A DNA stretch of 64,000 bases, taken from Apus apus (Eukaryota > Chordata > Aves > Apodiformes > Apodidae). Location of the stretch: assembly GCF_020740795.1 (NCBI RefSeq), contig NC_067291.1, positions 12,838,780 to 12,902,779 of the forward strand, given 5' to 3'. The position numbers were made by a program, and so were the translations under genes. The notes under the pieces were generated by a model, which was not told the DNA's origin, did not search any database, and saw only the letters and a program-made list of their open reading frames with translations. Below, in pieces: positions 1 to 64,000 of the stretch (position 1 is the stretch's first letter; each line of letters starts with the position of its first letter).

Positions 1-3000
1 CAAAGAGTTTTGGTGCTAACGTTAATCTGATTTCTAACATTCTCCTCTAAGCAGTCTGGAAGTCAGAAATGAAATTGAAATGTTAATTAGCAGTGTCTTC
101 TTTTAAGTCTCAAGGTTACCTTACTTTTGTATGCTGGGGCATTGGGATGCACTGAGTTTACAGCTACAGCTATGGCAAAAAAATATGTATTTTTTTTTTT
201 CTAAGTGAATACATGTGAACAGAGAAAAGACTCAGCTCATCAGGTGTGTCCCTGTGCAGCTAGGAATGAGCTAGAAGAGGGTGCCAAGACAGGTCAGGTC
301 TGGCTACCACACTGCTATTCCAACACCTAATTTTTGTTAGGTGTGGACTACCTGGGAATTATGTGGTATAAAGTTTGCCTGAATTACCTGTCTGAAGCCT
401 GACAGGGAAACCTGACAGATGATGGCTATGTGAGCATGTAACCTCTCAGGAATGTGCTAACTCAGTCTGTCTGAAGGCAGCACACCTAACACAGATGCAG
501 TCAAGTCCTGAAGACTGCAATGGAAAACACTTCTTAGGTTAAAAATTAATAAAGTACTGTAAAACATCATAACTTGCAAGTTTTTCTAAAATTCAAGTGT
601 TGGCACAAGCTGCCCACAAAAGCCTTATCATTGTATCACTGTTACCATTTTAAGGAAACCACTTTCAAGCACTGTGAATCTTCCTCTATTTTAGCACCCA
701 AGGACTCTGCCCTCATTAGCATGGCTTTTGCTCTGCTGGAGCGACACAAGCCCTGACCCTGCATGTTCCCTTTGGTCAGGAGTCTTTAGGGTTGGTTTGG
801 TTTTTTTTTGCTGCCCTCTGTTTCAGGGGGTAAACAGACTTGTACTTTAACTTGGTGTCTGCTTTTCTTTTTCCTATCATGAACTGTTTGCAAAACCAGT
901 GCCAAGACAACACAGGTTAAACATAGCAAAGGCAGCATTAGGAAGCACCCATCTCTTAGCTAAACAGAACTGACATCTCATGGGCATTGCTGGACCACAG
1001 CCAGGAGCCAGTTCTGGCCCCTCTGAGGTCTTCTAAGCACCACAAACTCACCCAACACAGAACACTGAGATATCTTTGGCTCACATAATTTCAGAGGTGC
1101 TGCAGTGCTGGTACAGCCAGGAGCAGAATAGGCTTGAATCCACCCTCAACTTCTGGCTGCAGGGTAAAAATATCCAGAGCAATGGATGTGAACTGGGACC
1201 ATTTGTGAGTTTCCTGCACCTTCTGGAAGTGGCCTTGTTCATGGGAGTCCAAAAGGTGACATACAACCTCCTGCTCCTCACATCAGTCTACGGGAGCTGG
1301 GCATCAGAAAAGCAGCAAGATGAATGGGCTGATATTTCATTATTAAAAAGAAGTATGTCAGGTCTTCTTAAAAAATTATGCACAAGTGTTCTGTTTGGGC
1401 ATGGCTCTGTTCTGGGCCAGGGACATCATCTTTGAGATCTCCAGGTCCTACTGACTGACAGTAACTACAGCTTCCACTGCTGTGAAATAACTTTTTAAAA
1501 GCACCCTTTCAAAAACAAACACACACACAGGCTAGGAATAATGTTGTTATTGATAAATGCACAGGTATTTTAACATATGAGATTCAGGTTTGCCAATGGA
1601 AAGGCAACTAGAATACTTTCTGGAGAGTCTAATGTTCAGATCTGTTCTACTTGACTGGTTTTTTTAAACTGGAATTAAACAAGACCTGACTGGCTTTCTA
1701 ATTTTGTTGTCTAACCAATCTGCTGATTAGTCTGGTTAACTATATAATTATTCCTTCAGCATGACTAATAGTTTTGTCATCACTATACAACTTGCAGTAA
1801 GGTTTAATTTCTTCTTTAGAAACAGCTGTAAACTGTCCTTTAGGGACTTATTTCTTAGCTACCCTTTAAGTAGTAATAAATTGAAGCCTGGAAATGGAAA
1901 ATTAATTAAAACAGTCTATAGCCTCTATCTTAACTTGCCAAAGATGTATTGTCCCATACAGTAATTAGCAACAAAGCAATAAACTGTGGTCCTTCAAGTC
2001 TGAAATCAGGGTTAGCACACCTGGCTTCAATCCAGATAAAACAGAATCAAAGTGAAAAGTGCTGGGATACAGGTGGTTACAAACATAAATGCTTTTCAAG
2101 TGGGCAAAATACCAACTTCAGAAAGAGATATTCCTCGGAAATGTACATGCAACAAATAATTATTGGAATAATGTCATTAGGTTGTGAGTTTTTTTGTAAT
2201 AGGCTGACAGTGTAGTGTTTTACCTTGCTTTACAGAAGTATTTATTAAGTCTTCTGACCACTTTTACCTTGAAAATCTCAGATCTTCAGGGCACTGCAGT
2301 ACTAAACTGCCTCTCAGACAAAAAAACTTCTGGAATATTTAACAGGCTCATTTGCTTCAAATGGTAGAACTGTATTAAAGACCTGCAGTTCCAGCCATTC
2401 CAGAGGTAATCACCTTCTCTGCTAATATTCACAGATACCATCTGTCTGAAAGCATTCTGTTGGACAGAGTCCTACACCTCTTACTGGAGGAAAAATTCCA
2501 CTCTTTTCCAATCCACTGATCAAACTTTTTCATCATACATTTTTCTCTAAGCTCCCTTCCCCTGTTCCAGGCTGATGTTCTCATTCATATTGCCCACGAT
2601 CATCTTATAACCACCTCCCCAAGGGAGAACATAAAGAAGGTATGGCAAAATAACCCTTATCCTGGTTCCAAAGCTTCCTAAAGCATCTGAGGCAACCAAG
2701 ATCTCTTTAGTGAAATGCACAGGAACTGTTTTCTTTAGAGGAGCAATCAACATCATCCTTTCATTAAATACCCTCCTGTTGTTGGTCTAAAGTGTACCCG
2801 AGAGGGGACAGACAAACTGACTGCTTGCCAGAAGGAGTGATATTGGTCCCAGAGCAATGGAAATTTTCCTCAACATAAAGCCAAACCTCAAGCCAAAGTT
2901 ACTACAGTTCATGGACATCCTAACAAGCATGGACCTTGTTTGAAAAAAGCTGAGGAGAGGTTATGATCCTTGGGAGCAAGCCAGGTGGAATCCATCATTT

Positions 3001-3601
3001 CCCAAGCCGATCATGCAGGGACACAATCCCTGCAGGAATCCAGGACAAAGACTAGAACTGCTCAGCATCCTAGGGCTTCTGCCAAGGCAGAGATACAGAG
3101 CCCCATTCTGCTGTCACTGCTCAAGGGAAGCCCCCGTGGTGCTCAACAGGAATTTCACTGCTGACCCCAGAACTTGAGCCATGGCTTTGCTTCTAAGTGC
3201 ATTTGCTTATTGCTGTGTAAGAACTGTATTGCAGCTTACTGCCTCCTGACATCTCCTCTGTGCTTCCCTCAAACTCTGAGGCCACATCCTCACCAAGTCC
3301 TCAGCGTATATAACCTCGTAATGCTGCACCAGCTAAAGAGCAATGTTCTGGATTTCCTGGGTACAAGGTGAAATCTTCCTCTAACACTGATTTTTTAACG
3401 TATGTCATAAGATACCTTCGCATTTTACCAGCTTAATAAAAACAAAACAAAACAAAGCATTGAAATTGTCTCTGTGGTATGCACTAATGTAACATGCACT
3501 GCTGCTTGGAAATTTTTGCTCTAGGATAAATCTCTCATCGCTTCAATAACCTTCACAAACTTGCACATGTACCAGCATGCATTCCTGCTTTCCTTACTCA
3601 C
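1..3601. other. No gene recognised (expected site of the relic's C-terminal exons)
   Basis: The downstream CEMIP-family exons should lie here on the minus strand if intron sizes were ordinary. I could not find FFGKPGPWF, FHDIDGSV, NYLIRHP, QYQPVV or KGYTIHW counterparts. The open frames at 1076-1435 (+), 1081-1281 (-) and 2547-2756 (-) match nothing I know. Confidence 0.6.
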
Positions 3602-3779
3602 ACTTTTCTCCATCAGGACTTCCGACACATTATTCTGGGAACTTATCTGCCAGGAGTTTTTGATGAAGAACCCGATGGCACTTGAGTATCTGTCAGTGAT
3701 TGGGGTGAACTTCTTGAAAGTGCATTTTGCCATCCTGACAGACCCATCATAAATCTGGAATCCACGAATAGGGAACATC
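3602..3779 (-). pseudogene. CEMIP2-type relic, exon n (intact frame, last exon found)
   Basis: The acceptor is TCTCACAG and the donor AGT/GTGAGT. All 59 codons are open: MFPIRGFQIYDGSVRMAKCT, FKKFTPITDRYSSAIGFFIK, NSWQISSQNNVSEVLMEKS. It is much closer to CEMIP2 (FPIRGFQIYDG, DRYSSAIGF, KNSWQI) than to CEMIP (FPIRGIQLYDG, NNAWQ). The next family exon (FFGKPGPWF, FHDIDGSV) was not found between here and position 1. Confidence 0.93.
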
Positions 3780-5612
3780 CTGTGAGATTTAAAAACAAAC
3801 ACAACCCTGTGTTAAAAGTTTGGTTAAACTCCGAGTCTTCTCCTGAAGGCACAAAAAGATATTAACAAGCAGCTAAACCACCTTTCCTTTCCCAAAACTG
3901 GGATCTGGATGCTCATTGCTCATCCCAGTTAATGAAAGGTGAAACTCAACTGAACATCCTCTACAGAATAAGGCTTAAAGGCCAAAAAAATTACAGCTTG
4001 ACTAAGGCTTTCAGCTGGCATAAAGCAGTTCTAAACCCTTGTCTCCAGCAACCCAGGGGTTCATCAGCATGAGGAAGCCCCAAAGGGGCAGCATTGCCAT
4101 CAGGTTTCCTATTCCAGGGTAGATGGGTCTCTCAGGAAAGCATCAGCACGACTGAAAAACTTGTATCAGACTCCCTGAAGGCAACAGTGTCTCCTTGAAA
4201 GCCACTGCAGCAGTTTCTCCTCTCCATACAAACCCCTTCACACAAGACCCCTGGGACCCAATCCACAGCATTCCATACAGAAAAGCTGTTTCTGCAGCAT
4301 CGATCCATGGACAAGTTGTCAAGACATGAACGTTGAAGGAGATGCTGCTGGAGTCACGGGTAAGGACCTGCCCTTTCCATGGTTTGTTTTGAGAAGGAGC
4401 CAAGTTTTCCTTGGCCCCAGTTGTGTTTGATTAAAGCGTGGCTTGCACCAGCCTCACAGATGGTAACGAGGCTGGCGAGTAGTGGCCCGGAGGGGTAAGT
4501 CACTGCTTACCCAGTCCAGGAAGAGCTGTTCAGACATGAAAGCCACAAAGTGGACAACCCAGGAGCACACAGGCTCTCTCCAGCTTGGAGGTCACTGAGG
4601 CCCAGATTCTCTCCCAGCCCTGATGTTTTTTCTCACTGTTTGGCTCCAGAGATCCAGAAACACTTCGCCAGTCAGAAACACCAGGCTTAGTGTTTCTTGA
4701 CCAAATAATTCTTCAATTTCCAGAGCTGTTATCCCAGCAGTTGGGAACCCCCATCTCCCATTTTACACTGTGGCATAATGAGAGGACAGATTTGCTCCTT
4801 TCCAAGAGAACATTGCTTAATAAAGTCACAGATTATTAGAGCTTGTTTGAACTGCAAAGGAGTATTTTTGCAATTGCAATTAAAATTAAAAAAACACTGA
4901 TAATAATAGAGGATAGCTCTGATTATTCTTGCTGTCCCACACAGATCCCATTGCCACTTATGGCTGAGATGTGTAGTCAGGGCTGAGTGATGGCATGTCT
5001 GCTGAGTACTGTTTATTCCTTAGTTTTATAATCCTCATACAGGGATTCATGTTTGGTGAGCAACACCAAAACCTTACATTAGGGCAGAACTTACACCTTG
5101 CTATGGGGACGCAGGTAGGCACCGTGGTTGTTAGGCAGGAGGTTGTGCTGCTGCCAAACTACAAAACAACATACGGCTATTGAAAGAAAAATGAAGTGCA
5201 ATAATGGAAAATGGTTTCTCCTTTTTCAAACTGGCCGTGTTTGCCCAGATATGCCAACAGGAGGGAGGGTGGCAAGGTGTCTGGGAGCTGCTCCAGCAGC
5301 CCAGCACTGCGCTAGTGACGCACCACGCAGAAGCCATTTGGTATCTCTCAGAATCTCTAATCCATTCTCCAGTGACTAATAAATGAAGCAGAAAATTAAA
5401 TCAAACATATTTAGCTGAGAATACTCTCAAGATGTTGGCCTGAAGGGTGAGTTTATTTGGATGCTTATTATTTCTGGCCTGTGCAATAATTTAAACACCC
5501 ATTATAAATTACTCATTGGTAGTCATAGTAATTCCTGAGGCTTTTCTTTTAGTTTATGTGAAAAAAAAAACAAACCACACCAACAAGAAGAAATGGCAGA
5601 AAAATAACTCAC

Positions 5613-5763
5613 TTGTTTCTGGGCAGTGTTCTGTATTCCCCAGTCCCTTTTCCCCAGTAGCTGTTTTGGCTTCCCTGAGACCCAAAGTTGCTGCTTTCTC
5701 CAACACAAATGGAGCACGTGACTTCCAGGCTGGAGCCTTCATCTGTCAGGAAACACCCATCAA
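5613..5763 (-). pseudogene. CEMIP2-type relic, exon m
   Basis: The acceptor is TGCCTGTAG and the donor AA/GTGAGT. It reads DGCFLTDEGSSLEVTCSICV, GESSNFGSQGSQNSYWGK and EYRTLPRNK, matching DGSFPSDEGSSQEVSESLFVGES and RTLPRN. One extra T at the 5' end (5763) throws it out of phase with the preceding micro-exon. About four residues are missing before RTLPRN. Confidence 0.88.
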
Positions 5764-5978
5764 CTACAGGCAAAGAAACACGAGGTAACTATGCAACACA
5801 GCACAACTGATTAATTCTTTACTTTAACTCCACGACAAATGTAGCAAAATTTCTCTCTTAAATTGGCATAACAGCCTGCTTTAAAATCTCTCTAGAAACC
5901 AGGAAGTTGATGCTGAGGTAGTTTATTGCTCGGGCATCAGTAATACAGGTAACTTTGGATAAAACTAGCTCTACATTT

Positions 5979-6016
5979 ATATATATGTGTGTGTGTGTGC
6001 CTGTATATATATATAT
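5979..6016. repeat. (TA)n(TG)n(TA)n microsatellite
   Basis: A short TA run, TG repeats at about 5986-5999, then TA repeats at 6004-6016, in the relic's intron between exons m and l. Confidence 0.95.
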
Positions 6017-6600
6017 TTATGAAATTATAAATAAATATTGCTCTATACTAAATTGCTCTATAAGTTTTTAGCTACATCCTGGAAGCAAGAGCCAAATACT
6101 ACTGATTCTCATTGCCTGCAGTGAGCTTTGGATACGGCACATTTTTGCAGGTCTTTTGCAAAAGGGATCAAGACAAGAGCATGGTTGACACCAGCAGAGG
6201 AGGAAGGAGACCTGCTGTGTCACCTCGTGTGACCATCCCAGCCACCCTGTCTCAGCAGCACACGAGCTACAGGCAATGCTGCTACACTGGACTAGAGCAG
6301 AACAAAAGTCTTCCTAAAGGCAGAGCCAGATGTTCAGTCTACTGGTTCAGGAACTACCATCCAAAGGGAAATACTCAGCAATTATGATGTATTCCCCAGG
6401 CATGCTGAGACAAAGAGAATGAAAAACTAAATTGCCCCTTGTATTAACAGCTGCATGGGGAAGACTTGATGTGGTCTGGGAGGGAAACATGAGGTTTTCT
6501 CATGTTTTACAGGAATTACCAAGGGAGTGTCTCAGCTTCCATTCTTGTGCCTTTTGTGCTGGGGGGAAAAATGGGAAGAAGGCCCACGTTAAGAAGTTAC

Positions 6601-6628
6601 CTTGCCAGAGTGAGTCGAGCTCCATTAT
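6601..6628 (-). pseudogene. CEMIP2-type relic, exon l (28-nt micro-exon)
   Basis: The acceptor is GGTTTTCAG and the donor AAG/GTAACT. The 28 nt read (D)NGARLTLA, matching the family DNGIGLTFAS/DNGIGLTLAS motif in the phase required by the preceding exon. The short length is supported by the homology on both sides. Confidence 0.8.
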
Positions 6629-6724
6629 CTGAAAACCTGAGACAGAAGAAACACAAAAGGTGTAAATGACAAGGAATTTCTGCAGTGAATTTGGCCTACA
6701 GACCCCTTTATATCTGCCACATAT

Positions 6725-6864
6725 CCTGATATCCTGAATTGCTGAAAATAATGTCACCACCTCTTGTTCAGGCCCCATGGACATTATTTTTTAAAACAAT
6801 AAGACCATCGATCACAGCAGGAACTCGTGGTTTCTCAGGATCAGCATCCTGATGTGGACAAAAC
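6725..6864 (-). pseudogene. CEMIP2-type relic, exon k (nonsense codon and dead splice donor)
   Basis: The acceptor is GCTTCAG. It reads FCPHQDADPEKPRVPAVIDG, LIVLKNNVHGA, then TGA at 6770-6768 where the family has Trp (GAW.RGGD), then TRGGDIIFSNS in the same frame. The homologous exon end falls at CAGG/ATATGT, where a normal donor would be GTATGT. The +1 base (6724) is A on the transcript strand instead of G. Confidence 0.9.
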
Positions 6865-8203
6865 CTGAAGCAAGGAGATTAGTTAACATGGCACAGAAGA
6901 CACAGGAACTATCCACAGGTGGAGGAGGTCATGCCTGACAGAGATTGTTTGCTTTCCAAATATCAGCATGATGGGCCTAAAGAGGTGATATACCTGGATC
7001 AGAGTCAGGCTATCACCTTGATTTCACCTACAAAGCAGAAGACCAGAGATATTCCCAAGGCTGAAATTCTGGCCCCAGCGAAATCAGCAGCAGATACCTC
7101 ACTACACTTCAGTGGGCCCACAGCTTAATTTGATTCAGTGTGATTTAAGGCATAGAAAACATTTTTCCCAAGTCATTTGGGTCCTTTTGTAATAGTCCTT
7201 ACAAGGCCCACTGAGAATCACTGGATTGATGCTAGAGAAGCAAGTAGGTGCTTTCAAGAATCTCATTCAGCAAAGATAACAGAGTAACTGGAGCTGCTTT
7301 CCCTGCATGTACACACCAAACTTCCATGTGCTTCTGTCTCTGCTGAAAGAGAAGCTGTCATATGGAAAAAGGGTTCCCTCTAGGAACTGGGCACTCCTCA
7401 GTGACTTGCAGGCTAATTCTTGCCATGCTGGCTGTTAATGATAGATTTGTGCCTTGTCTGGAAAAAATCACCATTCTGTTCTCTGCATCAACTTTCACCT
7501 CTACTTTTTCCAGCTGATGTACTGAGGAACGTGTCTCCTTAGTGGCCAAGGGGGTGACCCTGGCAGGAAAGGCTCACAAAGGGACCCTAAGTCACCCTTT
7601 CCTTTCAGCCATATGGGAGCACCATAGGTGGCATTGACAGGGTATGATGGAGGAGGAGGAGGAAAAAAGCCAAGGCTTGACTCAGGAGCAGTGGCTGATT
7701 TCTGCCACATCTCCTCATGGAGCCCCATAAGGCTGAAGCAAGCAAGAAAATTACCTTAATTCAACAGCTTTCACTCTACCAAAGGAAGCTCAGAGTTTTC
7801 AAAGCAGCTGACAAAAAGCTTTGAGGCTACTTTATTTTCCTCATTAACCCTAAACCAATCTCAGCAGTCTCTTACATCATCTTTCTATGATCTTCTAAGT
7901 AATTAACAAGAAATGTTGGAGCTTACAAACCCACTAATGGACAAACAGGATCTGGATCCCCCCTCACATGCTTAACTGCTTAGTCCTCATAACCCCAAGT
8001 GCATGTGTCTCATTTTTGGTCAGCAATAACACAAACAACCCAGCTCATAGCCATTAAGTATTTGCCTCTGCACATCAGAGATAGCTTGGGTAGTTTTTTT
8101 CAGATGCTGCAGCCATAATGAGGCATTAATGATCTGCTAAACACAATCCAGAAGCCAAGCAGCAATGCAGCTATCCAAAATAAGCCATATAGCATGTGCT
8201 TAC

Positions 8204-8289
8204 CTGGCGTTATCCACAGTAAGATACTCCCTGGGATCTTCAGTGCTGGCTCTCATTGTCTTTACTCCTTTCCCAATAAACAAGCCAGC
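8204..8289 (-). pseudogene. CEMIP2-type relic, exon j (open)
   Basis: The acceptor is CATTTTCAG and the donor AG/GTAAGC. It reads AGLFIGKGVKTMRASTEDPR, EYLTVDNAR, matching AGLFIDKGVKTTNSSAADPR and EYLCLDNSAR of CEMIP2. No internal lesion is seen. Confidence 0.92.
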
Positions 8290-9307
8290 CTGAAAATGCA
8301 CGTGACTCCCATTATTTTAACAGACCACCCAGCAGAAACCAGAGGTCCCAGATTTTTATCTATGAACATGGGCAGCCAGCACGTGCAGGCAAAGCCAGCG
8401 GCCACAGCCTGGGCCTTCTCTTCCCTTTTGGTGTCACTTGGCCCTGCTCAGGGTGACATGAGCATAGGATGCTGCTGGCTGAAGTCAAGACAGAGCCTGC
8501 CCTGACACGTGTTTTGCATCAGCATCTCGGGCTGCCTGCTGATCCAAAGCAAGGCACTGAACTCCCACTCTCTCTCTCCCTCAAAGAAAGCAATAAGAGG
8601 CTCTGCCAAGCTCATGATAACTTTTTGGAAAAAGAGTGTTGTTAAGAAGTAAGGCTTTAAATAAAGAGTGATGAGTCCCCTGATAGTCCAAAGAGAACAA
8701 GAGCCCCTGTAGCTAAGTTAAAGACTTTGGGCTAGAGCAGCACCTGCCATGGACCAAGAAGCAAAATATACAGAGCATGGAGAAGAGCACTGATTTCCAT
8801 CTAGTCTCCTGAGAATGAAGTTTAAAATGCTTTTTACACCTTACAGGTTACGTTTTCATGTCAACAGTGTATTGGTGGGAAAGTGTTTTTCTTGGAACTA
8901 CCCTTGAAATTTTGGTCTAAGTTTTCAGAGGTGATGAACAGGCTCTGGCACAAACAGCTTTTTCTCATCCCCCTACAGCCTGGTACTGCTGTGGCCAACT
9001 GCAGTGCTCACCGTCCTGCCTGTCATTCCATAAGTCTCACTCACGTAGTAGGTGTACCTATGGCCTGAGCACATCCCCTCTAACATACCCAGCCAAAGCA
9101 CCTGAAAGGGGAGCCCCATCCTTCTCAGCTTCCTCTTTGATCATTAGAAAGAGCATCAGCCCCAAAAGTTGATTGTCTCTTGATATAGTTAAAAGACCTC
9201 TATCAAAATGTGAGACTTCCTTTATCGCCTGAGTTCAGAGCACCACACATATCAGCCCTAAACCACACTATTTTCTTGATAGTGACTTGTAAAAGTCATC
9301 CACTTAC

Positions 9308-9435
9308 CTTGAAATCGGAGTAAACAGTTGTTGTAAAAGACCCCCAGGGGGGTATGTTCAGCCTGTCCCCTCTGGATATTGCCCCTCAGACTGTTCAGTT
9401 GGAACCCGATGGAAGATGTACCATATCCCAACATC
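9308..9435 (-). pseudogene. CEMIP2-type relic, exon i (two frameshifts)
   Basis: The acceptor is CTTTTAG and the donor AAG/GTAAGT. It reads DVGIWYIFHRVPTEQSEGQY, PEG, then shifts by an extra base near 9364. The unshifted frame hits TGA at 9360-9358. The next frame gives QAEHTPLGVFYNN. A further 2-nt loss near 9317 is needed to reach SDFK and the phase of the next exon. The match is to the AGIWYLFHKEPTGE and TPLGIFYNN segments. Confidence 0.9.
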
Positions 9436-10068
9436 CTAAAAGGCACAAGGAGGTCTGAGAAATGGAACACTACAACTAACGGTCTAGGTTATCTGGGAGA
9501 CTTTGGGTTTCCCACTGTGCTGGGCAGATTTCTAACCTGAGCCAGTCAAACATGTGAATCCCAGGGTACACACATCAGTCCATGCTCTTACACCTCTCAA
9601 CTGACCCTTGGGCACAGACACTGGGCCCCTGGGTTACACACAGGTTTTAAGAATGCATGTGTCGTGGGTGAAATTCGGGTGATTTATTAGCACATGAAGC
9701 CTTCTCTATACAGGCACATTAAACACAAGCATGATTTGGATAAACATCAGAGATAAAACCAAGGAGAGAGTATATATTTAAATATATAAAAATAAAGTGT
9801 TATTGGGCATTTCACTATTAACTACCAATAAAAATCAACATCTGCTAAGAGACACCACACACCATTTCCAGCCACACTGTGAGAGAAATCAGTGGAAGAA
9901 CTGTGGGTAAATAACTGTCCTTAAGAGAGATGAAGGTTGCAGAAATACTTATCCAAATTGTACAATGACTAGCTAAAAATTAATTGCTCTCACTCTAATG
10001 ACATCAATAGGAGTTGAATATATGGGAACTGGAGGCAAAATGTAGCTCTTGCTGTTACATGGTTTTAC

Positions 10069-10138
10069 CTGAGCACCAGCTGCTGCGTTCTCTATTAAGT
10101 TGTTGTTTGGATCTGAAATCCAGAATGTGCTGACAGCC
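10069..10138 (-). pseudogene. CEMIP2-type relic, exon h (70 nt, open)
   Basis: The acceptor is ATTTTTCAG and the donor CAG/GTAAAA. It reads AVSTFWISDPNNNLIENAAA, then GAQ. This nearly matches the family AVSTFWIAHPNNNLINNAAAG block. Phases agree with both neighbours and no lesion is seen. Confidence 0.92.
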
Positions 10139-11561
10139 CTGAAAAATCAAAATCAAAATGATCCTAAGCAGTCACTGAACAGGAAGGGATACACTTTCAT
10201 AGCACTGCACTGGACTTGAGCCACAACTCTCCTGTCGACTTTAAAACTCCACACAACCTCTTAATGATACTCTTTAAGGGAAAAAAAAACCCAACCAAAA
10301 ACATCTAGTGATGTCAGACACGTTCATTTATGGAGCCACATGCTGAACCTATTGTAAATTATATGAGACCGTTAACACAAAATCCATGTTCTGTTAAATG
10401 CAGCTTAAGGAAACTCAATGTCATCTTCTTTTAATTTTTTTAGTTAAGCAGCTTTGAAAAATGTCTGAGAAGTGAACTTCTGGTTGTTTTTTTGGAAGTT
10501 CAAGGGCAATGGCAGGAGGTAAAAGATTCTCCATGGGTTTACAGAGCTTCTATGTGGAAAACAAATGTCCCTGCAAGCCACAAATGGCTCGTTAAATAGG
10601 AGATTAAGAAGAAGTTATTTTGACATTTGCTTAAATAAGGAGTTTTTTCTTCAGAGGGAAGATCAGCAGTGACACAAACAGAAGCCAGATAACAGCTACT
10701 AAAAGATGATCATTTGTCATCTTACTTTATGTGATAAAAATCTTTTGCAGTAATAAAGACCATATGTAAAAACACTGTAAATCTTCTCATGATCATACAA
10801 ATTAATCTGATCGTTCTAAGCAGGAAATATCAATATTTTTTAATCCACCTTAACTCTTAAATAATAAAGAATCCACACTCCTTTGCATAAACGGAACCAC
10901 TAAATAAGTGCAAAATAAATTGGTATTAACTGTACCATCAACCTTCACTGAGTGCCCATGTTACAGCTCATAGGACTCCAGAACAGAATCTAACTTTGCT
11001 CAGCTATATCAGGATATTCTTTATTGTTAAATGATGCTGACTGTAGTTTATGCCAATCTTTGCATTCTCACTAAATCTCCTGATGTACTCCAGATATCCA
11101 TGCACTGTTGACCCAATTTACTCTAGGTGCTCCAGCCCCAATTCAGCCCTGGTGAAAAAAAAAGCCAAAACCTCCCTTTGTAGCAAGTGAGATTTTTGCC
11201 AGCCTATAGAAGGGCTGAAGCAACTTGCATTTATCACACAGATTCCATGGAGCCTTCAATATAAAAAGAAGCGAAAGGGGGTCAGAAATCAGCAAAGTAC
11301 TCTGACATATTTAGGATTCTCAGGAAAGAGCGACAGGAATAACCAGCAGCAAACAATACTTGCTTAGGATTCATGTAGGTGTTAACAGGTACCTTCACAA
11401 AGAAAACACTGTTAAGTAGCTAAATGATTTAAAAATTAAAAATGGGTGAAAAAAAGCTACTAGTTTTAATTTAATGAAAAAGCACCATTTGAAAGATTCA
11501 CCCAGCTAAAAAAACATACAATGTAGGTGCAAAACCTGACTCCAGACCCTGCAGCACTGAC

Positions 11562-11766
11562 CTGCAGTGGGTGCTGGGCACGGGAAGGTGGTCCCCGTAG
11601 AGGTGGCTGCAGATGGCCGGGCACACGACCTGGCTGCCATCCCATGGCAGCACCGTCCCCTGCCTCCTCAGGAGGCCCAAGTTGTGATGAACCTGTTGAA
11701 TTGCTCCGTCCCATCTTCGAGGAAGAAACAGTGCCCCAGAGCGTCATAGCCAATAGTGTCTCCTAC
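11562..11766 (-). pseudogene. CEMIP2-type relic, exon g (frameshift)
   Basis: The acceptor is TTTTTTCCCAG and the donor AG/GTCAGT. It opens VGDTIGYDALGHCFFLEDGT, then one base is missing near 11690-11702. The uncorrected frame stops at TGA 11670-11668. The other frame continues VHHNLGLLRRQGTVLPWDGS and YGDHLPVPSTHCR, matching FHNLGLLTKPGTLLPTDR and NYIPVPATDCM of CEMIP2. Confidence 0.92.
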
Positions 11767-14700
11767 CTGGGAAAAAAGCATGGAGGCCACAGATGGCAGT
11801 AGGAACACACAGCGGTAGGAACTATAACTGATGTGCTTTGCTCATCCCTGAATTCCCGAAACACTCACGGAGTGGTTCTGCCACCCCTCTGCACAGCGAG
11901 CAGTGCCTCCAGAGCCATCCAGCCTGGAGCTAACTCCGACTACAAGCAGTTTGCATAACTGTGGACTCACCTTCTTATACAGCAAAACTGCTACTAAAAT
12001 TACTCTGAGGAAGATCACATGCATCTTAAAATGCTGGATTTAAAACCGCCCTCAGATCTGGGAGAGAATATTTGTTTCAGCACCTTGGAGCAAGTATCTG
12101 GATAAAGATGTGTGCCTTGCTTGATAAAACCAAGTTACCCTCTTTAATCCAGAAATGTTAATGACTGCAACATTTCCCAAATAAAGTAAGAAATTATTGA
12201 AGATAGGCCATGTGAAGTAAGTCATATAAACAAAGTTTCTGTTCTTTCTCCTCCACTCTCAGGAAGTGCAGGGCTGTGTCAGTCTTGTACTGATCAGCCT
12301 GGGCAGGGATGGTGTTTTATTGTTTCAGCCTATTTAAGATTAACTGACGTGCTCAGGGATATTGCATTAAACCCTAATTTGACCAAGAGGACTTAGCACA
12401 AGCCTCCTTTGATGTACAGTCTTATGAAGACAAATTCAGAAATCCTTCTTTTAAATGTAAATACTGAATCAAACTAGTTAAAATGCCAGCTATTTGTTAC
12501 AAAATCTTTCTGAAACCTGACTTTGTAGTCAAATGATGCCTGTCAGCATATTTATTCACTCCTCAGGCACACAAAATTCCTGTTGACGTCAGAGTTATGT
12601 CCATGTAAGACTGCAAGATTAACTAATATTAACCTACTTGATTATTTCTGTATACAGAAGGATACTTGAATTAAATTAATTTCAGATTCATATCCTGTGG
12701 TTTCCCCTTAATGGGCTGGAACTGTATAGAACATCTGGAGTCACAAACAGTATAGTCCCCATAGGGATATTTCTACTGGATTTCATTGTTTTCCTGGCAG
12801 TCACCCCTCAAACTTGTCATCTGCTGCTCTTGTTTCTGCCCTAATGAGGTGTTGAAGAGAAAGCTAAAAATAAGGCAAAACAGAACCAGGTACCCAGCTC
12901 CTAACTGATAGAGTTTTGGAAATCCATTGAGACCCTGCAGGCAGGTGCAACAGCTTGGAGTGAGCTACATGGAGGGTAACAGGAAACCTACATGCAGCCA
13001 CACTGAACGTGTCCCAGCCAGCTGAGTCTTGAAAATACAGATAGGAAATGGATTTAGATAAAATGCAAGCATCCTTGCCAGCTTGCTAAGAACAGTAAGC
13101 CTAGCTACTTCTGCTCTTTCAAATGATGGGCAGAAGCTGCACTAAAGGAAGCCATGGAAGACTATTTTTGGAAAGAACCTGTAACAACAATCTGCCCACT
13201 GTTTTACACAGCATTTCAATTGTAGAGCATAATTCTTCTGAATTTAGCTGAAATCTGGCTAAACTGTCCTTCAGACACGTGTATTAAAAACCAGCCTTGC
13301 ATCCAAAACCATATTTTAGTTGTAATTAATATGATTCATCACAGCTTCAGAAACGCACGGCAGCCCTGAAAACTTCCATACACAAAACTGCATTGATGGC
13401 TTTCCTAACCAGAAATAACATCATCTAAAGATCACTTGCATTTGCACTGAAATATGAGGGCTCACTGCGTCATATCAGAAACCCCAGTAAGTGATCAATT
13501 CTGGCATATCACAGATAGAAATTAAAAGCTTGGGAAGGAGAGCCCACCTGGGGCACTGTGACAGTAGCATATTACTGTATGTGGCAGCATGAAACACCAT
13601 CCACAGCACAGGCTACAGCCCTGCTGGTGTATCCAACACCAGATGACGGAGATGCCTCTGAACACTGAATTATATATAGTTCAGCAACACAATATAAGTG
13701 ACCTTTATGCATTGCAACGTTAGACATGAAAGCCTACAGCAGCCTGTGTGTGCCTGACGTGTGCCAGGGCAGCAGGAGGCATGTGGCAGCCTGCTTCCCA
13801 GCCAGGGGAGGGACCTGAGCTGCCAGGACCAGCCTGGCACATGGAGCAGCAGATGGGAGAAGGGCCTCGCAGACAACACCCCATGACCCAGACACAGCAA
13901 AGCACAAAGCATAGTACTCCTGCAATTACATCCTCTAAGCCCTCAAAACAGCAGAGGGGAAAAAACATCTCTCTGGTTTATTCTGCCTCAAGGGCTGAAG
14001 TTTCATAATTTGCTAAAACAGGTACCGTCTATGTCATTTAACTGCCTTGCTCTGATATACATCCTCTTTCCTGGAACTGCAAATTATTTCCATTTATTTT
14101 AAAGAAAGGTTATTTATTACATTTTAATTACCTTTCTTCTTCATGACTATATTGAAACCACAAGATTCTTCTTCAGAATCACATATTTCACCTTTGCTAT
14201 ACAATCTGTTCACTGATTCAGACTCAAAGCCCTCAGCAGCCTGATGTGGTGGGGACTGGATCTCACACTTGGATTCTGAATTTCACAACTATCACATCCC
14301 ACACACCCAGATAAACCCTTGACAACCTCACTTCTGATAAAGCGCAAGAGAGTACATCATTCTTCCCAGGATCAATCTTAACCTAAGGCTTAACTTTTTA
14401 TCCCAGGCAGGTTCCTTCAATTCCAAAGGCTTAATACCAGCAATAAGAGAAAGGGAGTTAAACTATATCCACATGTTCTGGGCAAGTCTCTTGCCACGTA
14501 AGGGCTCTGTACAGAAAAGCAGGGTCTACAATCAGTGCAAATCACCTAGATGAGATGACAGTCAATAAGTTTGAGTGATCCAGACAATACAAATCCAGTT
14601 TAGGGTACATGAAAAGTGTTCCCAGGTGTACAAGTCCAGCATCACATTTTCATTAACACAACCTTTTGTGGGGACACTTTAGCACAAGGGTCCCACCAGA

Positions 14701-15510
14701 GTCCATTCATGTCTGGTCTTACACAGCTTTATGTCTAGACTTGAGAAAAAGTTATAGGAAACAGAAGAGGTTGTGGATAGTTCATGGAGTGTCTCTGCCT
14801 GAGCACACCTCAGGTGAGAAAATGCCCACAGACATCAAAACACCATTCAGGGTCCTGCAGAGCACACAGCAGTTGGATGTGTCAGGACTGGAGTGGGAAT
14901 CTGTCTTTTTCAGCTGGGACACATATGGCTTTTTTGTGATTTTTTTTTTTTTTTTAAGTTCCTCTCCACAGTGCCCTTGCAAGGATCTCGGTCAATGCCA
15001 AGTTCCTGAGGGCTTTTCTGGCACTGAAGCAACTGTTTGGGTCTGTCCCTCTCATATTTCATTCCCTTTGTCATGAGAGTATTTGTGGATGTATTTCACA
15101 TTGCCCTGACTTGAACAACCCCTGCCTGTTTTATCTCCTTTGCAAATTAAAGCTTGTTTGCTTCAGTCAGGTTGATTTAAAGTCCATTGTTTCAATTTTA
15201 AATGGGAGTTCCTGCTATCACAAACTGTCCAGAAAAACCATTGTAAAGGCTTCACTATGCCTGATCTCATTTTTAATAATATTAATTAGGCAATACTAAG
15301 AACCAAAAATTCATTTCACAGAGCTGCATTACAAGAGCAACAATCCTAACCTGAACACCAGTCAAATGAAGTTGACAAATCAGGACATTTCTAGGGGAAA
15401 AGATGTCCTGTTTCAATATTCTGATTTCTCTTTGTATCACAGATGGCTCTGACTGTTCAGCAGTGCTCAAGCATAAAATGAACTTGGTATTAATAAAGCA
15501 TGTCTCCTAC
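11767..15510 (-). other. Intronic sequence of the CEMIP2-type relic
   Basis: The longest intron of the relic, between exons f and g. It contains no recognised exon, RNA gene or repeat beyond a T tract near 14940. The other relic introns (3780-5612, 6865-8203, 8290-9307, 9436-10068, 10139-11561, 15721-16568) are likewise empty to inspection. Confidence 0.65.
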
Positions 15511-15720
15511 CACAAAGCCATGAGTTCCACGTATGGCAACACACCCAGAGAAGCAGTGGTGGATAGCCGGGTTATCAAGGTACCTTGGGCATTCATATCC
15601 TCCTCTCTCATCCACATCCTCAGCCAAGTGAAAATGCACAGGGTAACTGCCCAGGACTTGCTGCCCCATGTTTTTTAATTTCACTCCTGACACGTGAACT
15701 GAGCTAAAATTCCTTAGGAT
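15511..15720 (-). pseudogene. CEMIP2-type relic, exon f (210 nt, intact frame)
   Basis: The acceptor is TTAACAG and the donor GTG/GTAGGA, phase 0 at both ends. All 70 codons are open: ILRNFSSVHVSGVKLKNMGQ continuing to SYPVHFHLAEDVDERGGY, NPAIHHCFSGCV and THGFV. This is one of the most conserved blocks of the family (parallel beta-helix start). It joins the next exon as THGFV/VGDTIGYD without shift. Confidence 0.92.
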
Positions 15721-16568
15721 CTGTTAAGACAAAGGTAGATCCAAGTAAGGCATTACCATACAAACACACACACGAAAAAAAAACCCTCTCCCCTCATTCT
15801 CATCAGGCAATTTGTTTGCAGAGTAAAACCAGGCCTGATCCCTGGAGGAGCTGCCAGCTCCCTGCTCTGACTTGCAGCAGCCCAGCACCTGCAGAGCAGT
15901 TTGCCAGCAGCTCCATCCCTGCGGGCACGGGGCTGCCAAGCAACAGCTGCTAAACACCTTCTGCAGCATTTGAGTGGCGTGGCTGTGGGCAAGGTGCTGC
16001 TGCCAGCTACAGAGAGGGGTAGCATTTACCACCAGGCTCCGTTTCCTGGTAGCTTTATCTCTGTCAAGTGATTTTAGGAGAGACCTGCACTGCTCCCCAG
16101 TTTCCGCCAAGTGGTAGAGGAGTAATTTTACACAAAGCCCCTGCAACAGCAAAACTTTACGCTGCCACCAAGAGCACACTGGACAACAAGAGGAGGCAAA
16201 GCACAGTGGGGTGAGACTCAGCACTTCTGTGAGCCCTGAAGGGAGCAGGTTTGCTCTGCAAGAAGCACAGTTTCTTCAGTGACATCTGCTGAACTACATC
16301 ACTTCACACTGACCCCACTGACAGCAATGTCACCAAAGAAGCCCCTCTCACCCAGGGAAGGGTACACTTTTGCATGTGCAGTGAAGGAAATGGCAGAGCC
16401 TCATTGCAAGCCCAGTTCTGCAAAAAAGGCCAATGAACTTTACACTTCTTCATATGCAAGTATACTTTTTCCCCCAGACACAGTTTCATGCATTATATTG
16501 CTTGTTTACAAACCACGAAAGGAACTATCTGAAATCAACTACAGGTACTGGCATTAAAAATTACTCAC

Positions 16569-16740
16569 TTTAATATGTCCACCAAAATTCTCAAAAAGAG
16601 AAAAACTGACATTGATTTTGTCCATAGCAGGAGTCTTCCATTTCTCTTTGAATAACTATATTTCTAGTCGGGAGACTGACCTCTGCCCCTCATATCAACG
16701 CCATCTATGACTTCTCCAATATGAAGATAAAGTGGGCTGC
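16569..16740 (-). pseudogene. CEMIP2-type relic, exon e (two 1-nt insertions)
   Basis: The acceptor is TTTTCCCAG and the donor GTGAGT. It begins GSPLYLHIGEVIDGVDMR and then loses frame at a GGGG run (16689-16686) where three G are expected. The next frame gives AEVSLPTRNIVIQREMEDSC, GQNQCQFFSF. A second insertion in a T run (16597-16593) creates TGA, after which ENFGGHIK resumes in the third frame. NIVIQ.E.EDSCY and NQCQFF are CEMIP2-like rather than CEMIP-like. Confidence 0.92.
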
Positions 16741-17094
16741 CTGGGAAAATCAGAAACCTTTTTCATTCAGAGTGAGCACAGCATCTTCATCATCACGTTG
16801 TTCTAAGCAATGCACGCCTTTCATTTAAGCAAACACCAAGCTCAGGGACATGCCTGGTTGTTAGTATTTGATCCCAGAGGAGACCAGCATTTTCCCTGAC
16901 TTCTACAAAGGAGTGCTGACCCAATCAAACTTTAAAGTCCCAATATTGGGGCCTTCAGCTTTCATATGAAAAGTACACGTGTTATGGGAGAAGAAAAAGC
17001 TAAAGAGGCAAGTAGGTATAAATGTGAAATATTAAAGACAAGACAACGTAAGATATTTACCACAAATTAGCAGCTTGATAAAAATATTTCATAC

Positions 17095-17275
17095 CATCAA
17101 TTTTCACTTGATTACTCAGGGCAAGGAGGGAGATTAAACTCTTCAGCCTGATGCACAGAACAATCCATACTGGCGACAACAATCCGGTCACCAGGTAACC
17201 AACTTGTAACTTCATCCACCAAATGAAGAGTTATCCCTTTGGACACTTCCACTTTAACTCCATTAAGAGGCACCC
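17095..17275 (-). pseudogene. CEMIP2-type relic, exon d (premature stop)
   Basis: The acceptor is TTTTTTCAG and the donor G/GTATGA. It reads GVPLNGVKVEVSKG, DEVTSWLPGDRIVVAS and VHQAEEFNLPPCPE, then TAA at 17114-17112. The expected continuation NQVKIDG is present in the next frame, so a small indel near 17110-17120 broke the frame. The match is to the SSWKPGDQIVVASTDYSMYQ region of CEMIP2. Confidence 0.9.
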
Positions 17276-17591
17276 CTGAAAAAAGGAGCAATCAATTATT
17301 TTCACAGTTGCACATGACAGAGTCATGCAATTAGTCAAAGAGCACACCAGTTTAATTTATATCTATGTAACTGTGTGAGATAGGAGTGCTCTAGCCATTA
17401 AATATATCAGTGTCACCTCTTTGTAGGCAGCTAGAACGTTACTTGGTGAGAGTACTGCTGCTAGTTGGGTCACCACCCATACAAGTAAAAGACTAAGGTA
17501 TTATTATCATGGCACTATTCAGATTCACAGCAGCTAGAAAAAAATCAGAGCAAGGCAACAGAAGATGAGTAATTGTCAGGGAAGACTAAAC

Positions 17592-17749
17592 CTTTCATCC
17601 CTCCGCTGAAAGCAGTAACAGTAAAACGCGTGCCATCGTAGGTGAGGAAATCTCTTCGGGCAACTGCTAAGCTGTTGTTCCATTCCCGTGATATTCCCGC
17701 TTCTCTTCTGCTGTGGAAAACTAATCCCCTCCGAGGATCCCAGGGCTGC
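17592..17749 (-). pseudogene. CEMIP2-type relic, exon c
   Basis: The acceptor is CCTTCAG. The exon reads RQPWDPRRGLVF to RRDFLTYDGTRFTVTAFSGG, matching the family YRQAWALVGV and REFYTVDGQKFSVTAYSEW segments. It is open and phase-compatible with both neighbours. The donor G/GTTTAG departs from consensus at positions +3 and +4 and may itself be damaged. Confidence 0.85.
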
Positions 17750-17969
17750 CTGAAGGAGAGCGGGAAGGAACAAAGCGAGTGACACCCCGAACCCTGCATC
17801 CCCCAGAGAGCTGGGGCAGGAGGGGAGGGTGCAGCTTGGGGTGCCTCCCGTCCCTCCTCCCGCCCCCCCCGGTGGCGCCGCCGGGTCGGGGCCGGCCCGT
17901 GCCGGGAGCTGTCCATGGTGGCGCGGCCGGCCCGGCCCCCCCGCCCCGCGCCCGCCGCCCCCGCCTCAC

Positions 17970-18501
17970 CGGCCGCGCAGGCGGCCCCGCAGCAGCAGCC
18001 GCGTCTCCAGCGTGAGGTTGCGGGGGGCAGAGCCCGCCACGGCGGCCGCCAGCAGCCTGCCGGGGGCCTGCAGGGCCAGGGGGGCAGGCAGCCGCTGGCA
18101 CTCGCCTGGCTGGGTGTCGAAGCGCCCCGCCGCCAGCGCCCGCCCCGAGCCGGCGTCCAGGGTGCGGGGGTTGATCCCGCGGCTGCCCCGCTGCTGCTCC
18201 GAGGAGGAGGAGCCGTGTGGGAACCCGCCGGAGCGCGGGGTTTTGTCCAGGAGGGTCCAGGAGCGAGGCCGCCCGCCGTGCAGCTCCAGGACACCGCCGC
18301 GACCCAGGCCCACGAACTTCTGCCCGAAGCCCTTCACGGCCGCTCCCTCGGCGGCTCGCCCGTCCAGCGAGATGGTGGCCCGCGAGCGGCAGGAGCAGCG
18401 CTCCCAGCCGAGGTGCAGCTCCCCGCCGTCGTGGATGAGGATGTAGCGGGTCCGCAGGGTGATGGGCGGCCCGCGGGGACGGTCAGCGAACATGGCCCTC
18501 C
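17970..18501 (-). pseudogene. CEMIP2-type relic, G8/GG exon b (532 nt, open)
   Basis: The acceptor is CTCGCCAG and the donor CG/GTGAGG. One open frame spans the whole exon: ITLRTRYILIHDGGELH, FGQKFVGLGRGGVLELHG, SWTLLDKT, RFDTQPGE and APGRLLAAAVAGSAPRNL. These line up with the end of the G8 domain and the GG domain of CEMIP2. It is extremely GC-rich, unlike exons further downstream. It carries no lesion itself, but in GC-rich DNA the lack of stops is weak evidence of selection. Confidence 0.88.
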
Positions 18502-18618
18502 CTGGCGAGCAAGGGGAGAGGAGAGAAGTTGGGGGCTCGGCATCTCCTAGCCGCCCCCCGCCACTGCCGGGCTCCGGGAGCAGCCGGCGGCCCCGAGGGG
18601 ACGAGCAGCCCCGCTCAC

Positions 18619-18751
18619 CTCCGTCGCGGATGACGAGGGAGTGGAAGGCAGCGGAGCTCTCGAGGCGCAGGGCCGCCCCCCGGCCCACCACGGCGGGGGT
18701 CGGAGCCAGGATGCCATGGGGCGAGGTGTGGGGCGGCCTCCGGGCAGGACC
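18619..18751 (-). pseudogene. CEMIP2-type relic, G8 exon a (frameshifted)
   Basis: The acceptor is CTCTTGCAG and the donor G/GTGAGC. The first half reads SCPEAAPHLAPWHPGSDPR, corresponding to the family CPDQ..L..W.PG.D block. The second half reads VVGRGAALRLESSAAFHSL then VIRDG, in a different frame, corresponding to the family LRLTSDATVHSIVIQDGG segment. The frame change falls at about 18689-18700, where the homologous sequence is also short, so a small deletion is likely. Confidence 0.85.
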
Positions 18752-19298
18752 CTGCAAGAGACGGGCGGCAGCAGCGGCGCGGGGGGAGGAGCGCGGCAGG
18801 TCGCGGAGGGGCGCGGTACCAACCTGATACTCTGTCGCCGCTCGCTGCTCCCCGACGAGTCCCGCTGCGGCGCCGGGACCAGCACCGGGTCCGGCGGGAA
18901 AGCAGAAGGAGCCGCGGTTCCCCGGGGCTCTCCGGGGCTGGCGCGTCCCGGGAGGCCCCGCAGCAGGTACCTGCTGCCCGCAGCTGCGGGGCATCCCTGC
19001 CCGCAACACGTGCGCTGCGCGGGGTCCCCCGCCGCGGCTTTGCACAGAGACGGCGCAAGGACACATTTTGCTTTTGATGTGTTTGGGATTTCTTTCTTTT
19101 TTTTTTTTTTTCATTCCACTTAACGTAGCAAGACGGAAAACAGAACCACCCCCCTTTCCCCAGATCCACACAACCCCCGACGCGGCGAGGCAACCGCAAG
19201 AGCAGTACGAAGAGAGAAGCCGGCGAGAAGAAAACCCCAGCGGCAGATCGACGAGAAGAGCCGGCGGGTTTCAAACTTCGGCTGCAAGGACCGCTTAC

Positions 19299-19430
19299 CT
19301 AACTCCCGGCAGCGCCGAGCCGCAAACTTTGTACTCCGCCTCTCGGGAGCTCCCGACCCGGGTGCTGGGCACCCCGGCTGCAGGCAGCAGAGGCAGGGGC
19401 AGGCAGGCGCAGGCAGCTCCCGCTCCTCTG
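19299..19430 (-). other. Candidate non-coding first exon of the CEMIP2-type relic
   Basis: This is the stretch from the predicted start, about 27 bp past the TATA box, to donor TTAG/GTAAGC at 19298. No start codon with family-like sequence follows it before the first G8 exon at 18751, so the membrane-anchor/start exon is either lost or too degraded to see. The 19298-18752 interval also contains a poly-A tract on the transcript strand (19111-19097). Confidence 0.4.
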
Positions 19431-19456
19431 CTCCGGCTGCCTCCCCTCCGCCTCCC

Positions 19457-19464
19457 TATTTATA
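19457..19464 (-). promoter_or_regulatory. TATA box (TATAAATA) for the CEMIP2-type relic
   Basis: The minus strand reads GGATATAAATAGGGAGG, a consensus TATA box inside a CpG island. A start about 25-30 nt downstream (near 19430) would transcribe a short leader ending at the strong donor at 19298, then read toward the relic's G8 exons. Function is inferred from motif and position. Confidence 0.55.
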
Positions 19465-19764
19465 TCCATCTTCCAACCGCTGGCGGTGCCCGCACTGTTT
19501 ACAGCAGCGGAGCTGCTGGCTCCTCCCAGCCGGGGACGATCCCTCCAGCCTGGACGTATATCTGCGACGGGCGCCCAGGTGCCCGGGGCCGCGGGGACCC
19601 CGCTGCCCACATGCAAAGATCTTCCCCGGCTCCGAGCCCCTGGGAGCTGCGGGCTCCCCGGGGGCACGGGGATGGGGTCAGACTCAGCCCGGGGAGAGCC
19701 CAGGGGGTCTGTGCAGACCCGCGGAGCAGCCGGCTGGGCTCCAAAGCCCTACGCAATATGTGAG

Positions 19765-22399
19765 GCTGCGGGGCAACTACCTCCCCAAGAAGGGCAGGGG
19801 GCTGAGGCACGCCAGACCCCGATGTGGTTAAAGGGCTTGGCATCCCTCAGCCCTTCCTGCCCCCCCGCCCCCCCTCCCCCACAACTTCTCGTAGGCCTGC
19901 TGGCCTGTGCTGTCCTGCATCTGGCAGATGCACTGGGAATGCTGTAACCCGAGGGCTGCAAAAGTTTCCCTGACAGTGGGTGAGCAGAGAGGAATCTGCC
20001 ACTTCACCTCCCATCACCTGACCAAATCAACCTGTAGTCAGAACTTACAGTGAAAGAGAGAAAAAGCCTTAAAAAATGGTCTGACAAGACACAGCCTCAA
20101 GGAAACCCATGAGCTTTTACCCCCATAGCCTGGGAGTGCATTCCTTACTTTTGCATGTTCCTGCCTGGACTCCAGTCCCAGTGGACAGGGTCCTCCTGCA
20201 GAAGGACCACCACACACTGGTTTGTTTTCCATTAATCAGAAGATTACCTTTTTAATAGGCTCTAAATATGCAGCATAACTGAGCTTCCTGGGGACACAAA
20301 AACTGCTTACTGTAACCACTGCCTTCTCCCTCTCAGGGTCTACACATAGTCCTGGATCTCCACTCCAGAGCCCAACATCCAGAGAGGAGAGCCAGAAGTG
20401 ACCAGGCAACAGTGCCAACCACTGCTTCTGCCCAGGGCCAAAACCAAAGAGGTGCAAAGCCACAGGTGCTGCTGATCTCAGAGACATTTGTGTGCCATCA
20501 TCTGGTCAAACTGGTCCAATCTGTCACCTCTGAAATTTATTCTGGTGCAGAATTTCTTCTGACGGAAGGCACAAAGAGGCTATAGTCATGTTAATAAGGA
20601 GCAAGTGCTGTCAGACAAAATATGGGAACAGACTGGGAGCAGGGGGGGGTGGGCAAGGGGCACAGCCATGCCCCATGCTCCAGACAACAGATCTGGAGCA
20701 GGAGCAACACTCAAACTAAACAAAACTCACACACTCTCTTACAGCCTGTCCTGGGACCCAGAGTATTGCTGAATTTGAAGATAAGCATCCAGCCTAGGGA
20801 AACAAATCCAGATAACCATCCTTCATTTCAATACTCCAGAAATACAGGGAAACGTTAGAGCTGCCATTTGCTCCCAGCTGTTCATCTATCATTTTGTGCT
20901 GGCACTTCTACTCCTGCCTCAAATAGCTTTTGTCATTTTCCTTCCAAAAAAGCAGCATTAGTCAGCATTGTGCCTCCTTCTTATCTGAATATGACATATA
21001 CGAATGCAGGTCATGGGAAAGCAGAGCTGTTATCAGAGATATAGGAGGCTGGGCTCAGATTTTTTGGACAAAGTTTTCTACTAGTGGAAGTTTTAGGCAA
21101 GACAAATGGGAGTATTTTGTCTTAAAACACATTGACTAAATTCTCTGATTTCAGTGGTTCTAGAAGTACAAAATTTGAGGTAGATGAAGACTTCAACTTT
21201 TATGTTAAACCTGTTGGGGCCCTAGAAATCTCATACATCTTCATGTAAATATTGACTCTGTGCAAAAAGTTTCATGGGCTTGCAATCTACATAAAAACCA
21301 AAAATTATGAAACTAACATACTAATAGTGGAAATAAATGTAGCACCTGCTTTGGTTCATGCTTAACTTCGTGCAGGCCTGATGAAATTATCAGCAAAGCT
21401 GAAGTTGCATCTGTTTACACGGGACTTTTCCTGAACAAGGACCCACTATTTTAAGGCGCAAACAGTTTAAATTTTTCAAAGCCATTTTCCTTCTGTAGCC
21501 TCAAAATCCACACAAATACACCAGGCTGATTCTTTTTGAAAAGAACTACTTTCAGGTGGATTATTTCATTGCCATTGTGCTCCACAGTAAGTTTTCAGTG
21601 GCCTGAGGGAGAAAATTTCAAAGTAAACTGGGGTGGACATATCATCCTGACTCTTCAAAGATTCTCATTTTAAGGCAAACATGGAAGCCCCAATTGTTAT
21701 CTGTAGTTTGGTGCTCAGAAGCTAAACTCATTTCCAAATACAGTTTCTGAGATTATTTTTGCTTTGCAGTAGCACCACTTTGCTTTGAAGCTTACACCAC
21801 AGCCCTCAGTTACAGGATGCATCCTCAGCACACCAACGTTCCCAAACATCCTCACTCCTGCAAGTGGGAAATGGTGACTAACACACTGCCTCAAACATAC
21901 GGCTGGTGTCATTCTTCCTTGCAAAAATAACCCAACCAAACCCTCCGAGTGTTATTGCTGCTTATCAACTTATGTTTATCTTTCTAACAAACAAAAATGG
22001 GTCATTTTCTGCAATGGGCTACCAGGTGTGAGGCAAGCTCGACCTTCTTGTGCCTGGCATGTCACGATGGCTGTAATGCTTTGCCTACAAACACGACTGT
22101 AACAGTCAACAACAAATGCCAGCGACTGGAGACGTTTCATTTTAAGGCAGCTGCAGAAACCAACACTGCTTCAACTGAGTCAGCGCCGGATGAACCCTCT
22201 CCCTGAGCACAAACACCTTTTCCCAGAAATACACATCTCGTACGTGAATGAATGCAGAGAGGATGGTTTCTCTGTAAGTGATGACAGCGGGCACACTCCC
22301 TCGCTGGAGGCTTCCTGCTTCCTTCTTTCTACCCAGAGAAAGGAAGGAGACGCGGAGTCAGCATCCCCTGAGCAACCCATTCCCACGGAGTAGGAGGCA
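19765..22399. other. Intergenic, nothing recognised
   Basis: Ordinary AT/GC-mixed DNA upstream of the relic's promoter. Open frames are short and without family resemblance. Confidence 0.6.
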
Positions 22400-22960
22400 T
22401 CACGGGATAAGGCCGCTTGCACAGGCTCGGGGCTCCCTCAGCAGAGACAGCTCCAGCTCAGGCCCGGCGCCCCCCGCGCCTGCGGGCACCGGGAGAAGGA
22501 GCAACGCCTGGAGGGCAGCGCCCGGCCCCTGGAAAGGGAAGGGGAGCGCCCGGCCCCTGGAAAGGGAAGGGGAGCGCCCGGCCCGGCCCCTGGAAAGGGA
22601 AGGGGAGCGCCCGGCCCGGCCCCTGCAGCGCCGCGGGCGGCCGGGAGGCGGCGCCCTTGCACAGGCGCTGCCCGCCCCGGCTCCCTGCTCCCCGGGCAGA
22701 CCTGCCCGCACACCCTGGAAGCAGGGGACGGGCGTCATTAACATTGCCAATAATTAAAAAATAAGGTGTTTTTTTTTCCTTTCACAGCTGCATTTCCAGC
22801 GGCAACTCCCAGCTCCGAGCCGCGGAGCACAACAGGCTCTGGTGGGAGCTGGAAGCGCTGGCACCCCAAGGAGCAGCCCGCGGCTGGTGCCGGCGTTAGA
22901 GCCCTGGCCCGGCAGCCCCACCGGGCCGGGCACCGCGTTACCACAACGCAGCTTTTAGTG
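22400..22960. promoter_or_regulatory. Orphan CpG-rich island
   Basis: A sharply bounded GC/CpG-rich block between the relic and ABHD17C. It includes a minisatellite and has no recognised exon. The long overlapping frames on both strands come from the repeat and base composition. It may be a promoter or enhancer of an unseen transcript, or only a GC-rich repeat. Confidence 0.45.
22518..22625. repeat. GC-rich minisatellite, 28-bp unit
   Basis: Units of GCGCCCGGCCCCTGGAAAGG plus GAAGGGGA occupy 22518-22545 and 22546-22573. A third copy at 22574-22606 carries a 5-bp GGCCC insertion, and a partial fourth at 22607-22625 carries the same insertion. The copies are otherwise identical, so the array is young. 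Confidence 0.9.
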
Positions 22961-23870
22961 CTTGTATTGACTCCCACAGACCGTCTCCTTACAAAGGCCC
23001 ATCTGTGGTGACTGCCCTCTGCACACTCCTTTGTCTGGCATCAGCTCTTCTGCCGGCAGCACCTGCCTCCTGCCCTCCTCACCAGACCTGCCGGGGGCTG
23101 AGCCACCCGAGCCCTGGCTCCAGCTCCGACAACACTGACCAGGGAGTGACAGACCCTGGCACAACACAGGGCCACCATATTCTGGATTGCACCCAGTGAT
23201 GTCCACCCTTCACTGGCACCACTCAGCCTTGCATGACAGAGCCCAGCCCTCACCAGGAAGCACGTGAGATACCAAAGCCACATTCCTCCTTATATACCTA
23301 CCACTTTGTTCCGCTTTGGGCTTTGATGTTATCTTCCTTGGTTGAAGCATTTGCTTCTCGAGCAGAGAGAAGGCCTTGGACTGCTGAGCTTCAGACAACA
23401 CTCCCATATTCCCAAGGAGCAGAAGCACCCTGCTTAGCAAGAATGGCTTCATGTTGTGCTGGGCCACCTTGAGAGGACTGGTATGAATTTTGGGCAGGTT
23501 GACTTCTTGATCACAGTTATAAAGCCGAAAGAGATCCCAGGCCAAGCTAGGTCCAAAGGTACCTATTAAAATACATCTAGAAAGTTTAAGGAGCATGTCA
23601 CAGGACAACTGCTTTTCATGTGGTTTCTGGCCCAGGTTTTGACTTAGTAAACTTCTTCCCTGGTGACTCAGGAGAGAGCTGCTCCTGAACAGGCTGGAGG
23701 GTTTGTACTAGCCCTCAGTCCCAGGAAGGGTTTTCTTACTGTGCAACAGGCCTTCATAATCCATGTCCCACAAAGAACTGTTGGGATTCAGGCTAAGTTC
23801 TGAAATAATCATAAATACAGTAAAACCTCTTAAATATAAACAGCAAAAGTTACCAGTGGGCTTGTTTCCT

Positions 23871-23905
23871 TATATATATATATATATACATACACACACA
23901 CACAC
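23871..23905. repeat. (TA)n(CA)n microsatellite
   Basis: A TA run at 23871-23888 is followed by CA repeats to 23905. Confidence 0.95.
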
Positions 23906-25749
23906 TTATCAGTGTTCTGCTGTAGCCCTGGATACAGTGCAGACTGCTACACTGCTTTGATAAACTTACTGAATGATCCCTGTACAGGTTTTTAGGTACT
24001 AGAATGTAATAATGATTATTTGTAATTGTTTAGTTTGAACTAATGTTTTCTGTAATGCTCAGGAAAGCTATTTTTGTTATTCATATATACACTCCACAGT
24101 ACAGAGATTCCTAATAAAAATCCCAAATCACCAAAATGTATGCACTATTCCATATACATTTTCTGAAAAACATTAAGAAAAAGAATTATTCCTATTAAAA
24201 ACTATAAAAGTCTTTTTCACACATGACTAAGAAAGGAAACTTCTACCCTCTTGCTGGTCTCTTTACACGCTGGGTCCAGCCCCAGGACCTGACAGGTTTC
24301 CAGTAGATATAGGTTGGGCTTAAATGTTTTAGTTTCTAGATGATCTCTCTGGTCTCCACCTGCTGATTAAAGCCATTAGCCTGGTGTACCAGGATCAAAT
24401 TGTGGTTTCTCAAAGGCCACATTAGCTTCATCCTAAGGATAATAACACACCAATATGGGAGAATCCAGACTCTTCTAGAGTTAAAGTTTGCTTCTGAGGC
24501 AGTGCCCCTACTCAGCTCTCCTTCATTGAGCCTGAATTACACCCCAAGAATTGACCAGTGAAACAAATAAAAGCAGCATAAGCAGGCTGGAACTTCACAA
24601 TAAGTGGGGCTGCAAACAGAAGAAAGCTCTCATCATTAAAAAAACTTAATTGCATCTGGTCTAGAGTCTTGAAATAGTTAATGTTTTAACATATCAGCAC
24701 ACTGCTAAAGGCTGGAGCTCACAGCCCTAGGAGCCCTGGAATGTGCCTGCAGCCTCCCCTTTCACTTCTAAGCAGAGGACAGGATTTTAAAGAATGTTCT
24801 TCTATTTCCTAGAGGTGGATCCTAGTCCAGCACGTTTCAGAAGCTTCAGGTACTTTTTCATTTGATTTCAAGATTAAGGTTATCAGCTTCAAGTAGCCAT
24901 GACCTATGGCTTGCATATTGTCATTGTATTCATGAAGTATTCTACCATTATGTTGGAATTTTACATAGCAAAATGCACATTTTATAGCTGTAATTCATCC
25001 CTGAAATACAACCCTGTATTACTTGGGAACTGCAAAATATAACTGCTAGAACTAGATTACAGTGGATAACTCAAGAATATGCCATAACATTTTGCATCTT
25101 TACTGCATCTTTCATTCAGAGCAATCAATACCCATTGAAAGAAGCCTATTCACAAGACCTGAGAGATCAACGAGCTCTTCCACTAGTTCGTGATGGGCTC
25201 TCACAAGTGTGAGATGTCCAGGAAGAACAAGCAGAGAGGAAGGAGGATGCAGCTCAAGGAGGACCCCAGGAACAAGAGGTCCATATTACCCCCTCTTCCA
25301 GCTCGGATGTGTTGTGGGGTCGATGGTCCAGGCAGAGAAGAACTGGGCACCCTGCTGTCATCTGACTGGGTTTTGGGGCAGACCCAAAACGACCCTAAGT
25401 GCACATAGTAGCACTGCTGCAGCTGAGTGACTGGAAATGTTTGCAATGTTAAATCTTTAAGTAGGTCTGCACATTTCTTGACTTTTGTTTTCCTTTGTTT
25501 TGCTTTTTAATAAACTGCTGGTGTAAAACATTCTTTAGAATAACCTAAAACAGTGTCTTGTCTTCAAAAGGCAGCCCTTAAACTAAAAAAACAACACCAA
25601 AAAACAAAAGCCTGAGGAACTAATAGAGAAAATAAACGGAGGGCCCATCGCCTGCAGCCCCTCCAAAGCCACAGCCAGGCCGTGCCACCTGTCTGTGTCC
25701 TCAAGTCACACGGGAAACCAGAGGCGTGTTTCCCTCCCGTTTGCTCATC

Positions 25750-26310
25750 AGGCAACAGGGAGGGTTAAGCCCCCCAGCCCCGCTCCTCCTCTGCCGGGAC
25801 AGCCGCACCGGGGCTGCGGCATCACCCTCCCTCCCCTCCAGCAGGGCCCCCCGCGCCGGGACCGGGTCACCTCTGGACACTCCTCCCCTGCCTCCCGGGC
25901 AGCGGCAGCAGCCGGGAGGGCACCTGCAACACAGAGGCGGGGGGCGGCCCCGCAGAGCTCCCCGTGCCCCCCGGCTCCCACCCCTGCGGCAACTCCTGAC
26001 CTGGCAGCATCGCTCCCTGGGCCCGGCTGCCCGGGATGTGCCCCCGCTGGACACAAGGAATGGTTATGCGGAGGCCGCCAGCCCGCACTTACCGGGGAGC
26101 GGAGATGCCGGGGGCTGTAGCGGAGCGAACAGACCGGAGCAGGGCGAGCAGCGCATCTCGGGGCTCAGCAGCCCCGGGTACAGCGACAAGCACAGGGCAC
26201 GGGGGAGCCCAGACCTACCGGCACCCAGAGCTGTCCTCCCGAAAGGCAGGCGCTGCTCCCAGCCCGCCTCGGCGCTGGGGGGTAAGGAAACCCAGGGCAA
26301 AGCGGGGCTA
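25750..26310. promoter_or_regulatory. Orphan CpG-rich island with minus-strand splice donor
   Basis: GC/CpG-rich block about 3 kb downstream of the ABHD17C poly(A) site. On the minus strand a consensus donor CCG/GTAAGT ends a possible exon at 26093. A plus-strand GGTAAGG also lies near 26281. It could be an upstream promoter of the CEMIP2-type relic or of a long non-coding RNA. No coding homology is seen. Confidence 0.45.
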
Positions 26311-26370
26311 CCTTTACAGAAGCCAGGAGACAACTTAATGCTGAAGGTGTAGGGGTTGTCTTGGTTTTTC

Positions 26371-26417
26371 TTGTTGCTGTTGTTGTTGCGTTTCTTTCTT
26401 TCTTTCTTTTTTTTTTT
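26371..26417. repeat. Simple repeats (TTG)n, (TTTC)n and poly-T
   Basis: Imperfect GTT repeats at 26371-26388 are followed by TTTC repeats and a T tract to 26417, at the edge of the CpG island. Confidence 0.9.
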
Positions 26418-26419
26418 GC

Positions 26420-29194
26420 TTCCCCCCTTCCTTTCTGCAAAATTAAGTTTGTTCACCTCAGGAACCCATTTACAAAACCAAACGTTGCCAGAGGCAAAAA
26501 GTGTCACGGGAACGGTGCTGCTCCCTCTCCTGCTGTCAGCATCAGTTCTGTCCTGTCCTTCTCACCGCTGTAACAAAGTGACAGGATCCAAACACTGCAC
26601 AGCTGAGATCCAGGCTCCCCCTTTCAAACCAACACCCACCTGGCCTCAGAATCGCTGCCGGACTTTGACAGCAATGAAGGCTAAGCAGGTAGTCTCTGTG
26701 CTTGACCTCCAAGAACGAGGTGCCCACCACCAAAGAGCCACCCTACCCTTAACAACAGTGCTGGGAGTACAAAACAACTGCACTTGCAACACAAGAAACT
26801 TCAGAGCTAAAATGCCTGAATTCCACAAAGAAGGATAGGGAGAAATAAATCAAATGGACTTAATGAGATGGTTAATTTACAGTCATGAGAATGGACCTAC
26901 GGAAGAAAACATTTTCCAAATGAGAACAAATCAAGGTTTACTGCTGAACAAATAACCAGAGGAATAAAGTGCATTGCTTTTCTACTTCTATGTTTAGCAT
27001 CATTTAGAAAAAGCAAATACAGTGCAGGGTTTACAAAAGATGTGTACAATGCTAAGTGTAAATACAGGTTTGGGTAGAGAGAAAGTGAAGGGTCAGCACC
27101 CAGAGCAGAGTTGCCACAAGTGACAGGAGTAACATCCAAAAACAGGGAAGAAGAATGTAGCAGAAGCAACAAGGAGAACAGGTCCCCACACAAACACAAG
27201 TTAAATCTGTAACAGTTACAAAATTTCAATCACACTCTTTAGAAAACAGTATCTTTAAAGACATAACAAATATTTTCCTCTGGCTTTTTCTAAAATGCAA
27301 ACATCAACCACTGAGAGAGAGAAACAGACGTGGCTCCCCTTACCTTCCTGAAAAAAAAAGCTGTTGCACCATACAAGGCTGCACTGCATGAACAAAGATG
27401 GTGAGCTACACAGGAAAACTGGACAGAGCATCCACAGAAAGAAAAAAATGTTAGTGATCATTTACATCCTTGGAAGACCCATCACATAATTTATCCAGAC
27501 ACAGGCAGCTGTTTTTGCAGTGACACCTTGGTAGCTCTAAAATATGCATAACAAGTTCTTGTGCAGGCCTGCAATATACATTTAAATTGGAGAATGTTAA
27601 CAGTTTGCTGGAACAGAATGTTTTTTAGCCCAACCAAACTTCCTCTTTCGTAACCTCATATTATCTCCTTTTCCATAATTAAAAAAAAAATAATCTAGTC
27701 TAACCCTTTTTCTTTAAAGAAATGGAGACCTGAAATGCTGCCTTGTAAGCAGTTTCATGAACTGCCCAGGTTTTTTTTAACTAGTAATTCCAATGTTGGC
27801 CAGCAGTAGTCTTGAAATGCCTGAAACAGTGATGCTTTGATGCAAGTTTATAACATAAAGAAGCTCACTGCTACTCTTAAAGGAGATGTGAGAAAATTAT
27901 AAAAAAAATTAGAATTCAGTTAAATCTACTGGATGGTAATAGGGCTACACGGAAAATTATTTAAGGGACCAAACAGGTAAACAAATTATTAAGAAACAGG
28001 GAAGAAGAGCCATAGCAGTGGATCACTGATAGATCATTAACTAACATTTTAATTAACAACAAAACATTTGTGTGAAACATAGATGAAATTTGCAAAGCAA
28101 AAAAACACAAGGTAGAAGCCAGCAGAACACCAAGGCATCTCTGGAAATCAGTTAGGTAGGAATTAGGACAAATAAAAGATAGTACAGATGGAAATTGATG
28201 TTCAGCCAGAATACTGTGAGCTTGGGCTGCATGTGCAGAGACCATAGGACATAAATGACAATGTTACTTCAGATCTGGGGTTCTCATTGACAGAAAAAGC
28301 AAAGTCACAAAATTCTGCAGGAGTTAAACTAGTAATTAAAAACATATATAGGGAAAAGGACAGAAGTACCAGTTTGTTGAAGTAAAAGGGTAGCTTCAAG
28401 GAGCCATGAGGAAAAGAAATGTTGTAGGCTGAAGTTCCAGAGCAACACAAAGTACAATGGGGGTTACAAAAAACATTGTCTAATTAAGTAAAAATTCCCC
28501 AAGTCACTCCATGGAGACTTACACTTTCAAAGGTTCTCCTGAATACCATGGACATCAGCTTTGCTTCCACAGGGCTATAGTCTCAGAAAGAACACATGCA
28601 GAAATAGAAGAAAATCCACTGCAGATTTATGAAGGTGTAAAATAAAGAGACATGTATCTGAACAATTATTTAATATACAAGAGTGAAGCAGCAAGCTTGA
28701 GGTGGCAGGCAAAACCTGCCAATTCTGGCTGGAATAGTCACCAAGAGAACTACTGCCCAGATCCAAATTCTAAGGATTCAGACAACGTGGAGCAGGATGG
28801 GTGTCCTCATTTCCCCCCACTGGAAGTGAAAATACCAGTTTTTCTCCTTCTACAGTAGTAGGGCCAAGTGAATAATCAAAAACAATAGACATACTTACAG
28901 TACGGAAAATTAACTGCAGGCCTGTTGTAAGGACTCGGGACAACTATGTTCAAACATTTCTTCTAGGCAATGAACCATGATTTTTTGTTATTGAAAACCA
29001 GCTGAACACCACTAAAAAGTAATCTCTTCAATTTGATTTACATACCAAGCTTCCTGGAAATGTGGCTTTGTACTTCAGGAGATTTTTTTTTCCTTGAAAG
29101 GAAGGAATTCGATGAAATGCAAGTTACTTTATCCAGTAATCTGTACTTTCTATTTTCCTTGTGTGAATGAAAATAAGATTCAAAACTTCAGCAA
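26420..29194. other. Intergenic, nothing recognised
   Basis: AT-rich DNA between the orphan island and the ABHD17C 3' end. It has no exon homology, RNA gene or mobile element that I can support. It may contain extended 3' UTR if a more distal poly(A) site is used. Confidence 0.55.
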
Positions 29195-30484
29195 GCTCTA
29201 ATCCATGCATCCTTTATTCCATTACAATCACTGTGCTGCATTCTAGCAACAGGACACAAACTGCAATCAATCGCGATCGATTTATACAACAATCTGAGGC
29301 TTACAGTACATTTAAGGCCTTTAAATTTGGAAAAATTAGACCTATGCTAGTAGTGTAACAATTTGTAAGTGTCTTGCATTTCTGATGCATCATCTGTGCG
29401 ATTCCAGTGTCAAATAATCAAATTACTTCTAAACTAAAAAGATCAGCTCAATGAAAATTTAGTTACATAAATTCATCAAAACATAAATGTGTAAATTTTT
29501 TTTGTCCTGGAAACTTTATAAAACTTTAATAGCAAAATAATATAGGGATAAAAACATATTTTAACAAAATGTATTCAATCATATACAAACCAGAATTTTG
29601 CAGTTTATTGTAACTAGACTTAAATTAAAACTACCAATTAAGAATCTATGCACAATGTAAATTCAAATATGTACAGTACTTTTAAAAAGTCTACAGGAAT
29701 GCTTTACAGAAGGAAATGTCTGTTATGGCTATTATTCAGACCATCTGAATATTAAAATGAGTTTTCTAGTAGTAAATTTACACATTTATTTTTAAAGAAA
29801 AGCAATTTTGTCCCTAATTCCTTTAAGAATATTCCAGTTATGTTTATACAGGTAATGGAGAGGTCGTTACAGAGTTTAGCCCCATATAGTAGTTTGTTTA
29901 TTTTCAGGAAAAAGTATATTTAAATAATTTACTCGGGAAGATCAGTAAGTTAACAAAAGAACACTAGAAGGGAGGAGGGGGAACTTCATCACAATAACTT
30001 TCCAGTTACAATACCACAGCTAGAAACTTTACAGAGAAGGTACTCCCTTAGATTGAACCCATGACCGATTGTTCAGAACAAGCTGTAGCTCCTACCAGTT
30101 GTGTTCTCCACAGTGAGAACACTGGGAAAAAAAGTCTTTGTAGGACAGAATTATAAACGATCTGAAGTGAGACAGAGAAAACTGATCTTCGATTAATACA
30201 GCACTAGGTAAAAAGTGTCCCCATAAGCAGCCAGTATTCCCACTTCCTTCAGGGCAACAAAGCTAAAAATTGTTGGAATTACAGTAGTTGACCATATCTG
30301 TGTGCATTAGTAGAATCATTTCCAGATATAAAAGACAAATTTCATCAGATGTTTGATTTGAACACCCTAAAGACAGGGCATTACTTCATAGTATAAAGCT
30401 ATTACAGCTATCCAGTTAAAGCATGTGCAAAACCAGGTAATTTCTTCCGTTCACAGTAACTGAGGTAAAATCAGGTAGGCTTCT
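29195..30484 (-). other. ABHD17C: ABHD17C 3' UTR (probable extent)
   Basis: An AT-rich stretch continues downstream of the stop codon with no further exon homology, and the most distal good AATAAA is at 29213-29218. A Pumilio-type TGTACATA lies on the transcript strand at 29675-29668. Other AATAAA copies near 29.79 and 29.90 kb could give shorter 3' ends. The extent is inferred from the signal, not from transcripts. Confidence 0.55.
29213..29218 (-). terminator. Poly(A) signal AATAAA, likely ABHD17C distal 3' end
   Basis: The plus strand reads TTTATT, which is AATAAA on the minus transcript, about 1.27 kb past the stop codon. Cleavage would be expected near 29190-29200. Alternative upstream signals exist, so the main site is uncertain. 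Confidence 0.5.
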
Positions 30485-30704
30485 TCAGGAGTTGGGAAGT
30501 TCATGAGATATGAACTGTTTTAGTCTCTCTAAGTACTGTGCATAAAGCTCTATGTCATTATGCCCAGCCCCTTCCACCCAGAGGGGCTCTACTGCTCGTG
30601 GACATCGCTCGTACATGGCCAGGCCGTGGGAGAAATCAATTACCTCGTCTTCGGTACCATGGATCACCAACACAGGAGAAGTTACTTTAGATATCTTGTC
30701 AATG
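30485..30704 (-). CDS. ABHD17C: ABHD17C exon 3 (terminal coding exon)
   Basis: The acceptor is CCCCTAG and the exon opens with the base completing S238. It encodes [20 protein letters not shown] through the C-terminus SHELPNS and stops at TGA (30487-30485). It contains D257 and H286 of the catalytic triad. The 3' UTR follows directly. Confidence 0.97.
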
Positions 30705-33700
30705 CTAGGGGATGGAAAAGAAAAACATAGCTCAGTTTGGGGCTTTGACTTCCATACCATTAAAGAACGCAAGCTTAACTATTGATACAGGATCCAGTTA
30801 CCACTGCACATTTTCAAACGGCTGCAAGATGCTGGAATTATGCCCAGGTGGTACAGAACCAGGCTCACTGCCAAGATGCACGAGCAAACAGAGCCTGCAC
30901 TGCCATCACCATCATTCCACCACTTCTGACAACAAGATGCTCGAATGGGCAGCATGCAAATAAAGTTTGGCACCAAAAACCCCATCCCAAAACAGTCAGT
31001 AAAAAACACTGAGAGGCAAGTAAGATTCCATGGGACCTGCTGCCAGTGTCGACTCTTTGCATCACACATTACCACCTTCCAGTATAACAGATTAGGAACT
31101 AATTAACTACATTCCAGTCATAAGACTCATAAAAAAGAAAAAAAGCCTTAGCTGCTGAGGTTTGAACACGTCTTTAAACCCCCAAATTAAAGCAGATTCA
31201 GCTGAAGAAAAACAAGCTGTTCTTTGTACCGATTGTCCATGCCCAAATGGCAAGAAAGAAAACTGGGAGACCGTTACACAAGGATATTTAACCACAAGCC
31301 AGAAGAAATACACAGGATTTTACATCACACAACTAACTTCTTCTGCAAAGTGGCCTTACATTTTTTTCCTTCTGTTCCAGCTATGCTTAGGAGAGCAATA
31401 CAGCTGGTGACCACCTCTCACAGGAAAAGGAGTTCAGAGGGAAGGGAAGAGCGACAAAGGCACCTCCACACCTACGAGTCCAGGCCAGAAAACCCAGCCG
31501 TGAAGCACAGTGGTAGCACATGAACTTCCAAGTGGTGAAGAGCAGCTTTCTCTGACTGCCTTCATGCAGGCACCTGCCTTTATTTCCAGACTGCCATTTC
31601 CTGTTGGTAGGTACCAATAATTCCAAATCAGTGTATAGGCACCAAGTGCTCATGAACTCTCAGCTTCCTACCAGTTCCACTTAGATCAACAAATGGAGGA
31701 ATTGGCTCTGGACAATATGCAGAGTATGGGATGAAATGGGTGGAAAAATGAGTATCAGTAATATTCAACATGACAGGACAAGTCTACTTCTTTATGCTAT
31801 CTAATAAAAGGTCTTTGGATTTTCCTGCTCCTGAAGAACATGTAAGCACGCAATTTTTATTAAGACTAGAGATCTTACAAAGTGATCAAGGCTGCTTAAA
31901 ATTATTTTAAAATACTGATGCAAACACACACTGACTTTAAGACAGGTTTAAAGAAGCTTTATGAAAATATAAAGTTAATTAAAAATTGCAATGTAGACTG
32001 AAGCACTAAACCTCATGCATATAAATCTCAGCATTTAGTATTCTAGAGAACCATCATTGGTATTCCAGTAAACAACTGAGTGTAAACACATTTCTGTCTC
32101 TGTCTCAATACTTCCCCCCCAAAAAAATAGGCTTAGTTTCATTTATAGAGGAAAAGTGGTATTGAAATTTAAAATGTAGCCTTTTTCACTTTTCCTGTCT
32201 GGAACTTGAGTTGTGTGCAACTATGCTGAACAGAGAAAAATATCCCAAGAACATGAGAAATCGGAATAATGCTATTTCTTTTAATATTTTTCATCCCCAA
32301 ATTCAGTACCATAGGCAGAGGCAAATGCTTTAAAAATGACATGCTATATAAACTGAAGTCTTAAGCCCATGAAGGGTTTGTCCCTGAGTTCACAGTGTGA
32401 CAGACATGCCAGCTGCATACAGCTACAGAGATGTTTATACACCATTTTAGTGGCTAGACACTAAGTTCTCATTTATTGTAGGACACCAGGAAACTCCTTT
32501 CACCTAAGTATCCAGATAATGAAACTATTTTTTTACATATATTCAGACCATTTAGCTAGATAATATTTGTATTTTGCAAAAAATTGGAAAGTGTCCCATT
32601 GCCAACTCAGCAACTCATAAGGCAGCATTTGAACTGCACACTGGGCTTACTTAGTATTCTTAGCCACACCACTCTGCAGCTAGAAAAATCTACAGAGACC
32701 AAATTCTCATGGAGTCCCAACATAAAATGCAGATAATAGCAATTCACTGGAGGTGCACACAGAACTATGTTGTTTCCCACTGTGAAGACAGACAGTTGAG
32801 CTGCACACATTCAAAAGAGCACACTGCTGTTTATTTTCACTGCTTACAGTGGGAGTGAAGTCAGAGTGACAGCAATGAGCAGCTCAGTGGGGTAAGAACA
32901 AAATACTCAAGTACATCTGTTGTCACTGTTCCCCCTCCCACTTTTTCTTTTTTAAACTATTTGATTTGGCTGATACCAGCTAATCACTGTTACTTCTGTA
33001 ATCAGAGCTATTTTTAAGGCTTTGTTTTTTTCTCTCTCACAGAAGCATTTGTAAATAGTGGATTTCGGGTTTAAGCATGATGAATGAGTTGGAGCACAAG
33101 TGTTTTAAATTCTGACTGCACCTTCAACAATTTAATTACTTATTTAAATAATAACCCACTTGGAAGAATTCTAAACATGGGGACCGGATATAGATACCGG
33201 GAGAGCCACTGTTACTTGGTCACTATTACTTTTAGCTCTTTTGGCATACAGATTTGCATCTTCAGCCTCCCCCACCTTCTAATCTTAATCTGTTGTGAAC
33301 AGAATAAAGCAAACATAAATGCTATGAATATCCCCTACTCAGCTTACTGCAAACAAGTCCTTTTGAAGCACAGTCAAGCTTTGCCCAAGACTTTCGTGAG
33401 TCTCTTCTTTGTCTTCTCCCTTCCACAGACCACTTTGCTTTTTATCTGTGCCTCCTCTCACCACCCCCAGGTCTATATACACTGCTATAAAGAGGCTGGA
33501 TTCTCCTCTCCTGTTCTCCCATAATTTAAACTGGGTCAAATGACAAGTTTTAAAAGATTCCTAGAATATCTGCTATTCCCAGGACCTCTGCTACTGCCAA
33601 ATATTTGGATACTCTAATTTAGGCCTGTTGTAATTGCCTTTAAAATGAAGCACTAGGCTATAAAGGAAACTGTTCTATCTTGAAACTACCTGTATATGGC

Positions 33701-36700
33701 TTTAAGCATGCAAAATATTCTAGGGGTTCTTAAAACAAGGTGGAAATCTTCCAAAAGAGGGACAGTAATTTACTTTATTTTGGTCACAGACACCAGGATC
33801 TTACATCTCCATCATGGAGGAACAAATACATATTTGCATCTTTGGCGATACATGGACAGCGACCAAAGATGCAGAAGTGTTCTTACTTACAATGACCAAA
33901 GACAAAGAAACACTAATTGCAGTCCCTCAAGGTTACACATGAAATGCAGAAGCAGGCTGAAAAGCAACCAGCACACTGACCCTCTCTTGTTTTCTTCCTG
34001 TAAAAGCAGCAATTATCTCTGCCTTTTTCTCTGCTGATTTGGTAAAACAATTGCAATATTTTAACAAGCTGCTTGAAAACAGCACATCCATTTCATGATT
34101 TATTACCTTCTAAATCAAAATTGACTGAATTATTAAGAACGTACAACTACTCATTTGTTAGTCATCACCCTGAAAGACTTGGTGCATGTATTATCAGGAG
34201 TTAAGCTACTACTCCAAACGCGACAGCATAAAAATTCTGGTATTAACAGCTCAACACAAAAATACAGGGAAAAATAATTGTAAACACTAAAACTTAATTT
34301 GTTCATTGAGTTATGTCAGGTTGAGACTGACATCAGTCTGCTTTTACATGGTGAATCTCTGCTTGGATTCAGAAGCTGTGCATATCTGACATTTAAAATT
34401 CAGGTGATAATTCAATAAAATTCCTCGGAAAATTACACAACATAAGGAGAGTCTTGAGCATATGTAATAACCCTCTTTGCAGTGTTTAGACATACCTTGG
34501 AAAAGCATCAAAGCAATAGGTTTTCCTAGTGTCAGGAAAAGCTACCCGTAATCCAGACATCAAGGGAGAATGAAGGATCACTGCTGCACACTCGTACCGA
34601 GATGCCAGGTCTACTGTAGGGACAGTACCAATACTCTGACCATACAGGATAATGTTCTCAGGACTCACACCATACCTGTAGAGAAAAAAAAAAAACAACA
34701 ACCCTTTAAAACAAAAAAACTCAAAACCACAACACACTTTCTATCAAAACAAGAAAAAAATCTGAACACAACCAAGCAAACAAAAGGAGAGGGGGATAAA
34801 AACCAAAGCATCCCCTCCCCCTGCATTATAGCTGTTCAGAATCTATTGCCAGGAGATACAAATTTTTAAGTCTAAACTTTAAAACAGTCCAGTAAAGTAA
34901 ATAATCACAATATTACACAGACTGAAGAGAACTATCCTCAAAGAAGGAATGTAATTTGTTTGTTTATCTTCACCTTCTTGACAAACACCTCTTATCTCTA
35001 ACTCCACAGCACAGCAAATTATAAATTAGATTTCCCCCCTGTCTAGAGTCACTCTAAGGAATTTCAGTTAGATATTCCGGAAGCTAGCAACCTTTCCATC
35101 ATTAAACAAGATAGTTACTCCTCTGGCCACCTTTATTTACACACAGCTGGAACAAGTTGCCTTGTTAGTGTAGCTAAAGACACCAAAGAGAATAAAAAAT
35201 TGTCAGGATGGTTCTGCTTGTTTTTTTTTGTTTTGTTGGGTTTTGTTTGTTTGTTTTAATTTCTGATCAGCTCTTTTCCAGCTTAAAATGTCAAGCTTAT
35301 TTTTTAACTATAAAGATGCATAATTTCATAAAATTCAAGGTTCATATGGAGTCCTGCATGGCCCCCTGATATTCCCATCTGGTCTAGAAAACTATCCTAG
35401 CTTGTGTACTTTTTCACAGCTGCAAAAAAGTTGAGAATTATACTAATTCAGGTTTTACAGAAAGTATGCAAAACACAAAGGAATTTGGAGGGGTGCAGGA
35501 GGAGGGGACAGTGGCTAGGAAAAAAGTGGATAATACAAGAGTATTTGGGCACCACAGCTTCTTGGGGAAGCTGCAACCAAAGCTGCTACTCAATTATATT
35601 TACCCAGAAGATTTCTATGTGTAACTCTACCACCTACTGCTAACCATATAAAGAATAATTGAGTGCAGAAGAGAATAAATTTCTGAAGAATGTGTCTTTT
35701 TGCCAGTCTACACTGTCTACAGTCCTGCTGTCAATGCTATGACAATAAAATAAAACCCTACAGTTTAGGCTATACACAATGTACACCTAGAAGGTTTCAA
35801 CCTCCTTGCAAAGCTGATAGTAAGGTGTACAGCCCGTCTGGAGAGTTCTTGACTTTCAAACAGCTAACCGATTTGGTAAGTGCAAGAGAAAATTACAGTG
35901 GAAGAAAAATCAATTATTAATTACAACAAAATAATCCAGTGCTAATTATCCAACTACGGGCTGTCAAGATTGCCTGGTTTTATGAAGTAAAACTAGGTTG
36001 GACTGTAGCCTCAGTAAAACTGCAATGTTTTTAATATTTCTATACTGCTCAGCATAAGGGTGCTTTTGGCAGCTACTGTAATATGAATAAGCAACTGTAT
36101 AAAAATATCTCCCTGGAGTAAAATCTTATCCTCTTGGTAACCAAGCAGCAGCTCACGTTGGTGGTCTATCACCACAGCCATGGCCTGATGTTTTTAAAGA
36201 GATGTTGTAAAGCTCTTTTAGGAGCAGTTTTTCTCCCTCACCATTTAAGAGAGTCCAGCACATAGCAGAGCCTTGCTGGTTTTGATAGGAATGTTAACAG
36301 GATCTTGGAGCAAAGTCTTCTCCTCACAGACTTCATTCCAGCTGCTGGATGGGCAGAGCTGGAAGCATGTACCTTTGAAGGCAGCACATGCATCCAACCT
36401 GCTGCTGCATCACATTAAAGACAGGCAGAAACGCACCAGCATCAGGGAATACAAGAAAGCAGGACTGGAACAAGATCCTCAAGTAGGTATGGGATGATAT
36501 TAATGCTGCTAAGTGTCACAATACCATTCAGCACTCCAGTATCAAAAGTCCCCTTTCTAAAAGGTTTACAATTGAAGCAGAACAGAGAAACAGATGTTTG
36601 AATGAGAACAGCAGGATAACATGATAACATAGGGTGGCAAGAGAATTCCTTCAACACATACAATTGCCTTAACACAGCAATTTTCTTCAACACTGAACTG

Positions 36701-39700
36701 CTTTGGATTCATATCTTTTGATGCTACTTCCTGAAAACAACCATTATTGTAAGCAGAGCATCTTGTTGCTTTGGCAATAGATCCTCTAGGAAAAAAAAAA
36801 ATCTCCATTTCATAGTATGCCAGATTAAGTCAGATACAACCTACAGCATCATTAAGAAACCTCACAGATCTGTAAATTTAAAATAACCCTTAATCATCAA
36901 ATAAATGCTACAACTATTCAGTACCTAACTCTGCAGAAGGGTAATGTGACAACTTTGACCAAAACATAAAAAAAACATGAAAGGGTATTAGGACACTGAG
37001 TGCACTTGTAGCCTGTCATTAACTCAAATGTCTTTTCTACTTTGTACTCCTACTGACTGACAACTAACAGAATCTCTGAGACTGTTTAGGTTAGGGACAG
37101 TCCAGCCTTCCAAGACAGAAGAGTTACAGTAACAGATTTATCTTTTCAAGCACTTTAGCATCAGGCACTCAACCAGAAGGTGAGACATCAAGCTTATCAC
37201 AAACATCAGCAGAAACTACTATATGTAAAATTTACTTATCATGAGTCCAAAGGACATATGAAAACTCATAAGTAAGGGCCATGCATAATTGACATGCATG
37301 AGGTTCTTGGAGCTGAAGGCCAGGGCTTGGCTCCACAATACTTTGCACGATACTGAGCAGGCATTGTTCAGCTGAGGTACAGAACTACCTGGGGATTTTA
37401 TCTTTAAAATACAGTATCATTAAAGCAAGGGCTGGGGCCCTTCCTCCCCACTCCCTTGTGGTATTAGATTCTTGTGCAACAGGAATAGTGATACAGAAAG
37501 CGAAACAAAAGAGAGGAAGAGCAGACGCGGATAAGAAGACATCAATGAAAGGGAAACTAAGTGACATGGAAAAAAAGAACGAACGTGATAGAAAAAGGCA
37601 AAAGACATTCTGAGAAAAGAGGAATTCTGCTACCATCTGCTCTCCTATTAAGGAAGAAAGTCCTTCCACCAGCTAAACTGCAGCTTCTAAAAATATCTTC
37701 CTTGAAACATTCGAGCTTTGGTCTCTGTGGAAACAGAGCTCCATCCAAAGGAGGGGGAGACCCAAGTTAAATTTATGGATGTGCTCCTGCACTTCTCCTG
37801 TGGAGCCCATCAGAGAGTTCAAAACAAGCAGGGCAACAATGCAATGCGGAAACCAGCCTTCAGCAACAGCAAAGCAGAAAGCAACTCAAATTGTTACTGT
37901 GGGCATATGTAACACACAGATTTGACATGGGGGTGGGAATAAAAGACAATAAAAACCAAACCAAACCAGGCATGCTTTCTTCCCCAAGAGAAGCCAAATA
38001 TCGAGACATCCAAAGCTATGGCCATTGAAATCGATGCATTTCTACTCCCCCCACCCACCAACACTTATCAGGTGGCAAAGTTCTTCAGCCTGGTCTACTC
38101 TCCACAACCCGTGAGTAGATTATCTGGATTACAGATTACATTCCTTGTGTGTGTAGAAAAAAAACAAACAACCCAGCTATCTTCAGCAGCAGAACAGCTA
38201 TCTGTGCCTGCAAGTTCCCACTCCAAGCCAGGTCTAGCTGAGGCACCAACACACTCCAAAGTTCACACTAACACAATGGGAATTTTTTCTCCCTGTGTTA
38301 CTAACTCATTTTACACAAATTAGGTTTCCCAGAAATCCTGGCCTCCTTGTGCTAGCATGAACTACAGGCACTGAAGCGGGCTATTAAGAATCCATAGCCC
38401 AGACTCTTCTACACTCCTGCACAGAGTAACAAGAGACCTGAGTCACACCAACAGTACAGCAGGACAAGAGACGGGGAATGTTGCTGATGGCAAAGACACT
38501 GGAGGAGGAAGGGACACAATTATTTCTAGCTCAGTCTGCTTAGCTGTATGGCTATGGCTTGGGCCATGTCCCTCCTCAGTTTCCTCATACAACACAGATG
38601 ATGGTATCAATTGCCTCTGTAAAGTACTTAAAGCTTTCTGGCTGACAGAACTGAGCACAAACTATGTATTACCATAAAACATCTTTAATTATGCACATAA
38701 GATATGATTCCCCCCTTCACCCCCTCAGGCACAGCTTTGAGTGATACAGATGGAAAGTTTACCATCCTAGCATTACCATGCTATTTTTACTCTCTCCTTA
38801 CTCAGTTAAAGCACCAGTGGAATGCTGCTTCAGGGACTACAGACGTGCCACACAGCTGAAGCCCTGCGATGTTCACGGCCAAAGTTACAGCATCTGTGCC
38901 AATACTCAAAGGTGCTAAATGCACATTCATTAATGAGGTCAGTTATTTTTTTCAGGCTCACTGAATCTGTGAAGTTAACCACACCTTCTATTTTCAGTTC
39001 TGAAGTTTTATGGTGTTTGCTGTCTCAATATCCCTTATCCAAACTGAAAAGCATCTAGAACAGCACAACAGCAAGAAATTAGTTTTCAAAATCAGGCACA
39101 GTACTTTCTAGGCAGAGCATTTTAACAACACAAACCTCACTTTTTAACACTGTTGTGATCAACTGTTTAACTGCTACTAAACTAGGGCAGCCACCAGTGG
39201 TCAAGAAGGTAAAAGGCCAGGAAAACAAGGTGACTGGCTCATGTGTTCTTGCAAGGAGAGCAAGTTTGAATCTGTGCACTCCCCTCTCAAGGGAGTGAAA
39301 TAATCCATTTTCAAGACACAAAGAAAACCCAGCACACTGGAGGAACATCTGGATGAAATAGTGACTTGTAGAGTAAATGTGCTAGAACACACATGGCTCA
39401 GTTATAATAAGACCTTCATAGTCTATTCCTGAAGTCTGTTTCTTACTGTTTATACAACATACTATTTGTTCCCTTTTCAAAATGCATTATCTCTAAACTT
39501 TATAATCCAGAGAAATTTAGATCACTTGTTAAGAAACACAGATAGGTTTATCTATAGCATCGTTATACGTAAGATATGCATCTACATATTCAGCAATAAA
39601 TGGTTATTTAACCATTAAAAAATATAATTTTAGGGGTAAAGAAAAAAAACACAAAAATCCCCAAGGAGTTGAAAACCCTACATGCAGACTGCATATCTTG

Positions 39701-42700
39701 AACAAGAGTTTATGTTGTAAGAATTTCATGTTAAAGCTTAGCAAGGGAAGTTTGGTAAAAAAATATTATTGCATGGAACTTCTGGCATAGGAACAAAAAC
39801 CACTGAATTTCAGATGGTGCTTTAGTAAGTACCACTGCAGCCTGTCAGCCAAAATACCACAGAAAATACAGCAGATTTTCAGCCTAAATGCCAACACTAA
39901 ATTGAAAGCAAGGCATTAGATTAAGGATTTTTGGTGTTAACCAAAACAACAACTGTCAAATGAGGAAAATCCGAATTCTTTCAAGATTCACAGGAAACCC
40001 TGGCGCACAGCAAGAGTCCCTCTGCCAGTTTCTCACTCCATTTTCCTTTAATTCACACAAGCATAGGTCTAAAATTCTCCACTATTTTACTGAGCATGAT
40101 ATACATTTATTCTTAAAACTATGCAGTGTCTTCTTCCTCCTCTTCCTTCTTTCTATCCAGGTCTACAATTACTATGCAATTCAAGTTCAGGGGCAACAAA
40201 CTCCCTTTGACTTCACTTTTTCATGGTAGTAAGATCCAACAGCTGCTTGCACAGTACTCAGGCTTATGGAGCTGCAAAAAAAAAAAAGACAATTTTTTTT
40301 TTGCATACCTCCCAGCACAGTCACAGGAGCAGACGAGTAATTCCACGAATGCGTTCACACAAAATAATTTCAATGGCTGCCAGATAAATTAAATCAATGG
40401 ATCTGCCACAGTTTTATATTGCTTATTTTACTGCCACATCAGGTAGTCATTTGGTTATGCTATGGAGAAAACCCAGTGCTAATCAATATAGGCTAATACT
40501 GGACATACAGAATGAACTTCTGACTCTTGAAAATGCCCTCTTACAGGCTATTTTGGAAGATCATTATTTACAATTATTTCAGCACAGGCTTGCTGAGCTG
40601 TGTCACTGCAGTGTTAATCCAGTGATGCACCAGCTCTTCTTTACATAGAAACAAATGGATCAAGTGAAAACAACTTCTAGGCACTGCTCAGGATGATCAT
40701 TTGCACTGCAGTTGCTTTAATTACACTGCAGCACGAATCACTACAACTGCTTCTTGATTACTGTCTTGTGATAGTCAGTGATGTGTTAGCAGATATTGAG
40801 AACTGTGATCAAAGTTCAACCAAGTCCTAACAAGGGTATTAAATAGCACTGGTGAGCTCAAGCAACCATGACAAAAGCAGGTGATCTACACACTACTGAG
40901 TAGTGAAGCCACTGCAGCTTCGCCTTTAACAACCAGGGTAGGCTGAGGAAGGCTATTTCATGGCATTCTCTGGTACAAACTGTAGTGAAATTACATTTCA
41001 AATTAACTAAATTATGCTAATCTGCACTGAGTAGCTTTAGGATACAGGGTGAATGTCTTTTCCAAGTAATAGTAGCTCCTCTACAAAATTGCTCCTTTTT
41101 CATACCTAACCTTAAATTCAGAAATGGCTTGATGACTGCAGTCAGACCATCTATCCATTCTACTTTTTGAGGCATTTTTCAAAAGCAAGAGTCAAAAGAG
41201 AAGTAACATAAGAGCATATAACACATCATCAGCCAGGAAGGATGACTTCTGCAAACCTGCTTTCTGGAAAATCTCTTCCAAGCTAGAACAGCAGCAAAAT
41301 GTTGTGATACAAAAGACACAATGGGCAGAAAAATATGCAATCTGTGCTTACAGATCAATTTTTACTTACTTACTTTTCTTTTTTAAGGAGCTACAAAGTT
41401 AAAGCTCCTTTGCTTCCTCTTGTACTAAGACCTCAGCTGTATTTATAAAATGACTTTTCACCACCACAATAATCCAGAATACTAAATCTTGGTGTTTGGT
41501 TTATGTGACGTTGCTCCTTTGTCTACCACATGAGGTAGAAGTTGTATGTACAAACAGATCTGGAGCAGTTGCTTCTGCCTGAGGGCTTTGTTGTTTGTTA
41601 TGTTTTTCCCCTACATAGCAGGGAAGGAGGAAACAGTTTTCATTAAATGTGCATTGAAATTTACACAGGAACTTGTGCCATGGCACACAGATATAAGAGG
41701 ACAGAATAACTTTGCCTCTACAATCCATTAATGATTTTGTATCAAGTGAAAGTTAGCAAGAAGGCCATTGCCGAGCAAAACCAGACACTTGTAGCACATG
41801 CAACAAAAATGAGCAATGATTTGGCTGAGCCTTGAACTCCTTTATCATTTCACTGCTCTATGAGAAAAGGTGAATAACACCAACTCTCAGTGTGCATTTC
41901 ATCCAGTGAGAAGAAGGAGGCACTTTCCTAAAGTAATTCCTGCATAACCCCCCTAAATGTTGGGGGTTTATTTCCCTAATCACAGGAGCAAATGCAACCC
42001 AAAGCCACTGTAAGTTGAAACACAAGAAGCTAGTAACAGTGGAAAGACGAGTTAAACACACGGCTACATTCAACTGTAACTCTGCCCCCACCCCAAATTC
42101 CTTTGCTTTAGCAACCTTAGAAATCAACCAGAGTCCTGAAGCCAGTACCATGTTGTAAGATTACGGTTTTAAAGATACTCTCATGATCTCTACTTTTCAT
42201 AGTCTCCTGCTTCTCCCCATGTGTTTTCTTAGAGCAATCGTGATTGACACCATTTAGTCCCAAGACACAAGGGGTAGATGGCATACTAAAACTAATCTCT
42301 CACTCCAGCTACTTGAAAAATAGAGCACTGGAGTTAACTTTAGCAAAGTATTTTGTATTTAATTAAGATGCTTTGTAGCAAATAAACATGGAATACAGGA
42401 GTCTTAAGCTTTATTTATCAAAGACAGGAAACCTTTACTGGCCACTAAAAACTATCTTTGTGACCACAGCATCAATAATTAAAAAAAACTCAGTCAGCTA
42501 CATTATTTTATATACTCTTTACTGTAACCAGTGTATAAAATCCATATAAGCTAGTCTCTGAGGTACATTTAAATAACCTTAGGCAGCAGAGAAAATTCTG
42601 TTACCTTCACAGAGAAACTCTGTCTATTGTATCTTCTGAAGTGAGGAATTCATTCCCCGGCTTCTATCTCATCTCTCTCCTACTGTGGTATTTTTATTTC

Positions 42701-45700
42701 AGCTGCACACATCATACTCTGTTCTTCATAATATAGCAGAGCATGCTCCTCAATACTGAGCAACATGCCATTAAAACTTCTGACAATCTTTTGATGGTTG
42801 CAAAAAGCCTGCACTTTCACTTTGGATAGCCTACACTCAAAAGCTGAAAAAATGAGGCAAACTACTCCCTAAAATTGTACTCCTGTAAGGGTTGTTACAA
42901 AGAACAAGAAAGATTTTACGATATCCATGTACTTAAACACAGTATATTTTAAAATAAAGACTTCAGGTCAAAAAAGAATGCGTCAAAACCTAACTGATTT
43001 CATAGGAAACATTAAAAAACCTGAGTGCAAATATTAACACTGGCTATGCATTCCCACAGGTTTTGCACTTTCATAGCTCCTTCTTAGATTTCAGTTACTT
43101 CTAAACGGGAGAGTCTTGCTTTATTCAAGGCTGAAAATTCCCACTGAGCCAATGCAACTTGGCTCGCCTCCCAAGCCTCTCACATCACCCTCCTTGCCAC
43201 CCTTGGCTCAGCACTGGGTGATGATCTTGCTGCTCTCCAACAGTTCTCAAAGCATTTTTGCTCAGGAGCACTGTGTTATTCTTTTAGTACTCCCATGTAT
43301 TGGAGCACCACTGACAGCTCAGTCTTGAGCAGTGCTCATACCCTAACTCCTCTTCACACCAAATACGACCTTTCAGATGTCTTTCCCCTACCTCTACACA
43401 CCTCTGCAGCAGTAATTGCCACGAGCTGTACCCAGGCAGGACTTCAGCCTCTGACTCATGAGCTGGGATTACTTATTCGAGAAGGAGTACAGTGACTTTT
43501 GACCAGAGCTGCTGCCTGCTCCACCCATCTCCAACATTTACACCCTTTCACCAGCTACAGGGAATAAGCAGGGAATAATTGCTGAAGCACACAAAGCAGA
43601 GCAGACAAGACAAAAATAAATTGCACCAGTTAAGTCTTCTTTAAATAGATGAGGCTGTTGTTGCTGAAAATACAGTTATCACTCTATAAGCATATAATGA
43701 AAAAAGACTAACTCTAACCTGTAATCAAACTGCAAGGCTCACCCAAAATGTCACACTTCTAGGTTGGCCCAGCTGATTACCTCTACACACTAACTTAATA
43801 AAAGAGCTATTTCCAACCTAAGGATATTAAAACAAAAATATACATAAATTCTACCGAAGACACTTGTCTAGATGATCTAGAAAATTAAATAGTATGCTAA
43901 GATGGAATTAACTCTTTAAAGTCTAACATTAGGAAGACTAGATAAATTCAGAGCAGACCACTCAAACTGATCCCTATAGGGCTTGGCCCTGGAACTACTC
44001 AGGTAAGTAGTCCCACCATTGATTTAACTCAACTAATTACTTAACTTTCCTTTCTGTATGGGGTTTCTGTTGTGTGGTTTGTTTTGTTGTTGTTTTTTTT
44101 TCCTATTCTTGCCTTCCTTTTGCATTCTTTTTCACTTATCTATTGTAATTTTATGTAAGTTTCAGTCTCTAAGCAAAAGCTATTTCATCTACAGGTTTTA
44201 CAAAGAAACATTTTCAAAGGTTAACAGCATTTGATGACTAGTTTTGCTACTATTCTTCAATATAGCTTACAAGCCTTTAAATGTGAAACGTGGCACTGAT
44301 AAAACATTTTTCTTACAGACAACTGTAACTATATCCAGAAAACAAGCTGAGAAAAAAAAAAAGATTCAGGTGTCATCCTCATAAAGTTGAACCACCTCAA
44401 CAGCCAGCAGGTATATCTGAAATCCTATTGCAGCAGACAACATTAAAGCCATCTTCACACTGTTCTTCAAAGATTCCTGGAAATCTGAATGCAGACCCTC
44501 CGACAGAGCACCAGAGCCAGAGTCCAAGAGGATTACACAGGAGCTGGAATGGGTAAGGCCTTGCAAGCAGACAAACTAGATGCACCATTTCTTCCCATCC
44601 AGCAGCATTAGTATAGCTTGAGCAGTGATTTGAGTCTCTGACAGAAGGGGGATGAGAAGGCAGAAAAGAGGTCAAGAACAGCAGAGAGGTCCTGATACAG
44701 AAGTGATTAGTACCAATGAACTGGTCTAAAATCCCCAAAAAGATCTGACTGCAGCTGAATGCATCTGTCCCCAGCATACGAATATTTTATCAGCCAGCTC
44801 CACAAAATCTATACATTATCAAGCCAACATTTAAACCTGCACTGTTTTACACGTTGTTTTCCTCTTGCATATGTTCCTTTAATGAACTTTTAGCACAAAT
44901 GTTCAGACCCCAGTAACAGTCAATATAAAGCTAAGATGATATAAAAATATACAGCAATCACCAGGATTACCAGCACCAGATGTTCTAAAACAGCAGACCA
45001 CAGATAACTAGTTCAGAGCTTAAAAATCAAATTTCCTAGCCAAAGCCTTTATTATCACAACCTCAGGAGCTAAATCCCTCCTCCTTTCTCCCAGTAAACA
45101 CTACTTAGAATTGTGAACAATAAAATTTAGCACAGCATCAAACTTTCTCCTGCACACTTCTCCTGTTGAAGTGCTCATGAAACTTGCCTTGTGCTCTCCA
45201 AGAACTTGAAAAGATGGCAGAAAAACGTAATTTAATACAGAAACAGATATCCACATTTAATTATATGCAAATGCATTAAGTATCAGTAAGTTTTATCTAT
45301 TTTAAAGTAACAAATGTTAATCTAAGAAATGGGAAGAGTAGTTCTGTACTTTTCTGAAAGTACTAACTTTCCCACAGCTTTCCTAAACTCACATCAGAAA
45401 ATTCAGTCCTGAAACCAGGTCACAAATATCTGTTCAGCTTATCCAGGTATCTTATCTGGCATCATCCGAGCTTCTACGGGAAAAAACCCCACATTTTGCC
45501 CAGAATGTGCAAATCAAGACGTTTTAACAATGAGCACACTTAGATACTTAATTTTCTGCAACATGCCTAGTTAACAAGGCCAGTCTTTTTTGGCAAAAGA
45601 TTTCTTGCTAGTCAAATTTTTCCCCTCAAAAAAGGATGTTTAGCAATTAACAGCTGCTTCACAGGAAGCAGAAATACCTACCAGTGGATCAAGGTCAACT

Positions 45701-48700
45701 GTTAATGCAATCACTTAAGTGCATTATTTCAGCTGGTGCTAAAGGTAGCAACTGACCTGTGGGTGCATCTTAGAAATTAAAAAAATAATAATAATAAAAG
45801 GGAAAAGAGAAGCAGCTTCTTGATGTTATTCAGCATCCGATTTGCTTCTACCTGTGATACAGTCCTTGTAAAGCAAGAAGGTTCCCTACTCAATTGCAGT
45901 ATCACCAGAGAACAACTGGTTACGCAGGAAAAAATGTTAGCAATTCCACAACGTGCCACACCTGCACTTAACTGCCTGCCAGCAACCCAGCAGAGCAGAA
46001 AGTAGTCTTGTACTGTTGGAGTTTTTATTTTTGAAACAAAATATAACAGTGCAGTGCTTGGAAAAGTAGGTGTATTAATGTCTACATTATGACCAAACAC
46101 CAGTTTGGACAGTAATGCTTTGGCTATGGAGGTTTCTACAGTTCACCATTTCAGGGCACACACACTTATTTACAAACTACTGCTGTTTTCATCCCCAAAA
46201 CACACTTTTTATGTTTAGCTCTGCACACAGCTACATTTTACAAATGGATTGTGTTTCCCTTTCTCCAAGTACCACAAAGCTTCCAAGACAGAGGTAAAAT
46301 AGAAATATTTAAGTAGAATTAAATGAAAAAATATTGAAAGAGGAAGTCTGATCAGTTCTACAGCGAAAAGCAGGAAAGAAGGTGGTTCACATTATACTGT
46401 CCAGAAGCACTGGGAACAGTGGAAGGCAGAAAAAACAGAGTAATATGACAAACAATGCTGCTAAATTGAGTTTCTCCTCTTTCCTTCAAAATCTCAGTAA
46501 CATAACTAGCTAAGTTTAAGATACTATTGTTTCCCTTATTACAAATTAATACTCTTTTTAAACAAAAAAAAATAAAAAATTGCTTTGAATGTACGACCAA
46601 AAGAAAGTAATTATCTTTGATTCAGTTTCTCCTGCTGCTGAAATGCAGCAAGTTTAGAACTACATCCAGGTAAGAAACATTCAAGATCCTTAGGTTTAAT
46701 GCTCCTCATTATGAACATGACTTAAGTGGATTTTTGGACAGAAAGAGTAATTTTCTGAAATAACTGGAAGGTTTCAGGTCTTCTTCATATGAATAGTATC
46801 TGTTCAACACTCTAAGCAAAATGGCCTACAGATCTCAGATGAGCTCTGACAGAAGGGCATCCAATTTGGCACCTGCTTGCTTAGACTCAGGATAGAAAAA
46901 ACTCAGTAAACCAAGGAGCCCTCTCACCCTGTACAAAACTGGGTGAATGTTGAGGATTTATGACAATCTTTGACATCAATAATTCAGATTCAAGTCATAA
47001 TGAAGTACATTCCATCACCTTCAATCTTTGTTAGAGCAAATACAGATTACATTTTTTTTTTTTTTTAAGATAACTATATTTTTGCCTGTATTCTTTCAAA
47101 GATACTAGTTTCTGCATTATTCGATTGATTTTTAGTACCAATTTCAAAAACAGGATAAAGAACTAATTGTACTGGTTTTATGCACAAGGGCCTTCAGAAG
47201 AGAACATCACATTACATGAATAATTAGCAAGAGCTCAGGGGAAAGGGCAGAGTGTTTCTGTATCAGAGAAACACAAGTTTGGAAGCTGGCAGAGAGATGC
47301 AGCAGAGGTAAAAAACCTTTCAGGCATACTGGTCAGGCTTAAGGCTGAAACAGCATTAACAGCTCAATCTGCTGTACTGACTCCTGAAAGGGTGCTTCTT
47401 GCATCAGAAAGAGATGCCTGCAATATATGCTGTTACAGTGTAATTATTAACCAGCTTGAGGCAAAGGTTACATGCTCATAAACTAGTATGCATAAAGCCA
47501 GGAAAACTGTAGCTGAAATACTGCCCCACCTCTTCCTGCAACTGGTAGTTTTACAGTTGGTTAAACCTGGTAAGATGCTCACTCAGACTGAAACACTGAC
47601 TTTTTCTGTAGCTTTATTAAGACACATTATAAACCATGATTTACTAGAAAAATAGACAAGCTTTTTACAGTAGGAAAAAAAAATAAGAAAATGTATAATA
47701 CAACCTAATATACAAGGTGAGGTACATTCCAGTCTTAGGGGGAAGGAGGAGACTGACTGGCTTTGGATTAGCTGCCTCAAGGTAAGAATAGTCCAGGGAA
47801 CACTTCCAAAATTAATATTACACGGAATAATCTGCTTCAATTGAAAAAAAAAAAAGCCAAAGAGAAAAACACACCAAAACATACACACACTTTTGTGAGA
47901 TACGAAGCATAAAGAATAAACAGCATGCTGGGGAAGTTTTGCATAAATTTGCCCCAGAGAACATGCCTCAAAAACAAGACCATTTTCCTGAAAGATGCCA
48001 CTTTCCCCAGGCTGTCAGACAGTCAACACCCTATTTGAATAAATTCACCAGACATGGAGGAAGCCTATATACAGAGATGGGGCAAAGATTAAGATCTGAA
48101 CAAACAAACCAGTCCGATGCTTAAGGCATCAAGTTAACTACTCAAAATTTCCTTTTAAGTGTAGATGGCTCCAAACACCAATTTGGTTGCAAAATGCTTA
48201 ACAGAAGCCTACCCCCACATTACTGCTGGCTTCTCTTTTATTTTGCATATTCTTAAGGTTTGCAATTTAGTTTATAATCTTATAGTTAAGGCAAAGTTCT
48301 TGTTTAATTTATTATAAATAGCCATTAAGATTCATGGAATAATGATAAAACAATCTGAATCTTATCCCAGTTTATCAGTACAATGGAATAAACTTATAGC
48401 TGGTTTTGTTTCTTTGCTGATATTGAACATAATTTTTCATGTTTCATGAGAACATCCAAAGCAAAGTTAACTAAAAGGCAGAGAGGAGGAATGTCAAGCA
48501 ACATCCCATAATCTGAATAAAACCCCTTCTAAAGAATCTTATTAAAACAGAAACATTTCAAGTCATACTATTTAAAGGATGCTTTCCTGAGGAACATGTT
48601 GAAGTTGGGTCTCAGACTTCTCCAACTTATTTGATCCCATAATCTATTACTCCACAGCTGTTCAGTTGCTGCACACAAAATGAAGTCGCTGTGTCATGTC

Positions 48701-51700
48701 ACAAAGTTAAATTTAACTGTTCTAGCATATTGGGATTTTAAGAAATGTGGCAGCATCCTGTGGGAAAAAAATAGAAATCTTTAAGCTACTAGCTGACACT
48801 GCATGCCTTGAGAAAGGCCATTTGCCAGACACAGATGTATGCAGCTTGTTTCAGCAGCATGTCTTGGCTGATAAATAAGGCTCATGAGAGCCAAAATTCC
48901 TGAAGTAACATTTCTATATGTAAACAGGATTTTTTAATCAGGCACGGTAACACAGACCTTCCTAAAAACATACCTAAAACTGTCTAAACTGACAACTAAT
49001 TTCAAATTAACAGGTAAAAAACCCTTTTTCATCTTGAAAAGTATACCTAGAAAAAAATGTCAAAAGACTGTACCAATAAATAACATTAGTCAGGAAAACA
49101 TGAAGTTTTTCTAGCAAATTTGCAATACAAAAAACTATGAGGCAATAATTTATTTTTTTCCTCTAGACTTCGAGGCAAGTGTACTAACTTAAAACCTCAT
49201 AATCCACATCAACAACATTCTTCATTTGTGAACCCACATGGAACTCCCCTTTTTGAAAGTTGAGAAGTTACAGATGTAATGATTTTAGGGATTTTCCCAA
49301 AGATGTGCATATGCTCCTCAGGAGACACAAAACCAAAGATGGGAAGGTGGGTAGGCATTGAGCCAGATCCTACTGTTTAGCATAGTTTTGTGCCTTTGTA
49401 TTATCTGGTCTCACAGTCAGCAAATCCAACCACAACGTTTAATGTCAATAGGAGAAAATTTTTTCTGTAAAGCTAACACAGTGGTTGAAAAAATACACAC
49501 TCAAGACACAATGGCATTATCTATATCCCTAACACTATCATTACACAACTGGCCTCTGTTTGCACCTGAGGTTGATTGTGGGCTGCACAGCTTCTTGTGC
49601 AAACATGTCACAATACCCCGCTTCTCTCCAATTACACTTTGCAGAACAAAATGCAAAGATGTTCCTCAGGCCTTTAGCTGATACCACGCACTAAGGATCC
49701 CATTCTACATTCTTCGCCTTCTATTAAAAGAGTAGAAGCGTAGATAGAAGAATCCTCTGTATTTATATAGTTGCCTGGGTTTACAATCACTTCTACTGCT
49801 CACAAAATCTGACACATTAAGAACCCCACACCAACAAACCATCCAGTTTAAGAGCAGGAATGAAATTTAGCTTCTTCATCAGGTGTTAGGGTGAGCATGC
49901 AAGACTAGTTTAAACCACTCATCTAAAAACTGGAAAGCAGGACTGTCAAGATGAAGTAGTAACAAATGGGTGACTGAAATTGCTTATTCAATTCACAAGT
50001 ACTAGTCTCAACTATCGACCAACTATTCAGATACAAGAGGTTTGTCCAACTATTGTATTTCAGCCTACAGAAGCCTAAGTTTTTAGAGTTGGACAAAAAA
50101 ATTCTTAATTATTTCTACTTCAGATCAATATAAACAGCCAATACATACTCAAATTAACGTGGAGACCCTTAAGAGACACCAGTGTTCAAAAACTGTAAAG
50201 ATGTGCTTGTCCTAGACTCGAGGAAACAGAAGGAACCCCTTGTCTTGCACACAGAAGTGTCTTCACTTTCTCTGAAGAGCAGTGGCAACTGAAACCATCT
50301 CCTAATCAACAGAGAAAGATTTCTGCCCCTTTTCAGGGACTAACTGGCAAAACCAAGCCTGTATGTGCACAAGCACATTAGGTACAACATATTTGCAGCT
50401 TATTTTATGACTCATTTCAACAGCTTCCAATGCAGCCTTCTCATTGATTTGTATTTCTAATGGAGGGCAGAAGGGAGTGTTAGTTATTTGTTACACTTAT
50501 TATCAGCTTTAGGAAGAAAAAAGGGCTACGTAATTTGTTCATTTAACTTACCAGTGCTACACAATTTTGAGACTGTTGTCTTTAGAGCCAACAGAGAATG
50601 CAACTGAGGAACTAATTTCTCAGTATTTTGCTTAAAAGTGTTTTTGAAGCAGAGCTTAAGAGTTACTATAATCACATTGCTCTCTCCACCAGGCAAATAT
50701 ATAAAAATGAAAGAAAAAATCTGGACATTTGCTACAGAAGTTAGGCTCCAAATAGCTAAGAGCTTGGCACTGCCTTTGTACTAGTAGATCTCCATGTGAG
50801 GAAGCATCACAGGACCAAAAAAGGCAGAAAACCAAACAGAACCTGTTTTCTTCATTGACTATGGAAAGATAAATACCCATTTGCTCAAGAAGTGTCACAC
50901 TTCCCCACAAAACCAGTTCCTGGCATATAACCCACTTTTGTAGCTTGAAATGTTCTTCACCTACACCCACAGGTATCTGCAGTCCTGGATAGCACTAATT
51001 TGCGTTGTGGTTTTTTTTTCCTTTGTTCTTTTTACTTACGCTCACATGTAATGAGCTGGTGTAAACTTACTTCAGCCCTTAGAAACATTCCAAAATAGCA
51101 AAGCAACAAAGGTTGAATTTTGGAGGGATTTTTTGGGTTTTAGGTTGCAATGTACTGGAGATTGACACTGGCTTCAGAGCAAAACCACTGAGGTTCACAC
51201 AGTTCAGCTCATTTTCCACTGTCAAGAACACACTGAATGAATATAAGTGCTACCAGCTACACACACAGGTGGAACAGCCACCCTGAAACAACCATCAGCT
51301 GAGTCTTCAAAGGTGACACACTTCTCTATCCAGAGTGAGTGAAAAAGCTTAGCTCTCATACAAGTCCCACACCTGAGCAAGTGCTGAAAGCAGAGAGAAA
51401 CCTTGAGTAATTTCAGCACACAGGATTTAACAACACAGTCCTCTAGAAACCTTTGTGCTCAACGCTCTGACGATGTTGAGAACCAGGCCCTACCTTTGTA
51501 CCTTTGTACAGCAGGATAACCACCACCTCCAGTTCAGGCAGCTGAAATTCAGGACTATCTACACTGAAGATATGAAGTATTTCTAGCCAAAGGCTCTTCA
51601 GCAGCTTATTTTTCTTCCCAAGTAACAACCGTTGCAAAACATTCTTGAGAGTGATAAATCAATATTTATTTATTTTAAAACAAGCTTTGATCTTGCAGTC

Positions 51701-54700
51701 CTGACAGAAATAAGGAAATATTTAACAAAACTACTTTTACTTGAGTGACTAAACTACGTAATATAACACCAAAGCTAAGTAAACATTTTTAATAACTTTG
51801 AACATCAGAGCACCTGTTTTAAACAGTTGTTGGTACTTGTCCCAGGGACTCTCATAATCTGCATTAAACTCTGCTCACTGCAAAGACAACAACAGGAGAC
51901 TAGTCTGGATGTTCCTATTTTTAAGCAAAGTTGTATGCAGTTCTTCTTGAAGCACTGAACACAGAAGATAGAGTAAGTTCAGTTTTAGAGAACTCATTAA
52001 ACAATTATTTGCAAACAGTGTATCAACACAACCGAAAAAAATGGAAGTGGAGAATACTCTGTCAAAGACAAGGAAAAATCTCCCAGGTGATGCACCATGA
52101 ACAAGGGTAACCCTATTACTCCAGGACTATTTACAATTATTTTGCCTTTGGCCATGCCAGGAATTTAGTTGGTAAGTTTTAATCAAAACTTCTTAAGTAT
52201 TCAAACTAAAGAACTCAGGTGGGATCATGGACAGAAACACCGTGCTAGTGACGTAAGATCCTGTCGCAAAGAAAACTGAAGTAGAAATTAACTATTTGGA
52301 TAAATCAAGGTAAAAAACCCTGAATCAATCATTCACCTAGAAAGCTGTAACCACCTCAGCAAATCAGAATGGAGAACTAAACTGACACAACCTCAGAAGA
52401 TTAGTTATCATTCTAGTCTAATCCAATTGTGTGTTTCCTAATTTTACTCAACTGAAAACTCTTCAACACTTTTCTACCAGCTCCTGCAAAGGAAGCAGCA
52501 ATAAGAGGAGACTCATAATCAGCACCACAAATAATAAAATTCCCATTAAAAGGTGGGGGTTTTTTAACAATAAAGCTGAAGAAAAAGTGTAAAGAGCCCT
52601 GTTTAAACAGTCTAAATGATCTGCCATCCACTGATTAAAATCCTGTGCATTTTACTATACCATTTCACAATTCAATTCCTTTCAGCATGCCATATCAACT
52701 AAGAAGCTTAACAAAAAAGGAAAGTGAACCAGTGCTCTCCTAGAGGCTTAAAAACAAACCCAAACGTGCATGTTTTAAGAATGAAGGATTTGATCATCAC
52801 AATAACAACAATCATGTATCAAAAGCTTATACTAGTTTATATTTTGCACCATGAAAAAACATCAAGCTGGACTTTGTTAAATGCAACAGGAACAGCTCTT
52901 CTAAGCTATTTACTAACAACATTTTCTTCACCTCCTTTCAATATCCAAAATATTCACTACTAGGTTCTCCTTTTTGATACTCTACTACAGAAGCAGAGAG
53001 AGCAGGGAAGCTGCACTTTCTTTCATTTGACTGGGATTTAAAAACATTTCCTAAATCTCTAAATTTTTAAATAACATACAATTTTATTTTAATATAAATA
53101 GCATGCAATAAACAAAGCAGGCATGGTTTTGTGCTTAAGCACTGTACCCAAACCCTAAGTGTGCATCCTGTTTTTAAGTGCTGTACATTGTCTTAATGCA
53201 AAAGTGTTGGAAAGTTCAACCTTTCTATGTGGAATTCCGGAAAGGGGGGAGGAGGACAACAATCAAGTCATTCTGTGCAGATGTTGTACTGAGTCAATCA
53301 GATATTAGAATAAGAGCTAATCACATCTCAATAAAAAGCAGCAACTTAAAACCATATGGACCATATGAGAAGACAGAGTCCAATACAGCTTTTCTTCAGC
53401 CTCATTCCAGTTTTCAAACAAACATAAGAGAAACAAACCCAAGAGAAACAAACCCAACCTGCCTAAAATAAAACACTAAGACAATATCATCTGAAGCAAT
53501 GAAACAAAGCTGCTTTGGAGAAACATTGACTCAATAGATGGCAATTATTTAATCAAGTGGAAATAAATATATATAAAAGCCAAAAATAATGATTAATACT
53601 TAATATTGGAACTAGAGCAACCCATGCTACAGTTAGACCTCTGAAGGAACATCCATAAAAAAATCATTTTGAGGGAATAAATACATATTTACTTCGACTG
53701 AAAGTCAGAATTCAAACTTCAAAATCACTAAAACTGTCACTTTAGAGTTTAGTTTATAATGAGGAGAGACACTCATTTTATTAGAATTAAGGTAAATAAG
53801 TCACTCTGTATTTAGAAAGACTGAAAGAACAGAGAATTGTTGACACTGATTTGCTAAAGACAAGCTGATAATTGAAGCCAAATGAAAAAACTTGATTATT
53901 TTATTTTTTGTCCACTGATAACAAAGTAGTTTTATAACCATTTGTTATGTAAGGTTTGATACCTAAATGTGTATGTGATAGCAAGACCCTCATTTCAGTA
54001 CCTTGAAAAAAACCAGTCAAAATTTGCAGCCACACTTGCCACCACAGGCACCACTGTCATGCCCAAGACTTGGCAGCGATCCGTTTTGTTCAGGTGTAGG
54101 GTGAATTGTCTCCTTACTCAGGGCAACTTTCAAAATACAATGATAAATTCACATTTGCTAAGTATCATTGTTACTTCACAGACACAATTGAAGGAAAAAA
54201 AAAAGAAGAAAGAAAGAAAGCATCTCAGACTTCCATCATTTTAATGACTCCTTTATGCTGCCAGGTGGGACGTCTGGTGGATTTTGAAGAGCAGCAGCTT
54301 CCCACAGAACGTAGCCCAGATGACTGAATGCTTTTGATGGCCTAGTGAACCTCCCTTATTTTAAGTCTTCACTTTTAATTGCATTACAGTTCACAACCAT
54401 ATGACTATAGGCCAAATGTTAGGAATTTGCATTAAGAGTGAAAGCACAAACTCTTGGAAGCTACAAATAAACTACTGCACCAAAAATGGCAGACTTGTAT
54501 TTCTACAGCAGAATATTTCACTTAATTGTGAGCCACCTCAAAGGGATAAGAAATTATCGGTCTCAAAAGTTCACAGTACTGATTAGAGAATTCATCAGCA
54601 GAAGGACTATTGTTTCAGCTCATACCTGTTACGAAGACAGTCATCTGTTAATAAAATCATTTCACTTTTTTTTTAAGCTTACATTTTACAGAAACAGATT

Positions 54701-56764
54701 TCTTTACTGGTCACCTAAAATACTGTAACATATCCTCTGGCTCCCAAAGATCTAACCAATGATAACACAACTACTCTAACCGTATTCTCCAGCTAGCACT
54801 AAGAAGTGGGATTTACAAACATGGCCGAGTAACAGTTGGCAAACTTCAGCCCCTCCATATAAGGAGGAAAGCAGAACCTACATCTTGTAAAAACCACAAA
54901 GGACTCTAATATAAAACTGTTATAAAACTTATATAGTGACACCTCAACAGAAGGTATTTAGCAATTCATTCTGCGTTCAGCATATCAAAATTATTTTTTA
55001 TATTCAAACAATTTTTATTTTGTTTTTCTTGAGAGCGTGTCCTGGAAAGTGAATCCAGAATCTGCTTTACCCACCAAATAGTCAGAACACAGGCTACAAA
55101 ACAGTAACTTCCCCCTACACCTTTCTCCCCCATGCTCTTAACTTGACCTGGGCAGATCAATGTCAAAAGACGTTTGGACTCCACAACTGACCAATCCTCA
55201 GATCCTAGAAAAGCCAATTATCTAAATTAGTAACAAGACCTGTCACTATTTTTGAAGCTGGTATGTATCCCTAAGATAGACATTAAATACTCATTTCACA
55301 TAAGCCAAGTTCATCTATCCAACCCCAGAGCCAAGAACAGAAACAGTTGATCATTCTTTTCTCTTGCCCTACAATTTAAGCTTTTTAAAGCTCTCTCTTT
55401 CAGGATATGTTCTTTGAGGTCCTACTTTAAGAACTACTTATGCAACACCAAAAGGAGCTCATGTTTTCTGTGGACAGAAACAGAGGCCCAGGGATGGCAA
55501 TCAGTCGTAGCGAGGAGCCAAAGGCAGCAGCTTTGCTCAGGATTTCCTAGAAGACAAGGGCTCCCTATTCCTACTGGCCATGCTGCCTTGCCAGAGTTTT
55601 CTCATTGCTGCTCCATCCCTTTGGATGCCACCTACTTCGGCACCTCTTCCTGGCAGAATCCCCAGCTCTGCTTCCACCTGTCAACACTTTTTCCTTCCAC
55701 CTCGCTACCCTACCTAATTTGAGAACAGTTGTTTGGTTGCCAAAGGAGAAACGTATTTATGTGGTATGAGCTTAGGTGAAACCCCAGACACATCACAGAG
55801 CACCAGCAGCTTCTTGGTCAGCTAGGCTACTACCAAACTCAGTCAGAATTTAGGCTCAACTGGGTTACGTTTAAGGGTAGACAGTGGTAGGCAAGTCTCT
55901 AACAAAAAGGGTTTTTTTTCCATCCTGCAAGTTTAAACTGCAACCAGTACAGTATGTCCCACTTGAGATGGAAATTAGCAATGGTCCAGCTGACCAACCC
56001 CCTAAACCTAGAGAAAGCCCAAGGATGAGACATGTGCATCCATTTAACAAATTAAGCCTTCCAGGAAATCACACTGTAGCTGTTGATGGAACACGTGGTG
56101 AGGCCACCGAAGCAACTCAAACCATCTACAAAACCTTCTCCTCCACCTCTCAGCAGGTTAAGTGGGCAGACACTGGATTTACTCTGCTTAAATGGAGACA
56201 GAGAAACACCTCATCCCCAGTATCCATTTACCTTGTCCTGAGGGCCTGCCAGGCTGCATCAATGTCTGCATACAGGTTTTTCTCGGAGGGCTTGCCGGTG
56301 CTCACCCCGTAGCCAGAGTAGTCATAGGAGAAGACGTTGCAGTTGATGCGGGAGCCAAGGCCGATGTAGAAGCTGCACATCTGGCCCAGGTCCACAGCAT
56401 TACCGTGCGAGAAGAGCAGCGTGTACCGGCCGGTGGGGGCACAACGTACGAACATGCAGCCCAGCCTGTTATCCCGAGCCGTGCGGGAGAAGAACACTTC
56501 CACGGCATCCAGTTCCCGTTGGGAATACTGCCAGTCCGCCCGCTCGCTCAAGTGCAGGCTGCAGGTGCCCGATCCCGTGGGGGTCCCCGCCCCGGCCGCC
56601 GCCCCGGCCTCCTGCTGCGGCTCGGGCTGCAGGACGGTGTAGGTGGGCTCCGGGGGCAGGAAGGCCAGCTTGGCAGCGATGCGGCTGGGGCAGGGCGGGC
56701 AGCAGAACAGCCAGCAGAGCTCGCCCAGAGAGAAACCGTTCATTCTGGGGCCTTGTTCTGGCAT
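30485..56764 (-). CDS. ABHD17C: ABHD17C, alpha/beta hydrolase depalmitoylase, complete 3-exon gene
   Basis: Three exons (56764-56232, 34675-34496, 30704-30485) join in frame to 310 codons plus TGA; human ABHD17C is, from memory, 329 aa, and the difference lies in the low-complexity linker at about residues 45-66. The protein begins [20 protein letters not shown], which is the C paralog and not A or B. Visible features: Cys cluster C17, C21, C22, C25 (palmitoylated membrane anchor in this family), FSHGN oxyanion-side motif at 118-122, nucleophile S192 in GQSIG, D257 in HGTEDE and H286 in GAGHND. The family removes palmitate from N-Ras and PSD-95 at the plasma membrane and endosomes. No frameshift or missing residue is seen. 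It lies upstream of, and in the same direction as, a CEMIP-family relic, matching the human ABHD17C-CEMIP order. Identification is essentially certain. Confidence 0.97.
30705..34495 (-). other. ABHD17C: ABHD17C intron 2 (3.8 kb)
   Basis: The donor is GTATGT and the acceptor CCCCTAG. The interior is non-coding, and I see no other exon, RNA gene or repeat of note. Confidence 0.8.
34496..34675 (-). CDS. ABHD17C: ABHD17C exon 2
   Basis: A 180-nt exon bounded by a pyrimidine-rich acceptor (TCTACAG) and donor AG/GTATGT, phase 2 on both sides. It encodes residues 178-237, from [17 protein letters not shown] to TYCFDAFP, and so carries the nucleophile elbow with catalytic S192. It is near-identical to the mammalian exon and has no lesions. 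Confidence 0.96.
34676..56231 (-). other. ABHD17C: ABHD17C intron 1 (21.6 kb)
   Basis: The donor is GTAAAT and the acceptor ACAG. The interior is AT-rich non-coding DNA. The open frames in it are short and match no family I recognise. Simple repeats include a poly-T at 47052-47066, an AAT run at 45785-45797, a GAAA run at 54194-54220 and a 15-bp duplication (AAGAGAAACAAACCC) at 53426-53455. No embedded gene, RNA gene or clear transposon was recognised. Confidence 0.8.
56232..56764 (-). CDS. ABHD17C: ABHD17C exon 1 (coding part)
   Basis: The ATG is at 56764-56762 and the exon ends ACAAG before donor GTAAAT (phase 2). It encodes residues 1-177 plus two bases of R178: the Cys-rich N-terminus, the Gly/Ala/Pro/Gln linker, the [10 protein letters not shown] block, and the hydrolase core through QALRT. 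I chose the first ATG because human ABHD17C starts MPEPGPRMNG. That ATG has C at -3, a weak context. The second ATG (56743, MNGFSL) has A at -3 and matches the start position of ABHD17A and ABHD17B, so either may be used. No in-frame ATG lies further upstream in the open stretch. Confidence 0.96.
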
Positions 56765-57990
56765 CAGAGACACCGGAGAAAAACCTAACCTGGACTTAAG
56801 AAAGAAGCCGAGCCGGGCCGAGCCCACCAGCCGCCCCGGCCAAGGCCCACCGGGCTGCCCTCCCACCGCGACGCAGCCTTGGGGGGAAAAGACACTTCAG
56901 CAAAACCCCTGCGGCTCTTCAAAGCCGGGGGACGCGCTCACGAGAGAGCCACGCCGACCACCCCGCCGAACAGCCGCGGGGTAGGACCAGCCCTTAAAAA
57001 AAAAAAACCCACACAAACAAACCCCCCCCCCGGCCAATGCTACAGTAAACGCGGAGCCGCTGGAAAGCCGCGCTAGATCCCCTCGAAGGAAATAAAGCAA
57101 CGTACGCGAATATGGTTACAAAACGCGCTCCCGGATCCCAGGGCTCGGTGCGGCTCCTCGACCCCGAGCCCCCCGGGAAAGGGCCTCCCCCCGGGAAAGG
57201 GCCTCCCCCCGCAGCACCACACGCGCCCCCAGCCCCGCACGCCACCAAGGGCCCCCCCCCCCCAGCAGCGCTACCGCCCCCAGCCCGGCCCAGGCAGCGT
57301 CCGAGCGGCGGGAGGAAGAGGAGCAGGAGGCTCCGCCGCGGAGGGGAAGGAGAAGGAGAAGGCAAGGTCGAGGCTCAGCGGCGCGGGGCGGCGCGCAGGG
57401 CCATGCCGGCGGCGGGGCGCAGGCGGGAGCGGGCAGCGGCCATGTCCCCGCGCCCTCCGCTCCTCCCGCCGCAGCGCTTCCGGGTTACGGGCGGGGAGCG
57501 GGGCCTCCCGCCGCAGGTGCCTCGCGCCGCCCGCCCCGCCGCGCCGCGCCTCGCGCCCGCCCCCCCGCGCCTGGCGCCGGGCCGCCCGGCAGGTGCGCGG
57601 GGAGGGGCGGGGCGGGGCGCGAGCTCCGGGCGGGGCGCGCGGGGCAGGCCTGGCCCTTTAAGGGACACCCCCGCCCCCCGCGGTCACGTGTAGCGGGAGC
57701 GCTCGCGCCCCCTCCCCCCTCGCCCCGCTCCGGCGCACGCGCGCGGGGCCGGGGCCGTTTCGCGCGGCCGGCGGGGCCGGGCCGGGGCCTGGCGGGGCCG
57801 CCCCTCCCGCTGCTGCCGGGCCCTCCCGCCCCGGCGTGCTGGGTCACCCCCAGGAAAGCGCCGTCTGCTGCCGAGGCCGCGTTCAGCCCTGGCATGGCAG
57901 GGCGCGGGCGGCATTCCTGGTCAGCCCCGGGCTGGGATGAGGGGTGCCCGGTGGCCCGGAGGCTCGCTCCTAAAGAGCTGCCGGTGTAGC
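56765..57990 (-). promoter_or_regulatory. ABHD17C: ABHD17C CpG-island promoter and 5' UTR
   Basis: Very GC- and CpG-rich DNA extends from exon 1 to about 58 kb. It holds clustered GC boxes (GGGCGG at about 57604-57635), an ETS-type CTTCCGG at 57477-57483 and an E-box GTCACGTG at 57683-57690. No TATA box is evident, which is usual for such promoters. The start site cannot be placed exactly. A short 18-bp direct repeat (CCGGGAAAGGGCCTCCCC) occupies 57173-57190 and 57191-57208. Confidence 0.75.
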
Positions 57991-57999
57991 GGTGCGGGA

Positions 58000-60900
58000 C
58001 GGCGGGCAGAGCTGCTCCACAGCCGGTGCCGTTCCAGAGGGAAAGCCAGAGAGGCCTCTGTACCTGTCGGCTGGAATTGGTCAGTGGTTGCAAGAGGTAC
58101 CACGGGAAACGGTGCAACTGCAGAAGGGTCGTTCCCTGAAAAAATCAGGCTACTAGCCCGTACACCGAACCATTTGTTGAACGAAGTAGCAAATCACTTA
58201 GGGCATATGGCAGGGCCTGTGCATCGGTGCTGCTGGTACTTTGTCTCTTGACGTCTTCCTCAATCCAGGCACAGAAGGCAAAAGATTGTGGGCAAAAGAC
58301 ATCAGGGTGACACTTTTCTGTAACATTTGTGTCACAGTGTAACGCGTGTAACGTTTTATTAACACAGGTTATAACTTTAAATGAATTAACCGGCACTGGG
58401 TGCTTGCTGGAAAAAAAAAACAACAAAACCACACCCTGTAACGTAGCCCAAGTGAAAAACTGAAGGTAAATACACCTGTGCAGCTGTACTTAGCGTGTGG
58501 ATCCTGCCCACCCAGGCAGTGCCCTGCCTTGAGGCACGTCCACCCCTTTATGGTGCTCCCCCCAGGTGTGTCCATGACCTGCCTCGGTACCTACTAGGAA
58601 CACAGTTACCAAAAACAAGAACCTTGAGCTGAGGTCATTTCATGAGTGACAAGCCCGAGAGGAACTTTTCTTTCAGTGCTAGCATTTGCCAACTCTAAGA
58701 AAGTGAGTGCAAAGCCTGTATACGAAAGAGCTGGTCCTGCGTGGTATTCCTTTGTCTTTGGAATGTCAAAAGTGACACCAACCCCCATCTGCTTCAGTCT
58801 TTAGTTTTGCTAGGAATGGGAATTTTAGAAATCTTACAATTCAGCCAGCAATAATTGAGTCTACAAGGGAGAAAAATGAAGTGTGTGTATCCCTAACCAG
58901 TTTGAAATCATGGCCTCTGGCACACAGGTACTGTTTCCTCCAGAGGGAAGAGAACATCCAGTTTATTACCTGTGTCCCAGGCATGTCCCACATGGAAGGG
59001 TGGCAGGGCCCAGATTTTGGGTAGGGTAATGAAGCATGTCCCACCTGCTGACACTGGGTTCTTTCAGGTGGCAGAGACAGCCAACATACCCCGCGTGAAG
59101 GTTGTTTGGATGTCCCATGAAATTATGAAAGGGACTCCTGTTCCATGGAATGTGGCAGAAAAATCTGGATAAAGAAAATACGGAACAGATAAATGAGGAA
59201 CCCTGTGAAATTCCCTGGCTGTCACAAATGGCCTCAAGCCCCACCCCTGCTGTTAGAAGAGGCACTGTTGATATTCTGTGGGAAGATTGATATGACCCTG
59301 AGAAAACCCTGGCTATACCCTGAGAAGTGACTTGGCTGATGAGATCTGAGAGAAGCCCATCTTGCACTGCTGTTGTGCGTCCCTCTCACTGCACACACAC
59401 TGAAACCAAGATAAGAGCTGGGATTTGGACATGTAGCACCAGCTGAAACTACCATTTCTCAGAACCTTTTCAAAGACCCTATGCCTCGCCTGGAGCCAGA
59501 CAGCAGAGGCTGTTATATCATGAGCAGATTGCCACTCTAAAGAATAGACAATTCAAAGGACAGTATTTCCCATGCTCCACCCTGGTCCTTCCTTAGGTCA
59601 TGTTTATAGTAGGGTGTGGGGAAGAAGAAGAACCTTTTCCCGCATAGGGAGATTAAAGTGCTTTCTTTGAATCCAAGGGGAAGTGTCATGAAATTTGCTC
59701 AATGGGTGAACTGGGCTGTGCAAACCTTATTAGTTATTAGAGTTTCTTCATTGTTCTCATCATACACTCCCTGGAGTTTACATTAATCTCAATCCATCTC
59801 TCGTAGTTCCTGCACAGTGGGCGCCTCCTCACGAAAGATAACATTTATTCTGGGAGAACAAATGAAGAAAGGAGCAAGAGGGAGTGACTGAAATGGAAAT
59901 AATGCTGGGTGAGAAAAATGCAGAAGTTAAGAAAAAAAGAGTTCCTGGACACTGCTGCCATCATGGCAACCTGAAAACACAGTGTCCCCGAGTTTGTTGC
60001 TCAAGAAAATAAAGCAATCAGGACTTGAAATTATCATATAGTGTGTATTCTGTATTCCAAGTTGTCAAGAGACCTATAATGCACAAGTTAAGACCATTTT
60101 TATCCATCCATTTGTGTCCTGCATCAGTGGCAGCCACATCTCTAACCTTCTGTCACCCACGGTAGTCCTGGGGGGTTGCGTTGCAGCTTGCTGGGCTGAA
60201 GGGGTGGCTGTGGGAAGCTGGGCACAGACAGCTCCGTGCCTCTCACACACACCCTGTCCCTGGCACTGCCCAGAGCTTGGTTTATTCTCTTAACACTTCG
60301 GAGAAGCCTCAGAGCTGTCCTAATTACAGCAGCCTGACAAACAACCATGCTGGCTACTTCCACCACCACAGATAGCTTCAGTTCCTCATAGCTTGTTCCT
60401 CCCTTCCTTCAGCTGCCTTTTTTGCTAGAGATGTCACACTTTCCCTGGGATGAGGCTGTTTCCAGGTTGTGCAAGTCTTCCAGGATGCCCAGGTACTTAG
60501 CTGTGGTGGGCAGAGAGAGACAACTCATAGGGACTGTGCCAGTATTTCTCAGGCTCAATATCTGAAACTGTTGCTTAAAGAGCAGCTGGTTTGGATCTTT
60601 CCTCTGTGTGTTCCCCTCAATACTACTGCTTCAGTCCAATGATCCCTGTTGTCTCAAATCTTTTCCCCCAACTCCATACTACCCTCTGCTCTTTCTCCTC
60701 CTTTTCATTTTGCAGCCAGCAGGCACCTGCATAGTTTTCACTTGACCAAATACTATGAAAATCTCAAGGAAAACAAGTATTTCTGCTTGCTCTCTTACTG
60801 CATAACTCATCTTTTTAATGGTCTGTAACGAAAGATGTCCCTACTCTTGTGCCTTGTCACTCACATGGCACTAAGGCTCAGTGAAGCACCCCGCTTCTTC

Positions 60901-63900
60901 ACTTAATGTTAATATATGGCCTGCAAGGGTAGAATGTGCAAGCACTTAATAATAGACAAATTCTCAAGCCCCCTAAGAGATGGGCAGTAACCCACAGGAA
61001 AATGTGTTATCTAGGCTACTTTTACTATCAGCCTTTAATGAATTGCTGATGGACCTAGAAAGATGCCTTAGGTGAGCAGGGAAAATCTTCAGATAGCTAC
61101 CAAAAAGGTAAATGTAACAAACAGAGCACACGGTGCTTGGCTGTGTCTTATTATTTCCATGTCCTGTAGTCTCACTGTGCCTGTTCCAAGGGCAGAGCAT
61201 TTTGCACTCTACTTCCTTTTCCTGAAACACTAGATAGACAAAAGAATAGGCGAGAAGTCAGGGAGACTGAAGCCAAAGAAGACACCTGGCAGCAGCACTG
61301 TGAAGATTAAGTATCTAAAACATTAGCCATGCCTAACTTCCTGCTGCTGCTTGCCAACTGTGTGACTGTTACAGCTGGATAAACAGCCCACAATCTCACA
61401 CCTGCACACGTGCACCCAGCATCTGATGGCAGGACTGGCTGCAAATTCCAAATTCAGACTAGGAAGTTCCTCAATGCATTTTTGCTTATTTCCTGGACAT
61501 AGAGTGCACAAAGAGTGCAAGCATCATTTCTTGCTGCTCATGTAAGTTAATATCAGTGTATCTATCCCAGGCCTGTTCTGAAGTATGTTAAAGTAGTAGC
61601 AATACTGAAAGGAAATGCTTCCCCCAGTTGGAGCACAAGGCAAGAAATCACACTGGAGTTTAAGAAGCTAAGGCGCAGGGAAATAATGAAATGCTTGAAA
61701 TAATTAGGGAAATAGTCAGCATACTCAGCTGTGTTCTCATCAGCCAAGTCACTGTCCAGTTCTTTGCAGTTTCTGGCCAAAGGTATGCTTGAAAGAAGGA
61801 TTTGAAAGAGAAAAAATAATTCACTCTGGGGATGGAAGAGGACACTCCCAAACACAAGAGAAGCAGACGCAGTGGAAAGTGGTGCCTCTGAAAATGACAG
61901 TGCATGGGCAATAGGTGGTGGCAGCACCAAGAACTTACTGGAGACATATATCATTGTGGTGCTAGTGAGAAAATGACGAAAGGTTGTGTGAGGACACACT
62001 GAAAACCTTGTCAGTGAGGTCAAGAATGCTGTATGGGATGTGCTAGCCAGTGGAGCTAGCAGAGATCATCTGATGGGGATGTATTAGGCCTCAAGAAAGA
62101 ACCCACGATGCAGCCAGAGCTGGTAGGGGATCAGGATTTGAAAGCAATACCTTCATTGCGCACTTAGAGCAGCGAGTGTCTCATTGTTTCCATCTGTTCC
62201 TCCATTTGCTTGTCTTTAGTTGAATAATTAGATTTTAGCTTTTGATCTGTTTCTTAGCTTCACAGCTAAAACTCTAGGCACTAATAAGGAATAACAAAAG
62301 GGCGTCAATAACTTTTTTAAACTAAGCAGCTCTTTAGAAACATAGAGGAGTTTCACGTTTCTCTGCTAGGTATGTAAGATGTACTGTTGCTGCCCCCAGC
62401 AAACCAGTGCCAGGCTAATGCTAAACCACTGCTGCAGAGGAAACAAGAGCAGGGAGAAGGGATGGAGCAAGGAAGGAGCGCCAGCTACTGAGCCCCTGAG
62501 AGCTGGCCTTTGCTGCTCCTTCTACTGCCAGCAGGAAGGGAGAGTCAGGGCAGTAACTTGCTACTTCTGGGACATGACAGGTCCTCCACCCCAGAGAGAC
62601 CAGCCTCACTGTTGGTGGCAGCACACTGTGTACCTTTCCAAGATGTTGCCATAGACAAAGCAGGCATGGGGGTCATGGCTCTTCATCCACCCTTGGCAGT
62701 TGGACACAGCAGCCTCCTTTGCAGACAGCTCAAGCTGGTCCTTGTGCTTAGCGTGGCCTTGAAGCTCAAGAGGGTGGTTGATGTTTCCCATCACGCAAGC
62801 TGCCAGAGTGCCAGACCCTGGTCTCTCTGTAGTCAAGACTTTAGGTGTAACACCTAAATTAGTCACCCACGGTAAGCGAGCTAAATATAGCCTTCAGTAG
62901 GTCACCCATGCTTATGTTTTTTCTGTTGGGTGTATCCTTCCCTTCATTGTGCCAGTGGAAAGAACTTTCATGTCTTCTTTCTCTTTCTGCAGCAGAGCAA
63001 GGTCGTAGCAATTTCCTGCCATGTAGAACCATGTAGCATTAAACTTAAGAGGTCTATATGGACAAAAGCACATCAATTACTTTACTAAAATGAATTAAAA
63101 AAAAAAAAAAAGGAAAAATAGTAGAGAAGACCCATGGAGCCTGAATGATTGATTTCCTCAGAAGTATGAGCCTGAGATAAATTACACTATTCAGGGTTTA
63201 AAAGTGCTTTCTCTAAGGTTTGCAGGAGTTTAATCAAACTATCCTCAGATTTGCTGTGAATACAGTATGAGAAGAATGTAGAAAGGAAAACAAAGGTATA
63301 TAAACATCAAAACTTATGGAAGGGATAGTGGGGGACAGGAGGGGGAAGTGGCAGTTATGTGATATACAATGAAGGTTTAGAGTCTTGATTTGCAGTGACT
63401 GCATTTTATGCCTGTCACTGGCAAACTGACATTTTAAAGATATGTTCCTGACTGCTTTTTTATGTCAGTATCTTTGTTCAGGCTATATCTGGGCTGATGA
63501 AAGGAATTTCAATTAAGGCTGAATCCTTTCCTTACTGTATTGAAATGCACAGGGTGGGAGCAGAGGGAAAATGGAGCCGTGAAAGCTCTATAGAGAGTTC
63601 TGAAGGCATCTTGCTGACACAGGACAAGATAGTTTAGGAATGCCTGGGGCAGTGCACTCTGTAGCATGGTTTGCTGTGCCTTTACAAAGAAGCAGTGTGC
63701 ATTCACCTTAGTGCCTACTGCCTGAGGCCATAGATCATTCAAACAGGGGGCTAAGGATTTAATAAATCCCAATCTAGTGTAGTCCTCAAGGGAATAGCAG
63801 TCTAGAGTCATTCAGGAGTGGCAGGGAGGATGGCTGCATAACCTGGCAAGAAAAGGTTGATTTTCACCCTATAAATGTAAGCAGTGTCATGGGAAATGAA

Positions 63901-64000
63901 AGGGATTGTAAATCTGCATAGCTATATTGGGAAGAACTGGGATGAAACATAACAAAAGCCTTAGGGAAAAGAAGCATGAAAAATAGCAAGACATGGATAT
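58000..64000. other. Upstream flank of ABHD17C, no gene recognised
   Basis: Beyond the CpG island the sequence turns AT-rich. The longer open frames (61562-62023 minus, 62510-62857 plus, 62606-62866 minus) match no family I recognise and overlap each other on opposite strands. In human the next gene on this side is ARNT2, but no bHLH or PAS sequence is visible here. Confidence 0.6.
63097..63111. repeat. Poly-A tract
   Basis: A run of 15 A on the plus strand. No flanking retroposon structure was recognised. Confidence 0.9.

Follow-up and report, generated by a model that had tools for sequence, protein, structure and literature searches.

Locus and gene order

The minus strand of a 64,000-nt stretch of the Apus apus contig NC_067291.1 (the window, meaning the whole of this stretch) carries 14 consecutive CEMIP-family exons from position 18751 to 3602 (Table 1). 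As shown by the matches and the exon alignment, they belong to a CEMIP2-type gene that has been broken many times and lies next to ABHD17C, as an earlier note on this DNA had proposed. We refer to it as the relic. ABHD17C, the relic and CEMIP follow one another in this order on one strand of this contig, CEMIP adjoining the relic. The relic extends beyond the window edge, where E15-E22 follow (E18, E19 and E21 are weak); in the search for the next exons, positions 1-3600 at the edge gave nothing above shuffled sequences, and these exons were later located outside the window. Altogether 22 exons were modelled in order, with GT-AG borders at 20 of the 21 introns as modelled, and the modelled span of 48.7 kb stops roughly 10 kb short of the first CEMIP exon to be matched. 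The earlier note had described 14 exons in family order, and all are present on this strand; its limits of 3602 and 18751 are indeed exon bounds, but the gene continues past 3602.

ABHD17C was called with the human sequence as query. CEMIP2, too, has an ABHD17 gene upstream of it, in the same orientation. The search did not recover the relic's first exon, which would encode the cytoplasmic and membrane part (CEMIP2 residues 1-111): positions 18600-30480 gave nothing above shuffles against human CEMIP2 except the E1 match, and the bird CEMIP2 first exon, used as a query without shuffles, gave no convincing match upstream of the relic. Bird and human CEMIP2 are only 54% alike in this N-terminal exon. 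A CpG-rich stretch (17501-20000) encloses a putative old promoter. No CR1-type repeat motif was detected with the seven patterns tried.

Table 1. Features of the locus (window positions, except for E15-E22; residues are those of CEMIP2)
Feature	Position	Strand	Remarks
ABHD17C, neighbour, apparently intact	30488..56764	-	Three exon matches: 56764-56231, 34677-34498, one ending at 30488
Possible old promoter	19299..19464	-	TATA-like box 19464, GTAAG donor 19299; from sequence only
E1, residues ~112-158	18619..18751	-	Frameshift near 18698
E2, residues ~158-334	17970..18501	-	G8 and lectin-like region; one open frame
E3, residues ~345-401	17592..17749	-	Lesions ambiguous
E4, residues 402-~463	17095..17275	-	In-frame TAA and frameshift near 17114
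E5, residues ~465-521	16569..16740	-	Frameshifts near 16687, 16596
E6, residues 522-591	15511..15720	-	Beta-helix core with H552; open
E7, residues 592-660	11562..11766	-	Frameshift near 11694
E8, residues 661-683	10069..10138	-	Open
E9, residues 684-726	9308..9435	-	Frameshifts near 9375, 9326
E10, residues 727-755	8204..8289	-	Open
E11, residues 756-799	6733..6864	-	Nonsense codon 6770; splice donor lost
E12, residues ~801-811	6601..6636	-	Open
E13, residues 812-864	5613..5763	-	Junction frameshift at acceptor
E14, residues 865-923	3602..3779	-	Open; consensus-like donor
E15-E22	C11:12837209-12808833		Outside the window, continuing after E14

Exon structure and lesions

E2 is unsplit, like its equivalent in CEMIP2, and its counterpart in CEMIP is in three pieces. 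Within the window, 12 of the 13 introns have GT-AG borders, the sole exception being the lost exon-11 donor, and this count is partly built in because exon bounds were picked to suit splice sites wherever these were present. Exon phases agree at 8 of 13 junctions as computed; E7/E8 also agrees on hand reading, and so does E2/E3 when E3 is read in its uninterrupted frame. The mismatches at E4/E5 and E12/E13 are located at lesions, and that at E11/E12 is the lost donor. The earlier statement that splice sites and phases are mostly kept holds for the splice sites and was too generous for the phases as computed.

Ten clear disabling changes were counted by hand from the alignments of the 14 window exons: eight frameshifts, one nonsense codon and one lost donor. 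In E3, an additional stop and frameshift are ambiguous because another frame runs open through all of this exon. The many disabling changes reported earlier are confirmed, with those in E3 overstated. The same aligner, applied as a control to CEMIP2 (1368 aligned codons) and CEMIP (1276 aligned codons, the check covering residues 8-1319 of 1361) of this genome, found no lesion within their exons. Frames are open and splice sites GT-AG in E14-E17 and E19-E22, so most of the lesions are in the 5' part. The recognisable 3' part of E18 is gone, and residue retention in the 3' exons is not clearly higher (28/34 in E15, 21/28 in E16 and 8/14 in E17). The modelled introns, nearly all of them GT-AG, rule out a processed pseudogene, in agreement with the earlier reading.

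Homology and phylogenetic placement

A chance origin of the relic's CEMIP-family matches is excluded. The human CEMIP2 ectodomain (PDB 8c6i) matches the relic with E 2.3e-82, and linked tblastn matches go down to E 8.5e-39. Both the G8 domain (PF10162; E 8.9e-23, 81 bits vs a cut-off of 22.9) and the CEMIP beta-helix (PF24606; E 1.9e-76, 257 bits vs a cut-off of 27.3) are present; the lectin-like ILEI domain (PF15711) scores 19.5 bits, where the cut-off is 27. Identity is 0.53 to human CEMIP2, 0.52 to bird CEMIP2 and 0.44 to CEMIP. All 10 genome-wide matches of PF24606 (12 candidates, 12 scored) fall within CEMIP, CEMIP2 and the relic, and this search found no intact copy of the relic gene elsewhere in the genome.

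Of the 408 family-invariant residues the relic retains 315, comparable to the level between the working paralogues, and it keeps all four of R265, D273, D286 and H552. According to excerpts of two papers, mutation of R265, D273 or D286 reduces activity and H552 is a metal site (PMC10206443, PMC11043200). This retention supports the earlier claim that the gene once worked.

A five-sequence tree (997 columns) had support of 99.4/100. A second tree (638 columns) was rooted with 16 bacterial homologues, hand-picked mostly by rank from 49 relatives among 94 stretches, and places the relic beside CEMIP2 with support of 96.4/97; a first bacterial-genome scan had yielded nothing related among 17 stretches, and no relatives were found in 81 stretches scanned among viral contigs. 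Grouping of the relic with bird CEMIP2 is rejected by the AU test (0.0024) and not by the SH test (p 0.27) in the five-sequence set, and is rejected by both in the rooted set (AU 0.0029, SH 0.0335). For the rooted set, grouping with CEMIP has an AU value of 0.133, and a position outside both CEMIP and CEMIP2 is borderline at 0.05. At the 206 sites separating the CEMIP2 and CEMIP clades, the relic matches CEMIP2 at 86 and CEMIP at 24, and differs from both at the other 96. It shares states with bird vs human CEMIP2 at 43 vs 58 sites (strict patterns, 2 vs 4). The AU rejection of a bird CEMIP2 duplicate establishes, as judged from these alignments, a split of the relic older than birds and mammals, and supports the earlier view of a third family member rather than a late CEMIP2 copy. 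We infer that CEMIP2 is probably its sister.

Alternative explanations

Could the relic have come from one of the two living genes by a different route? A non-processed CEMIP2 duplicate that arose within the bird lineage, came to lie at this locus and decayed would have the exon structure of CEMIP2, would stand nearer in identity to CEMIP2 than to CEMIP, as the relic does, and would be compatible with the SH result of the five-sequence set; however, both AU tests reject it, and the relic does not resemble bird CEMIP2 more than it does human CEMIP2, which leaves this origin very improbable. A tandem duplicate of CEMIP, sister to it, older than the bird-mammal split and now dead, is less strained and still unlikely: the relic adjoins CEMIP on the same strand and the AU test tolerates their grouping, but the rooted tree, the unsplit E2 and the clade-distinguishing sites all side with CEMIP2.

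As for the state of the gene, we attach very little credence to a working copy in which errors of assembly or polishing produced the breaks. Short homopolymer runs are common sites of assembly errors; of the eight frameshifts, three coincide with stretches of four or five identical bases, and another, whose placement is loose, is close to such a stretch. Intact exons and splice sites are also numerous. Against this, the nonsense codon and the lost donor are away from such runs, as are no fewer than four of the frameshifts, and CEMIP2 and CEMIP of the same assembly are free of lesions. It also seems improbable that the 3' half (E14-E22) of a dead gene yields a shorter product, or that the locus makes a noncoding transcript. 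The open 3' exons with their GT-AG sites and the CpG-rich stretch persisting at the 5' end would fit such activity, but E18 is incomplete and 3' retention is not clearly elevated, and the 5' excess of lesions is a weak sign of a surviving 3' product.

Probable origin and loss of the gene

The relic is thus very probably a unitary-type pseudogene, the intron-containing remains, at the original locus, of a third CEMIP-family gene. The ancestral product was probably a hyaluronan-related beta-helix protein of the CEMIP2 type. The presence of an ABHD17 gene upstream of CEMIP2 also fits the relic as a genome-duplication twin of CEMIP2, and it probably arose as such a partner beside ABHD17C. The gene would have been under selection during most of its history and then inactivated; its 315 retained invariant residues suggest that it was probably functional until fairly recently. 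A rough clock gives d values of 0.012 for splice sites, 0.006 for nonsense changes and 0.038 for frameshifts, with wide intervals and with assumed indel and nonsense fractions and an assumed bird rate of ~2e-9 per site per year. At these assumed rates, inactivation may date back no more than a few to twenty million years. A loss in this lineage would be read from one genome, in which CEMIP and CEMIP2 are the only intact members found.

These observations suggest that the CEMIP/CEMIP2 family formerly had more members than the pair commonly recognised. We lean slightly towards the joint reading that vertebrates possessed a third functional member of the CEMIP family, a twin of CEMIP2 that arose by genome duplication, lay beside ABHD17C and contributed in its own way to hyaluronan turnover; this gene would still exist in some sauropsids or other lineages and would have been lost independently by mammals and, recently, by this bird. 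Recent loss, if true, predicts intact copies in close relatives that can be found and tested, and the ABHD17/CEMIP blocks would become clear paired genome-duplication loci with different losses.

Comparison with known systems

Hyaluronan degradation outside the HYAL enzymes is credited to CEMIP and CEMIP2, with CEMIP2 as an enzyme disputed, in excerpts of PMC10206443 and PMC10276149. Among the matches listed in the full-text literature (most subscription papers and gene databases lie outside it), none was a paper on a third CEMIP gene; 'CEMIP3' there is CEMIP plus a reference number, not a gene name. A tortoise gene named 'cell surface hyaluronidase-like' is reported to appear in whole-blood RNA-seq and to be raised in infected animals (PMC7449761). 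Compared by name, it suggests a CEMIP2-like sauropsid gene and may be CEMIP2 itself or a fragment.

Like the relic, unitary pseudogenes keep their introns, are disabled at the original locus and have no other copy found in the genome; the label is applied here from one genome. Bird gene losses listed in the literature for comparison include MOXD2 and parrot CNR2. CEMIP (KIAA1199/HYBID) belongs to the same domain family, but is 44% identical, is split by additional introns in its G8/lectin part and is lesion-free over the residues checked. CEMIP2 (TMEM2) shares with the relic the G8 domain and CEMIP beta-helix, the G8/lectin exon, unsplit over residues 158-344, the residues R265, D273, D286 and H552, and the upstream ABHD17 gene in the same orientation. 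Exon boundaries are equal where compared by eye, the comparison with bird CEMIP2 omitting the short exon 800-811, which was not located in that gene. The relic differs from CEMIP2 in being ~52-53% identical, on another contig and broken, with the membrane-anchor exon not found. A third member retaining four functionally implicated residues would offer a natural comparison.

Homology and exon structure

The relic, a decayed CEMIP-family gene on the minus strand between ABHD17C and CEMIP, is an ancient paralogue, now dead, that adds a third gene to a family of two. An earlier note, made from the sequence alone, had claimed a decayed gene of this family beside ABHD17C, and the claim is right in substance. 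In tblastn with human CEMIP and CEMIP2, exon-sized matches follow in family order, and frameshift-aware alignment of the window gives 14 exons (E1-E14) over CEMIP2 residues 112-923. When translated, these exons pass the Pfam cut-offs for G8 (E 8.9e-23) and CEMIP_beta-hel (E 1.9e-76), and they also match PDB 8c6i, the solved human CEMIP2 ectodomain (E 2.3e-82). Residues R265, D273, D286 and H552, for which two papers report roles in CEMIP2, are retained.

In the genome (1.10 Gb, 110 contigs; window at C11:12838780-12902779), the relic continues past the window edge with E15-E22. Frames are open in E15-E17 and E19-E22, while only the first part of E18 is kept and its modelled donor is a guess. 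Set against the maxima of 15 shuffles, E18 (29.6 bits vs 23.5), E20 (36.6 vs 20.0) and E22 (42.0 vs 20.8) stand above; E19 exceeds the maximum with the human query (24.3 vs 18.9) and only equals it with the bird query (18.9 vs 18.9). E21 (18.5 vs 20.8) is not above, and is placed by position, open frame and splice sites. As modelled, 20/21 introns are GT-AG, with bounds picked to suit splice sites.

Coordinates of the relic and surrounding features (window positions unless a contig is given)
Feature	Position	Strand	Remark
Relic, E1-E14	18751-3602	minus	
Relic, E15-E22	C11:12837209-12808833	minus	
CpG-rich stretch, relic 5' end	17501-20000		observed/expected 0.47-0.95, peak 19001-19500
TATA-like box	19464	minus	within the stretch 17501-20000
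GTAAG donor	19299	minus	within the stretch 17501-20000
Minisatellite	22512-22625		GC-rich, 28-33 base units; in second CpG-rich patch, between ABHD17C and relic
Third CpG-rich patch	25501-26500		observed/expected 0.54-0.64; between relic and ABHD17C; no assigned gene
ABHD17C exon matches	56764-30488	minus	upstream of relic
ABHD17C exon 2 match	34498-34677	minus	60/60 residues identical to human
CEMIP2 cytoplasmic/membrane exon	C36:38690820-38691173		54% like human
Two G8 exon matches	C4:107223409-107288876		perhaps a PKHD1-type gene

The CpG-rich stretch at the 5' end may contain a candidate relic promoter that is still unmethylated or used.

Disabling changes

On a conservative count the window holds ten unambiguous lesions: eight are frameshifts (E1, E4, two each in E5 and E9, E7 and the E13 junction), and the other two, both in E11, are a nonsense codon and a lost donor. 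In E3, too, the aligner marks a stop and a frameshift, yet another frame is open throughout that exon, and both were therefore left out. As a control, CEMIP2 (22 seeds) and CEMIP (25 seeds) of this genome went through the same aligner, which printed 4 frameshifts and 5 stops for the two together, all of them located at a splice site or past it. Inside hand-set exon ranges, which excluded the short CEMIP2 exon 800-811 and the last CEMIP exon past residue 1319, there were 0 lesions in 1368 (CEMIP2) and 1276 (CEMIP) codons.

Short runs of four or five equal bases coincide with three of the eight frameshifts, and a fourth frameshift, whose placement is loose, is near such a run; a few lesions could thus be sequence errors, though not the whole set of ten. 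The three reading frames of the spliced model contain 24, 33 and 40 stops, respectively. Counted lesions cluster in E1-E13, and E14-E17 and E19-E22 are open despite the gene being dead.

Position within the family

PF24606 is matched ten times in the genome (CEMIP 4, CEMIP2 4, relic 2) and G8 six times (CEMIP2 1, CEMIP 2, relic 1, contig C4 2). Relic identity is 0.53 to human CEMIP2, 0.52 to bird CEMIP2 and 0.44 to each CEMIP; the two CEMIP2 sequences are 0.77 identical.

A five-sequence tree (997 columns) places the relic on the branch between the CEMIP and CEMIP2 pairs (99.4/100). In this set, the AU test rejects grouping with bird CEMIP2 (0.0024) or human CEMIP2 (0.0025), but SH does not (0.27); with an outgroup, relic plus bird CEMIP2 is rejected by AU (0.0029) and SH (0.0335). 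Where human and bird CEMIP2 differ, the relic sides with human at 58 sites and with bird at 43. On this evidence, from the tree tests and the lack of excess likeness to bird CEMIP2, the relic split predates the split of birds and mammals. Rooted with 16 of the 49 bacterial homologues found, the relic groups with CEMIP2 (96.4/97); the test leaves grouping with CEMIP standing (AU 0.133), and placing the relic outside both is a borderline case (AU 0.05). Relic and CEMIP2 have a single G8/lectin exon, which CEMIP has in three pieces. At 206 sites separating the clades, the relic shares the CEMIP2 state 86 times and the CEMIP state 24 times, and has neither at 96. Both comparisons favour CEMIP2 kinship.

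Estimated time of loss and presumed function

The relic keeps 315/408 sites (77%) identical across human and bird CEMIP and CEMIP2. At sites shared by the relic and one clade, the remaining clade, which is working, retains 315/450 (70%; CEMIP) or 315/390 (81%; CEMIP2), so the relic behaved as a working paralogue would through most of its history. From the lesion counts, neutral divergence comes to roughly 0.006-0.04, with wide intervals; at assumed rates this would place inactivation somewhere between a few and some twenty million years ago. From so recent a loss, intact copies are predicted in relatives.

Judged by its family, the product would have been a beta-helix protein, either secreted or bound to the membrane, that took part in binding or turning over hyaluronan. 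The model lacks the first exon, where a membrane anchor would lie. In this genome's CEMIP2, the membrane exon is less like human than the 984 compared columns (77%), and low values (38-60%) also occur in some C-terminal exons. The enzymatic activity of CEMIP2 itself is disputed, according to one paper (PMC10206443).

Relatives and probable origin

No paper among the matches listed in full-text literature deals with a third CEMIP gene. A tortoise 'cell surface hyaluronidase-like' gene, assayed in whole blood in one study and higher in infected animals (PMC7449761), is a lead only. A scan of bacterial genomes found the CEMIP beta-helix core at 49 loci in several phyla; the best match (L034 3001-3318, a MAG) shares 54% identity with the vertebrate core query.

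ABHD17C lies on the same strand as the relic, as does CEMIP, whose first matched exon starts ~10 kb past the relic end. CEMIP2 on C36 likewise has an upstream ABHD17 gene of matching orientation, and C25 carries a third one. The simplest story is a genome duplication: an old pair of CEMIP-type genes adjoining an ABHD17 gene would have been duplicated with the genome, one block retaining the CEMIP2 type and the other CEMIP plus, until lately in this bird, the relic. We take the ABHD17 gene on C36 to be ABHD17B; the human neighbour pairs are ABHD17B-CEMIP2 and ABHD17C-CEMIP.
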